Origin: Heterostelium album PN500
Lineage: Eukaryota; Evosea; Eumycetozoa; Acytosteliales; Acytosteliaceae
Assembly (NCBI RefSeq): GCF_000004825.1
Contig: NW_008805063.1
Location: forward strand, 248,857-312,856
Length of the DNA: 64,000 nt
Direction: 5' to 3'
Each line of letters starts with the position of its first letter. Position 1 is the first letter of the stretch. Under the pieces are notes generated by a model. The model was not told the DNA's origin, made no database searches, and worked only from the letters and a program-made list of their open reading frames with translations. Position numbers and translations under genes: made by a program. Below, piece after piece: positions 1-64,000 of the stretch.

Positions 1-1840
1 GAGGACGTGGTCTAAGAAATTGTGAAATAATCAAAGCTGGAATGAATGGCGGTATTTTCGATGGGTCAGTGTTTGGTTTTTGAGTTTGTGTAGGTGTTGG
101 AGTAGGCGGTTGTTTAGTTGGCAATGGAGTTGGTGATGGAGTTGGCGATGGAGTTGGTGATGGAGTTGGCGAGGGAGTTGGTCCTGGAGTTGTTGGAGGT
201 TTAAGATATTCTGGAATCGGTGTTGGTACCAACCAATCAGGATCAAAACCTTTTGGAAGTGGAGGTGGCAATGGAATTGTTGGAATACTTTGTAGGAAAT
301 TATAGAATTCAACAAAGAACTTGTACACTGGATTATCTTTTAGAGGCGCAGCCATCTTTACCAAATAGGCATTGATAATCTTGAAAATCACTTGTTTTGG
401 TGCTTCTCCTGTTATCATACCCTGTAAAATCAAATCAATGTAGCTTTCTGGTCCAGTTGGCTCTGCTGAAGTATGATTTGAAGTTGGTAATGTGTCTAGA
501 TAGGTATTCAGTACATTATAGATGTCATTTGGATTGATTGGTTGCTGAAGACACTGAATGAACGATAAAAGGTAATCGACTGGTTCTGGGTTCTTGTTTT
601 TGCCGACACCGAGAACCAATGCCAAGAAGCTGTCAACTTTTGGTAGTTCTTCTTGTTGTATGACCTCAGATTTGAGACTTCCTAAATATGGTGGTATTCC
701 TTGGAATGTAATTGGTTTGACGGTGATATGTACTGGGGCCTGAGCGAACCATGCTTTGTATGGATTGATAAACGATGGGTTTTGATTGTCGGCTTGGCTC
801 ATCGCATTTTGAAGACCGGGGAAGAGGAATTCCAGACTGGACTTTGGTGATGCTTGTTGTGGGGGGACTGGTCTTGGAGTGTTCCAGAACGGTGGAGGTA
901 AGTAGGGAGGTCTTGGAAGTGGAGGTGGTGGGTGTTGTGGTTGTTGTTCCACTGGAGAGGTTTTTGGTTTTTCACAGGGTTCTTCAGAAGCAACAGGAGC
1001 AGTGGGTTTTGGAATCACCGGTAGATTAGCGCTTGGATTCTGTGGTGGCGAATTCAAAATGAGATCCAGAGGATTCAGAATATTCCAAAATGGTGGTGGT
1101 GGAGAGTAGCGAGGAATATTTGGATTGTTTATATCCCAAACTGATGGAATGGAATGAGGTTGTTGAGGCTGAGGTTTTGGAATGCTGACAAAGGGTGGCG
1201 ATGTTGGAAGGTCCAGCGAGATCTGTGGTGGAATAGCACGAGGTTGAGCAATATTCCAAAACGGTGGGATAGAGAATGTTGGATTGGGTCGCGGTTTCAC
1301 TGGCTCTGAGAGAGTATTGTCGACGGGTAGTGGTTTAGGCCAAAATGGTAGTGGTGGTGGTCGAGATTTCACCTCAGAGAGGAACTGCTCCAATGGGTTT
1401 TTCGTCGGTGTTTCAACACTCTGATGCTTCTGGTCATCGCTGTCTTTATCACAGTCATTGGCATGCAGATTCTTGTGGCTATTGAGAAACTCGAGAACGG
1501 AATCTTGAATCGTATTCAAAATGGATCGTTCATCCTTTTCAGTGTGATGAGCTGCTTTAATTTCATCGAGAAGCTCTTCTTTGTTCGATTTCAAATGAGT
1601 ACTCTCAACATTATTCAAGTGTGCATGATGTTCAAGAATTTCCTCGGTCAATTGATTTTTCAATTCTTGATTTTCTTTCTCCACAGCAGTCTGAATAATA
1701 ATAACAACAATTTTAACAACAATTTAAAAATCATTATTCAACAAATGAATGAAATACATTATATTTACCTCATATCCAAAAGATATAAAAGAGAAAGAAA
1801 TAAAAAGAATAAGAATGAAAATAATATTATTTCTTTTCAT
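1..1840 (-). CDS. Secreted proline-rich protein with repeated PPFWN motifs (3' end outside window)
   Basis: Two exons are seen, 1840..1769 and 1690..1, and the frame is still open at the window edge, giving at least 587 residues. Exon 1 encodes a clear signal peptide (MKRNN, then a long Ile/Phe/Leu/Ser stretch ending near FGYE). Donor GTAAAT and acceptor TTATTCAG join it in phase to a short charged helical region. After that comes a proline-rich region with repeated PPFW or PFWNI motifs, a globular-looking stretch, and a PTPSPTPS repeat near the left edge. The protein should enter the secretory pathway and could be extracellular-matrix or spore-coat related, but I do not recognise a family. 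The long + strand frame at 1424..1909 is a shadow of this gene. The start is chosen because only this ATG gives a signal peptide in frame. Confidence 0.72.
119..190 (-). repeat. 12-nt coding tandem repeat (PTPS)
   Basis: About five copies of a 12-nt unit (GGAGTTGGTGAT and close variants on the + strand) encode alternating Pro-Thr-Pro-Ser in the secreted protein. It looks like a flexible, possibly O-glycosylated linker. Confidence 0.8.
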
Positions 1841-3102
1841 TCTTTTTTTTTCTTTTTTTTTTATTTTTTTTCTTTTTCTTTTCTTTTCTTTTTTTTATTT
1901 TGTTTCTAATTTATATATATTATTACTTTTTTGGTTATATTTATTATTATTGTTTAATTATTATTAATATTATTATTTAGAAACTAAAGAATGAATAAAC
2001 TATATATAAAAAAAATAATAATGATTGATTTACGTAATGTATTTTAATAATAATAATCAGCAAGCAATGACAATGAGTATCAGATAGATTATTGCATTGA
2101 TTATTTATATGATTTCTCAGTGTTGTTCACTTTAAAAACATATCTGTATGTGTCGCTATGCATTCTTACACCACCAGTAATATCATATGTAACAAAACAT
2201 AACAGTTATCGATGATTCATATGATTTTTTATACACTACTGAATTAAAATCAATAGCTGATATTAATCAATCACCTTTGGCACAAAAAACAAAACAAATA
2301 AAAAAAAAGATGATCATATTTATGTGTGTGTGTATGTTGTTGTTGGGTGTGAAAAAAAAAAAAAAAAGTAAGTGTTTGCAAAAAAAAGGTTGTGACCAAA
2401 AAAAGTTTAAATTAAAAAATAAATAAAAACCAACAAATGAGTTAAGAATACCAATAAATTTGAGAGATAGATATTTAGTTCTAGAAATTAATTAATCTAG
2501 ATTTCTAGAAACAAAAAATGATAAATCCAGAAAAATAAAAATAAAACCTTGTTTAAATCCAAAGATTTGTTTACTTTTGTAAAGATCTCTTAAAAAGGAA
2601 AATAAAAAAATTGAAAAAAAAAAAAAAAAAGAATTTATATTAACACACACACACATTTATCTTAAATTGAATGAATTGTGGTTGTTTCCAGAGCTTTGGA
2701 AAAAAGAAGAAGATAATTATATTTATACTGCTTGAGTTGTTGTTGTTTGGATTATTTTACCCATTACTAACATCCTGTCGTACCACACAATAACTTCAAA
2801 TTCCTATTTTATTGAAAATCAACAACAAGCAACAATAATAATAATTAAAGCAAAAACATTTATTAATTAAAAATAATAATAACCATTTAATTTTATTTAT
2901 TACCACTAACTTACTGCTAGCAATTGTCATTTTAAACACAAATAAGTCACAAATCAAAATCAATTATTAATACCTTCAATTAATTATTTCAAATTATAAT
3001 TTATTCATTTAATTTGGATTTCTCTTTTTTTAATTTATTCTTTTATCTTTTTATTTATTTATTTAATTAATTATTAAAAAAATATTTTAAAATATCAATA
3101 AA
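1841..3102. other. Intergenic region, divergent promoters
   Basis: This AT-rich DNA lies between the starts of the secreted protein (-) and the Trp-rich protein (+). It holds T/C-rich tracts at 1847-1905, poly(A) runs near 2350 and 2620, and a short (AC)n run near 2645. I see no gene. Confidence 0.6.
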
Positions 3103-3543
3103 ATGCAATCCTCAGAACAAAAACAAAACTATGGTTGGGGAGCTTGGAATGCAGACTGGAAAATCTGGTGGGGAAATATGTTGGGAAATGACAGTCTAAA
3201 GCAATCGGGAGTAGAGCAAAGAAAACAATTTACCAACAAAGCACCACTCCAAAAAACCAAGTCATTCGAAGACTCTACAAAGTTGGGTGTCAATGGAGGA
3301 AAGGTATCAGGTAACTACCATTCTGTCAATCATGTAGTTCAAAATCCAATTATCCCAGATTACAAACGTCCAACCTATGAAAGAACAAAATATGATGATG
3401 AGATATTGTAAGTGTTAAATAAAACAAAATTTTAATATATATAAAATGTTAACTTTAATATTAATATTTATTATCAATTTTCTTAAACACTATCTAGATT
3501 ACAAGAACAAGAAAAATTAAAAACTGGTTCAGGACAAGCTTAG
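3103..3543 (+). CDS. Small Trp-rich conserved-looking protein, unknown function
   Basis: Exons 3103..3407 and 3498..3543 give 116 residues. The donor GTAAGT after ATATT and the acceptor TATCTAG join in phase, so the protein ends LLQEQEKLKTGSGQA instead of at the in-intron stop. The N-terminus is glutamine-rich, followed by a tryptophan cluster (GWGAWNADWKIWWGN) that could be an amphipathic or membrane-associating helix. The rest is polar and basic with no signal peptide. I do not recognise the family. The clean intron and non-repetitive composition argue for a real gene. Confidence 0.75.
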
Positions 3544-3834
3544 ATGTATAAAAACCATCATTCATTCTTCCATTCATTCTCCATTCACTCACCAAATAAC
3601 AACTCTTACTCTGTATATATTATGTTAATCTAATCATTGACAAAACTACAACTACTACTACTTCTCCCTTTTAAAATATAGTATTAAGTTAATTAATAAT
3701 ACTATATTATTTATCATTGTACATAACTTGAATATAACTTTATAAAATAATAAAAAAAAAACAAAAAAAAAAAAAAAAGAAATTATTTGTTTTAAATAAT
3801 TATAATTCTTTTATTTTAATCGATTTATTTGATT

Positions 3835-5030
3835 CTATAGTTTACTTTTATTAAGTAGACTGTACCAAGGTACGTCACTTTTATTACTGGTTTTAAGTTT
3901 ATCAGCACCTTTACGAACCAATTTCAAAGTATCGAGAGCACAACCCCAACTAACGGTAAATCCACTTCCACCATGTCCATAGTTGTGTACCAACAGTTTT
4001 CTACCGTCTTGCATGAATTCATTCTCCAATCTAATTGAATATCTAGATGGACGAAGTCCAACTTTTTCACCTAGAATCTTTAGATTTTTCTAGAATTATA
4101 AAGTGTTAATATATATTATTATATAGCTATTTAATAATCAAGATACTTACTCTTTCAAATTGTGGTGAAATCTTTGCTACTCTATCTAAAATCTCTTCTG
4201 TATCCTTTTTGGATGGTTCCAAGTTATAGTTATGTTGTTGATTGGTTCCTCCCAAAACTGAGTTGTGTACTCTTGGAATAACATATCCAAGTTGATATTC
4301 TAATTATCAAAAAGAGAGTAAGTTAGTTGGTTGGTTAGTTTGTTATTTAAATATTGTGGATATATTGATATTTATATTTACCATCTTCTTCATCCATAAG
4401 TGAAATATCACGTGTGTTATCAACAACGATGATCTGTCCACGAGATGGATAGACAAGACGATCTCCAATCAATTCACGTGCACCAAGTCCAGAACAATTG
4501 ATTACGATATCGGCATAGATAAACGGTTCACGAATATCTACGACTTCACGTTGGTCGATCGATCCTCCGAGTGCTTTGAAAGACTCTACGAGCCAATCCA
4601 TATATTGATCGGTATCCATTACGAATCCATCTTCCACTGTGAAACCATCGATGTAACCGTCGAGCATCTCTTCTTTCTTCATTCTTCTGAACGACGGTAC
4701 GAATGGACTCCACTCTGGCAGCTGGGCTCGAGGAGTACGATACAATTCGTAGACCTTTTTAGTGAGAGTTCCAGTCTTTTCGACACCGAGTGGAATGATC
4801 TCTTTCTTGAAGTAATCCATTGTTTCCTGTGACCATCTTCCTACTTTATCTAGAGGTTCCGACAAGAATGGATACCACAGTGCAGCAGCCTTATTGGAAG
4901 TGGTATTTGGTGGTAAATCTTTTGCCCATATTTTCACATTATAGTCTCCGGTCTTTAAAAGTATGACTCCTGCCGATAAACCTATACAACCACAACCAAT
5001 AATTATAATATCTTTCTTATGAATATTCAT
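3835..5030 (-). CDS. FAD-dependent D-amino-acid/D-aspartate oxidase, peroxisomal (PTS1)
   Basis: Three exons (5030..4382, 4299..4151, 4089..3835) give 350 residues, the normal length of the DAO/DDO family. The enzyme oxidatively deaminates D-amino acids using FAD and O2, releasing H2O2, ammonia and a 2-oxo acid. Visible evidence is the N-terminal dinucleotide-binding motif ([14 protein letters not shown]), the family stretch [14 protein letters not shown]...VLGGT, the substrate-carboxylate arginine region GLRPSR, and [16 protein letters not shown] near the C-terminus. The protein ends in Ser-Lys-Leu, a canonical peroxisomal targeting signal. Both introns are short with GTAAAT and GTAAGT donors, and phases match. 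I cannot separate D-aspartate oxidase from neutral D-amino-acid oxidase from sequence alone. Confidence 0.93.
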
Positions 5031-5381
5031 TTCTATAAACTATTATTATAATTATTTTCCAAAAATATAACAACAACTAATTATTTTTTGATCAAATAAC
5101 AAATAATAATAATTATTATGTCAGACAGACGAATATTATGATATTTTATAATAATGATTTGATTAAGATTTGATTTATAAAAAAAAAAAAGAAATAAAGG
5201 TGAATTGTAATGATTGATAAAAAAAAAACACTATCTAAAAATTTTAGATTAAAAGGGTGAGTGATGGGGTGCAGTTGGTGTGTCTTTTGATTGGAAGAGG
5301 TTTTTTATACCAAAAAACCCAAAAAAAAAAAACCAAAAACGAAAAGATTTTTTTTTTATTATCCTGGTCAGATATTTTATT
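5031..5381. other. Intergenic region
   Basis: This contains the 5' flank of the oxidase gene and the 3' flank of the SbcD-SbcC gene (both -). It has poly(A)/poly(T) runs near 5180, 5320 and 5350 and nothing else I recognise. Confidence 0.5.
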
Positions 5382-8300
5382 TTAAATTTCTAAAAGTTTA
5401 TGTTGTTGGGATTGAGGATCTTGCTCGAGACTAAAAACAGTGTCGAATTCACTCTGGACAGATTGGTCGTGATCCACCACAACCACGGTTTCACGTTCTT
5501 TCAGCAATTGCCTTAAAAGGTCACAAATGATTGGTTTCACTTGCTGATCCAAATGGTTCGTCAGTTCATCGATGATCATCAGTGAAACTGTGGAGCCAAC
5601 CTGATTGAAGATCACCTGTGAGAGTGCAAACGGACTGAATGCCAGCTCAACACAACGTCGCTGACCACCCGACAACTGGTAGAAAGATCGTTTCTGAAGT
5701 TGATTGGTAGCGGCGTTCAACTCGAAAACATCAATAGTTAGATCATCGTCGGTAGAGGACGATAGCGAGAGTGTTACAAACAGCTTACCGCCCGACATGA
5801 TAGAGATGTATTCATTGGCGTAGTCTTCAATCTCTGCAATTACGTGGTTGAGAGCAATCGTTGAAAGTCCATTGGTACCAAAACCAGCTTCCCAAAACTT
5901 GAGCGTATCTAAATGTGGTTGTTCAACACCGGTCAGCTTGTTACCAATTGTCGCGATTTCAGATTCCAACTTTTCGATATTGGTTTCTCTGATTCTTTGT
6001 TGTGAGATGAACGGATTGGTTGAATGATCGTTAACCATCTGTGACAGCTGATACTCTAGCTCCTTGATTTCCTTCCTCAAGTATTCAATCTTTATAGTTG
6101 TTGTGTTGTTTAGCTTTGTTTCTATCTCTCTCAGTTGTCTTTCAACAGTAGCTTTCTCTTGATTCTGATTTCTATTGTAATCTAATCGCTGTGTTTGAAG
6201 CAGTTGTTTCTCTTTGTCTATTGTCGCTAGTTCAAGTTCCAATTGTTCAACATCACTCTGCAGACTATTTATATTTGATTTACATTGCTCGATTTGATTG
6301 TCCTGAATGGTTTGGTCAATTGATTGTCCACATTCACTACAGGTCATAGGATTGTCAGCTGACTGTTTGTGTGAATGAGACGACACCGGTGTCGATGTCG
6401 ACTTGGTCAGTTTCTTCAATCGACTCTCCAATGAACGTATCTCATCTCTATTCTTATCGATTGAGAATTGACATCTATTGAACTTTGTATTGATCGATAC
6501 CAAACTGATTTGATATGATTCCAAGTACTGTCTTGCGTCATACTCCAAATGTTTCAATTCATTCTGCAAGTCAATTCTCTCATCTTCCAAAGATAGTTGT
6601 TTCGCTTCATCGATATTGTTGTTGCTATTATCATTTTCAGCAACAAGACTTGACAATGTATTCTTCTTTTGAGTGATAGTATCCTCTAGATATTCGATTT
6701 TCTCCATTCTCTTTTTGTTGAAATTCGCCAATTCCTCTTGGTAGTCAATTGAGTTCCAAGTGGAAAGAGAAGCTGCCAGTCGATCCTTCTGTCTTATTAG
6801 ATCGTCAACCTTCTGCTCTTGTTTCTTTCGTTGTTCTTTCGCAAGTTTAGATGCAGGAATACAGATTCCAAGTGAGAATGCTCGAATCAATAGTTCCTTT
6901 CGCCGTTTGTCAGTATCGGTAGCAAAGTTGGCAATCGAACCTTGACCAAGGTAAACACACATTCTAAACAAATCGTAGTCCAATCCCACAATGTTGTGAA
7001 TGGTAGCTTGTTGGTCGTCAGCTGTGACACCCTGACGATACTCCTGGCCAAGTCCATCGATTACGATCTTCGAACCATGATTCCTCTTCTTCGACCGAGT
7101 TATGGTGATTGGACGACCGTCGACTTCCAACTGTACTTTTACCAGCGTCTGTTTTGCACTGTCGTTGATCACCTCATCGCCTTTCAGAGAGGATGTTGCA
7201 TTTGACTTTCTCGGTGACGTCGATCCATACAATGACCAAACCAAGGCCTCAAAGATGCTACTCTTGCCAACACCCATCTTTCCTCTGATCATAAACATTC
7301 CGGGATTGAAATCAACAGAGAAATCACCTTTGACACCACTAAAATTTGAGAGTTCCATTTTGGTGATCTTGACATTTCTTCCAATCGGTGTGATAACATG
7401 ATCCTTGATATGTGACAATATATCTTTTCCGACATTGATGTAATGTTCTTTCTTTGCACCGTCTTCAGGTATCATCTTCTCGACATACTCCACGAGGAAA
7501 TCTTCAAATTTATAACTGGACATTGATTTTATCGACTTTTTCTTGATTGTTGTTATTTCACTACTACTGTTGTTGTTGTTGTTGTTAACATTGTCATTCG
7601 ATACCATTACTCTTCTCAACTCTGATAGTATCGGTAAGCTATTGATAGAATCAATGAAATGTTGTTGTTTCATTTGATCTTTTGTTGCTTTGACTTCAAC
7701 TATATCGTTCTCCTTTACTTTATTACCGATAAAGTCAACTGGATAGTAGAGTTTATGATGTTTCGGTAGTTCACCGAGTTCAATAAACTCTGGTTCAATA
7801 CGATCGCCACTCGATACAATTGCAATTCCATGTGGATGATTCATCTCCCCAAAGTTCTGTTGATACGGACTACCGATATACCAAGTGTTCACTCCAAGTT
7901 GTTGTCGTTGATGATAGTGTCCAAGATAGCAAGCACGCAACTTTGACATTCCTTTCATATCTGTTACTTTACCCGTAGATCTATAGCTATTGTTTGAGAT
8001 AGCACCTTTTATTTCAGCATGTGCAAATACAGTCCATGGCAAAGTAGAAGTAGAAGTAGCAGTAGAAGTAGTTCCACTTTCAATGTTATCATTGTAGAGA
8101 TCTGAAAATAGTTTAGATTGTTGTTCTTTTTGTTCTCGCCAAGGTAGATATGCAATTCTGTTGTGATGATCGATGATGGGATCTGTCGCCAGTGTGATAT
8201 TGTCAAAGAGACCGAGGAATTGGATGCCGTGAACCGAACCATCGACACTGACTTGATCGTGATTTCCAGGAATGAAAATAGCGTTGATTCGTTGTTTTTG

Positions 8301-8756
8301 CCACTGCTCGAATTCAAATAGCAATTTATCGATGTGACGAACCTGTAGGATATTACGATGATGCCAGAAATCACCGAGGAACACCACATCGCTAATAGAC
8401 CTCTCCTTGGAACACTCTCTAACGTTTCTTAAAACGGTTAGACATCTGTCCAATGTCTTTGTAGAGACATGTAGATCTGTGAATATCAACTTCTTCCATT
8501 CACCACCACCACCACCATTATTATTAGAGCTAGAGTTAGTGCTAGATACATCATCACTACCTCAGTTATCGTTATCAATAGATATTAGTTTAAAAAAGTT
8601 CAAAACAATCATTGATTCATAAGTTGCTTGCTTGCTTACATACATCTTATTGAATGATGATAAACTTGATGATGCGCGTATGAAATGGTGATACCGATAA
8701 CTGTTGGCGTGAGTAAGTACAGATTTGTTTAAATTATGATAAATCAATCGATTCAT
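5382..8756 (-). CDS. Fused SbcD-SbcC (Mre11-Rad50-like) nuclease/ATPase, probable organellar targeting
   Basis: Exons 8756..8644 and 8541..5382 give 1090 residues. The intron has donor GTATGT and acceptor TATCTAG, phase 2. The N-terminus (MNRLIYHNLNKSVLTHANSY, rich in Arg, His and Ser and lacking acidic residues) resembles a mitochondrial presequence. A calcineurin-type phosphoesterase follows: TDLHV (D60, H62), GDFWHH (D95), PGNHD (130-133), FAHAE and LGHYH (H246, H248), the metal ligands of SbcD/Mre11. A Rad50/SbcC-type ABC ATPase then starts: Walker A GKMGVGKSS near 460, Q-loop YLGQGS, coiled coil with a Zn-hook CSEC near 771, signature LSGGQRR near 996, Walker B MIIDEL and an H-loop VVDHD. 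Mre11 and Rad50 are normally separate polypeptides; here both lie in one frame. The likely role is trimming or opening DNA ends or hairpins in an organelle (inferred). Confidence 0.9.
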
Positions 8757-8946
8757 TTCATTTTAATAAAATAATAGATCGATCAGATAAATCTGATAAA
8801 CTTTTATTTTCATTTTTTTTTTTTAAGAAAATCTTTCTTTTTTTCTAAGAAATATTTTTTATTGTTGTTTTTGTTGTTTTGTTGGGTGATATTGCAAAAC
8901 CATCTTTCCACTCCCTCTCTCACTAGAGATTACTTTTAGTTCTCTT

Positions 8947-9129
8947 TTATCCGGAGGTGTTCTCTTTGATACATTTGGCAATACAATCTTTTGGACAGTG
9001 ATCTTGACAAGACTGCCAACAGAGTTTATCACAGATTGGTTCTATTGAATTGTTGTCATTGTTGGATTCACCCTTAGACGGAACAACCAATAAAATTGTG
9101 AAAATGACAAAAATAACCAATTTAAAGAT
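8947..9129 (-). pseudogene. Small Cys-rich secreted peptide lacking an ATG start
   Basis: A 60-codon frame ends at a TAA. It encodes a hydrophobic segment (KLVIFVIFTILLVVPSKG), a short acidic linker and a Cys-rich end with seven cysteines (C..C...C...C...C...C spacing of about 3-4). This is the layout of a secreted Cys-rich mini-protein. The first codon before Phe-Lys-Leu is ATC, the codon before that region is an in-frame TAA, and no splice acceptor lies between, so no ATG start is available. It is either a start-loss pseudogene, a non-AUG start or a base error. It sits just downstream of the kinase gene on the same strand. Confidence 0.5.
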
Positions 9130-9177
9130 TTAAATTTTTAAAATAAATTACTACTACTAATGTTTCTACACATTACT

Positions 9178-11204
9178 TTATTTCTGTATTTTCTTAAGTT
9201 GTGATTTCAATTTCTTATATTTCTCTTTCTGTCTTTCGAGTTGGAGTTTGACGGATTTCTCTTGATTCTTTAGTCTGTAGGTCAGCATCAGGTTGTTGAG
9301 TTTATCGTTGGTCTCCTTTGGCAAGTGAAGTTTCTCGATGTCCGATTGCAAATCCTGAATGATTCGATCGACTCCATACTTTGACTTGTCTTTCTTGTCG
9401 GATTTGTTGGTTGCTTCGTTGTCACTGTTGTTATTCGATCCTCCTGCACTCAGTGGTATCGATAATGACAATTGACCACTTGCTGTATAGCTATTGCTGT
9501 TGCTGCTGCTGTTGATGTTTATCGATGTGAACGACTCGGTTGGCTGTTGTTTAAAGCTGGATTTACGTGCCTCTGAGAGTTCTAGCCGCAGACGTGCACT
9601 CATCTCACGCTCTTGACGCAGTTGTTCCAGTAGCGTTTGACGTTCGTTCGACTCGACAAAGATACCGCCGTCACCGCTTGCTGTCGATAGCATATCCGGT
9701 GACACCACTCGTTCATTGTCAGAGAGTGTAGAGGTATCCGACGAGAGATCGCCCATCGAGGAATCGCCGCCACTCGCAGTGGTATTCTCGAGTGAACTCA
9801 TCAACTGTTTCTTCAAGATCGCTTGGAACACCGTTGTCTCTTGATCCAACTCCTTCAGCAGACTACTACTACTGCTACTATTACTATTACATATTCTAAC
9901 ACTATTTAATCTTTGATTCTGTATTTCACCTATATTTAATTCTACACTATTATTACTGCTACTAATATTATTATTATTACTATTGTTGTTATTACTATTA
10001 CTATTATTATTATTATTATTACAAATTGGTGATTCAACATCACTATAGTTTTCATTTTCAAATGTTTTGTTGAATCTAGATTCCTCTTCCAAGTTCTTTG
10101 TGAAATCCAACTTTTCAATCTTTGTTGGTGTTGGTTCTACATTGTTTGTTGATGTTGCTGTTGATGTTACATTGGTGGTTGTTGGTGTTGATGGTGTAAG
10201 TGAAGGGAATAGCTCGAATACACTGCTGCGAGATGGTGTTTTGTTGTGACCCATCGTTGTTCCGGTACGACGCAGTGTGTTGAATTCGCGAAGTGTCTTG
10301 AGTGTACCGATGATCGATTGTTTGCCGGTGTTGACACCAGAGATCCAGACGTTCTTCATTGCCTGTTGCGCGGTGAGACGCTTTGCCGGATCGACTACCA
10401 ACAACGATTTAATCAGATCTTTGGCAGAGTCGGAGATGTTGTCCCACTCGGGCGACGGAAACTCTAGATTCCACCCGGTGGTTTCATCGAATGGCGGAAA
10501 TCCACAGAGCAGAATATAGATGATAACACCGAGTGCCCACATATCCACTGGTTTTCCATAGCCGGTGAATGCAGAGATCTCCGGTGCCATGTATGTGGCG
10601 GTTCCAATCATCGAGCGCAGCTGCTCGCCCGCAGCGCAGCGTTGCGACAGTCCAAAGTCACACAACTTTATGACGGCGTTCTCCGAGTTGTCAGAGTAGA
10701 GCAAGTTCTCCGGTTTCAGATCACAGTGAACAATGTCCTTCGAGTGGAGGTAGCTAATCACTTTTATCAGTGTGTTGACGAGTTTCGATGCATCCTCCTC
10801 TGTGTAGCTGTTTCGCTCGACGATCTTATCGAACAGTTCACCGCCTGTCACCAACTCCAACACCAATGCCAAGTCAGTGTCGGTCTCATAGATTTCCTTG
10901 AGCGCAATAATATTTTGGTGTTTAATATCCAACATGATCTCCACCTCTTTAATTAGATTTTGTTCTTCAACCACTGATTTTCTCATAATCTTGATAGCCC
11001 ATTGTTTTCCACTCGATTTTTCAGTAGCTGATTTCACAACTGAAAATTTACCACTAAGAAAAAAATAATAATATTAATATTAATATATGGATTTCCAGTT
11101 TTGCTTTGTTTTCTTCATTTTTTTACATACGTTCCAAGTTGTGCACCAATATCATATGATTTCTGTATACCAGTATTTAAACTTCCTTTAATTAGATTTT
11201 TCAT
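9178..11204 (-). CDS. CaMK-family Ser/Thr protein kinase with Asn/Ser-rich tail and C-terminal coiled coil
   Basis: Exons 11204..11131 and 11053..9178 give 649 residues. Donor GTATGT and acceptor TTCTTAG restore the glycine-rich loop across the junction (LGTGKFSVVKSA). The kinase core covers about residues 20-270: AIKIM with the ATP lysine, the CaMK hallmark GGELFDKIVE, catalytic loop HCDLKPENLL, DFG, GTATYMAPEI and the CaMK region DMWALGVIIYILLCGFPPF. Residues beyond 290 are Thr, Ser and Asn-rich linkers, then a coiled coil (KLQLERQKEKYKKLKSQLKK). Two oddities: the catalytic loop has HCD instead of HRD, and the region after GFPPFDETTG joins straight to WNLEFPSPEW, about ten residues shorter than usual CaMKs. 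It is probably an active cytosolic kinase; substrates are unknown. Confidence 0.9.
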
Positions 11205-14118
11205 TTTATAAAAATGAATATTGTGTGATCACAGGTCAAGAACAATGAATTTATTTAATTCAACTTAAGCTAATAAAATAAATAAAAATAAAGTTAATTA
11301 TAATTGAATTAATTTGATTATTTGAAATGGAGTTAGGAGAAGTGAGGTGAAGTTGTTTTTTTTATAAATAAAATAATTTATATGAATTTGTGATTATATT
11401 TATATATATGATATATATAGTAATTGTTATTGATTATTGTTGTTTATTCTATTTTCGAAAAAAGGTAATTCTATTTAAAATATTTTATTATTATTGGACA
11501 ATGTCTTGAAAAATAACTACAAAAAATAATAAACCAATAACACCATTGAATTTGATAGTCGAGTAAGTAGAAAAAATTGGATGGATATGATATGTCTGTT
11601 AGATTATATTTTTATAATGTTTTCGGGGTGTATTATTTTATAATTATAAATCTTTGAGATCATATGATTGATTTTGGGGTGGTGTAAGATGAATATCTTT
11701 GAATGTTTATGATGAAAAGTGTATATCATATCATGATTTTAAGGACTGGTTTGAAATTTTAATTTAGAATTTATCATTTTCTGCTGATGAAATGAATATA
11801 AATACGTCAACAACAACTTGCTAATCTGCATTAAGTTATCAATTTAATTTATCATTTAAGTAGTAGTAGTAGTAGTAAGAAATCTAATCTATACCAAAAA
11901 ATAAAAACAATTCTTGCTCATATTGGTATTAGATGGTGTATTTATTATTATCTTTTTATTTTATTTTAGTTTATAGGATTAAGTAAGTACAAAGAATTGA
12001 GTTTGTGTGGTGTGTGATGTGAGTAATGTGGTTGAATTAATATCAATGGTGTTGTTGTAAATTCTTTTTTTTTTTTGCAAAAGGACAAAGAATAAACAAA
12101 CCACCTGACAATTTTTATTGCATTCTTATTGTCAACTCCAACAAACGATTTAAATTATAGTGAGTGGATAATGGATGGATAGATAGAGTGAATAAATAAA
12201 TAGATGGTTGGTGATTTTAGTTTTATGATGTGAAAGCAGAAGATATTTTCTGGGAGAAAATAAAATAAACTTTGATAACAATAAAAATGTATGATGATTG
12301 GTGATTTCTTGTCCTATCTAATCACATATTCTTCCAAAAAAACATTATTATTATTTTAAATAGAATCTATATCTATAATTCAATCCCATATTTGCTGAAA
12401 TTCCAATGTTTGTTTGTTCAGATTCTAATTATCAAAAATATAAACAAACTAAAACTATATCTGACCTGAATCTAAGCTATAATATAATATTTATGTTATG
12501 TTCTCAAGATTATTTTTAATATAATAATAAATCAGAATTGGATTGTTATTTCATGATTATCCAACTAGAAAAATAAAATAAAAAGGAACTTAACAATCCA
12601 AATTTAAATTTACATTTACATACTATTTTTGTAAATACTACTGTAATAACAATTGTTCTTTTTGAAAAAATTTAAATAAATAAATAAATAAATAAACAAC
12701 AAATAATTGATATTATTAAAAATAGATTAATTGTTTTCTTGAATAATTAAAAACAAAAAAATATTGTATAAATTAAGAATAATCAGTTTTTACTTGTTAT
12801 CTCTTCCCTCCCTTATTTTTAAAATTTTGTATAATGTTTGTTGTGTTGTTTAGTGTTAGTAGGACTGGTGACAAAAATGACCTTTTTATACAAAAGGCAG
12901 CACAATATTGTGATTAATCAATTGGATATTGTTATAACAAATAGTTTCATACAAGTCAAATATCAATTCAAAAAAAAAAACAAACACTCATAATAACAAT
13001 AATAGTTATTATCTTATATATTTAGTAGTAATCTTAATCCAGGTCAATCCTCCATCCATCCACCACGATCATAAGAGAAGTGTTGTAATCATACTCTTTA
13101 TATTGTTGTAAATGTTATTGTTTTTTATTATTGAATATGACCACAAACAAACACTGTTTACACACATTAGCACACATTAATTAATCACAACACTTTGTGA
13201 TCAGTGAGTGACCACACAACAACAAAAATCACACAACTTTTCAACTCACAAAGAATAGACAGGTAATAAAAAATAAAAAACGAGTTGAGAGAGTGAGAGA
13301 GGTGTTTTTTGTTTGTTTTGAAGATGGGAGAGGGAAGAATAGAATATGAATGAAAACAAGACGACAATTAAATCTAAGGTATTAAATCCATTGCTTGTTT
13401 CTTTTTGATGTATGTGTGTGTGAGTGTTGGTGTTTTTGTCAGTTGTATTGAGTGGTGGCGATATATAATAGTCTGTCTAACGATTTCATAAATTGATAAT
13501 CAGGGATTGATATTTACTAATTTGTTTGTATTCTCTTCTCTTTTTAAATCAAAGTTTATATATAATGTATTGCTATTATTAGACTACTACTGCTACTTCT
13601 TCTACTACTATATTCTACAAAGATTTATTAACAATTTTTTATTACTAATAAATTTCTTTGTTGATAATTATTATTACTATTTACAACTAATATCTATGAT
13701 ATATATATATGTTTAGTTTTTATTAATTATTATTACAATTTTATTTACAAATATTATTAATCTGATAAGTGCACACTTTTTATGAAGCGCGTTTTGATCA
13801 AAAATTTTTTTTTTGCAAAACGAAAAAAAAAATAAAAAAACAAAAAAAAAAAATGGGAAGTGGGCTGCTCTCGAAAGGTCAAAACAATCGTTGATTCAAA
13901 GATAAACATAAATCCTTTCAAAAGCATCAATCTAGAGTTAGCATTTTTAATTTGTTATTAAAGAGAAGATTGTTTTTAGTTGTATCGTTTTAGTGATATA
14001 AAAAATTAGATTAGATTTAAATTTATCTCTTTTTTATTTTTATTTTTATTTTTATTTCAATTATTAATACTTAATATGGCGCACTGCATTTAATAATATT
14101 GATTTTATTCTATTAAAT
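11205..14118. other. 2.9-kb gene-poor intergenic region
   Basis: AT-rich DNA lies between the kinase start and the 3' end of the first Hcp-like gene (both -). It contains an AGT trinucleotide run near 11862-11877, TAAA tetranucleotides near 12673-12698, poly(A) runs near 13815-13855, and short open frames on both strands with no protein-like composition. I find no tRNA and no convincing gene. Confidence 0.55.
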
Positions 14119-15192
14119 TTAGTTGTATCCAACAAACTTTCCATCTGATTTCTGTACAATAAAAGAAGTTGATATTTTCAAAAACTTTTCTTCATTGATT
14201 AAAATACCAGTGGTTTCATTATACAAGTTCTTGATGGTATCGACTGGAATTGAGAGAGTCTCGGCAATGGTCTTCTTGTAGTTTTCAATGGTCTGTGGCT
14301 TTGGTGTTTTGAAGATTTGGTAGAGAATTGGGTCTTTGTGAGTTAAAACCTTAGAGTAGTTGGTAAGTTCTTCTTCACTGACTGCACTGTCTTGTGGTAA
14401 TTCATATTCGGTGACGATTCCCATTTCCTTGAGGAGTGCAACTGTTGATGGATCGTGTGAATCTAAATCGACCATCAAACTCTTCTTGGCAATCTCCAAA
14501 AGTGTCTTGCTGGTTCCTTTGGCTCCGGATTTGTTGGAATAGAGTGTTTTTGAACCGGTTCCTTTCAACTGATCCCACTTGGCAACTTGGTAGGTTTCAA
14601 ATTCACCAGTCTCCAAATTGAGTTTGATATTCTTGATGATAATGATCTTTGCATTCAATGATAGTGTTTCGACTGGCTTTCCACCGGTTCCACCACTGAC
14701 CGATACATTGGTGATCTGGACATGATGCATCTCATACTCGATGATTGGTAAGACACGATTCGATGACTTTAAAATGAAACGTAGGATGATGTGTGGAATG
14801 ATTTCACCACGCATTGACATGTAGTTGAATGCTGGCGAACGGTCACAAGTGAATTTGGTGCATGTCAATTCACCAACATGTGGTTTACCTCTCTTTCCAG
14901 CCTCAGAGGAGACATTGTGTGAATAACTCATGACGTCAATCCATGGTGCAACAAACTCTTTGAATCTCTTTGAAATCAGTTTCTCCATTGGATCTGTCTC
15001 TTGTTTTGCTCCTCTTCTTCCAAAGTGGTTGTTGTCATCATCGGATCCGTCACCATTCAAATCCTCGCCCTCTTCAGCAGGTGCGACCAATCCCATCAAT
15101 GCATCCTTCTGGTTTTCAATGGTTGGAATTTGGTAGTCTTCAGCATTAACATTGATATCGATTGGAACCCACAAAGCAATTGAATCTTTCAT
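14119..15192 (-). CDS. Hcp-like (type VI secretion tube-protein family) protein, copy 1
   Basis: Intronless, 357 residues. An acidic Asp/Asn loop lies at about 38-56. Residues about 82-196 match the Hcp fold family of bacterial type VI secretion: IDVMSYSHNV, then HVGELTCTKFTCDRSPAF, MRGEIIPH, EYEMHHVQITNVSVSGG and ETLSLNAKIIIIKNI, in the order and spacing of Hcp. Bacterial Hcp is about 160 residues and forms hexameric rings. Residues 197-357 are an extra domain that I do not recognise. There is no signal peptide or membrane segment. Copies 2 and 3 lie at 15938..17014 and 29752..30834. The 5' flank shares a conserved block with theirs. Transfer from bacteria is inferred; codon use and flanking DNA look native. 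Confidence 0.85.
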   Translation of the reverse strand: MKDSIALWVPIDINVNAEDYQIPTIENQKDALMGLVAPAEEGEDLNGDGSDDDNNHFGRRGAKQETDPMEKLISKRFKEFVAPWIDVMSYSHNVSSEAGKRGKPHVGELTCTKFTCDRSPAFNYMSMRGEIIPHIILRFILKSSNRVLPIIEYEMHHVQITNVSVSGGTGGKPVETLSLNAKIIIIKNIKLNLETGEFETYQVAKWDQLKGTGSKTLYSNKSGAKGTSKTLLEIAKKSLMVDLDSHDPSTVALLKEMGIVTEYELPQDSAVSEEELTNYSKVLTHKDPILYQIFKTPKPQTIENYKKTIAETLSIPVDTIKNLYNETTGILINEEKFLKISTSFIVQKSDGKFVGYN

Positions 15193-15937
15193 TTTTGTTG
15201 TTGTTGTTATTTAGTTTAAAAGATAAAAATTTTTACAAATTATATATAGATAAATTATTAAAGATAAGATAGATTATTTTAAATGATATTAAATATTGTT
15301 TTTTGACAAACCCGAGTTAAATACTTAAATTGATATCAAAAAAAAACCTAATATCGAGATATCTAGGTGATGATGAAACTGAAAAAAATCAGAAAATTTG
15401 AGCTTTGGCAAAAGATTTTTTTCGAAATTTTCTGTTTTTTAAATGAATTCCTAAATAAGAAATATCTTTATTTATATATTTATTCTTAATATTATGAATA
15501 TCTATGTAAATTTCATATATTTTTCTATTTATCTTTATAATAATTGAAAAAAATAAAAAGAAAAAATAAATAAAAATTTTCAATACTTGATTTCTTTTTT
15601 TTTTTTTTTTTTTTTAATACATTATTTCTTTTATTTTTTTCTTTTTTTTGAACTTGTATATCAAATGGAATTAAATTTGAGGGATATAGAACCTAAAAAC
15701 TTTTAATAAGGTATTATAAGGTTTAGCCTTTAAAGTTTGAAATTAATGACTAATTAAACCTTATTAAGAAAGATGAGAAGATATTTTCAATGCTGAATCT
15801 AAATTCATCTTCGGAACCAGTACAAATCCAAATTTATCTTTAAATTTTTTATTATCCAGAAAATTTTAGTATTTTAAAATTGTTATTTAATTTACAAAAA
15901 AAAAATGGATTTATAATATTTATTAAACATATTAAAT
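15193..15937. other. Intergenic region between Hcp-like copies 1 and 2
   Basis: The right side is the 3' flank of copy 2. The left 300 bases are the 5' flank of copy 1, with the conserved block listed separately. A poly(T) run of more than 20 bases lies near 15596-15616. No gene is seen. Confidence 0.6.
15379..15466 (-). promoter_or_regulatory. Conserved upstream block of Hcp-like copy 1
   Basis: A near-palindrome CTGAAAAAAATCAG at 15379-15392 and CCTAAATAAGAAATATC at 15450-15466 (+ strand) lie 187 and 258 bases upstream of the ATG. The same words occur at matching distances upstream of copies 2 and 3. They are candidate transcription-factor sites; function is inferred from conservation only. 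Confidence 0.55.
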
Positions 15938-17014
15938 TTAATTGTATCCAATGAACTTTCCATCTGATTTCTGTACAATAAAAACGGTTGTTGGTTTCAA
16001 GAACTTTTCATCATTGAGTAAAATACCAGTAATTCCACTATACAAGTTTTTGATGGTATCGACTGGAATTGAGAGAGTCTCGGCAATGGTCTTCTTGTAG
16101 TTTTCAATGGTTTGTGGCTTTGGTACATTGAAAATTTGGTAGAGAATTGGGTCTTTGTGAGTTAAAACTTTACAGTAGTTGGAAAGATCATCTTCACTGA
16201 CTTCACTGTCTTGTGGTAATTCATATTCGGTGACGATTCCCATTTCCTTGAGGAGTGCAACTGTTGATGGATCGTGTGAATCTAAATCGACCATCAAACT
16301 CTTCTTGGCAATCTCCAAAAGTGTCTTGCTGGTTCCTTTGGCACCAGATTTGTTGGAATAGAGTGTCTTTGAACCGGTTCCTTTCAATTGATCCCACTTG
16401 GCAACTTGGTAGGTTTCAAATTCACCGGTTTCCAAATTCAATCTAATATTCTTGATGATCATAATCTTTGCATTCAATGACATGGTTTCGACTGGCTTTC
16501 CACCGGCTCCACCACTGATCGATACATTGGTGATCTGAACATGATGCATCTCATACTCGATGATTGGTAAGACACGATTCGATGTCTTTCCAATGGCACG
16601 GAAGACAACGTGTGGAATGATTTCACCACGCATTGTCATATAGTTGAAGGTTGGTGAACGGTCACAAGTGAATTTGGTGCATGTCAATTCACCAACGTGT
16701 GGATCACCTCTCTTTCCAGCCTGAGAGGCGACATTGTGTGAAAAACTCATGATTTCAATCCATGGTGCAACAAACTCTTTGAATCTTCTTGAGATGAGTT
16801 TCTCCATTGGATCTGCCTCTTGTTTTGCTCCTCTTCTTCCATAGTAGTTGTCATCGTCGGACTCGTCATTGTTATTGGCCAAATCCTCGTCATCCTCGGC
16901 TGGTGCAACCAATCCCATCAATGCATCCTTTTGATTCTCGATGGTTGGAATTTGGTAGTCGTCAGCGTTGACATTGGTATCGATTGGGATCCAGACGGCA
17001 ATTGATTCTTTCAT
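15938..17014 (-). CDS. Hcp-like (type VI secretion tube-protein family) protein, copy 2
   Basis: Intronless, 358 residues, tandem to copy 1 on the same strand. It has the same plan: MKESIAVWIPID at the N-terminus, an acidic Asp/Asn insert (about 38-57), the Hcp-like core (IEIMSFSHNV, HVGELTCTKFTCDRSP, MRGEIIPHVVFRAI, HHVQITNVSISGG, ETMSLNAKIMIIKNI), and the conserved C-terminal extension ending QKSDGKFIGYN. It is much closer to copy 3 than to copy 1 in the first 200 residues. A roughly 139-nt DNA block encoding part of the extension (16204-16342) appears identical to copy 1 (14385-14523), which suggests conversion or very strong constraint. Confidence 0.85.
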   Translation of the reverse strand: MKESIAVWIPIDTNVNADDYQIPTIENQKDALMGLVAPAEDDEDLANNNDESDDDNYYGRRGAKQEADPMEKLISRRFKEFVAPWIEIMSFSHNVASQAGKRGDPHVGELTCTKFTCDRSPTFNYMTMRGEIIPHVVFRAIGKTSNRVLPIIEYEMHHVQITNVSISGGAGGKPVETMSLNAKIMIIKNIRLNLETGEFETYQVAKWDQLKGTGSKTLYSNKSGAKGTSKTLLEIAKKSLMVDLDSHDPSTVALLKEMGIVTEYELPQDSEVSEDDLSNYCKVLTHKDPILYQIFNVPKPQTIENYKKTIAETLSIPVDTIKNLYSGITGILLNDEKFLKPTTVFIVQKSDGKFIGYN

Positions 17015-17753
17015 TTTGTTTTTTTGGTATTATTATTATTTACAAATAAATTATTAAAAGATAAGATTGTTTTTTGTTTGATTGATTTTTGTTTTAATTT
17101 TAAATGATATTAAATTTTGTCAGACACTTTTAAACACTTTGTCCAAAACCAAAAAATAATATCAAGATAACATCGAAAAAAAATGATGATGCAACTGAAA
17201 AAAATCAGAAAAATTCTTTAACTCAAAAAACAGATTTTTTCGAAATTTTCTGTTTTTTAAATGAATTCCTAAATAAGAAATATCTTTATTTATATATATT
17301 TATTCTTAATATTATGAATATTTATTTAAATTTCATATATTTTTCTATTATCCTTTTTAAAAATTGAAAAAAAATTTATATTACTTGTCATTTATTTTAT
17401 TATGATTATATTTCATTTTTTAAACAAATAAATAAAAATAAAGAAAAATTAATTTTAAGAAATGTAATTGGGTATATGATTTGTTCTTTTCCAAAATATT
17501 GTTCATGGAATTGAACTGGAAAATATATCAAGAACTTATTTATATAAGTTGTGATGAGAAAAAAACTTATGTTTTTTAAAAAATAAAATAAATTAATCTG
17601 TAACTTGAAAATTTAAGTGGTTTAAAATGAAATTACAATTTACAAAAACACACAATGAATCATTCTTTTTTTTTTATTTTATTTTTGGAATAGATATTGA
17701 TAGTTAGATATAATTGATATTATAGTAATCTAGTAAATAAAAATAGAATAATA
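17015..17753. other. Divergent intergenic region
   Basis: This separates the start of Hcp-like copy 2 (-) from the start of the membrane-protein gene (+). The left part carries the conserved block. The right part (about 17380-17750) is AT-rich without recognisable features. Confidence 0.6.
17195..17284 (-). promoter_or_regulatory. Conserved upstream block of Hcp-like copy 2
   Basis: CTGAAAAAAATCAG at 17195-17208 and CCTAAATAAGAAATATC at 17268-17284 lie 181 and 254 bases upstream of the ATG. Similarity to the copy 1 flank extends on to about 17345 (TTATTCTTAATATTATGAAT). Confidence 0.55.
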
Positions 17754-19297
17754 ATGGATTCTAAAACATTTGTTGTCTATGATCATGTATCATATAACTT
17801 GTTCTATCGATCGGAGAAAGCAAAGGATCAAGAAAAGCTCTACCCATATTATGTGTTAGATGAGCATCTAGATGTGAAAAGATTGAGAGCTCATTTGAAT
17901 CAATTTGAATTGTAAGTGCACTAAATTTACAAATAATAAAATAATTAGTTATCTTTAAATTGTTATTAACAAATGTATTGTTTTTTGTTTTTTAATATTC
18001 ACAAGTGAATCAATTGTATTGTGTGTGATGAATGGTGATGATATCGATGATGGTGCAGCATTATCATTCGATGGTGATATCAATTTCAACAATAACAATA
18101 ACAACATTATTAATGCCAACAACAACAACAACAACAAAAACAAGTTAAACAACACTTTCAATGGTGGCAATAAAGAGATTACTTTCAAAGATGGCAAATA
18201 CAACAATGTTATAAAGACACTCTTGGACTATCTAAGAGGTGGTATTCAAAGAAAATATATAAACAACAACAACAAAAACAATAATTCAAATCATTATCTT
18301 TACAATACAACACCAAGAAGAATAAGTAAGTATATTTATTACAATACAATCGTATGAGTATCATCATAAATCGAAAACAAACTAATTATATATATATTTA
18401 AATTATATAATAGTTACACCAAAGTTGGGTATTATTCTTATTACGAATGAAGATTTGGATGGCTTTGGAATGACAAACTACATAGAGTCAAACATTGAAG
18501 TGAATATGCCATTCCTCTATAATATTAAGAGATTGTGTGGTCTTGACATCGTATCGAGTACCTCCACTGCGAGAGAGTTGAACAACCGTATCGACAATAT
18601 GCTGAGAGAGAATGCATTCCATTGGAACTACGACATTGTGATGCCACGTCGTGTAGGCGGTCACATAACCAAAGACAACTTCTATCCAGTGGTTTCCAAC
18701 AACAGTAGCAGAAGCAGCAGCAGCGGTGGTAACAACAACTCACTTGCAATCACAATGATGCTGTTCCTTATCAAACTCCTATTGGCAACGACCGTTCTAT
18801 TCTTCTTTTTGGTGGTACTTAACGATTTCTGTGCAAAGTCGGCAGAGCTATCATATATCAAGCAAGGACACAGAATTGATCCATTACAGTTCGAAACCCT
18901 CAACAATAATTATGACCTATGTAAAGAAGACGTGAATGTCCTACACCAGAGAGTAGTGAGTTCAGATGAAATAATAAGTAAAGGAATTACACTTCATTCG
19001 CCTGAGGGTCACACCTTTAAATATATTGCACCAAATCACACCAACTTTGATTTTAAAATTCTCAAATCACTAAACACACAACAGCCTTCATCTGATAACA
19101 ACAACAACAACAATCACAATAATAATAATGAAGAAGTTCAATATTTCACAAATTACCTACTACCGTTTTACAAACAATATATACAGTCCCACTATCAAGA
19201 TTACATCCATCCTATTTACACCAATTATATATCCACCTTATTAGACAACAAACAGCAACAAGAAGAAGACAAAACTAGTACTACTATTCAACATTAA
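17754..19297 (+). CDS. Predicted single-pass membrane protein with longin-like N-terminus, unknown function
   Basis: Exons 17754..17911, 18006..18325 and 18414..19297 give 453 residues. Donors are GTAAGT, acceptors CACAAG and AATAG, and phases match. The N-terminus (MDSKTFVVYDHVSYNLFYRS, then LYPYYVLDEHLDVKRL) alternates hydrophobic strands with a helix in a pattern resembling the first longin domain of CCZ1/HPS4-type proteins; this is a weak impression. Asn-rich loops interrupt the region. A second strand-like part (KLGIILITNEDLDGFG) follows, then one strong membrane segment (ITMMLFLIKLLLATTVLFFF), and a tail of about 150 residues rich in Asn, Tyr and Gln. There is no signal peptide, so it is probably membrane-anchored with a cytosolic N-terminal domain (inferred). 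Confidence 0.75.
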
Positions 19298-19552
19298 TCT
19301 ATCTATTCTATTACACCATCCAATAACATTGTATATTAAATAAATAACAATTATCATTATCGAAAATTCATGAAGTGACTTTACCGATTTGTTAACTATG
19401 ATTGTTGTCGAATAAAAAATAAATAAATTTGAAAATTTTAAAAAACTGTTTCTTTTCTTAACTGTTTGAACAAGCTTTTTATTAATATTGTTTGACCGTC
19501 AAAGAGTGTATATATATATGATACATTAGTTTCATTAGAGTTATAGAAACAA

Positions 19553-21239
19553 ATGGATATAGATATACAGACTAAAGAATTTTGTAAATTATCATTAAAG
19601 AACACAAATCAATTATATAATAATGTACATGCAACTATAGCACATAGTAATAGTAGTGCAACAGATGAATTAGATTCGAAACGTATAAAACTATTTTCAA
19701 AGATAAACGATGAATATATACATGTTAAAGATATACTGCCGCCTAAATCAACAACTACAACTTCAACTACAACAAATGTACAATCTAAAGATATTTCAAT
19801 GAAAGATACAACTATAGATAATATAATAAGTTCTCAACCAAATATACAAGAGTTTGTATTATTACAATTATAATATACTTTAGTTTATTATCATTTTTAC
19901 TTACTTACTTACAACAATATCTATCTTATAAAACAACAATATTAGTGAGAAGAGAAGAAAGGTTGGTGATAGTAATGCAAATATGAGTATTGTTGTATCG
20001 AATAATAATAATGGTGTGAAGAAGATGAATATGACAGAACAACAGAAAGCATTGGTGAATATAGGTTCGACAGGTCCTGCACTTAGCTATACTAAACCGA
20101 TGTGGCATCCACCTTGGAAGTTGATGAGAGTCGTTGCCGGACACACTGGTTGGGTGCGTACGATCTCTGTCGATGTGAACAATGAGTTTTTCGTGACTGG
20201 TGCCACCGATAACACCATCAAAGTCTGGGATATGGCATCGGGTGAACTCAAGGTGACGCTGGTCTATCATATTGCACCGGTGCGTGCCGTTCAGCTGTCG
20301 GCGCGCCATCCCTATATGTTCTCGGCCGGCGAGGACAACAAGGTGATCTGCTGGGATCTCGAAGCGAATCGACCGATCCGACACTATCACGGTCACAGGA
20401 ACGGTGTCTACTCGCTGGCGCTACACCCGTCACTCGACATCATCTTCACCGGTGGCAAAGACTCGACCGTCCGTGTCTGGGACATGCGTACCAAAGCCGA
20501 GATCTACACGCTCTCCGGCCACAAAGGAACGGTCGGATCGCTCATCTCGCAATCGCCAGACCCCCAAGTAATCTCTGGTTCCATGGACAACACCATTCGT
20601 CTCTGGGATCTAAAGACCGGTCAATCGGCAGTGACTCTCACCAACCACAAGAAATCAGTAAGAGGTTTGGTAATGCATGAGAAAGAGTATGTAACTTGGT
20701 TATTCATATGATAATTATAGTAAATCTAAACTAAACAAACTTATTATTATCAACAATTGGCAGATTCTCATTTGCATCTGGTAGTGCAGATAATATTAAA
20801 CAATGGAAATTACCGGAGGGACAGTTTATTAAGAATCTATCGGGACATAATGCAATCATTAATTGTCTGGCGTTGAATCAAGATAATGTGTTGGTTTCTG
20901 GTGGTGACAATGGTAGTATGCAATTCTGGGATTGGAAGACAGGTTATTGCTTCCAGAAATCACAGACTATAGCTCAACCCGGTTCACTCGATAGTGAAGC
21001 CGGTATTTTCGCAATGGCATTCGATCGTACTGGAACTCGTTTAATTACATGTGAAGCTGATAAATCCATTAAAGTTTATAAAGAAGATGAAGAAGCCGTA
21101 TGTTATAATTTATATCTATCATATTTTTTGAATAATAATAATACTAATATATTTTATTTTCTTTACTTTTTAGAATGAATCAACTCATCCAATTAGTAAT
21201 GAATGGAGACCAACAGCACAGAATATAAAGAGATTTTAA
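19553..21239 (+). CDS. plrg1: PLRG1/PRL1 (Prp46) WD40 protein of the Prp19-associated spliceosome complex
   Basis: Four exons (19553..19851, 19946..20686, 20764..21097, 21174..21239) give 479 residues. The first intron uses a less usual donor, GTTTGT, but it is the only one that joins in phase to DEKRRKVG. The core begins [20 protein letters not shown], the hallmark linker and first WD repeat of PLRG1. About seven WD40 repeats follow: [68 protein letters not shown] and [10 protein letters not shown]. It ends [17 protein letters not shown], like the family. It is a nuclear NTC/Prp19-complex component needed for spliceosome activation. The N-terminus (about 100 residues) is divergent and Thr/Ser-rich. 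Confidence 0.94.
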
Positions 21240-21448
21240 GAACATAGATCTAATAACGATAACGATAATAACAATAACAATTGAAACAATAACAGGTGAA
21301 ATATAATAAACTATATCAACTTTTATTATATGATGAAATGTAAGATTGGAATAGGTTCATCATTTTATTTATTTATAAATATATGATGAAAGAAGTTGGA
21401 ATATAAATAATAATATAATATAGCAGTAATAATGATTGGTTTGTTGTA

Positions 21449-21756
21449 TTACCAATGAGTTCTTCTACAGATCCAAGCATGGAAACGACGTGACCAGTAA
21501 CATTCATATCTACGACCGAATCTGTTGGCATCATCAGTTCCGGCGACATCGGCAAGCTGTGAACCAGTTTGTGATGATTTGGCACCTCCACCGGACATTG
21601 TTACACTGTGACTAATGGATTCAACCATTGAAGCACCATTACCAATACTTGTTAAGTTTTCTACAGATTATTATTTATTTTTTCAGATTATTAATAATTA
21701 TTTAAATTAATGATATTTTATTTGTTTATTTCTTTTTACATACCAATAAGTGTCAT
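21449..21756 (-). CDS. Small hssA/2C-like protein (tentative)
   Basis: Exons 21756..21744 (MTLI plus one base) and 21660..21449 give 74 residues, with donor GTATGT and acceptor CTGTAG. A tiny first exon encoding MTL(I), followed by a Ser/Gly-rich start (LTSIGNG, then HSVTMSGGGAKSSQTGS), recalls the dictyostelid hssA/2C/7E small-protein family. That likeness is from memory of the family. The C-terminal third (FGRRYECYWSRRFHAWIC) is less family-like. The overlapping frame ending at 21373 has a more protein-like sequence there (VVDMNVTGHVVSMLGSVEEL), so a frameshift near 21560-21590 or an unrecognised intron is possible. Confidence 0.5.
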
Positions 21757-22334
21757 TTTTATTTATCTTTATTCTTTTATACTAAGAGATAATATTTTGA
21801 ATGAATACATATTTTAAATTGACAACTATTTATACTGAGCAATATGTCAATCAATATTTAATTTTGTAATCCCTATTATAGTTATATTCTCCAGAAGAAA
21901 TCATCAATTTGAATATTCTTTTTTTTATTTCTTTACTTGTTTAATAAACCATGTATAAATTTATCAGTGTCATTGTTGAATGATCGAATATATAAGTCAT
22001 TTCTATCAAATATTCATAAAAAAGAATCAACCATTTTTAAGAGCAAATGTATTTATATATGATAGAATAATTAATGGGAATAGTACAACAATCTTTTTAT
22101 GTTTCTTTCTCATAACAACAAAAATTAAATAAGTATCTTTTATTTGAAAATTAATATTAATATATATATGTTGGATTATTATAGAAATATATATCTCGTG
22201 AAGATAAGAATAAAAATTGTAATATTAGGTGTTTAGAATGAAATTAAAGAAAATAATCTAATGATTGTTAGGTTGTGATTTTGTTGATATTATTATTTGG
22301 TGCAGTGCTTTCTGTGCTGCTTTGTTTTGTTTTG
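21757..22334. other. Intergenic region
   Basis: AT-rich DNA lies between the small hssA-like gene and the 3' end of the sterol reductase (both -). No gene, RNA or repeat is recognised. Confidence 0.5.
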
Positions 22335-23858
22335 TTAATAAATATATGGGATGAAACGATATTGAACACGTTTGCAATACTCGACCCAATCTTGTTTGTA
22401 TTTTTCTGCACATTTATGTTCGTCACGAAGACAACGGTGATAGAGCATACCAGAGAAAAAGAATGCGTAGAAATGTGGGATAAAGTGGTGGTAACCGCAT
22501 GACATTGTCCAGGTGAGTGCCATCATCATGTCGGCTGTGTAATGGAGCTTTCTGGCGAGACTGTACCATCCGTCGATGAGGAGTGGCGAACCGGCTTTGG
22601 TAATCATGAACTTTGGATTGCTGAGGACTGCCCATGGCAACTGTGGGAATGCCCAGGGACGTGGCTTCCAAATGCCGGCCAAACGCATACGGAAAGTGTT
22701 CTTCTGTGAGTTTACGGTATCGAAAATGTAGTAGCCAACGAGGAGCAGTACCAACATGAATCCGTTGACGAGGGGCGATCCTTGCAACATCTCGGGTGGG
22801 TGAGTAAGGATGTAGACTGGCTGGGTGCAGTAGACAAGTGGAACACCTGCCAGATTCCACCAGCAGAGCATCCATCCCCATTTCTCGTGGTAGATGTCCC
22901 AGGTCGGTGGAATACACTGCTCACCCTTCATGATGGCGTTGCAGTAGATTCCGTGAGCCAACAGGATGAATCCCATTGAGAATGTGACGTATCCGAGTTG
23001 CTCATACTGTTTGACGGCGCAGGAAAGAGTGATCAAGAAAAGCATGATCCACGAGACACGCACCTCTGCAAACATCTTGATGTCCAACTTTCCGATGCGT
23101 GGATTCAACCATGCTCCCATGAAGAAATCGTAGATAACATTGCCAGAGTTGTCTTGCTCGGCTTCACCTGACACGATGGCATACAAGTAGACGGCAATGG
23201 CAATGAGATCCGACGAGAGAACGGCGACAGTAGTAATTGGTCCTAGATTGTCGTAGATGTCGGTCAGCGGGAAGACTCCGGTGATGTGCAAAACAAACAT
23301 CAGCGGGATGGTTACGTACCAGGTGCAGAGCGCATTGCAGTGGTAGGAAAGATGCTTGCCATTCAGGGTTGGCAGTGGTAGACCGTCGATTCCGATGCCC
23401 GGGAGCGTCACGTAGAAGATGGCATTTGCAATCTGGAAAATCCAGTAGACTTGGATGGCGTAGGCAGTTGGGAACGCCTTTTCATAGAGAATCGAAAACA
23501 GCTTGTATCCCCACTCCTGGAGACCGGTGAGCGACCAACTCTCTGGCAGAATCAAAGCTCCACCATTCACATTGAGACAGGCGAAAAAGTAGAAAACAAT
23601 GAAATGTGAGAATGTCATAATGAGCAAACAACCAAGGGGACCGCCAAATTCATTCGGAACTCTCTTTACTATCTTGCTTTTCCAATCGATATTCTTGAAT
23701 TTCTCCTTGTTGGCCGCATCATTCTGAGATTTATAGGTTTCTATATCTGTAATAATGGGTGTATATTTTTCAGGGGTTGTTGAAGTTGTTGTCGATGAAA
23801 CCGAAGTTGTTGTTGAACTAACGTTTCCACGTTGTTTTACATCCGGAGAAGGTACCAT
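22335..23858 (-). CDS. ERG4/ERG24-family sterol reductase (delta-14 or delta-7 type)
   Basis: Intronless, 507 residues. It is a multi-pass ER membrane enzyme that uses NADPH to reduce a sterol double bond late in sterol synthesis. After a Ser/Thr-rich N-terminus of about 35 residues there are about nine to ten hydrophobic segments. The C-terminal catalytic signatures are clear: NLAGVPLVYCTQPVYIL, LLIDGWYSLARKLHYTAD and the family ending CGYHHFIPHFYAFFFSGML, followed by HRCLRDEHKC..KYKQDW and RFIPYIY. These place it in the LBR/TM7SF2/DHCR7/ERG24 family. The sequence alone does not settle which double bond is reduced. The likely pathway is synthesis of the amoeba membrane sterol. Confidence 0.92.
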   Translation of the reverse strand: MVPSPDVKQRGNVSSTTTSVSSTTTSTTPEKYTPIITDIETYKSQNDAANKEKFKNIDWKSKIVKRVPNEFGGPLGCLLIMTFSHFIVFYFFACLNVNGGALILPESWSLTGLQEWGYKLFSILYEKAFPTAYAIQVYWIFQIANAIFYVTLPGIGIDGLPLPTLNGKHLSYHCNALCTWYVTIPLMFVLHITGVFPLTDIYDNLGPITTVAVLSSDLIAIAVYLYAIVSGEAEQDNSGNVIYDFFMGAWLNPRIGKLDIKMFAEVRVSWIMLFLITLSCAVKQYEQLGYVTFSMGFILLAHGIYCNAIMKGEQCIPPTWDIYHEKWGWMLCWWNLAGVPLVYCTQPVYILTHPPEMLQGSPLVNGFMLVLLLVGYYIFDTVNSQKNTFRMRLAGIWKPRPWAFPQLPWAVLSNPKFMITKAGSPLLIDGWYSLARKLHYTADMMMALTWTMSCGYHHFIPHFYAFFFSGMLYHRCLRDEHKCAEKYKQDWVEYCKRVQYRFIPYIY

Positions 23859-24733
23859 TGTTCTACAATTTTATTGTTTTTATATTTCTATTTTTTTTTT
23901 TTTCCTTTCTTCTTTTTCTTTCCTTCCTTTCTTTTAAATAAAAAAAAAAAATACAAATAATTTGTTTATTGAAATAATTTAAGTTAAAATTACTCAAACA
24001 AAATTAAATATTAAGAAAAAAAAAAAGGATAGAATAGAATTGAATTGAATTGAATAGAGGAGAGATATAAATTAAAGTTATATATTTAAAAAAATACGAA
24101 AGGGGCAATGTAAGGGTAAACAAAGTGTGAGTGGGTGAAGTGCTGAAATTTTATTCTTTAAAATAAAATATTTTAAACATCTTAGAAATTGTTTAGATTT
24201 AGGGTAGAGAAGAACTCAGTGATAGGGGGTATAGACACGATGATCGTTGGCTAAGGTCACACAAAAAAAGAACTTCAAATTACCTACCTGGTGGTATTTG
24301 TTTTGTGCTTTTTTTTTTTTCATTTCAGTTTATCTTCTAAACAACTTTAGTTTTTTTGTGTGTGTAGAGTGGTGAATTTTTTGAAAGAATTCTTTGTTGA
24401 TGATCTTAAAACAATTTGTCTTTTATTCGAACCATGATCAGGCGCGAGTTTCAATCAGATTGATTCGACAACCACAAAAAAAAACACAAAAAACATGAAA
24501 AAACAAAAAAATTCACCCACTATTCGAACTTTTTTTGGGACACTTATTAATACCCCCAAACCAAAAACAATAAACAAATAAAAGCGGGCTTTTATTTTCT
24601 CTATTCGTGCAATGAAGTGTTGTTGTTATAGATTATTTAGTTTCAAACAGCACACATATACATTGAGATTTTATTTTTGTTTTTATTTTTTGTTTATTAA
24701 TTCACGTGAATAATTATTAATTCAATGTTATTT
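23859..24733. other. Intergenic region
   Basis: This is the 5' flank of the sterol reductase. A pyrimidine-rich tract lies at 23890-23936, and poly(A)/poly(T) runs lie near 24018, 24310, 24480 and 24528. A moderately GC-rich patch at 24225-24300 and 24430-24475 stands out, but I can assign nothing to it. Confidence 0.5.
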
Positions 24734-24880
24734 AAATGATATTGATAATAAGAGTAAAGAATGGGTTGATAAAGTTGAAAAAAGATCAACTCTATCAAAT
24801 ATCGATTGATAAAAAGTTAAAGGTGACCAAGTCTTTGAATAAAGATAGCTTGGCCAGTGCAATTATCAATTATATGGTAT
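24734..24880 (+). pseudogene. 5' fragment of the LRR/F-box-like gene family
   Basis: The DNA from GATAATAAGAGTAAAG to about 24876 closely matches the start of the genes at 25868 and 27934 (KKDQLYQISIDKKLKV, SLNKDSL), but the native ATG and first codons are missing. A one-base insertion near 24768 shifts the frame relative to the intact copies, and similarity stops after the SAP-like motif. It is a truncated, non-functional copy. Confidence 0.8.
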
Positions 24881-24972
24881 TGTATTCAAACACATTTGAT
24901 CAAATGCTGCAAAATCTATTGGAGTGGCAAGTGATTCTCTGATGTTGTATTGGTACAATATTTTTGCTATTT

Positions 24973-25598
24973 CTAATTGATTGCAATATATTGAACAATC
25001 AAACAATGTACCATAACTCTCATGTGGGCAGATCTTATTGGCTCATTGATATCGAGTAGGTATTGAACAACATCGAGATGTCCGCCAGTAACCGCACCGT
25101 AGTACATATTACTAAACTCTCTATCTTCTGATCTATGTTCTGCCAACCACTCAATCATATCAATTCGACCCATCTTGGCTGCATTATCTTTTTACCTCAT
25201 TATAGTGAAATCATTCTTTTCTACCCTCTGTTTACCACAATTCTCCAGTTTATCAGCCAAGTACTTGACAATTTCAATGTCTCCAGGTGCCACTAATGCA
25301 TTATAGTAATTCAAACTCTTCTTTGAAGTTCTTCGCAAATGTATTTGACTTTCTCCAAACTTCCATACTCCGCTGCATAATTTAAGATAATACTGAAATC
25401 TATTGATTTGTAGAAACTCGATCTTGATATCGGTTTGATCATATCGAGCAGATATTTCAATGTCTCGAAGCTTCCAGCTTTGATTGCTGCATCAAACGTT
25501 TGATACAAATAAAGGCAGATAGAATGATCGGTATAATACAGTTTAAGTTCATTTAAATAATAGTTAAAAAGGTAGTTTCTTTTCAATAATTTTTTCAT
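24973..25598 (-). pseudogene. Broken ankyrin-repeat protein gene
   Basis: Reading leftward from 25598, the first frame gives MKKLLKRNYLFNYYL and ankyrin-like units (TFDAAIKAGSFETLKYLLDM; ILNYAAEYGSLEKVKYICEE) and ends in a stop at 25311. Similarity continues in another frame with NYYNALVAPGDIEIVKYLAD, hits an in-frame TAA near 25197, then resumes with MGRIDMIEWLAEHRS and YYGAVTGGHLDVVQYLLDI until 24973. One frameshift and one nonsense codon within about 650 bases mark it as a pseudogene of the large dictyostelid ankyrin family. Confidence 0.8.
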
Positions 25599-25867
25599 AT
25601 TTGCTTACCCCAAATAAAAAATGAGTTATTAAAGGAAAGGTATTTATTTTTAGTGTTGGCTGACAAACAAACATACTTCAGTACAATAAAAAAATAGTAA
25701 ATAAATTTTAAGTAATAATTTGTTTTTTAAAATAGAGTAAAAACTTTTCCAAGAAATAGAACATCAAACAAATGTATTGAATGAATGAATTCATTGGTCA
25801 AACTTTTATTATTTAATGTTATTGAATTGTATTTTTTATTTTTATATATTATAATAAATAAATAATA

Positions 25868-27290
25868 ATGTCGAATTTATTATTAGATGTTGATATTAGG
25901 AGTAAAGAAGAGTTGTTAAAGTTGAGAAAAGATCAACTCTATCAAATATCGATTGATAAAAAGTTAAAGGTGAATAAATCTTTGAATAAAGATAGCTTGG
26001 TCAATGCAATCATCAAACATAGAGATGATCAGATCAGATTACAAAAGACATTGTTCGACGACAATCCTGCAATCAGATTCCATCGTGGTCATGTCGACTA
26101 TCGTTTACCTTTCTTGATCATTTCAAAGATATTTCAATATTATTGGATGTTGTGTACCAATCACACGAGTCCATTCTTCTCATATCGTGATGCTTTGACA
26201 ATCACTCTTGTCAACAAACAATTATATGGTATTGTTACCACTTTATTCAATAGTATTTTTATAAAAAAGAAGAATATTTCAAAAGCAATACAATTAAATA
26301 TGTAAGTAAATCTTCCAAGATATATCTTTTTTTCAAAGATGTTTATTTTAATTAATATTAAGTTTCAGAGATCCTCCAATTATAGACAATGAAATGAATA
26401 GATTAACAAGGACATGGTGTCCGATCAAGCACATAATTAAATTACATATTGACTACAAACTGTTAGAATCATTGGTAAACAGTACAGATATCCTTCACAC
26501 CAATCTACTCATATCCGTTGAAAAGTTACATATTACTTTGGATAAAGCAACAATCATATACAATTGTGATAGAAACATCAATTATATGATCTTCAAGAAA
26601 GTAGCAAACATAATGACGAATCTCAAGACACTCGTTTGTGATTCTATTAGGATTAGACAATCGCATATCAATGCAATCGCAACAATCAAGTCACTCAAAA
26701 AATTAGATTTAACAGACACGTTAAGACATCGTCTCGGAAATATAGAGGTGTTAGCACTCATGAAATTTCCATTAATGGACCAATTCAAATTACCAAGATT
26801 CGATCCAGTAAACATTCCAGTTTCCTTCAGAGATGGTGTAAAATCATTGTTCAATGTCTCTTTCTATAAACCAGTATCACCAAAACAACTTTTAGAACTC
26901 CCAAACTTGAAGAAGATCTCTTTTTACCAAACTAGACCCGACATTTTCAAATATTTCAAAGAATCATCTTTTAATGTCACTTATTTATGCTTCCCTTTGA
27001 ATGGAAATATCGATCATTGGCTTCCAATCATTGAGAAACTCATCAGTATCGAAACACTCGAAGTCAACACTCAATCGTTGGGTTCAAAGGGTCTTCTTAG
27101 TTTGTGTCGACAATTCAAAAACAGCATCTCACCAAACTATTCTCGATTCTATATAAAAGCATTCGATCACTTTGATATTTACAAATGTAATTTAGAAATA
27201 GAATTGCATTATTCTCATCAGAAATTGTATCCTAGAATTACAAGTGGTACAAACAACCTTAGAAAAATATATTTTGTTAAACAAATATAA
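25868..27290 (+). CDS. F-box/LRR-like family protein with N-terminal SAP-like motif, copy A
   Basis: Exons 25868..26301 and 26369..27290 (donor GTAAGT, acceptor TTTCAG, phase 2) give 451 residues. Residues about 12-50 (SKEELLKLRKDQLYQISIDK, then SLNKDSLVNAIIKH) look like a SAP/helix-extended-helix motif. The next part (YRLPFLIISKIFQYYW, then YRDALTITLVNKQLYGIVTT) has the pattern of an F-box. The rest has irregular Leu-rich repeats (MTNLKTLVC, IKSLKKLDLTD, LLELPNLKKISF). If it is an F-box/LRR protein it would recruit substrates to an SCF ubiquitin ligase; that is inferred. Copy B at 27934 is close, with the 3' 350 bases nearly identical. Confidence 0.78.
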
Positions 27291-27350
27291 ATTGAAATAA
27301 TATAATATAGAAATAAAGCACACTTGTTTTAAATGAGAACAAAATTTAAT

Positions 27351-27620
27351 TTAGTTAGAATTTGATAGTTCTTTGAGATCGTTTTTCTTTTTGATAAATC
27401 TGAATCTAGGTTTTATTGATCGTTGATATTGGTTTAGATTGTTCAATGGGAAGTTGATCTTTTCCAAAATGATTTCAATCATTTCAACATCGTCCATTTT
27501 AATATAATATCTACTATGTTTTCTTGGTTTCGTCAATTGATTGGCAAACTCTGGATATTTAGACAAGAGATATTGGATTTTCTCCATATGTCCTGTTCTA
27601 TGGCAAATAAGTTAACTTAT
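27351..27620 (-). pseudogene. Ankyrin-repeat gene fragment
   Basis: The frame gives an ankyrin-like start (RTGHMEKIQYLLSKYPE) and a second weak unit (MDDVEMIEIILEKINFP) ending at 27351. Upstream there is no start or further repeat. It lies opposite to and between LRR copies A and B, the same arrangement as the broken ankyrin gene upstream of copy A. It is a remnant of a duplicated gene pair. Confidence 0.6.
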
Positions 27621-27933
27621 TTTCATTATTTGTATGAACTGTTAAAACAAACAAACTAAATTTCTTTGGATTCTCTCAAATAAAAAATTTCCTTAAGATA
27701 TTGTTTTAATTTTTGTTTCATTTAATTTCTGCAAAGCTTGATAGTTTTTACAATAAAAAAAAACTACAGGCAATTATTTTTATTGTTTGTTTTCGTTTCG
27801 CAAAATATCCCAAAAGTAAAAACTTTCCAAGAAATAGAGCATCAAACAATGAATTGCATAAATGAATCTAATTTTTTTTATTATTATCAATTCAATGTTA
27901 TTGAATTGTATTATTTATATTAATTAAATAATA

Positions 27934-29335
27934 ATGTCGAATTTATTATTAGATGTTGATAATAAGAGTAAAGAAGAGTTATTAAAGTTGAGAAAAGATC
28001 AACTCTATCAAATATCGATTGATAAAAAGTTAAAGGTGAATAAATCTTTGAATAAAGATAGCTTGGTCAATGCAATTATCAAACATAGAGATGATCAGAT
28101 CAGATTACAAAATACATTGTTTGATGACAATCCTGCAATAAGATTCCATCGTGGTCATGTCGACTATCGTTTACCTTTCTTGATCATTTCAAAGATATTT
28201 CAATATTATTGGATGTTGTGTACCAATCACACGAGTCCATTCTTCTCATATCGTGATGCTTTGACAATCACTCTTGTCAACAAACAATTATATGGTATTG
28301 TTACCACTTTATTCAATAGTGTTTTTATAAAACAGATGAATATAAATTCGTAAGTATTGATGTCATAAACACAAAAAACAGAATAAACTTTTATTAATTA
28401 TTATACCCACTTTTAGTGGATACTTAAATTTGGAACCATTGATAAATAATGAATTACTTAGATTAACAAGAACATGGTGTCCGATCAAACAGATAACAAA
28501 ACTACATATTCACAATACAATGTTTGAACAATTTGTTAACAGTACAGATATCCTTCTCAACAATCTACTTACAACCATTGAGAAGTTACATATTTATGTG
28601 AATAAATCATCTTATAGAGACATCAATTATCTTACCTTCAAGAGTGTAGCAAGCAAAATGCCGAATCTCAGGACACTCGTTTGTAACAACGTCAATATTA
28701 GATACTCACTCATCAATGCAATCGCCACAATCAAGTCACTCAGGAAATTAGATTTGACACACACCTACAAAGTTCGTCTTGGATCTTTAGAGGAACTGGT
28801 ACTCACCAAGATGCCATTACTAGACCAAATCAAATTACCAATATGCGATCCTGTAAATATTCCAAATTCCTTCAGAGACAGTGTTATATCATTGTTCAAT
28901 GTCTCTTTCTATAAACCAGTATCACCAAAACAACTTTTAGAACTCCCAAACTTGAAGAAGATCTCTTTTCTCAAACTTAGACCCAACATTTTCAAATATT
29001 TCAAAGAATCATCTTTTAATGTCACTTATTTATGCTTCCCTTTGAATGGAAATATCGATCATTGGCTTCCAATCATTGAGAAACTCATCAGTATCGAAAC
29101 ACTCGAAGTCAACACTCAATCGTTGGGTTCGAAGGGTCTTTCTAGTTTATGTCGAAAATTCAAAAACAGCATCTCACCAAATTATTCTCGATTCATCATT
29201 CAAACATACGATCACTATGACAACGAGAAAAATAATTTAAAAATAGGATTACATTATTCTCATCAGAAATTGTATCCTAGAATTACAAGTGATTCAACAA
29301 ACCTTAGAAAAATATATTTTGTTAAAAAAATATAA
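27934..29335 (+). CDS. F-box/LRR-like family protein with N-terminal SAP-like motif, copy B
   Basis: Exons 27934..28349 and 28417..29335 (donor GTAAGT, acceptor TTTTAG, phase 2) give 444 residues. The N-terminal 130 residues are almost the same as copy A, the middle (about 145-270) diverges, and the segment from FNVSFYKPVSPKQLLELPNL to the end is again nearly identical, down to the DNA. The 5' flank is also shared (TTTCCAAGAAATAGA and following bases, 25746 versus 27824). This patchwork suggests recent duplication with later gene conversion or diversifying change in the middle repeats. Confidence 0.78.
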
Positions 29336-29751
29336 ATATTCTCTATTAACTCAATATTTTTTTTATAACTTATAAGTAGAAATAAAGATACCATTCATTT
29401 TGATATTAAGTAAAATATTATTGTTTTTTTCAATTTATTTTTTGATAATCCTTTACATTAATATTTATTAAATCTAAAACCATTTCCAACATTGGAAGTA
29501 TAAGAATCTTATGTTTCAAATGTTCATCTTTCTATTATCTACAAGCTTTTTTCTATTTCTATCTTTATTGTAAAAAGGAGATGGTTTTGTGCACGTGCAG
29601 AATGAAATAAATAATTATCTACATATAAATTAAATTTTTTTTTAAAAAATCTAATAATTTTAAATACTTTATTTTATATTTTTAAGTAAGTTGATTATAT
29701 AACAAATTAAAATATTAATAATTATAATTATTAATATTGATTCTATTAAAT
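29336..29751. other. Convergent intergenic region
   Basis: AT-rich DNA lies between the 3' ends of LRR copy B (+) and Hcp-like copy 3 (-). Nothing is recognised. Confidence 0.5.
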
Positions 29752-30834
29752 TTAGTTGTATCCAACAAACTTTCCATCTGATTTCTGTACAATAAAGGAA
29801 GTTACTGGTTTCAAAAACTTTTCTTCGTTGATTAAAATACCAGTACCTGCACTATACAAATTTTTGATGGTATCGACTGGAATTGAGAGAGTCTCGGCAA
29901 TGGTCTTCTTGTAGTTTTCAATGGTTTGTGGTTTTGGTGTTTTGAAGATTTGATAGAGTTCTGGTTCTTTGTGAGATAAAACTTTAGAGATGAGTTGGAA
30001 AGATCGATCTTCGTACTCGACTGCACTGTCTTGTGGTAATTCATATTCGGTGACGATTCCCATTTCCTTGAGGAGTGCAACTGTTGATGGATCGTGTGAA
30101 TCCAAATCGACCATCAAACTCTTCTTGGCAATCTCCAAAAGTGTCTTGCTGGTTCCTTTGGCACCAGATTTGTTGGAATAGAGTGTCTTTGAACCGGTTC
30201 CTTTCAATTGATCCCACTTGGCAACTTGGTAGGTTTCAAATTCACCGGTTTCCAAATTCAATCTAATATTCTTGATGATCATAATCTTTGCATTCAATGA
30301 CATGGTTTCGACTGGCTTTCCACCTGAACCACCACTGATCGATACATTGGTGATCTGAACATGATGCATCTCATACTCGATGATTGGTAAGACACGATTC
30401 GATGTCTTTCCAATGGCACGGAAGACAACGTGTGGAATGATTTCACCACGCATTGTCATATAGTTGAAAGTTGGTGAACGGTCACAAGTGAATTTGGTGC
30501 ATGTCAATTCACCAACGTGTGGAGCACCTCTCTTTCCAGCCTCAGAGGCGACATTGTGTGAAAAACTCATAATGTCAATCCATGGTGCAACAAACTCTTT
30601 GAATCTTCTTGAGATGAGTTTCTCCATTGGATCTACCTCTTGTTTTGCTCCTCTTCTTCCATAGTAGTTGTCATCGTCGGACTCGTCATTGTTATTGGCC
30701 AAATCCTCGTCATCCTCGGCTGGTGCAACCAATCCCATCAATGCATCCTTTTGATTCTCGATGGTTGGAATTTGATAGTCGTCAGCGTTGACATTGGTAT
30801 CGATTGGGATCCAGACGGCAATTGATTCTTTCAT
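29752..30834 (-). CDS. Hcp-like (type VI secretion tube-protein family) protein, copy 3
   Basis: Intronless, 360 residues. The first 255 residues are nearly the same as copy 2, including the acidic insert and the Hcp-like core (IDIMSFSHNV, MRGEIIPHVVFRAI, HHVQITNVSISGGSGG, ETMSLNAKIMIIKNI). A short stretch around residues 268-290 (EYEDRSFQLISKVLSHKEPE) differs from both other copies, and the last 50 residues are again conserved, ending GKFVGYN. It lies about 13 kb from copies 1 and 2 but keeps their orientation and promoter block, so the duplicated unit included at least 320 bases of upstream DNA. Confidence 0.85.
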   Translation of the reverse strand: MKESIAVWIPIDTNVNADDYQIPTIENQKDALMGLVAPAEDDEDLANNNDESDDDNYYGRRGAKQEVDPMEKLISRRFKEFVAPWIDIMSFSHNVASEAGKRGAPHVGELTCTKFTCDRSPTFNYMTMRGEIIPHVVFRAIGKTSNRVLPIIEYEMHHVQITNVSISGGSGGKPVETMSLNAKIMIIKNIRLNLETGEFETYQVAKWDQLKGTGSKTLYSNKSGAKGTSKTLLEIAKKSLMVDLDSHDPSTVALLKEMGIVTEYELPQDSAVEYEDRSFQLISKVLSHKEPELYQIFKTPKPQTIENYKKTIAETLSIPVDTIKNLYSAGTGILINEEKFLKPVTSFIVQKSDGKFVGYN

Positions 30835-31021
30835 TTTGTTTTGTTGTTATTATTATTTACAAATAAATTATTAAAAGATAAGATTGTTTGTTTGATTGAT
30901 TGATTTTTGTTTTAATTTTAAATAGATATTAAATTTTGTTTTTTAAAAAACACCCGTTTTAAATACTTAATCTATAACCAAAATTTAAAAATCAAGATAA
31001 TGTTGAAAAAAGATGATGCAA

Positions 31022-31107
31022 CTGAAAAAAATCAGAAAAATTCGGGTTTTGTAAAAGATTTTTTACAAATTTTCTGTTTTTGCATTAATTCCTAAATAAG
31101 AAATATC
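31022..31107 (-). promoter_or_regulatory. Conserved upstream block of Hcp-like copy 3
   Basis: CTGAAAAAAATCAG at 31022-31035 and CCTAAATAAGAAATATC at 31091-31107 lie 188 and 257 bases upstream of the ATG, matching copies 1 and 2. Confidence 0.55.
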
Positions 31108-31333
31108 TTTTTTAATACGTGTCTTTCATTTCTTAGTTTTTTTTTGTTTATTCATTAAAATATGAATATTCCTTGTATTTCCTATTTATTGATTAGAAGA
31201 AAAAAAAAAAAAAAAAAGAAAAAGAAAAAAGAATTTAACAATTTTTTAAATTAAAAGGTTATGATTAATGATATACATCTTTTAATTATAATTTAATTAA
31301 TTATTCGTAGTAGACAATACTATTGTTAAGTTA

Positions 31334-31378
31334 GTTTTGTTTTGTTTTGTTCTGTTTTGTTTTGTTTTGTTTTGTTTT
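31334..31378. repeat. TTTTG pentanucleotide microsatellite
   Basis: About eight to nine units of GTTTT, with one T-to-C change, lie immediately after the thioesterase copy 1 stop codon. Confidence 0.9.
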
Positions 31379-31965
31379 TTACATGTTGGCTCTACTAATA
31401 AATACAGTATGACTACCTTTACAACATACTTTCTTTTGAGCATTGTAAATGGTTGTATCGGTATAAACATATGCTTTGTTCTCTGCTCGTTGATAGAGTA
31501 TCGATTCTATTGTGATTGATTCTCCGACCGGTGCAGTTGCTGCATAGCTAATAGACATATCAATCGATACATTCGGTGGTAGATGTGATGGATCTGTACT
31601 TATAATTGCAATAGAACTTACAATATCTTTAGAAAATGATTATTATAATGATTATGATGATGATGATGATTATGATGATAAATAAAACAGATCTGTTAAT
31701 ATATAGTTAAAACTAAAGAGGATCTGCTTGTTTATTAATAAATAAACTTACCAACAATTGTAGCCATAGCACCACCATGCAGTGTTGATAAAGGATTACA
31801 AAGCTCATCTGGTACTGTCATCGTCATGATTACACGGTGTTTCTCGTGATCGATTGACTCTAACTTTAAATATCGCAACATATTCGAATCGAAACCATTC
31901 AAAGTTCTCCAATGATCCAAAGTCTTTATCAAAACCTCTTCTTTTTGTTGATTGGTTTCTGTCAT
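31379..31965 (-). CDS. ACOT13/PaaI-like hotdog acyl-CoA thioesterase, copy 1
   Basis: Exons 31965..31752 and 31626..31379 (donor GTAAGT, acceptor TAAAG, phase 1) give 153 residues, the usual length for a single hotdog domain. Visible family features are FDSNMLRYLKLESID, the active-site loop LSTLHGGAMATIVDIVSS (the Asp is restored across the splice junction), the central strand SIDMSISYAATAPVGESI and the ending CCKGSHTVFISRA. Such enzymes hydrolyse acyl-CoA thioesters to free acid and CoA, in mitochondria or cytosol. It is the first of three same-strand paralogs with an intron at the same position. Confidence 0.9.
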
Positions 31966-32307
31966 ATTACTTTCTTCTTCTTCTTCTTCTTCTTATCTGG
32001 TAACTAACTAACAATCTATCTATCTATTTTAATTAAAAAAAAAAAAAACAATCAAATGGATTCGGAAATTAATCATTATTGATTAAAGAAAAATGAAAAT
32101 ATCTAATTTTGTTTTGTTTTGTTTTACTATAATTAATTAATTAAAGTGATTACTTTAATATATATATATTGATATTTTATTATTTTAATTGTAAAGTTCG
32201 AACAAAACATTAAATGTTAAACTTTACGTATTCGCGAATATCTTATCTTTATGTTTTTGAGTTATTTTCTAATATAATAATAATAATAATATTAAACCTG
32301 TGAAATT
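31966..32307. other. Intergenic region between thioesterase copies 1 and 2
   Basis: It holds a CTT repeat at 31971-31995, a poly(A) run near 32036 and a TAA repeat near 32275-32292. No gene is seen. Confidence 0.55.
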
Positions 32308-32844
32308 CTAGAATTTAGCTCTGTGAATGAATTTGGTGTGACTGCCTTTGCAGCATACTTTCTTCTTTGAATTGTAAATGGTTGTATCTGAGAATGCTAA
32401 GTTCTTTCCTATTTTATAAACTAGTGATTCGATTGTAATGGTTTCGCCGAGAGGTGCTGTCGCTGCATAACTTATAGATAGATCGACACTGACGCTTGGT
32501 GGCATATTACTTGGGTCTGTACTAATGATTGCAATCGAACTGACAATATCTAATATAATATCTATCTATTAATATTGTGTTGTTTCGATCCGTTTTGTTC
32601 TATTACTTCATTTAGGTAACTTACCAACTAGAGTTGCCATCGCACCACCGTGCAGAGTCGATAAAACATTACACAATTCCTGTGGTACTGTCATAGACAT
32701 TATAATGGAGTTCTTTTCGTGATCGATAGATTCCATCTTTAGATATTTGAACATGACAGAATCGAAACCTGTCAAACCTTTCCATTGATCCAATAACTTG
32801 AATAACGCTTCCTCTTTCTCTTTGATATTCTGTGGTTTCGACAT
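32308..32844 (-). CDS. ACOT13/PaaI-like hotdog acyl-CoA thioesterase, copy 2
   Basis: Exons 32844..32625 and 32549..32308 (donor GTAAG, acceptor ATTAG, phase 1) give 153 residues. The active-site loop LSTLHGGAMATLVDIVSS and central strand SVDLSISYAATAPLGETI are intact. It is closest to copy 1, with the same length and intron position. N-terminal MSKPQNIKEKEEALF is short and charged and does not look like a targeting signal. Confidence 0.9.
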
Positions 32845-33266
32845 TATTTATTTTTACTTTATATATTATATTACAACTAAAACAACTTAACTAAACTAAA
32901 CTAAAACTAAACCTTTACAAAAAACTAATGCTAAACAATAAATAAACGCATTCACAAGTTTAATGAATTCAAATTCATTACAAAAAATCCAACAACATTT
33001 TGTCGTCTTAGATTTCCTTTTTTGGATTTTAATTTATTTTATTTTTTATTAAAATATATAACAAGGTAAAATAAAGGAATCGAGGGTATTCTTGATCCTT
33101 ATCAATTATTTCATTTTACTTTTTAACTATCATCCAATTTAAAGGTTGAAAATTCAAATAAGAAATATTCTAGTACTTTAAATATTATATTTTTAAAATA
33201 CAAACAATTTATTTAAATTATAAATAGAAACAAAATCTGTTCTATTTTCAAAAGAAATAAACAATT
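32845..33266. other. Intergenic region between thioesterase copies 2 and 3
   Basis: AT-rich DNA; a short CTAAA repeat near 32880-32912. No gene is seen. Confidence 0.5.
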
Positions 33267-33824
33267 TTACATTTTGTATCTTTTATTGATTCTTTTGGTG
33301 TGAAGTGATTTACAACAGACTTGACTGTTTGAATCATAAATAGTTGATTCGGTGAATGCCAAACTTTTTCCAATCTTATAGAGATGTGATTCAATCAAGA
33401 TCTTATCACCTTTAAGAATTGGTGTAGAAAAACTCATTGACATATCAACGCTCCATCCCGGTACTAAATTATCTATATCATATGTAGTAACAACAATAGT
33501 ACTAACAATATCTAAAAATAATAAAATAATAAATTAATATTGTTTTTTTTTAAAAAGAAACAAAGATATTCATTCCAATTTTTTTTTCTTACCAATTAAA
33601 GTTGTCATAATACCACCATGTAGAGTTAACATTTGATTACAAAACTTTTCCGGAACTATGATTGACATTCTTAAAATATGTCTATCGAAATCAACGTATT
33701 CCAGTTTCATCATATTCAGCATATAACTATCGAAACTAGGAATTCTTGTCCATTCATCTATCTTTTCTATAATTTTCTTTTCAGCAACCATTTTTTCAAG
33801 TACCATTTTTGTAAAACTATACAA
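33267..33824 (-). CDS. ACOT13/PaaI-like hotdog thioesterase, divergent copy 3
   Basis: Exons 33824..33593 and 33511..33267 (donor GTAAGA, acceptor TTTAG, phase 1) give 158 residues, or 152 if the second ATG at 33806 is used. The key loop is kept (MLTLHGGIMTTLIDIVST), with the central strand VDMSMSFSTPILKGDKI, but identity to copies 1 and 2 is clearly lower and the N-terminus differs. It is probably still an acyl-CoA thioesterase with different substrate preference (inferred). Confidence 0.82.
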
Positions 33825-34616
33825 ACTTTTAAAAACAAAACTATATAATTGTAAAAAAGAAAATATATTTATATTTTTACAACAACAACAACTTATAAAT
33901 ATTTAATTTGAATATTACCTTTATTTTTTTTGATTTTACTCCTATTTATACTTAAAAGGTTTATTATCACGTTGTAATCTAAATCATGAATATTCAAAAC
34001 ATATTCTGTTAAAGATGACTCTTTAAACTTTAACTCTTTTAAAAACAGTTTTAATGTTTTATTATTGGTGTTGCCTGTAACTTTTTGTAAGATATAAAAT
34101 TCAAACAAATAAATTTAAATCTTTCCGACAGACTATTATTTAAAATAAATAAATATGTCATCACTTTAAAAAACACACTCACTGTCCATTCATTTATAAT
34201 ATTAAAAAAGAAATAAAATTTGAAAAATAATCAAAAACGATTGGTTATTTTGTGTAATTTTATGAAAAAAAAGATATATATACTAAAACTGTTTAAATTA
34301 AAAGTATTCTTACTTGTTTTGAATTATTATTTTGTAGAATATTAAAAGTTGATGATATTCTAGATTTAAAATTATTTTATAAGATTGTTAATTGTAGCTA
34401 CAATTAGAAAGGAAGCCAATAATTATGTATAAGATTAAATTTTATCATTAGATAGGGTTTTTTTTTTAAAACTAGACAATAAAAAACAAAACAAAAAGAA
34501 GCTTGAAAATAAAATAAGAAAGAACTTTAAAACTAAATGAGACAGATTACTTTGTTTTTGTTTTTTTTGTTGTTGTTGATTAAAAAAAATATTAAATAAT
34601 ATCGTTATTTATTAAT
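33825..34616. other. Intergenic region with one weak small ORF
   Basis: A 71-codon frame at 33893..34108 (-) starts MFEFYILQKVTGNTNNK and is rich in Lys, Asn, Leu and Ile. It could be a fragment of an ankyrin-type gene or chance, so I do not call it. The rest is AT-rich with a poly(T) run near 34457. Confidence 0.4.
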
Positions 34617-36248
34617 TTATACAACTACCCTGATCGATCTAGGGAGTACTTCACAAATAAAAGGAGTGGTACCTTTCAACTCTCCGTCTATATCTATAAT
34701 TTCTTCATCTATTTGATCCTCTAGTTCTGATAAAATTGTATTACATTCGGTCTTTAAAATTTCAAGTGGTGTTTTGTCAATCTCTTGACCGGTCTTCTTG
34801 GCGGCTTTGATTCTCTTCTTCTCTTTGTGCAAACGCTTCTTTCTCTCTTTGTCCTTCTTGAATGGTGTAATACTGAAACGCTTGACCTGCTTATATATGA
34901 CAAAATCAAGCTCTGTGTGTGTACCATCGTAAATCTTTGCGAAAATGTTCATCAAATCGAATGTCTTGGACGATTTGATCAGGATGAGATCAAAGAGACC
35001 GTCATTCAGCTTGGCCTTTGGTGCCATCTTCATACCCTTGGCAGCTCCTTGAATATTATTTACAATTGCCAAACAAAACTCGTCCTCTAACGCTGAAATC
35101 TCACCATTTGCATCCTCGTACTCGATACGTGCCAAAATCTTCTCTCCCTTAAACAGCTCTAGCAGTGCAGCGGTAGTGTATCTGACAGCCTTGCCCATCC
35201 AACGCATCTTCTCGGCAGTGATATTAACTTTTGAACCGAGTCCCCAATGAAGAGAATTGAAACTATAAATAACTTCGGGTGGAGTCTCCAAGTGCTCCTC
35301 CTCTGCGAGATGTGCACCATACTCCATCAGAATGTCCGGTCTAACGGTCTTGAGATCGTGATATGACTTTCTCTTGGCGTCAAGCGAAGATGAAAGCTGA
35401 CTGGAATTGAGATCGACGTTGGCAAGTGTTGATTTGAGTGTACGGAATTCCATCTTTCTTCTATTGCACTCTTGTGAAATCATGTCTTTCTTGACACATG
35501 TAACCTTGGCTATATCGATTGGCACGGTGAGACCGTTGAGAATTCTCTCACAGATGTGCTTGATACTCAGAGTTCCTTGGAGCTCCATGACGAAAGAGTT
35601 ACCGGTACCGGCTGGCAGACAGGCGAGAACAAACTTCTCACGAGTCTCTGGATCTCTCTTCATGATACCGTTGACGGCTTCGTGAATGGTTCCGTCACCA
35701 CCGACCAAACAGATGGCGTCGACGTTGGTAACGTCGATGTTTCTGCACAGATCCTCTGCGTGTCCTTTGTATTCGGTTGGAATAATCTGAACGGTCAAAC
35801 CATGTACTTCAAAGTAGTTTCTGGCTTCATTCATGATCTTCTCACCAATCTTGGAACCAGAGAATGGATTATATATAATTGCTACACTTTGAACTTGTAT
35901 GCGCTTGACACGCGATGGCTCCAAGAACGATGGATGCGATAGTAATGAATTGTCGGTAAACTCTCTCTCTCCTACGAAATTCTCTTTGTCACTATCCATT
36001 TGCTCTGACCAACTTCTACGTGTGGCAGAGATAGTGTCTGCGCCTTGTGGTGATGTTTTCTCGGCCTCTGAAAATTCGTATATAATGGTGGAAGCGTTGG
36101 CTTCCGTTGGTTGTGAATGTTGATATACTGTCTTTTTACCTGAACGTTTCTCTAGCTTCTGCGCAGCTTTGGCCTTTACTCTCTCAGGGTCCATACGCTT
36201 CTTATCTTTTAAAAAGATATTTATAAATTTAGTTGCAACTTCAGACAT
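34617..36248 (-). CDS. Sphingosine/diacylglycerol-kinase family lipid kinase
   Basis: Intronless, 543 residues. It phosphorylates a lipid hydroxyl (sphingoid base, diacylglycerol or ceramide) with ATP. The DAGK catalytic domain starts near 120: SVAIIYNPFSGSKIGEKIMN, the nucleotide loop LVGGDGTIHEAVNG (183-187 GGDGT) and LACLPAGTGNSFVMEL. Later blocks typical of sphingosine kinases are present: FNSLHWGLGSKVNITAEKMR, GLFDLILIKSS and the C-terminal DIDGELKGTTPFICEVLPR. A Lys/Arg-rich segment near 455-490 may be a membrane-binding or nuclear-localisation region. The N-terminal 115 residues are low-complexity and charged. I favour the sphingosine-kinase-like branch, but substrate cannot be read from the sequence. 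Confidence 0.88.
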   Translation of the reverse strand: MSEVATKFINIFLKDKKRMDPERVKAKAAQKLEKRSGKKTVYQHSQPTEANASTIIYEFSEAEKTSPQGADTISATRRSWSEQMDSDKENFVGEREFTDNSLLSHPSFLEPSRVKRIQVQSVAIIYNPFSGSKIGEKIMNEARNYFEVHGLTVQIIPTEYKGHAEDLCRNIDVTNVDAICLVGGDGTIHEAVNGIMKRDPETREKFVLACLPAGTGNSFVMELQGTLSIKHICERILNGLTVPIDIAKVTCVKKDMISQECNRRKMEFRTLKSTLANVDLNSSQLSSSLDAKRKSYHDLKTVRPDILMEYGAHLAEEEHLETPPEVIYSFNSLHWGLGSKVNITAEKMRWMGKAVRYTTAALLELFKGEKILARIEYEDANGEISALEDEFCLAIVNNIQGAAKGMKMAPKAKLNDGLFDLILIKSSKTFDLMNIFAKIYDGTHTELDFVIYKQVKRFSITPFKKDKERKKRLHKEKKRIKAAKKTGQEIDKTPLEILKTECNTILSELEDQIDEEIIDIDGELKGTTPFICEVLPRSIRVVV

Positions 36249-39200
36249 TCAATAATTCTATATAATTTTAATGATATTTTGATATTTTATAAAATTTGAA
36301 AAGGCACATTATAATAATAAATAAAAATATAAAAGTAATGTATAGTATAAATAAATATATTTACGTAATAATATATAGAAATTAAAATAATTATAAGAAA
36401 ATGGAGATAGAAAAAAAATAAAATAACAATATATTAGTTCCTTTGGTTCTTGTTGTTGTTGTTAATTAAATTGTAATATTTGTAAAGTGAGTGAGAGAAA
36501 AGGAAATGGAAATGAACTGAATATTTATGTTTAGAGTGTTTTTTGTTTGTTGTGTTTGTTTTGTATCTTTAGCAGATCTCTAAATTATAGAAGCAATAAT
36601 GTTGCTATTCATGATTATATTGTATTCTTTTATTTTTTAAACCAACATTTATAGTGCTAGCCATGTGTAGTCGGCAATGTGATAATATTTACCTTTTTGT
36701 TGAGTAGTAGTAGTAGTAATAATAATAATAGTTTCCCAGTGAAATAAATAATGTGTGGTTGTATTAAGATTTGTTGTATATGTAAAAATTATTTGTTCTA
36801 CTGTTTGTTTTTTAATTTGAGAATAGAGAAGAAAAGACCCGACTATTAATAATGTGTACTGAGAAGTTCAATTCTTCACAAATTGGAGATCGGTATATAA
36901 TATTGGATACTATTAAATGTTGCTGTCGTTTTGAATTCTATTGAATAACAAGATGCAATCTATGCCTTATAATTTAGTATAAGTGAGTGAATAATGGTGG
37001 TTGTGGTGGTGTGTAACAAAACTATGGAGACAGTAACCATGAATATTCAACGATACGATATAATGATTTTATGTTTGATATTGTTATTATGATATTTGGT
37101 GTTATTTGTCAATATGTTTCTATGTTATGTTTTGCTCTTACTTTTGTTTTTTTGTTAGAATATGTTGTTTTTTGTTTTGTTTTAATTTTCCTGACTTTGT
37201 TTTTCTTTTTGTATACAATTTTGATATAAATACAATTGGTTATATTTTCAAACAGTTATAATAAATAATGATAATAATAATATATAAATATTATAAATGT
37301 TGTTCGTGTGGTTGGCTGTTGATTATTTTTTTTTTATTATTATTTTTTTTTTTAGATCTTTAAGGTGGTTAAGAGTGAAAATAATTGCTATTTTTATTTT
37401 TATTAAAAAAAAACAATTTGAATTATCAAAAATTTTGTGGTGGTGTGTTACTGTGTGGAAGGGATTTTATAAATTGTGTGTGGTTGCGAAATACAATGAA
37501 ATTTTGAGTTAAAGAATAATATTCCCGAAAGTTCAAAAAAGTTGTTATTGATGAAATAATAATTATTATTCTAAAAAGAATATATTTGTTCGAAAATAAA
37601 ATAAAATGCAAAAAAGTTATTTGGGTGTGTGATTAATTAATTAAATTAAATAATAATTAAATAATAAATTAATTTGTTTGTTTTAATTGTTCTTTTATTT
37701 TGAGGATGGATGTTGTTATAAATACTATTGTTGTTATTACTATTTTGATATCATTGAACAGCTGAGTGACAGAAAGATATTAGAAATGTGAAAAAAGTGG
37801 ATAGAAAGTTAAGAATTGAGTCCTTTTTAGATATGAATTATTCCAATGGACTACTGCACCCTCTGAAAAATAATATAATTAAAGCGAATGCATTCGCAAA
37901 ATATTCTTTTCTCTTCACTCTTTGGGGCAGGTGCTTCCGAAAATGTACCATGCTTTCGACACATTGGTAGGGGAAGCAGTTATATTTTGAATCGATTGGT
38001 TGAAATTGTTTGACAAAAATGGTTGGATCTAGAAAAAAACACACAAAAATACAATGAAATTTTTTAAAATTTTTGTTTTTAAAAAAAGTCCGACAATGGT
38101 AACCAAGAGATGAAATTATCGTTTCTTTTTTTTAGAATAAGAGAACATTTATATTGAAATGGTGGGGGTGTATTTATTTGTTTTTTTTAAAATAAAAAAA
38201 AAGTATAATAAAAAGACACACACACCAATTCAATTTACAAAGATTTAAAAAAGTAGAACATATTCAAATAGATCTGTTAAACACTTTTATGAATCTATTT
38301 TATGTTGTTTCTATCACTAATGTTGCACTATTGTTGTAAAGATGAAGTGGTAGACTTAAAGTGAACACAATTGTAATGCTTGTAGCAACATTACACAACA
38401 CAACACTATAGTGGTATCAATAAAATAATGAATGCTTTACCTTTTTTGTTTTTTTTAAATATGCTACTGCTATTGTCGTTTGTTTTTAATTTAAATCTTT
38501 ACTATAATTTGTTTTAATTAATGATTCTATTGTAGATTATTAGATAATGATGCTACTATATTGCTTATTTTTAAGTTTAGCTTTATGAATTGTGTTAATA
38601 ACTATTATTAAATGAACTTTTAACTGTGATATTATTATTATTGTTATTTATTTTAATGTAATATTATAATTTAAAAGAGTAATGATACTACTTATTTGAA
38701 ACAGATTTAGATACATAAAACTTTATAAATAAAATAAATAAGATATGTTTGTAATGTTATATATATGTATTATAAATAAATAAAATAAATTATTATTGAT
38801 TAACTATATATTGAATTTTTAAAAAAGGAAAAAAAGGTTGATTAAAGATATATAATTATCTTTTTGCTAGTGAGAGAATAAATATAAATAAATAATTATT
38901 ATTTTTAAAACAATTAAGTTTTTTTTAGTTTTGTTTTATTTTGTTTTATAAATCAAAAAACAATTATTTATTATTTGTTGATAAATAGATGTATGATTGT
39001 TTTTGAATCGTTATGATGCTGCTGCTGTTACTATTGCAAGGCCACCACCACACAAATTTGTTTGTTGAAAGGAAATTTAAAAAAGAAAATTAAATTAAAA
39101 AATAATAATATACGATTGAAATCATATGATTCAATATAAAGAATATATTTGTTCTTTAAAAAGTGTGGTCTTTGCTTCACAATAATGTATGTGGGGGTAT

Positions 39201-40769
39201 AGAAGCAGCATACTGGTGGCAGAAGAACATTCACAATACCAATTGCATAGTGTTTAATGCAGACATCGTGCGTTATTGGTTCGCCATCATCAAATTTCAG
39301 TTTTTAAAAAATAAAATCACCCCCGCACTCCACCAACTACCATTCCCAAATTTTTAAAAGCGATTGTTTTTGGTTTTCACCAAACCACAACAATTAATTG
39401 CAGTTATTTAATTAATGTGTGTGGTGTTGATTAGTTGTTTTTTCAAAATTGTCGAATTGGTTCGACATCATCTTACTGAAGGATCATTCACCGCTTCCTC
39501 TAAATGGCAAGTTTTTAACAAACAATGTCGAAGCAACCGGTCAGAAAGTTCACCATGGTATTATTATTGTGCTACTGGTTTTTTCTTACTTTTGAATCAA
39601 CACTACTACGGATAATTAATTATCTATTATTGCTGCTATTGTTGTTATGAGAGAATGTTAAGTAAAATCAAACCAACACGCACCATCATCAATTTCAATC
39701 ACTTGATTTATGGCAATGTCACTGACTGACTGCACTGTAATTCTACACACACATTAATCATTGATGATGTTGATGATGAGTGAATGCACTATATATAATT
39801 ATTGTTTTTTTTTTTAAAATAAACAAATCAAAGTTGCGTGCTCTGCAGTCATTGAACAACTAATCAATTAATCACTACTTTTAATTCCCCACAACAACAG
39901 TGAATTAAATCTGATGATGACCATCAGCAACAACAAGTGTTCCATTTGCAAATGCAATTAATCTTACTCAAAAATAAAATTTCCTTTTAAAAGATCAACG
40001 TGTTGGATTCATTGACTAATTGCAAAGTATTGTTGATTTTTAAAGAATAACGGGTATTCAAAAATAAAATAAAATAATAATAGAAAAAGAAACGTCAGAT
40101 GATGACACAAATCATTCTTCAATTATAAATATCTATCCATTTAATTATTAAAAAAAAAAACAATAGTTTAAAATAAATACAAATAAATATAAATAAATAT
40201 ATATTTTAGAAATGTAAATAAAGATAAAATTATTTTGGATTGTAGAATAAAATTCTTAAATGAAATGCTTACTTTTTACCAGGTCAAAAAATTGTAACCC
40301 CACACTCCGGAATTTTTTTTTTTTTTTTTAGGATTTGCAAAGATTAATTGAGATTCAGGAAGTAAACCTATTCGTGAATAAATTTGACCAACTGAACAAA
40401 GAATAAAAGAACATACATCTAAAACAACAAATATTTCTCAAATTATTACCTTTTAAAACAATATTTCCAAGAAATTTGATATCTCCTGTAGTATTTTAAA
40501 CAAAAACATATCTTATTTTTGAAACATTAATTTCTTGAGTGGAAATAAACCAATCATTCATAATTTGAATTCAGTGCAATGATCTTTAATGAGAAGTTCA
40601 AGTTTAAATTAAAAAAAAAAAAAAAAATATGATCAAAAAAAAAAAAAAAAAAAATTAAAAATAATTAAAAAAAAGATTTAAATTAGTTTGATATTATTAT
40701 TGTTTTATTTATTTTATTTATTTACTTAGCTGATTTCTATAAACTAGTTTAGTGTTAGCCACTACAAAT
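36249..40769. other. 4.5-kb gene-free region between divergent genes
   Basis: This is the longest stretch without a gene, between the starts of the lipid kinase (-) and NPRL3 (+). No open frame has protein-like composition. Islands of more complex sequence occur at 37790-38000 (see the hairpin entry), 39160-39360 and 39420-39620. The last two share the word ATTGGTTCG(C/A)CATCATC about 185 bases apart. Poly(A) runs lie at 40609-40627 and 40637-40655 and a poly(T) run at 40313-40329. It could hold distal regulatory elements or noncoding RNAs; I cannot identify any. Confidence 0.5.
37884..37978. other. Palindrome plus hairpin-forming island
   Basis: GCGAATGCATTCGC at 37884-37897 is a perfect 14-bp palindrome. 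It is followed by a possible two-part stem: TGCTTCC (37932-37938) with GGAAGCA (37972-37978), enclosing TACCA (37946-37950) with TGGTA (37965-37969). The patch is GC-richer than its surroundings. It is a candidate structured RNA or protein-binding element. Confidence 0.35.
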
Positions 40770-42963
40770 ATGTTGGGTATTATATTTGTTGTGCATACTA
40801 GTATTGGTGGTGATAAGCTGGTGTTTAGATACCCGTCGGTTACCAGAGGCAAAGTTAGTGATGAAACGATGATGGCATTCAGACAGCAACACCCGATAAT
40901 GACGCCTGCTAACAACAGTGGAGGTGGCGGTGGTCGTGGCGGTGGCGGTGGTAGTGGTGGTGGATCACTCAGTGGCAGTACAGAGTCTGACAATACCAAG
41001 AGTGCGGATGCCGGTGCACCCAGTCGTGCCGGTAGCTATGCAACCAACGATAATCAGTACATCTACAACCTGTCGTCAGAGATTCTCACACCGATACTAA
41101 CACCGAAACCGACACTCTGTGACATGTCATTCGAGTTGATGATAGAGAACACCAAATTCATTGGTCATCCTACACTGCTTTCAAATGATGATGAATCTGA
41201 TTCAGATGGTGATTCAGGTGATGAACAACATCATCAACATCACCAACATCACAATCATCATCAAGATGTCGTAAATGAAGATGTTAATAATCAAAAGTTA
41301 ACATCTTCTTCAATGTCAAGAAGATTTAGTACCAGTAGTAATAAGAGTACTGGTAGCAGTCATAAGAGAAGTGGAAGTCAACATAAATGTAAAGATGGTA
41401 AACAACATGGTAGTAGTAGTAGTAATAGTAAAAATGTAAATAGTAATGATAAAGATAGTAGTAATAATAGTAATAAAGATAAAGATAGTGGTAGTAGTAG
41501 TTCAACAACAAAAGAAAAAGAAAAGAGATTGGAATCATCTACAAATAGTACAAGTAGTAACAGTAGTAGTGGATCTGATGAGTTGACAATGTTCAACCTC
41601 TTGTTTGTAATGTCAACGAATGTTGGAGAGTTAAACGAAAATAGAGATAACAGTTTAAAGAGATGTGCATTAAAGATTGCATCCGCTTTAAAACATGAAC
41701 AAAAGAGGTAAGATGATGTTTTAAAAGAATTACCACCGATTCATTAAACTAACTTGATAGTTGCTTAAAAGATGTGGATATATCTCAAAACAAGTACATG
41801 AGATTATGTTGGTACGAGATGGTTGGCTGACGGAGCACACGCTGGACACTGGCGATGATAAGCCGAATCACCAGGAGTTGACCGATCGCATCTTGAAGAA
41901 GAGTCAGCTGGGTATGGAGATTAAGAAGATCTACGATGCACTGAACTCTGACAGACCGGCAAGCTTGAGAATCAACAATTGGATCAATCTACATTTGAAT
42001 ATCAATAACCCAGATTACTACAGCGATTACCCGATGCGACCTTATCACGCATTGCTCATCAACCTCGACCACTCCACGCTGCCGGCCAACACCGACACTT
42101 CGCCAGCGCTTCAGCGATTGCTCGATGTCGCCAAACCAACGAAATCATTCCGCGATCTCCAACTTGAAACCGACTTGCCACTCTCCTATCTCTACCGACT
42201 GTCTTCACATCTCGTCTACTGGGGTAAAGCTAAAATCATCAACATGCTAACGAAAAACAATGTATACGTTTTAACTCCACCAACAAAAATAACAGATAAC
42301 AATAACAATAACAATAGTAGTAGTAATAATAATAATAGTAGTTATATTGATATATCAAATAAGTTTAATATTCAATTTCCAGAGTTTCAATTTCAAGATA
42401 TTCTCTTGAGATTCAGTTCGGCACGACCTCTGGCCGAACACATATCAAAGTTTCATCAGAGTTATCATGTCACTTTTCTTCAGATTGTATGCTGGCTGCT
42501 TCAACACGATCTCATTATGCAGCTACATACCTATATTCACTTGATGATCACCTACAGACAGCAGCCAACCACCTCACCAAACACACCGCTGCTCTATCAG
42601 ACACCTCACTTCCCAATGACACCATCACACTTGCTGCCTCATGAGATTGCATTTTTCGAACGTATAGATGATAGTACAAAATCATATCTTTTATTTAAAA
42701 GGTAAAGTAGTCTAGTCTAGTCTAGTTCTTCTTTAAATCATAATCATAATCATAATCATTAACTTACAAATTTGTTTTTAATACTTTTCACTATTATTAA
42801 TAGATTGGTACCATACTTTAGAGGACAACATCATTTAGAGGAAATCATGTGGAGAGAGAATATCTCGAGAGAGGATTTAAATAAGATTTTAAAGAAATAT
42901 AAGAGTGTATTGATACAGGTTACACATGAAGGTGAATCTTTAAATAAAATTCAGAATCAATAG
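40770..42963 (+). CDS. nprl3: NPRL3 homolog, GATOR1 complex subunit
   Basis: Exons 40770..41707, 41772..42701 and 42804..42963 give 675 residues. With NPRL2 and DEPDC5, NPRL3 forms GATOR1, the GTPase-activating complex for Rag GTPases that restrains TORC1 at the lysosome when amino acids are low. The N-terminus MLGIIFVVHTSIGGDKLVFR followed by YP is the family's longin-domain start, and CDMSFELMIENTKFIGHP is the next family block. Later conserved parts include FNLLFVMS, the region around HEQKRCGYISKQVHEIM, PYHALLIN, and VPYFRGQHHLEEIMWRENIS at the C-terminus. Gly-, Ser-, His- and Asn-rich loops inflate the length. The first acceptor (TTAAAAG) is purine-rich but is the only one that keeps the frame. 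The start ATG at 40770 fits the family better than the upstream in-frame GTG. Confidence 0.9.
42704..42763. repeat. Intronic AGTCT and AATCAT simple repeats
   Basis: Within the last NPRL3 intron, a short (AGTCT)n run is followed by four AATCAT units. Confidence 0.8.
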
Positions 42964-43025
42964 TAACATAATATATATTTATTTGTAATTGAGTGGATGT
43001 TGGTGGTGTATATGTATTATAAGAC

Positions 43026-44108
43026 TTATACTTGTGAAGTTGTTGAATTTAATGATTCTGTTTCTGTTGTTGCTGCTGTTGTTGTTTTAGGTGTTTCATT
43101 ATTATTATTATTAGTATTGCTGTTTTGTTTGTTTCTTTGTGATCTTTCTCTTAGTCTTTTTAAAATTGCACTTTCTTTTTCTTCAAAATTACTTAGATCA
43201 TTTGTTGTTGTTGGTTTTGTACTATTAATATTAGGTGATTTAGTTGTTTCTGTTGATGATTCTGTTGCTGCTGATGATGATGGTGACGATGGTGATGTTG
43301 TTGTTTCAAATGTATAGTTATTATAATAACTACTATTACTGTAAGGTGTAGGTACTCTTTCTACTTTTAATTTATATTTCTTTTTAATCTCTTTTGTATG
43401 TTTCAATATCGATATTACAGTGTCTGCCATTTTAAAATAGATGATTGCATTCGATTTGTTGGTTGAACTCATGTTATCTCCAGTGCTGTTATCATCATCA
43501 CCCAATATCACAATCGAGTCGATTTGACCATAGGTTGAGAATATATCATTAAGTGCATCTTCACCATATTTCAATTTCGATCTCCATTTAATTAAAATTA
43601 TATTATTATTTTCGATTGTTGATGATGATGATGATGATGACGTTGTTGCTGTTGCTGTTGTTGTTATATTTGTATTAACCATAAATTTATCTCTAAACTC
43701 TGAAAGATTGCTTGTTTTCTGATTCAACTCTTTGAGTGTCTCTGATCTAAAGCGCATCGATTCTTTCTTTCGGTCGTCTTGTTCTTTTTGTTTCTTTCTG
43801 CGAATCTCTTCCTCCTGCGAATGTAGTTTATCTTTCATTGCCTTTCGTTTCTTATCCATCTCCTCATCTTTTCGTTGCTTCTCTCGTTTCTGTTTGAGTT
43901 GAGCGTCAAACTCTCCACGCATCTCTTTATCGAGCAACACCTTCTTTGCAATCGATATCTTCTCAAACATAACGGCAGCCTCTTTCGTCTTGTTCTTATC
44001 AGGATGATACAGAACGGATAACACTCTGAACGACTTTTGTATCTGCTTATCCGATGCATCGTATGCCACCGACAAGATGGCATACCAATCTTCAAATACA
44101 TCTCCCAT
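43026..44108 (-). CDS. dnajc17: DNAJC17-like J-domain plus RRM protein
   Basis: Intronless, 360 residues. Residues about 7-75 form a J-domain with an intact HPD (VLYHPDKN), able to stimulate Hsp70. A long Lys/Glu/Arg-rich helix follows (about 75-145), then an RRM-like fold (IILIKWRSKLKYGEDALNDI, FSTYGQIDSIVIL, NAIIYFKM). The C-terminal third is low-complexity with one charged helix (KESAILKRLRERSQR). This J-helix-RRM order is that of DNAJC17/Cwf23, a spliceosome-associated cochaperone. It converges with NPRL3, leaving only about 60 bases between the stop codons. Confidence 0.9.
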   Translation of the reverse strand: MGDVFEDWYAILSVAYDASDKQIQKSFRVLSVLYHPDKNKTKEAAVMFEKISIAKKVLLDKEMRGEFDAQLKQKREKQRKDEEMDKKRKAMKDKLHSQEEEIRRKKQKEQDDRKKESMRFRSETLKELNQKTSNLSEFRDKFMVNTNITTTATATTSSSSSSSTIENNNIILIKWRSKLKYGEDALNDIFSTYGQIDSIVILGDDDNSTGDNMSSTNKSNAIIYFKMADTVISILKHTKEIKKKYKLKVERVPTPYSNSSYYNNYTFETTTSPSSPSSSAATESSTETTKSPNINSTKPTTTNDLSNFEEKESAILKRLRERSQRNKQNSNTNNNNNETPKTTTAATTETESLNSTTSQV

Positions 44109-44353
44109 TTCTCACTCTTAACTAATTATTAGTTATATAACTTTATTAAAAGATAATAAATATAATATATATATTAAATATTTAAATAATAAATAAACAA
44201 ACAAACAATTTTACAACAATAAAAAAAGATTCCAATTTTTGTATGAACTAACTTTTTTTTTAATTATTGTAGGATTTTCAACAATCCATTCATATATAAT
44301 CTTTTGTATAAATTATATTTATTCTTTGTTAAATAATTTAATTTAATCTTTTT

Positions 44354-44719
44354 TTAAGGATTTACACAATTTTGAATACATTTTACAATTGTTTGTGCAC
44401 AAATGGAACTGACAAATACATTTAAACATTTTGAATATTGACGTCTACAATCTTCTCGACATATTAGAATTTGATTTAGACTGTTGTAATAGTTCTCACC
44501 TCTTCCTCCATGACCTGGGTAGTTGTATTGTCCTGATCTACCACCATTATTGCCTAATGTCAACAATCCATCGTTACCAATTGTCAGCAATCCACTTCCT
44601 CCATCATGATTATGATTGTTGTTTTCATCACCTGATCCACTTAGTGTTATTAAACCGGCTTCCACATAAAGAAATGAAATTATTATAACTAAAATTAAAA
44701 TACTTTTAAATGATACCAT
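44354..44719 (-). CDS. Small secreted Gly/Asn-rich protein with Cys-rich C-terminus
   Basis: Intronless, 121 residues. It starts with a clear signal peptide (MVSFKSILILVIIISFLYVE, cleavage likely after VEA). The middle has repeats of the form GLLTIGNDG / GLLTLGNNG and a Gly/Asn/His linker. The end (CREDCRRQYSKCLNVFV, then CAQTIVKCIQNC) holds six cysteines in a pattern suggesting three disulfides in a helical hairpin. Family unknown. Its general plan (signal peptide, Gly/Asn linker, small Cys module) resembles the ATG-less frame at 8947..9129, but I see no sequence homology. Confidence 0.75.
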   Translation of the reverse strand: MVSFKSILILVIIISFLYVEAGLITLSGSGDENNNHNHDGGSGLLTIGNDGLLTLGNNGGRSGQYNYPGHGGRGENYYNSLNQILICREDCRRQYSKCLNVFVSSICAQTIVKCIQNCVNP

Positions 44720-45038
44720 ATTATTTCTATTCCTAATTTAAAACTAAATTAATATTTTTTATTAAAAAAAGATATTTATCTAAAATATATAAATAAATAA
44801 ATTACCTTTTTTTTTTTTAGATAATTTTCTAAAGATATTAAAACTTTAATTCACTACTCAATGAAATTTACAAATTACACTATAATATTTATATTTGATG
44901 ATGATCAAAAAAATATTCATTGTGTGTCTATAAAGATAAAAATTATTATTATTTGTATACATGTAACAGGTGGTAATTATTTTAAATAATTTATTTTTAT
45001 TTTTATTTTTATTTATTTAAAAATAAATAATAATTTTT
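44720..45038. other. Intergenic region
   Basis: AT-rich spacer between the small secreted protein's start and the 3' end of DHX8 (both -). Nothing is recognised. Confidence 0.5.
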
Positions 45039-48000
45039 TTAACCTCTTCTTTTTGATGGTCTCCACGCGTTTGGATCTTGATATTTGTCCCAGAGTGGTT
45101 CGATTTTCTCTTTCTTTTTACGTTTCGATAGTTTGTTTGGATCGGAGAGTTTAAAGAATTTCGGTGCCAGTTCGACTAGCCATTTGGGATCGACTGCCAT
45201 TACCTCTCTCATGTATTCTTTGGTGGTCATGACCAACTCGTGATAGATAACCCAATCGGGATTACGATTGAAAAGACTGGACGACGGATGAATATATACA
45301 GGCTGTCCCTCGACCATTGTTTTATATCCTTCGTTTGGATCCTTCTTTGAGGCATTGGCAAAGAATCCCGAGCAAATAGCTTTTCTAACCTTGTTTAGAT
45401 TACGGCCACACGTCACCAAGTCCAGTTTATAACGATCCATAATTGTGATGAGTTGTTTACGAACGTCTTGAGCACGCTTGAGTGAGCGAACCTGAACGAA
45501 ATTCTCAAAACACCAGGGTGTGCTGAATTTACTGTTTTTCCAGCCTTCGTAGACGGCGAGCAGCGTCAAGTGGTCGCCATCCGCCGAGAAGAACTTGGCT
45601 TTCTTTTGGTCGGCCAACGATTGTTTCTCTTTCGGTCGATAGAATACATTTTGAACGGACAGCATTGCAACGATAGTGATAATCTCGTCGGAGCAACCCA
45701 TGTCGACAGAGGCAATGAGCATCTTGGCCAATGGCGGGTCCAGTGGAAACTCTGCCATCTTACGACCGAGACGCGTCAACATACCTTCTTCATCGAGCGC
45801 ACCAAGCGTGTAGAGCTGCTCCATGGCGGAAACCAGTGTCTGGACAGGTGGTGGATCCATAAAGTCGAATCCCAGCAGATCGTTGATACCCATTGCCTTC
45901 AACGTCAGCACAGTATTTCCAAGATTGGTTCTCTGAATCTCTGGAATGGTCGAAGGCAACATTTCATTCTCGAAAGCATTGACAGTGTACAAACGATAGC
46001 ATTTACCTGGACCGGTACGACCTGCACGACCTGCACGTTGCTTAGCGGCAGCCTGAGAAATGGGAGCAACCACCAACGAATCCATACCATTCTTTGGATT
46101 GAAACATTTTTGTTTTGAAAAACCTGGGTCAATAACATAGAAAATACCATCGATAGTCAAAGATGTCTCTGCAATATTTGTAGCGATAACAACTTTTCTT
46201 GCTCCTGGCTAATAATTATAAATTTGAATGTTAATAAAATGAATATATAAGGAATTGAATGAATTTATATATACATACTGGAGCAGGATCAAATATTTTA
46301 GTTTGCATTTCAGATGGCAATGCAGAGTAAACTGGTAGAATGATTAGTTCGGGGACGGATGGACCAAGTTGTTTCATACGCTCGTATAGCACTTGGCAGG
46401 CAGTATCGATTTCCTCTTGACCCGTTAAAAACAGTAGGATATCACCGCTTGGTTCACTTAGATGTATTTGCATGACGGTGATGAGCGATGCGTCCAAGTA
46501 GTCGGCTTCCGGTTCTTTGGTGTATCTGATATCGACGGGATGCGTACGACCTGGAATAATAAAAAGTTGACTGTTCATAAAGTATTTACAGAATTTGTCG
46601 GCTTCCAAAGTGGCAGAGGTGATCAACACTTTCAAATCTGGTCTTCTCCGGATCGTTTGTTTCAACAGTCCGAAAAGCACGTCGGTATGGATCGTTCTCT
46701 CGTGCGCCTCATCCAGGATAATCACGGAATACTGTGTCAAATCTGGATCGATCAAACACTCTCTCAGGAGAATACCGTCGGTCATGTATTTAATGATTGT
46801 CTCTGGACTGGTGCTATCCTCGAAACGAATGGCATAACCAACTTCCTCACCGAGACGACAACCAAATTCCTCGGCGACACGCTTCGCCACCGACATTGCT
46901 GCAACTCTACGTGGTTGAGTACAACCGATTCTTCCTCTGGTGCCATAGCCTGCTTCCGCCAAGTACTGTGTCATCTGAGTGGTCTTACCGGAACCGGTCT
47001 CTCCGATGACCACCAGCAGCTGATTGTCCGCCACCGCCTTGAGGAATACCTCACGCAGCGGAAACACAGGAAGCGACTCCCTCTGCTCTTTGATTGAACG
47101 GGTGGTTACCTTACCGTAGGTGACGTGCTGGCCGAGCGTAGTCTTTTTCCACTCGGGCATCTGGTCGATTCCCGACGCCGCCAGACCACGCAGCTCCTGC
47201 GCGATATGACGCTCACCAGGCTCGGGCATTGGATCTTCCCAAGGCAGATTCAAATCCTTTGGGATTGCATCCATCAAGTCGTTACGAGCAATGTCCTTCT
47301 CCTCCTTTCTCTCACGCGCCAGCGTACCCGCCTGCTGAGCGGCACGCTGCAACGAACCATTGGGATTCTTGACAATCTTGATTGGCGACAGCTGCAACAT
47401 TGTATTTCTCGTGCCCTTCAAGAAAACGGGTTCGTCTTCATTCAACTCGATATCCATCTCCTCCTCCTCGTCGACCTCTGGCAGCAGACCTTGTTCCTCA
47501 TCGTAGTTTGGCATCTCTTTCGTACTGAGAATACCGGCAGCAATCAACTGCTTATACTCCCAACGCTCAGGAGAAGTCATCCTCTTTGAAGTCCTCTTAA
47601 CATCCACCTCTTCATAAATATTACCGCCACTCTTGTTATTGTTTCTCTCTGGTCGCAATGGATTAGATCTATTTCTATCGGTCGATTGTTCACCACTATC
47701 GATTGAACGCATTGGTTGTCTAGCTGGATTCAAGTCTGCACCTGTTTGTTGATCGACATCCTTCATCGAGAGTGACACCTTTGAACCGACCACCGATAAC
47801 ACCTTTACCTTTACAACTTGATTACGCTTTACAACATCGGAAGGATGTTGAACCTTTGTACTTCTAATCTGTGAGACATGTACCAATCCCTCACGCTTTC
47901 CAACAATGCCATCCAACGATACAAAGAATCCATAATCATTGATACCGGTTACCTTTCCACTATATATTGAATTTACACCCGGTTCTTTATCCAATGGTTT

Positions 48001-48723
48001 CTTAACATCTCTATCTCTATCGTTTCTATCTCTTCTATCTCTATCATCATATCTACTATCTCTTCTATCTCTGTCTCTGTCTCTATCTCTATCCCTATCT
48101 CTATCATCATATTTATCTCTATTTCTATCCCTATCCCTATCTCTATCTCTGTCTTTATCGTCATATCTACCTCTATCTCTATCTTTATCTCTTTCATTTC
48201 TATCTTTATCTTTTAAAGTTTTAGTTGTTGTCGATGATGTTGTTGTTGTTGTTGTTGAAATTGTATTGTCAGTTGACGACGTAGAGGTTGATGTTGTTGT
48301 TTTGTTGGTTGACTCTACTATTAGGTCAAACACTTTACCAGTCTCATAGGATGCATTGTTCGGTCTCGATAGTCCAGGAAATTGCTTTGTCAGACGTTTT
48401 AGATCGTTCTCGTGTTGATCCCATTCACTACCGTTGTTGTCTGTGCCGTTGGCGGAAGTCGGTTTGCCAGACACTATAGAGTTGATCGATTGTTTCTTAA
48501 TCTTTGGGTTCATCTTCTCGATTAAACTATAGAGATGTGCAACCATCGTCTCTGGAAACTCTGCACCGTTCTCCATCAGTGCATGATTGAACGATTCTAC
48601 CGATCGGTTGGACTCTGCCAAACTAATGATAAACTCTGCCAACACCTTGTCGGATTGACCAATGAAATTCTCCAATTCATTACATACTTGTGATTCTAAT
48701 TCTATTCTTTCTAATTCATCCAT
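45039..48723 (-). CDS. dhx8: DEAH-box RNA helicase DHX8/Prp22 with S1 domain
   Basis: Exons 48723..46279 and 46208..45039 (donor GTATGT, acceptor ATTAG, phase 0) give 1204 residues, close to the family length of about 1200. It releases spliced mRNA from the spliceosome and proofreads exon ligation. In order: a helical N-terminus, Ser/Thr tracts, an Arg-Asp/Lys repeat region (RDRDRDRD), an S1 RNA-binding domain ([18 protein letters not shown]), then the helicase core with [46 protein letters not shown] and [18 protein letters not shown], and the HA2/OB C-terminal region. The intron splits the family stretch [18 protein letters not shown] exactly. The S1 domain distinguishes Prp22/DHX8 from Prp2 and Prp16. 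Confidence 0.96.
47998..48215 (-). repeat. Arg-Asp hexanucleotide coding repeat in DHX8
   Basis: About thirty imperfect (ATCTCT)n units on the + strand encode an Arg-Asp/Asp-Arg low-complexity tract, equivalent to the RS/RD-rich region of animal DHX8. Confidence 0.85.
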
Positions 48724-51700
48724 CTAATATAATTTAATCTAATCTAATCAAATAATTAAAATAATAATAATAAAATAAAATATATAAAACAAAAAAAAAA
48801 CCAAACTAAATTAAAAATAAATAATACTACTTAATTTCAGTATCATTTTTAGTCGTCTCAAAACTTCATGAAAATTTTCATTTTTAAAAATTTCGTCAAT
48901 CAATATTGTACAAAGAAATAACCGAACATTTCAAGTGAATCATCTATTTACTATTGTTATTACTGTCATCACTTTAATATCTATTATTGATGTTAATCAT
49001 AATCATTATGTTAAAAGTTTAGCCGGTCTATTATGATGATTAGTCTATAGTTTATGATCTTCAATAGCGAGTGATTCAGCCATGGCAATCATGAAAATAA
49101 TAATAATGCCAATAATGATGCCAATAATGATTAGTATACAGGAAATATTTACTATATACTAGTATCTTTGGTGCTTTATCACTGATGCTTGCTATGGGAA
49201 ACTGTTTTGGGATTGGTGGTATCAACACCAACAATATAGTAGATACTAGATAATAATTACTCGTGGTTTATCTGTCATTTTCAACAAATGAGAGTTCGAA
49301 ATATAACTCGTGATTAAAATTCTATTCTTTCATCTCATCCAATATAAATGATAACAAAACTAAACTAAACAAATAATACTCAATGTCATTATCAAATTTC
49401 AGTTTTGAAGAAAAAAAAAACTTCATTAAAGGATTCTACCGATCGATTAGACTGATTCTGCCAAACTAATGATAAACTATGACAACACAAACTATTCAAA
49501 CTAGATAATATCTAAGAACTTTGATACTACTTTTTTTTTGGAAAATTTTTTTGTAACTATAGTTGGTAGTTTTGATTTAATTTCATTATCTCTCAATATA
49601 CGTCTCACAACTTGGTTTCCTCCCAAATAAATATTTAAATAGAGTATTATATAATTGTATTTCTATTCTTGATTCAAAGAAGATGACAATTTTTTGTGCC
49701 CACAAAAAAAAAACAAAAAATCTTGCATACATATTTAATAAAAAATATAAATGGAATTTTCGATATTGGGTTGTTGAGACCCACCACCCATCATGCAAAA
49801 GCGGTAAAATTAATGCTTTTTGCAGTTAATTTTTTTGATTAAGGAACTGATTTTTTTATTATTAAAAACAACAGTATAACCCATTTTTAAACAATATTTG
49901 TGCAGGAAATTTTGATTTTAATTTCATAAAACAATTTTTCAAACAATTTTTTAAATTTCATTTTATTAATTTTAATTTATTTATTTTTTTGCTTGTAAAA
50001 TTCCCTGCACTCTACCTGGTTCTCCTCTCTCCAGCACCAGTCAGTCACCTCCTTTCCTTCCACTCCACTCTCTCACAGCAGCTGCAGTAGCAAAAGTCAA
50101 AGGAAACATAGACTTATTTTTTTCTTCAGTTAAAAATTTAGATTTATATATTTGTATAATATAATATATTTTGTTATAATTTGTATATACTATTATTATT
50201 ATTATTATCACACAGTTACATTGTAAATTGATAATAAATAACTTGATTAATAATAATAATTGTATCTCTAATTATAAAGGTAAACCAAAAAAAAACCACC
50301 TATAGATCTAAGTATAACTCAGGTATCTATCAAATCATAATATTTAACTATTATAAATAATCCATTTATTTTTCACCGCCGTGATAATAAATCATAATCA
50401 TTCATCTACCTATCAACAATAATATCTTGGATTATTATTTTAATACAAATATATAATGTGTGTGTGTATCTTTTTATCTTTTTAACATCGAAAATCAATG
50501 ATAATGTAAAATGTAAATGTATAAGAGGTGTGTGGTAAGCAGTTTTACAAAACAGCAGATATTAATCATCAGTTTATTTTATTGTTGTTTTATTTTGTTT
50601 TTGTAATCAGTGCTTTGACTTTTTATTATTTATAATTAATTTACCAAGTAGTAGTCAAGTCAAATTCCAAATTCCAATTTATTTCAATTTCATTTCATAT
50701 TAAAATAACAAAAAATATAAATCTTAGTTTATTTTATTTTTATTTTATTTTTATATTTTTGAAGTTAACAATAACATAACAACGGCAATTTCATTATCAG
50801 GTAGTTGACTTCAATCTATTCACAGCGATTAAAATCCAAACAACAACAACAACAATTAATTAATCATAATCTAATCAGAGGATTGTTTGTTGTTGTGTTG
50901 CTGCTATTGATCCTGCTGGTCTATCTACATGTAGGTTGTTTTGGGTTTAAATTGTTTATCTCCAAGAGAAATGGGGTGTTCCCATCTCACCTACATCACT
51001 GCGAAACTCTCACTATATCATCATTACCTTTCCTTTTCTATCACACAATCAATCATGAACTTTTTTTTTTTCAATCAAGTTATTACACCCACTGCACAAC
51101 TATTTAGAAATTCATTTAAATTATTTAAAAAAAAAAAACAAAAAAAACCACAACACATTTCACATCTCCCAGTTTTTATTTATGTGTGTGTGGGTTTAAA
51201 TTTACCACTGCTCCCCCATACAGATTACATATACACTTTTTTTAAAAATACAATATTATTTATTTTTTTTTATTATCTGGGTAGGAAATTAAAGTCTTTT
51301 TTTTAGTTAATGTTTGACTTGAAAAAATTTTATTGTGATATGTTTGTTGGTTGTTATTTCATAATATTAGATAGGTAACAAGAGGAAATTTATGAGTGTG
51401 GTGGCACTGTTTTCAGCATCAACGCATTTCATTTTCAAAAAAAGTTTTGTTTTTTTTTTATTTTTAATATTTCGGTTGTTTTTTTTTTTTTTTTTTTACC
51501 TTTCATTCTCTTTTTTATAATTGTCTGCCATACTTTTCAATAACCAATAAGGGATTCAAGTTGTTTGATACTTATTGTTTTTTTTTAGTAGTAGTAATCA
51601 GTAAATTACAACAAAAACAAAAAACAATAACAAGACGATCTTTCATTGTATGTTATGTTCAAATTCAATCATTTTTTTATTTATATTTATTTAAATTATA

Positions 51701-52045
51701 AATAACAGCAAAACTTTATATAACATTCGTTTTTTTTTTTTGTTTGATTTTTGTTTGTGTTCTTGATATCATTTAATATTTTTAAATAATCATTTTTGCC
51801 AAAAAAAAAAAAACATTAACTAATTAACAAAATCTTATCAATGATAATAATATATAGACATTGTAGATAGATATAAAAATATAAAAAAGTTAAAGGAAAA
51901 AAAAGAAAAATTTGAATTATTTTTTTATTTTTTTTCAATAGACGTAATATATTTTTTTTTCCCGCCGCCACGACACATCATATATAGTATAATATAGAGG
52001 TTACGCACAACACACAACACTACACATAGAATACATAGGAAAAAG
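48724..52045. other. 3.3-kb gene-poor region between divergent genes
   Basis: It lies between the DHX8 (-) and 4E-BP (+) starts. Decayed copies of the DHX8 5' end are at 49309-49490. A pyrimidine-rich, relatively GC-rich patch at 50000-50100 stands out. Poly(T) runs lie near 51445 and 51480-51498. Open frames at 49586 (-) and 50805-51306 (+) have no protein-like composition. The last 100 bases (CCCGCCGCCACGACAC at 51961) are probably the 4E-BP promoter or leader. Confidence 0.5.
49309..49490 (-). pseudogene. Degenerate remnants of the DHX8 5' coding end
   Basis: On the + strand, 49309-49345 resembles 48688-48722 (codons 1-12, shared word ATTCTATTCTTTC). Separately, 49432-49489 resembles 48593-48646 (shared words GATTCTACCGATCG and CTGCCAAACTAATGATAAAC). 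Both are in the orientation of the source gene but in an order that requires two partial duplications or one with deletion. They contain indels and no open frame. Confidence 0.55.
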
Positions 52046-52614
52046 ATGTCATCTGCTTCACCTTCAACAACAAGCACCAGAGCTATCCCATTCCCAGCCA
52101 AGGATCCACGACATGACTTGATGAATTTTTCGACTTCGTTGGGTGGGTCAATCTATGGAACCACTCCAGGTGGTACCAAGATTAAATACGATCGTTCTAC
52201 TCTGTTGCAAATCCGTAATTCACCACTCTCGAAAACACCACCACCTGAATTGGCTGGTATCATAGAGGTACTCAATAAACCACAGCATGCACATCAACAA
52301 CAACAACAACCAAAATCACCACAAGTCAAGTCACAGAAGCCACCAACCGCACCAGTACAACCACCACAACAACAACCCGAATCAACTGCTCAAAAGACCG
52401 CATCGACCGCTAAAACAAACGAAGAGGGTATGTATATCGAGAATCAACAACAGCAACAAACTCAAAGTCGGATATCTGTCAACTTTTGTTGTTTTGTTTT
52501 TGTTGATTATTATTTTTTTATTTTTTTTGAACTTCAACATATTGAACATCATTTAACTAACATATATTCCATTCATTTACTAAATCAATTGTAGAAATCT
52601 TTGAAATGGATTAG
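52046..52614 (+). CDS. febA: eIF4E-binding protein (4E-BP), translational repressor under TORC1
   Basis: Exons 52046..52427 and 52595..52614 give 133 residues. 4E-BP binds the cap-binding factor eIF4E and blocks eIF4G until TORC1 phosphorylates it. Visible motifs are TTPGGTKIKYDRSTLLQ with the eIF4E-binding motif YxxxxLphi at Y48-L54, Thr-Pro/Ser-Pro sites at 40-41, 59-60 (RNSP) and 64-65 (KTPP), and the C-terminal EIFEMD, equivalent to the TOS motif that docks Raptor. The TOS motif is only produced by splicing G|GTATGT to TTGTAG|AA; reading through gives a Gln-rich tail lacking it. A Gln/Pro-rich linker lies between. The symbol follows the D. discoideum 4E-BP as I recall it. Confidence 0.93.
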
Positions 52615-53240
52615 AATATATATATATTTTAATATTAAACTTTTAAAAAAAAACGAAAAAACTAAAAAACTAAAAAAAAAAACTTTAAAACTTTAAAAAA
52701 AAAAAACAAAAGAAATTATTAAGACGTATTGTAATTAATCTATTTCCTCTCAATCTAAACCCTACGTATATAATAATAATAATAATAGTATAGCAATATA
52801 ATCAATCTTGTACTTTTTCACCAACAAAAGTCACACATTGTAAATAAAAATAAAAACCAATAGTAAAATTTAAAGTTATTGTTGTAAGATATTACATCAA
52901 CTTTAAATATTTTATATTAAAACGATATCAACTGTTATCAGATTTCATTCATTCTTAGTTAGATAGATACATAGAAAGACATAACTATTTGATAACTAGC
53001 TGGTAAGATTTAGGTTTAGATATGATCTGATTGATATAAATATCTACTGTATATTGTTTATACATGAATATTATACTTTGATTATCTCTTTTATTCGTAT
53101 TGCTATTTGTAATTACATCAGTGTTATTCACTTTCTCGTTGTTTGTTTTCTTTTCTTTTCTTTGTTTGTTTATACAGGAATATTTTTATAATCTTTCAAT
53201 TGAATAGCAACTATAAATGGTTTTGGTTGTGCTATTCATG
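52615..53240. other. Convergent intergenic region
   Basis: The 3' flanks of 4E-BP (+) and the GTPBP gene (-) face each other. Poly(A) runs lie at 52645-52705. No gene is seen. Confidence 0.5.
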
Positions 53241-55470
53241 TTATTGTTTGTGGCGTCTGTGATTCTTCTTTGATGCAGAGGAGCCATTGCTTGTGGTAGA
53301 GGTTGTTGTTGTGGTTGACGATCCACTTTGGTGAGTGGCTGTTGCATCTTTGTTGGCGGTTTCTTTTGCGTGTGAACCTCTTGACACTGACTTTGGATGT
53401 GGCTGGTGTGAATCCTTCTCGGGCACATATGGAATGAGCGATGTGATCTTACCAATACCCTTTGCTCTTCCCTCTCTAAAGATGAATCTGGTGCCATCCG
53501 TTAGAAACTCTGGTCTTGCAATGTATCTGAATCGGACTTTTGCCTTGTCGCCCGTTCTAATGATACCCTTGTCGATCCAAATGATTCTTGCACACTGTTG
53601 ACTAGCACCGCAGTGCACAACAGCCTCGTAGTTGACAGAGATAGTCGTCGAATGATAAAGAATGACGACCTCTGCTTCAAACTCCCTCACTGCAATCGGC
53701 TTGGCAGCGGGATGTGCCAAGATCATACCCTTTCTAATCGCAGATCGCTTGATCTTCTTTAGCGCAATCGAAGCTGTCTGACCAGCACGAACCTGCTTGA
53801 CAGGGAGTCGCTTCGAGTGAATAGTCTTGACCTGCACCGTCTGAAAGGTACCGTGGTCGTCTGGTCCCAACAACAGATTCTCACCCGCTGTAATCAAACC
53901 CTTCATTACGGTACCACTGACAACGGTACCGACACCACTGACATGCCAAATCGAGTCGATATCCAATTGCGATGGCTTGTCAATGACAGCGTCCCACTCC
54001 TTCTTGGTTGGCAACAGATTCAAGAATGTCTTTAAGAGATCTAGATTCTCTCCAGTCACATTGCTAACACAAAAGATTGGAGCGATTCTCTCAGAGACAA
54101 AGTTTCTTGCTGCGACGACCACATCATCGTGGTTTCTAATAACCACTGGCAATTTTCGTGATCCCGGTGATTTCAAAATCTTCTTGATGTCATTCATTGT
54201 ATCATTCAAAACATTCTCTGGGCACTTATCAATCTTTGTGATGACAATGTAGACTGGTACTCTTAAAGCCAATGCAATTCCAAGATGTTCTTTTGTCATT
54301 CCAACACATCCCATATTTGCACCAATCATTAACCTATAAATGAGTGATACAATAATAATATTAGTTTAGAGTTTCATTTCTTTTTGTTTTCATTGATTGC
54401 TAAAAAGTTAATCTTTACATTGTATAATCAGGTTGATGTCCAGTCATTCCAAATAGAGTTGTTTTCAAGTATTTCTCATGACCTGCTAAATCGATAAAAG
54501 TAATAATCTTTGAGGACATTCTCTCACCTATTTCATTGTGAATATTGTTGTGAGTGTAATTAACAATCTTTCCTTTACTGTCGAATCCAACCACTTCCTG
54601 ACTGATGCTAGATGTTCTTCCTGACTCCAATTCGTGTTTATGACGGAATACATTCATTCTTGCTAAACCTCTTCCATTATCAAGTTGTCCTCTAGTCAAA
54701 ACACCTAACAATGTTGACTATTTATTGAAATGAATAATTAGTATTAAGAAATATAAACAATAATAATAATAATAATTAATAATTACCTTTCCAGCATCAA
54801 CATTTCCAACGACAGTTACTCTTACTTCAGTGAAATCATCGGATGCGTACTTTCTAATTAATACTTCCAATACTTTTCCTTTGGAGCCTGTTCTCTCTCG
54901 GATGACGGTGAGGTCGGAGTTTAGTCGTGAAGCCATTTTCTTGAGAGTCTCCATGGATGCAGTGATATCTTCGTCGGACAATCCAGTTGCAGTGCCATCG
55001 TCCTCTACACCAATGTCGTAGATGGCTTCACCCATCTCACCCATACGCCACTTTAATTGCGATACCAAGTGTTCCAGTCGTTCCTCGGTTGGATTCACCA
55101 ACTTTAATTTATATTCTACATTTCCATACTCTACTTCTGGTTGTAAATTATTCATTGGAGGAGGAGGTGCAGAGTCACCTTCTTCAGTAGTGTTGTTGTT
55201 GTTGTTGTCATTGGTTTGATCCTCATGTGTATTAGAGTCGGTCTCAGAGTTGTTTGTAGTTGTTGTGGTGGTAGTAGTAGTGGGGTTAGTTGATGATGAT
55301 GTCGAACACTTTAAAGTAATGTTGTCTTCGACATTCAGCCTGTGTTCCAGTCCATTTCCAACACTTGACTTGAAATCAACCGGATTTGTGGTTGTAACTG
55401 ATGATGATGTTGATGATGATGATGAATCGGTTGTTGTAACAGTCATTGCTGATGGCTCTACAAAATCCAT
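53241..55470 (-). CDS. GTPBP1/GTPBP2-family translational GTPase
   Basis: Three exons (55470..54787, 54717..54419, 54333..53241) give 691 residues. These EF1A-like GTPases act in ribosome-associated quality control and mRNA turnover. G1 GNVDAGK (222-228) ends exactly at the first splice junction and continues [10 protein letters not shown]. The family insert [19 protein letters not shown] follows, then G3 DLAGHEKY and G4 TKID. The domain II/III region contains [33 protein letters not shown] and GMILAHP, and the family block [15 protein letters not shown] is near the C-terminus. A Ser/Thr/Asn-rich N-terminus (about 100 residues) and a basic Ser/Thr-rich C-terminal tail are low-complexity additions. 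GTPBP1 and GTPBP2 cannot be separated here. Confidence 0.92.
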
Positions 55471-57285
55471 TTTTATAAATAAATTATATAAATTATATAA
55501 ATAATAAAATATAATATATAAAGTAAAAAAAAAAATACGATTGTTTTTGTTAATCCTATAAAAAGAATAAATTATATATATTTATTCCTTCTAAAGTGAT
55601 TTCTAACAAAAATAAATATATATATTAACAAAAATATCTATATATACTAATAATAAAGTGCACTTAATTAAACTAAAAAATAATAACTAAAAATATATAA
55701 ATAAAAAAATAAAATCTAAATAATAATATATTTGCGATGACCTAATAATAATAATAAATGTAATTTATCTCCAACTTGAATAATCATACTCTACTTTAAG
55801 ACTATTTTAATTCCTATTCCCAATTAAAAAATAAATAATTGAATGTTAATATTAAGTAATCTTTTTTTAATAAATGAATTTCATTATGACAATTAGACTA
55901 GTAATAATAAATAAATATTTATTTTTAAGTAAAAAAAAATAAAGTTTAACAGGTGTTCGTGTGTGTGTGTGTATGTTAAATTAGGTTATTGTTACTATTG
56001 ATATGTATGTAATAACAAAAGTAAAGTTTAGAAGTTCGATGTAATTTATTAGATCCAATTAATTAATTTAAAATTGTACAGTTTTAACAAACATATAAAT
56101 CTAAAAAACAACAATTAAAGATTTAAAGAAAAATTTGTTATTTTAGTTAGGTTGATTGATAAAGATGATGATAATGAAGTACACTACGTGATTTAAAATA
56201 AAATGTTACTGTTTGTTGTTATTGTTATAATTATATTGTTATAAAACACCTACAAAATGACACTGTCAAAGTAAAGTGTAAAAATGTTACTTTTTTCTTT
56301 TTAAGGTTTGTTTTTTTTTTTTTTTTTGTTTTTAAATTGTTTTTTTAATTAAGCTGTTTTTGGTGACAAACACTCTTTGCTATACCCTGCAAATAAAATG
56401 AAATTAAATTTTACCTTTTTTTGTTTTTTATCAAGTTTTAAATTTTTGGAAAACTTTAAATTTGTTTTTTTTTAAAATCTTTAAAATAAAATGTTTGTTA
56501 ACAAAAATACATTTAATCAAAAATATATAAATATTTATTTTTATTTATAGATATATATACAAAATAACTTTAATATGAAATTAATAATAATAATATTGAT
56601 TTTGTTTGTTTTCAACATAGGAATGTTGTTGTCAAAAATTTTTTTTTTTTTTTTTGAGAAAATTTTGTTATAAAACCAAGAAAATTTTTTTATGTTTTTA
56701 ATTTAATTGATAACCAAATTAATTATCGTTCAAACAACAATAATAACATACAAATATAAATTAGTTATTATTTTTCAATTGTTTCATATGAAATTTCATA
56801 TATCTTAAATTGATGAATCAATTAGCATTCAAATTAATTTAATTAAACGAATCATTAAATAAATAAACTTTGATGATATTTAATTTCTTTTTGATATTCT
56901 GTTGAATTTAAATAAAATATAAAATGGACATTAACTTTTAATCTATTGACAAACACTTGTCCAAAAAAAGTAAATCCCTCCACCCAACAACCAGAAAGTT
57001 GAGTTTTTTTTTCAAGTTTTTCATAATAAAATCAATAGATCTATTCAATTAACATTCTACTATAATAAGTTGAACTAAATACAATGAGCTTTTATTAAAT
57101 GAAAGAGAATTGAATATTCATAATATAAAATTTATTTATAAATGAAAATAAAAATTAAACTTATAATAAATAAATAAATAATAAATCAATAAAAAACAAA
57201 ACAACAATAGTTTAATTTTAGATTTTATAATATTTATTCATTATCTATTTATTAAATATTTACTTAAAAAAAAAACTATATAAAA
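55471..57285. other. 1.8-kb divergent intergenic region
   Basis: It lies between the GTPBP (-) and P450 (+) starts. It is extremely AT-rich, with a (GT)n run at 55956-55973 and poly(T) runs near 56310 and 56640. No gene is recognised. Confidence 0.5.
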
Positions 57286-60200
57286 ATGTTTTTTGAAAGA
57301 TTAGTTTGGTATTTATTAATTGGATTTGTTGTATACTTGGGAGTAAAAGTAAGTTTGGAACTAAAATTTAATTAAATTCTTATCATAAAATTTGTAAAAA
57401 AATGTCTAAATTTTTTATATATTAACATTTTTTTTGTTAAACTACTACTATTTTGTATTGTAATTTTTATAAAATGATATCATTTTTTAGTTATTTGTTT
57501 ACATAAAAGTAAAGAGATTTGTTAATCCGGTAAAGGGTGTTATGAATGGCACCAACCCAATATCATATTATTTGGAATCACTGTGGGAAAAACCATTGTA
57601 TTTAGATACCACACCAATTTCACCTTCTTGGAAGCCATACACAGTTGGTTCTATCAAAGATATCTGTAGTTTTGTCAATTCCAATCCCATTCGTCATTCA
57701 AATAACTCACCTATAACTACAAATTCTGATATTCCAAAGTTAGAGTTGAATCCAGAGTCTTCTGACGATGGAAGTGGTATTGGTCGTAGTAATAGCAGTA
57801 ATAGCAGTAGTAGCAATGAAGAATCAACAAATTCATCAGCTAAATCATCGACAACATCATCTCCAATATTATTATCAAAAACAACAACAACAACAGAACA
57901 GCAACATCAACAACCATTTGTACCAAAGTTAAAACCTTTTGTATTTCAACAAGAGAAACAACTAGAACAACAACAACAGCAGCAACAGCAGCAACAACAA
58001 CCTATAAAGATACTAACTGTACCAAAGATTGTTCATCAAGATAATAACAAATCACCGTTGTGTCCAAAGATGAAAAGAGATTTGCTTTCACCAGAGATAG
58101 CAAGTTCACCTGTTGACTTGGGAATGAACTTTGGTGCACCAAAGTTTGTATTGACAGATTCATCGGAGGATGATAGCGAGACACAATCTACATCCAATTT
58201 CAAGTCTACGATGGATCCTACAGGTATTCTAAGGAGAAGATTAGCAAGAGCAAGAATTGCATCGGTTGCAAAGCATAATAATGGTAGTGATAGTAGTGAT
58301 AGTAGTCCTGTTGAATCACGTCGTTCAAAACCAACAGTAGCAACAACAACAATAGATCAAAATCAATCATTAAGTAAAAGTAGTGATAGAATTAGACAAA
58401 TATTGATGGAGAATAATAATCATAGTAATAATAATACTTCACCAGTGAAAACAACAAAGAAGAATCAACAACATCATACACGTACAAAGACACCGTATCC
58501 ATCACCTTCGTCATCACCACTCTCACGATCACCAACGGATATCACCCGTGTCTTTAAGAAGTCATCGATTTTGAAACCACATAAAGTGAGAATGTATTAC
58601 GATCCATACGACGACCGTCTTCAAGCACAGCGAAAAACAACACATCTACCTCCAGCGAATCGATATATCAAGAGAAGCCACTTGTCTGTATCGTCGTGTG
58701 AATCTCAATACTCTGACGATGGCAGCGAAGACACCAAAGAGAGTAGAGAACGATTCGTTGGCAAGCCAGGCATCAGATACAAATGGTTTGCGTTGAATCC
58801 AATGGTGGAGATCACCGATTTCGATGCGATCAAACACGTCTTTAGAGATCAGAGTTCGATGTACGGACGTTTCTGGACCTATGGAAAGTGTCCAATCATT
58901 CACGAGCGTGGCGGTCAGATGAAGCGTGTCTTTAGAATCTTCTCTGGTTGTCTCAACGACGACGAGTATCTCGTGAGAATACTTCCAGTGATCAGAGATG
59001 AAGGTGCTAAATTCGGATCGTATCTCTTTGAGAATAGAGATTGTGTATTTAAATTAAGTAAATTTGTAAAACAAGTAAGTATCAGTGTTTATATTACATT
59101 TACATTTATAATAGCTAATATCTAAATTGTTTGTTTTTAGGATATGTTGTCATGTTTGGCAAGAACATATTTAGGATCAGAACCAGAAGCTTTGGAGTGT
59201 TTGGAAGCAAACTTTTTCTTCTTTAATAAGAAACGAACCAGTTTCATCCATTATCTATTTCCATTTTTATTAAATTTACCAACAGAATATTCTGAAAAAT
59301 ATAAAGTAATTCATAATATAACTTTATTTTTATATATAGTTATTTATAAATTAATATGTAAATTAAAATAACAATTATGTACTAATAATAGCTCTTTCAC
59401 TATTATTAATTAGGTTATGAAGCAAAGAAGAGGATTCTTTCAAATGCTGGCAATGAAATCATATTATAATACATTAGACCCAGAAAACGAAGCATTAAAT
59501 GGTCCAATAGAAGATTCACTTGTTAATTTCCTTGCAGAGGAGAGTTCAAAGGATAAGGAAGGTTTAACTATTGAAGAGGTAAAGTAACTTAATACAACTA
59601 CTGATTATTACAATGAAATTAATTATTTTTTATTGATAATCTAAATCACAGATTCAAACAAGTAGTTATTTAGTTAATTCATCATCTGTTACTTCACCAA
59701 TCTCTGTTCTACAGAATCTAATGTATATTTTGATGAAATATCCAGAGGTACAAAAGAAGTTAAAGGAAGAGATTGACTATGTATTCAAAAAGAATGGTCG
59801 TACCGTTCATAATTTCAACTTGACTGAAGTCCGAGAGATGGTGTACCTTGATTTGGTGTTGAGAGAGGTCATTCGATTGTTTCCACCTTACCCATGGTTA
59901 ATTCCAAGGGTTGCAATGGATAATGATAGAATATTAGGATATAGAATACCCCAAGGTGTAAGTATAAAAATGAATATTCTATATTAAACCAATTAAGTTT
60001 GTATTGTATTAACAATGTTCTCTATCCAATGATTCAATTTCAACTTTAGACTTTTGTAACATGTCCTATTTACGATCCATTAAGAAATCCAGATTACTTT
60101 AAAGAGCCAAACAAATTCATTCCAGAGAGATTCATTGAGGAACCAACTGAATCCAGAGTGATTAGTGAATTAAGCTTTGGATATGGAACTAGAAAGTGTC

Positions 60201-60379
60201 TGGGAATACGTCTTGCCAAGGTTATTTTAAAGACAACGATCATCTCATTATTCTCACAAATGTCAGTAGAGTTTCTAAATGAACAGAAAGAAATGAATGA
60301 CTCTTTAGTACCAAACCCCAAAGTTTTGTTCAAAGTGAAGTTTTATCCACAAACAAAAGGAATAAATCCACAAGAATAA
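57286..60379 (+). CDS. Cytochrome P450 with a ~350-residue low-complexity insert and non-consensus I-helix
   Basis: Six exons (57286..57348, 57491..59074, 59141..59305, 59414..59578, 59652..59957, 60050..60379), all phase 0, give 870 residues; P450s are usually about 500. The N-terminus is an ER anchor (RLVWYLLIGFVVYLGVK, then LFVYIKV). Residues about 85-435 are Ser/Asn/Gln/Thr-rich insert. The P450 fold resumes with KWFALNPMVEITDFDAIKHV. Core signatures: ExxR (REVIR), the PERF-type block (NKFIPERFIEE) and the haem loop FGYGTRKCLGIRLA with the Cys ligand. The I-helix reads SSYLVNSSSVTSPISVL, lacking the usual A/G-G-x-D/E-T-T oxygen-activation motif. Either chemistry is unusual (as in P450s that rearrange peroxides) or activity is lost. 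Substrate unknown. Confidence 0.88.
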
Positions 60380-61392
60380 AAACAGATATTCAAATAGCAA
60401 AAAATATTCTTTTGTTTTTTTTCTTTTTTTATTAACAATTTCAATAAAATAGATACAATTTCCCCTCATTATTCCATTTTATTGAAATTGTTAATAAAAA
60501 AATATAATTTTACTATCAAACACCTTTTTTTTTTTTCTTACTATGCAGTTAATATGTTGGATTTTAGAATCATAATCATATTGGACTCATGCTATTAATC
60601 TTAAAAATTCGATATTAATATTTTTTAAATTGGAAATAGATATAAATATTAATTTTACATTTATTCAAGTTTTGGGAAAACAATACTATCAAAAGTGTAG
60701 GTTTCTAGTAGTAGAAATCAACTGATCAATGAAATATTAAGTTTAGTTTGAAGGAAGATTAAAAATTTTTAGGGAAAACGAGACTTACAATGAATCAAGG
60801 TTGAATAATCCATAGTTTTATCTAAATCTATTAATTAATTCCGATTCAATAAAAAATATACATTTTGAGCAGGTTTTAAAAAACTTTATTAGGAAGACCA
60901 ATAAGGAACTCATATTACCTAAACATAATCCTTGTCGGTTGACTGAAGGTTTCAATCCTCGGCAATCAGGCATTATCAACAATATAAATGTGTATCATCA
61001 TTTAGTTCACAAAGAGAGGAAGTGTAAGAATCAAGGTTTCCATGTGTAAACCCAGAGTAAAATAAATTAGTTATCTGAAACCTTTTGAATTTCAATACCA
61101 TTCGTGTCAGTCTAGGTCGTTTTTTATGATTTTTTTATTTTTTTTTCGACCTTTTCCGAAAATATCAGTATTAAAATTAATCTTTGGGAACCAAAATTTC
61201 ACTAAAAACTTTTCAAAGCAGACCTTGTTTTTTGTTTTCAAAGATGATGTATAAATTAAAAAAAGTAAATTGTAGGTGGGAAATAATTGATTGAACCGAA
61301 TCTATAAAAGGAGTGAACATCCTTTGTTTTTTTCATCATTATCATTTAAACTAATTAACAACAAATAAAAACAATATTTATATAAATTAATC
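60380..61392. other. Intergenic region with strong inverted repeat
   Basis: It runs from the P450 stop to the DUF4419 pseudogene. The first 125 bases hold the inverted repeat listed separately. The segment 60880-61080 is less AT-rich and could be decayed coding DNA, but no frame is convincing. Confidence 0.5.
60425..60501. repeat. Perfect 26-bp inverted repeat downstream of the P450 gene
   Basis: The left arm 60425-60450 (core ATTAACAATTTCAATAAAAT) is exactly complementary to the right arm 60476-60501 (core ATTTTATTGAAATTGTTAAT), with a 25-nt loop. It starts about 46 bases after the P450 stop codon. It could be a 3'-UTR hairpin or a relic of a small inverted-repeat element. Confidence 0.85.
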
Positions 61393-62580
61393 ATGTCACA
61401 ATATCACTACAATATTTCAAAGGATGTTAAATCAACCAACATTCAAATCACAGGAAGTTCAAATGCGACACCAGCAGATACCAGCTCAAGATATTATTCT
61501 GAATTCAACCATTCCACAAACTTGAAACAATCCGCTGATAAATACACCCAAAAGAATGAATATGAAGAGCCAAGACTTGATACTTCAAAGCCAGCTATGG
61601 TTCCAGTTGGTACCAGTTTGAATGACTTGGGTAACTACTATCTCGGAAACAATTCATTCCTCCAAGCATGTTACCTCGCATACTCTCAACACCACAACCT
61701 CGTCATCAGACCAGACGATATTTGGATTGCCATTATGACCCAATTTTCTTTCTACCTCAATGCCCATGCAGAGCAACTCAGATCCAAGATTGTCAGCCAC
61801 GACGATTAGAAGGATCTTGAAGTTGTTGCCAACGCTACTCTCTTCTCCGCTCCATACGATGAAATGACTTTAACAATGACCGAACTCATTGCCAAGAATA
61901 TCAACGATCCAACACTTAAGGATTGGGCAATGCCATCATTCACAACCACCACCTACACTGATAGAATCGTTGGAGCTGTCTGCTTAATGGCTACAATGAA
62001 AAAGTATTTCAATTTCAAATACTCCTTGCGTTGTGGTTTGCCATCAGTTACTTTGCGTCGGTTCAGTTGAAGACTGGAAGTCAATTCAAAAGACAAAGTA
62101 CAACGTTTGAACGAATTTGACCTGCAAGAGAAATTGATGAGTAAATGGACAACTATGCTCAACCCAATCATCGATCAATTCATAGCTTCCGTAGAAGGAA
62201 AGGCTGATACTGAGTGGTGGAATCGTATTGCTAATCATGTTGGTGGTGGATCCGGTCCAACCTGGTTGAGCGGTTGGATCACTGTTTTCTCATGTTTCGC
62301 TGAAGATGGTGAATGGCGTGGTGACGATAAGGAGAAACATGGATTCAGAACCAAGGGTGAATTGGTTTCAGAATGGCCACTCATTGACACTGAAGAAATT
62401 GCACACGGATATGTAGTATTGGACGTTAAGATTGATGATAATGGTACCATGTACGATGCTCAGCTCTTTGGTGGTCACTACACTGTTAAGCTTGCCGATG
62501 AAAAGTCAACCATCGTCCCACAGCTCAACTGGTGTATGATGGTAAAAGAATCTGATCTCCCAGCTTTAAAGAAAAACTAA
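61393..62580 (+). pseudogene. DUF4419-family gene with one nonsense codon and two frameshifts
   Basis: The frame opens MSQYHYNISKDVKSTN and carries the DUF4419 hallmarks: VGTSLNDLGNYYLGNNSF, HHNLVIRPDDIWIAIMTQFS and FYLNAHAEQLRSK. An in-frame TAG at 61807-61809 interrupts it, after which the same frame continues (KDLEVVANATLFSAPYDEMT, CGLPSVTL). A frameshift near 62055 moves it to GSVEDWKSIQK, and another near 62100-62107 to LNEFDLQEKLMSKW. The last frame then runs intact through GPTWLSGWITVFSCFAEDG to 62580. Function of the family is unknown. Three disruptions, all in otherwise well-conserved sequence, suggest a young pseudogene or base errors. Confidence 0.85.
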
Positions 62581-62839
62581 ATAAATAAAAGACAATATTT
62601 AATTGAAATAAAGTTTAAACAAGATTTGCTTTTCCAAAACCATAATTTTATTTTCTACTTTTAGGAAAATTATTGGCACCATCATTTTTGGTATCCAGTT
62701 ATCTGGTAAGATTACTGTCTCCAAACAAAAGTCTTGTTCTTTGGAATTGTGTAATGATTGATGATAGAACAAAATAATAAGCTAAATATCCCTACTGTTG
62801 ATAGATATTTTTGCCGGGTGAGAGAAAGAGCGTAGGATA
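62581..62839. other. Spacer downstream of the DUF4419 pseudogene
   Basis: A/T-rich, with nothing recognised; 62780-62839 may already belong to the decayed gene that follows. Confidence 0.4.
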
Positions 62840-63411
62840 AAATGAAGAAAGATCCTAGTCCTGATTGGTGGCAAATGAAGAAGGGAAATCCTATAATTAA
62901 TCGAATCAACCATTCAATACTCAACACAACCGATCAATGTAGATTTTGCAGGATTTTCTTATTCTTCATAATTCCATCAAGCTTTCAATTTCTATTGAAG
63001 GATGGAAATATGAATCACTTCTCAGTACCTTGAGGGTTGTATTCTCTACAGAATATGAAGAGGAAAAGCAAATATCAGATTACCGAAAAGAGCACTATTG
63101 GTAGCAATCAAGTCGATAGCTCAATCAAATATTTTAAGGTTGTCAAGAATGGAATATCATTTTATGGTAGATTCTATGATGTTTCCGTTTCCGATGGCCA
63201 TCCAACATATTCATTCGTTGAATCAATTATCGGGAACCAGAGTAATACTAACAATATTTCGATTGGAATCAATCTAAGCCAATGCCAGAAATGTTTGATA
63301 GACCCTGACTTTTCCAACACATCCTCCACAACCAGTCCATCGATCTTGGCAACAGATCCAACCACAAACCACTGTAATGATGATCCACGTTTAACTCTTT
63401 GCAATCGGTAG
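62840..63411 (+). pseudogene. Decayed fragment of an extracellular (ComC/EGF-IPT-like) cell-surface protein
   Basis: Coding-like sequence continues across frames with stops between them. One frame gives KLSISIEGWKYESLLSTLRV and on to VFSTEYEEEKQISDYRKEH. The next gives KYFKVVKNGISFYGRFYDVS and IGINLSQCQKCLIDPDFSN before ending at 63409-63411. The last block, with a CxxC followed by a xxDPDFS motif, recalls the extracellular region next to EGF/IPT domains in dictyostelid ComC-type membrane proteins; this is from memory and tentative. No start, signal peptide, EGF repeats or membrane segment remain. Confidence 0.5.
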
Positions 63412-63843
63412 TGTTTTTTCACCGTTACACTCTTTGGTTGAAAGCAGCACAAATTTTATGTAACCTTCAACCTGTTTTTATTATTTTTTACTTTACACGA
63501 AACTCTATAGAGATTTAATCTCATGCTGTTAGTTCTTTGTGAAAATGTATGATGTATATAATGAATGTGAAGATTCTTATTATATGTTTTAATAACTGCT
63601 AATTTGAGAATTCAATTGATCTTCTAGTATAATCTTATTAGACATCTATAATATTAATAATGATATCAAAGACTAAAAGATTTCGAAAAAATAATCTTTC
63701 ACCTTCATCATACTCGAGCAAGTAAATATGTGAAGATTTTAAAAAAAAAATAAAAAATAAAAAAATGAACTTTAGTTTTTTTGTTATTACCGTGGAAGGT
63801 ATTGATTAATAATAAAAATATATACAGCACAGATAATATAAAT
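63412..63843. other. Intergenic region
   Basis: AT-rich DNA containing the prefoldin promoter. A poly(A) run lies at 63740-63765. No gene is seen. Confidence 0.5.
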
Positions 63844-64000
63844 ATGTCGCAACAACAACAGAAACTTACAAATGAGCAAATTGTTGCTAACTATAAAGAG
63901 ATGAAAGCACAACAGAGTGCTATTATGAATAAATTATCAGAGATCGAATCAGATGCAAGTGAACACAAGTATGTATTCTTTATTTTTAGATATATATATA
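63844..64000 (+). CDS. pfdn2: Prefoldin subunit 2 (5' end only)
   Basis: Exon 1 is 63844..63968, followed by donor GTATGT (phase 2); the rest lies beyond the window. The visible 41 residues (MSQQQQKLTNEQIVANYKEM, then QSAIMNKLSEIESDASEH) match the first coiled-coil helix of prefoldin subunit 2. Prefoldin is the hexameric cytosolic chaperone that delivers unfolded actin and tubulin to CCT. Confidence 0.88.
   Translation, partial: MSQQQQKLTNEQIVANYKEMKAQQSAIMNKLSEIESDASEHKYVFFIFRYIY

Follow-up and report, generated by a model that had tools for sequence, protein, structure and literature searches.

Soil bacteria armed with a type VI secretion system (T6SS) are the food of amoebae and also their attackers, and the way in which eukaryotes handle injected T6SS material is, to our knowledge, largely an open question. 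A 64,000-nucleotide stretch of the Heterostelium album PN500 genome (the window) carries three genes related to Hcp, the tube protein of this system, which raises the question of how such genes came to reside in an amoeba and what they may do there. The three reading frames lie where the initial annotation placed them, are open from ATG to stop and contain the peptides quoted there (including TKFTCDRSP and MRGEIIPH); their location on the minus strand is newly added. The genes and their parts are as follows.

14119..15192, minus: gene 1 (P0001), Hcp-Ubl fusion, 357 aa (ORF and PF05638 profile)
14569..14943, minus: gene 1 Hcp core, residues 84-208 (PF05638 at 84-181; alignment extends the core to the final WD)
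14356..14568, minus: gene 1 conserved linker (alignment)
14122..14355, minus: gene 1 ubiquitin-like end, residues 280-357 (profile comparison)
15193..15553, minus: 5' flank of gene 1, partly common to the flanks of genes 2 and 3 (repeat families D6, D8, D11 and D12, and alignment)
15938..17014, minus: gene 2 (P0002), Hcp-Ubl fusion, 358 aa (ORF and PF05638 profile)
16388..16762, minus: gene 2 Hcp core, residues 85-209 (PF05638 at 85-181; alignment)
16175..16387, minus: gene 2 conserved linker (alignment)
15941..16174, minus: gene 2 ubiquitin-like end, residues 281-358 (profile comparison)
17015-17373, minus: gene 2 flank with part of the gene 1 flank sequence (repeat families and alignment)
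29752..30834, minus: gene 3 (P0003), Hcp-Ubl fusion, 360 aa (ORF, PF05638 and PDB 9qpe_A match)
30754..30834, minus: gene 3 residues 1-27, putatively the first Hcp strand with its loop (alignment only)
30583..30753, minus: gene 3 residues 28-84, the variable acidic insert (alignment; unmatched in 163 bacterial loci)
30208..30582, minus: gene 3 Hcp core, residues 85-209 (PF05638; 9qpe over 86-208)
29989..30207, minus: gene 3 conserved linker, the first part of which (210-270) is the stretch under strongest constraint
29755..29988, minus: gene 3 ubiquitin-like end, residues 283-360 (profile comparison)
30835-31120, minus: gene 3 flank with part of the gene 1 flank sequence (repeat families and alignment)

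The proposal of an Hcp-family core was borne out by the profile search that had been recommended as a check. Genes 1-3 match PF05638 (T6SS_HCP) with E values of 4.1e-10, 8.6e-10 and 1.7e-9 and scores of 38.5-40.5 bits, compared with the curated cut-off of 23.5, which is exceeded at six of six places in the amoeba genome. Gene 3 also matches Hcp3 of Pseudomonas aeruginosa (PDB 9QPE, chain 9qpe_A; E 2e-18) over residues 86-208, and the identity to Hcp3 is 37-40% for genes 1-3 and the paralog L005. NCBIfam assigned no family to any of the three genes. The Hcp part probably also takes in the N-terminus, where 'SIAVWIPID' aligns with the bacterial 'DAIILDLG'; in the alignment this segment is separated from the rest of the Hcp part by the variable acidic insert, and a profile of residues 1-84 found no match in the 163 bacterial loci.

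The genome contains eight loci of the family, including one remnant with a broken reading frame (L008), in agreement with the small expanded family suggested previously. Genes 1-3 are near-copies of one another, L005, L006 and L007 are diverged paralogs, and the genes have eukaryotic neighbours on a contig of 2.0 Mb. The description of the genes as intronless holds for genes 1-3 and a fourth copy, L004, but not for the family: a single phase-0 intron is predicted in each of L005 and L007, shortly upstream of the 'WIDI' strand, and in L006 the predicted intron is located further on.

The conserved extension fused to the core, which had been considered to be of unknown fold, aligns across the family as a linker and a C-terminal end; the last ~78 residues are ubiquitin-like by profile. 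Comparison of these 78 residues with the ubiquitin/Ubl profile by hhalign gave 92% and a score of 36.5, against no more than 2.2% and 15.4 for 60 column shuffles, a score of 13.7 for the reversed profile, and at most 0.1% and 8.7 for other segments of the protein. Ubiquitin, engineered ubiquitin variants or Ubl domains account for 41 of the 46 PDB sequence matches of the C-terminal end, the other five being a CAP repeat, three eL13 proteins and tektin. Single Ubl matches are weak (single-domain E 0.008 and above) and their alignment covers the middle third only; the weak single-protein Pfam matches (Sdh5, 0.19; ubiquitin, 0.15) were not relied on alone. A C-terminal Gly-Gly is present in none of the seven family members. 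A doublecortin-like end was also considered and was dropped because no such protein occurs among the 46 PDB matches.

A bacterial source of the core was addressed with a gene tree in which the amoeba family provided the sole eukaryotic rows and all bacterial rows were from Pseudomonadota. Of 147 rows, the six shorter than 100 aa were excluded to give 141, and the removal of near-copies at 85% identity left 47 bacterial rows. The amoeba genes form one clade with support of 100/100, the bootstrap being not settled in this tree. When the long rows (L006, L007 and five bacterial ones) were left out, the family joined the Hcp3-type proteins of Pseudomonadota with support of 99/96, which upholds the earlier suggestion of transfer from bacteria.

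Bacterial Hcp proteins already bearing the amoeba extension were sought in several ways and none was found in the genome scan, the L005 search or the search with the extension profile. The scan yielded 117 relatives, of which the best 80 all stop 138-147 residues beyond the point at which the match begins. Of 398 Pseudomonadota genomes, nine contain matches to the L005 protein (369 aa), and these are confined to its residues 74-235. With the extension profile, the best E value among the 163 bacterial loci was 0.055, so that none reached the threshold of 0.001. An Hcp ORF was found with an Hcp3-based profile in 147 of these loci, with a longest tail of 64 aa, and the other 16, among which are long frames such as L159 and L192, were checked for the extension with the extension profile only. 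Viral contigs contained no relative in two scans, and in plasmids (two records) and phages (one record) only residues 86-181 were matched. No paper on a eukaryotic Hcp was found among the literature matches listed, and neither Hcp nor DUF796 appears among the 16 candidate transfers of D. discoideum in the available text of PMC3188802.

The dN/dS ratio within the family is 0.17-0.49 where measurable, the value for genes 2 and 3 being 0.49. The most constrained part is the linker at residues 210-270 of gene 3, with dN of 0.04 and dS of 0.62 relative to L004. In codon use, the family is no worse a match to the host than are seven neighbouring ORFs. The sheath and spike families PF05943 (VipB), PF05591 (VipA) and PF05954 (Phage_GPD) have no match in the genome at E 0.001; together with dN below dS, this agrees with the repurposing proposed previously. 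On the sequence evidence, the interpretation of the family as a gene of bacterial origin that is host-like and constrained in a eukaryote is supported. Very probably, it derives from a bacterial Hcp3-type gene, has an acidic insert behind the presumed first strand, a conserved linker and a C-terminal Ubl, was duplicated, and evolves under purifying selection.

The function of the proteins is approached through two features of bacterial Hcp rings, the lumen and the stacking loop. According to the available text of PMC13323088, Hcp3 contacts the effector Tce1 through S29, S31, E56, T60, G121 and K123. All six residues are retained in four of the seven paralogs (genes 1-3 and L005); L004, L006 and L007 retain four, two and one, respectively, so that a lumen role, if any, is not family-wide. 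None of 39 bacterial rows with less than 60% identity has more than four of the six, five of these rows being without two of the positions and therefore unable to exceed four. Comparison of the six lumen residues with positions invariant in nine Hcp3-type rows gave a P value of only 0.02-0.03, genes 1-3 being near-copies. The loop between strands 2 and 3 is tied to ring stacking: its mutation in one Hcp abolishes the stacking of hexamers, the relevance to other Hcps being left open by the authors (PMC4650826). Of the 39 bacterial rows, 36 have a loop of 17-19 aa, and the three other lengths (2, 5 and 7) seemingly come from segments starting inside the loop. In the seven amoeba paralogs the loop is 10, 10, 10, 9, 23, 3 and 18 aa long, which is outside the 17-19 aa range in six, L007 having the bacterial length. 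The change in loop length therefore speaks against a tube, one of the roles suggested in the initial annotation.

We tentatively put forward, as one possible explanation, an Hcp ring in the cytosol that retains cargo without forming a tube and has the Ubl as a handle, perhaps acting as a trap for injected effectors. The protein would be located in the cytosol, where its Hcp domain would form a ring or enter Hcp rings. The lumen would retain the effector-binding surface, and the rings would no longer stack into tubes. Such a ring may bind Hcp-dependent cargo, for example effectors or Hcp subunits that soil bacteria deliver via T6SS, and would retain it rather than pass it on. The Ubl without Gly-Gly could link the protein to a ubiquitin-binding partner such as the proteasome, and the docked cargo would be neutralised or degraded, giving a putative role in defence. 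Support for the self-protection role raised in the initial annotation is indirect. The full sequence of events, in which Hcp-Ubl rings enclose injected effectors or Hcp via the preserved lumen, cannot stack, and pass them to the ubiquitin-proteasome system by means of built-in Ubl tags, is somewhat unlikely. A eukaryotic Hcp-Ubl in which four copies preserve the contact surface and the loop is altered would represent a component taken over from a bacterial weapon, and a candidate trap that can be tested; if true, it would be a eukaryotic defence against bacterial injection made from the attacker's own tube protein. Heterostelium pallidum PN500 is described in the available text of PMC13046832 as amenable to targeted editing.

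A domesticated scaffold or chaperone is a possibility that we hold no less tentatively. The Hcp ring would then serve the amoeba itself by holding or sorting host proteins, perhaps during development or encystation, the Ubl would dock a host partner, and bacterial attack would be irrelevant. This would agree with the strongest constraint falling on the amoeba-only linker, with the loss of lumen residues in the diverged paralogs, and with codon use fitting the host, as may be expected of steadily expressed genes; however, a host-only role would not obviously require four paralogs with 37-40% identity to Hcp3 to keep the complete set of six effector-contact residues. It is improbable that the amoeba Hcp enters bacterial Hcp rings and blocks them, with the Ubl serving as a bulky cap and not for degradation; the 37-40% identity to Hcp3 speaks against it. 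The altered stacking loop would suit such mixed rings, and Hcp heterohexamers reported in other bacteria are mentioned in the available text of PMC13323088, but Hcp rings assemble inside the bacterium and contact would require injected or released Hcp.

Homology to Hcp is also what a T6SS-like tube or weapon built by the amoeba against bacteria would have in its favour, but in a genome without VipB, VipA and Phage_GPD matches, and with the loop length changed in six of seven paralogs, such a structure is very improbable. Contamination or decaying bacterial DNA would account for the bacterial origin of the core and for the frame-broken L008, but has next to no likelihood and is contradicted by the eukaryotic neighbour genes on the 2.0 Mb contig, the host-like codon use, the introns predicted in paralogs and dN below dS; the extension unmatched in 163 bacterial loci also argues against it. 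The family can be compared with known systems.

The dae genes of ticks are T6SS amidase effectors captured by eukaryotes, and their products are secreted enzymes; the amoeba family likewise is a T6SS-related gene in a eukaryote, but it represents a structural tube protein. The integral Ubl domains of TBCE and BAG6 resemble the C-terminal end in their profile matches (E 0.055 and 0.71) and in having no Gly-Gly end, although the similarity is weak and their partner domains differ from those of the amoeba family. The Hcp core is common to the family and the Hcp3-type proteins of Pseudomonas, Paraburkholderia, Iodobacter, Citrobacter and others (L009-L088), whose ~165 aa forms are without the insert and extension that the amoeba proteins have. 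Hcp3 of the P. aeruginosa H3-T6SS (PDB 9QPE) has the same core, with the six contact residues described in the available text of PMC13323088 occurring in genes 1-3 and L005; the amoeba family differs from the Hcp3 systems in loop length and in the absence of matches to sheath genes. Hcp proteins with a C-terminal toxin domain, mentioned as specialised T6SS effectors in the available texts of PMC13323088 and PMC3482391, similarly combine an Hcp core with a C-terminal extension, whereas in the amoeba the extension is ubiquitin-like and the gene is eukaryotic. TirBCD of Dictyostelium, as presented in the available text of PMC13142454, contains a TIR domain unrelated to Hcp, but is alike in being a bacterial immunity-type domain in a dictyostelid that has undergone intron gain and duplication.

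Three open reading frames (ORFs), all on the minus strand, encode the proteins that the initial annotation had placed in the Hcp family, the tube protein of the type VI secretion system (T6SS):

Window 14119-15192, minus strand, gene 1, 357 residues
Window 15938-17014, minus strand, gene 2, 358 residues
Window 29752-30834, minus strand, gene 3, 360 residues

The Hcp core was confirmed by the profile check set beforehand, in which PF05638 (T6SS_HCP) matched genes 1, 2 and 3 with E-values of 4.1e-10, 8.6e-10 and 1.7e-9, respectively, over residues 84/85-181. Gene 3 also aligns over residues 86-208 with an Hcp in the PDB (9qpe_A, E = 2e-18), and no family for these genes was found in NCBIfam.

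The contig carrying the genes measures 2.0 Mb, and the genome comprises 32.9 Mb in 39 contigs. Neighbouring ORFs of eukaryotic type recognised by a Pfam scan encode a protein kinase, a WD40 protein, ERG4/ERG24, a diacylglycerol-kinase-like protein, a helicase and a GTPase, while three of the ten neighbours scanned had no Pfam match. On a codon-use table built from seven neighbouring ORFs, which were themselves scored by leaving each out in turn, genes 1-3 score -0.97 to -1.01, the seven neighbours -1.04 to -1.17 and three bacterial hcp genes -1.27 to -1.39. Two other features were observed in the vicinity:

5382-8489, minus strand, ORF of 1035 aa with a calcineurin-like phosphoesterase domain (residues 1-192) and a Rad50/SbcC-like ATPase (AAA_23, 376-609)
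25832-29335, plus strand, two-ORF unit duplicated in tandem beside gene 3

The former looks like a nuclease and its ATPase partner on a single chain, an arrangement that appears unusual. The copies of the latter share 94% and 79% identity over repeat stretches, with a third fragment at 24765-24874; two ORFs of the first copy have no Pfam match.

A search of the host genome with gene 3 returned nine places in eight loci, three being the window genes and the others as follows:

L004, same contig, 0.33 Mb off, intact and intronless, 77% identity
L005, 50% identity
L006, 38% identity
L007, 29% identity
L008, C25:467721-467951, C-terminal remnant with the frame broken before the end

Neither the PF05638 model (E up to 1), which recovered six of the eight loci, nor the L005 protein added a locus in this genome. 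The description of the genes as intronless holds for the window copies and L004, but not for the family, given the introns predicted in L005, L006 and L007. Phase-0 GT..AG introns are predicted 8 (L005) and 11 (L007) residues before the W of WIDI, and it is plausible, but not proven, that they represent one old common intron; the predicted L006 intron lies later, between VG and DF. Since these paralogs have predicted introns, the intronless state of the window genes is no sign of recent arrival.

Stretches of the 5' flank are common to the window copies, which therefore multiplied as DNA. The DNA identity of genes 2 and 3 is 97.9-99.5% in the parts covering codons 1-270 and 87.6% in the ubiquitin-like (Ubl) part; this near-identity, followed by a clearly more diverged end, suggests gene conversion that would have ended at about codon 270. 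Nei-Gojobori counts gave dN 0.043 and dS 0.088 for this pair (ratio 0.49), dN 0.143 and dS 0.839 for gene 1 and L004, and dN 0.486 and dS 1.687, the latter near saturation, for gene 1 and L005. The strongest constraint was in codons 210-270 (dN 0.04 versus dS 0.87, gene 1 and L004).

The alignment reads from an N-terminus on the first Hcp strand through a variable acidic insert (about 55 residues long in genes 1-3), the remainder of Hcp as far as a final WD, and a linker, to 78 C-terminal residues. The initial annotation had reported an extension of unknown fold; a conserved linker is present, and the last 78 residues are ubiquitin-like by profile. Profile-profile comparison of this end with 12 Ub/Ubl sequences of the host genome gave 92% and a score of 36.5, in register with ubiquitin 15-47, whereas 60 column shuffles reached at most 15.4 and 2.2%, reversal 13.7, and residues 1-84, 85-209 and 200-282 at most 8.7. 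The similarity persists when only L005-L007 (77%) or only the window copies and L004 (84%) are used. A profile of this end from seven paralogs, searched against the PDB with E up to 10, matched 46 sequences, 41 of them ubiquitin, ubiquitin variants (including affilins) or the Ubl domains of TBCE and BAG6. The best of these values add up several polyubiquitin repeats, and for single domains E is 0.008 or higher. Terminal Gly-Gly is absent from all seven paralogs, and the end would therefore be an integral Ubl rather than a conjugated tag. Elsewhere in the genome, loci L137, L138, L141 and L150 contain ubiquitin-like stretches with an 'SVxKLV..RL' or similar core and no Gly-Gly end. They may represent an expanded set of amoeba Ubl sequences, and L137 and L138 slightly outscore ubiquitin in comparison with the C-terminal end of the Hcp family.

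A scan of bacterial and archaeal genomes found 117 relatives, the best 80 of which come from Pseudomonas, Stutzerimonas, Burkholderiales (Paraburkholderia, Caballeronia, Janthinobacterium), Iodobacter, Andreprevotia, Citrobacter and an unclassified gammaproteobacterium. PF05638 was matched in 93 of 398 Pseudomonadota genomes and, within one class, in 28 of 143. The L005 protein has matches in 9 of the 398, only within residues 74-235, and profiles of residues 1-84 and 210-360 had no match at E 0.001 in any frame of 163 bacterial loci (1.09 Mb). These loci supplied 147 Hcp ORFs, reduced to 47 rows, all from Pseudomonadota, for a tree with seven amoeba rows as the sole eukaryotic ones. The amoeba rows form a single clade (100/100) adjoining nine Hcp3-type rows, those resembling Pseudomonas aeruginosa Hcp3, in a tree whose bootstrap had not settled; without long or incomplete rows, five amoeba and the nine Hcp3-type rows fall on one side of a branch (99/96). 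The simplest reading is a single acquisition from an Hcp3-type lineage.

In P. aeruginosa Hcp3 (9QPE), the effector Tce1 is placed in the ring lumen, repeatedly contacting S29, S31, E56, T60, G121 and K123, and G121W abolishes binding (PMC13323088). All six residues are kept in genes 1-3 and L005 at 37-40% overall identity, four in L004, two in L006 and one in L007; among 39 bacterial rows below 60% identity, five of which lack two of the positions, none keeps more than four. By a hypergeometric test, P is 0.002-0.004 when all aligned positions serve as background, but only 0.02-0.03 against those invariant in the nine Hcp3-type rows; genes 1-3 are near-copies. We regard this retention of effector contacts as suggestive rather than strong. 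The loop joining strands 2 and 3 has 17-19 residues in 36 of the 39 bacterial rows and 10, 10, 10, 9, 23, 3 and 18 in the amoeba paralogs. We infer that it corresponds to the loop of Burkholderia pseudomallei Hcp1 in which two mutations stop hexamers pairing, a loop whose relevance to other Hcps the authors leave open (PMC4650826). Searches of the amoeba genome for other T6SS parts covered the sheath families VipA and VipB and the spike family Phage_GPD, none of which gave a hit at E 0.001.

The Hcp part may form a cytosolic ring able to hold Hcp-type cargo, putatively unable to build a tube, with the Ubl end linking it to ubiquitin pathways. These are exactly the parts expected of a trap that catches bacterial effectors or Hcp once injected; a scaffold with a role internal to the host is roughly equally probable, and our results fit both. 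T6SS are encountered by dictyostelids: several are carried by symbiotic Paraburkholderia of Dictyostelium discoideum (PMC9601139), and one is reported to affect transmission among amoebae (PMC11882306). None of the papers listed in our literature search deals with a eukaryotic Hcp, and a list of bacterial transfers in D. discoideum contains no Hcp; the domain may already be annotated in InterPro or UniProt. Relative to the known T6SS proteins, what appears new here is a eukaryotic protein that by sequence is an Hcp, whose partner domain is new and whose stacking loop is altered.
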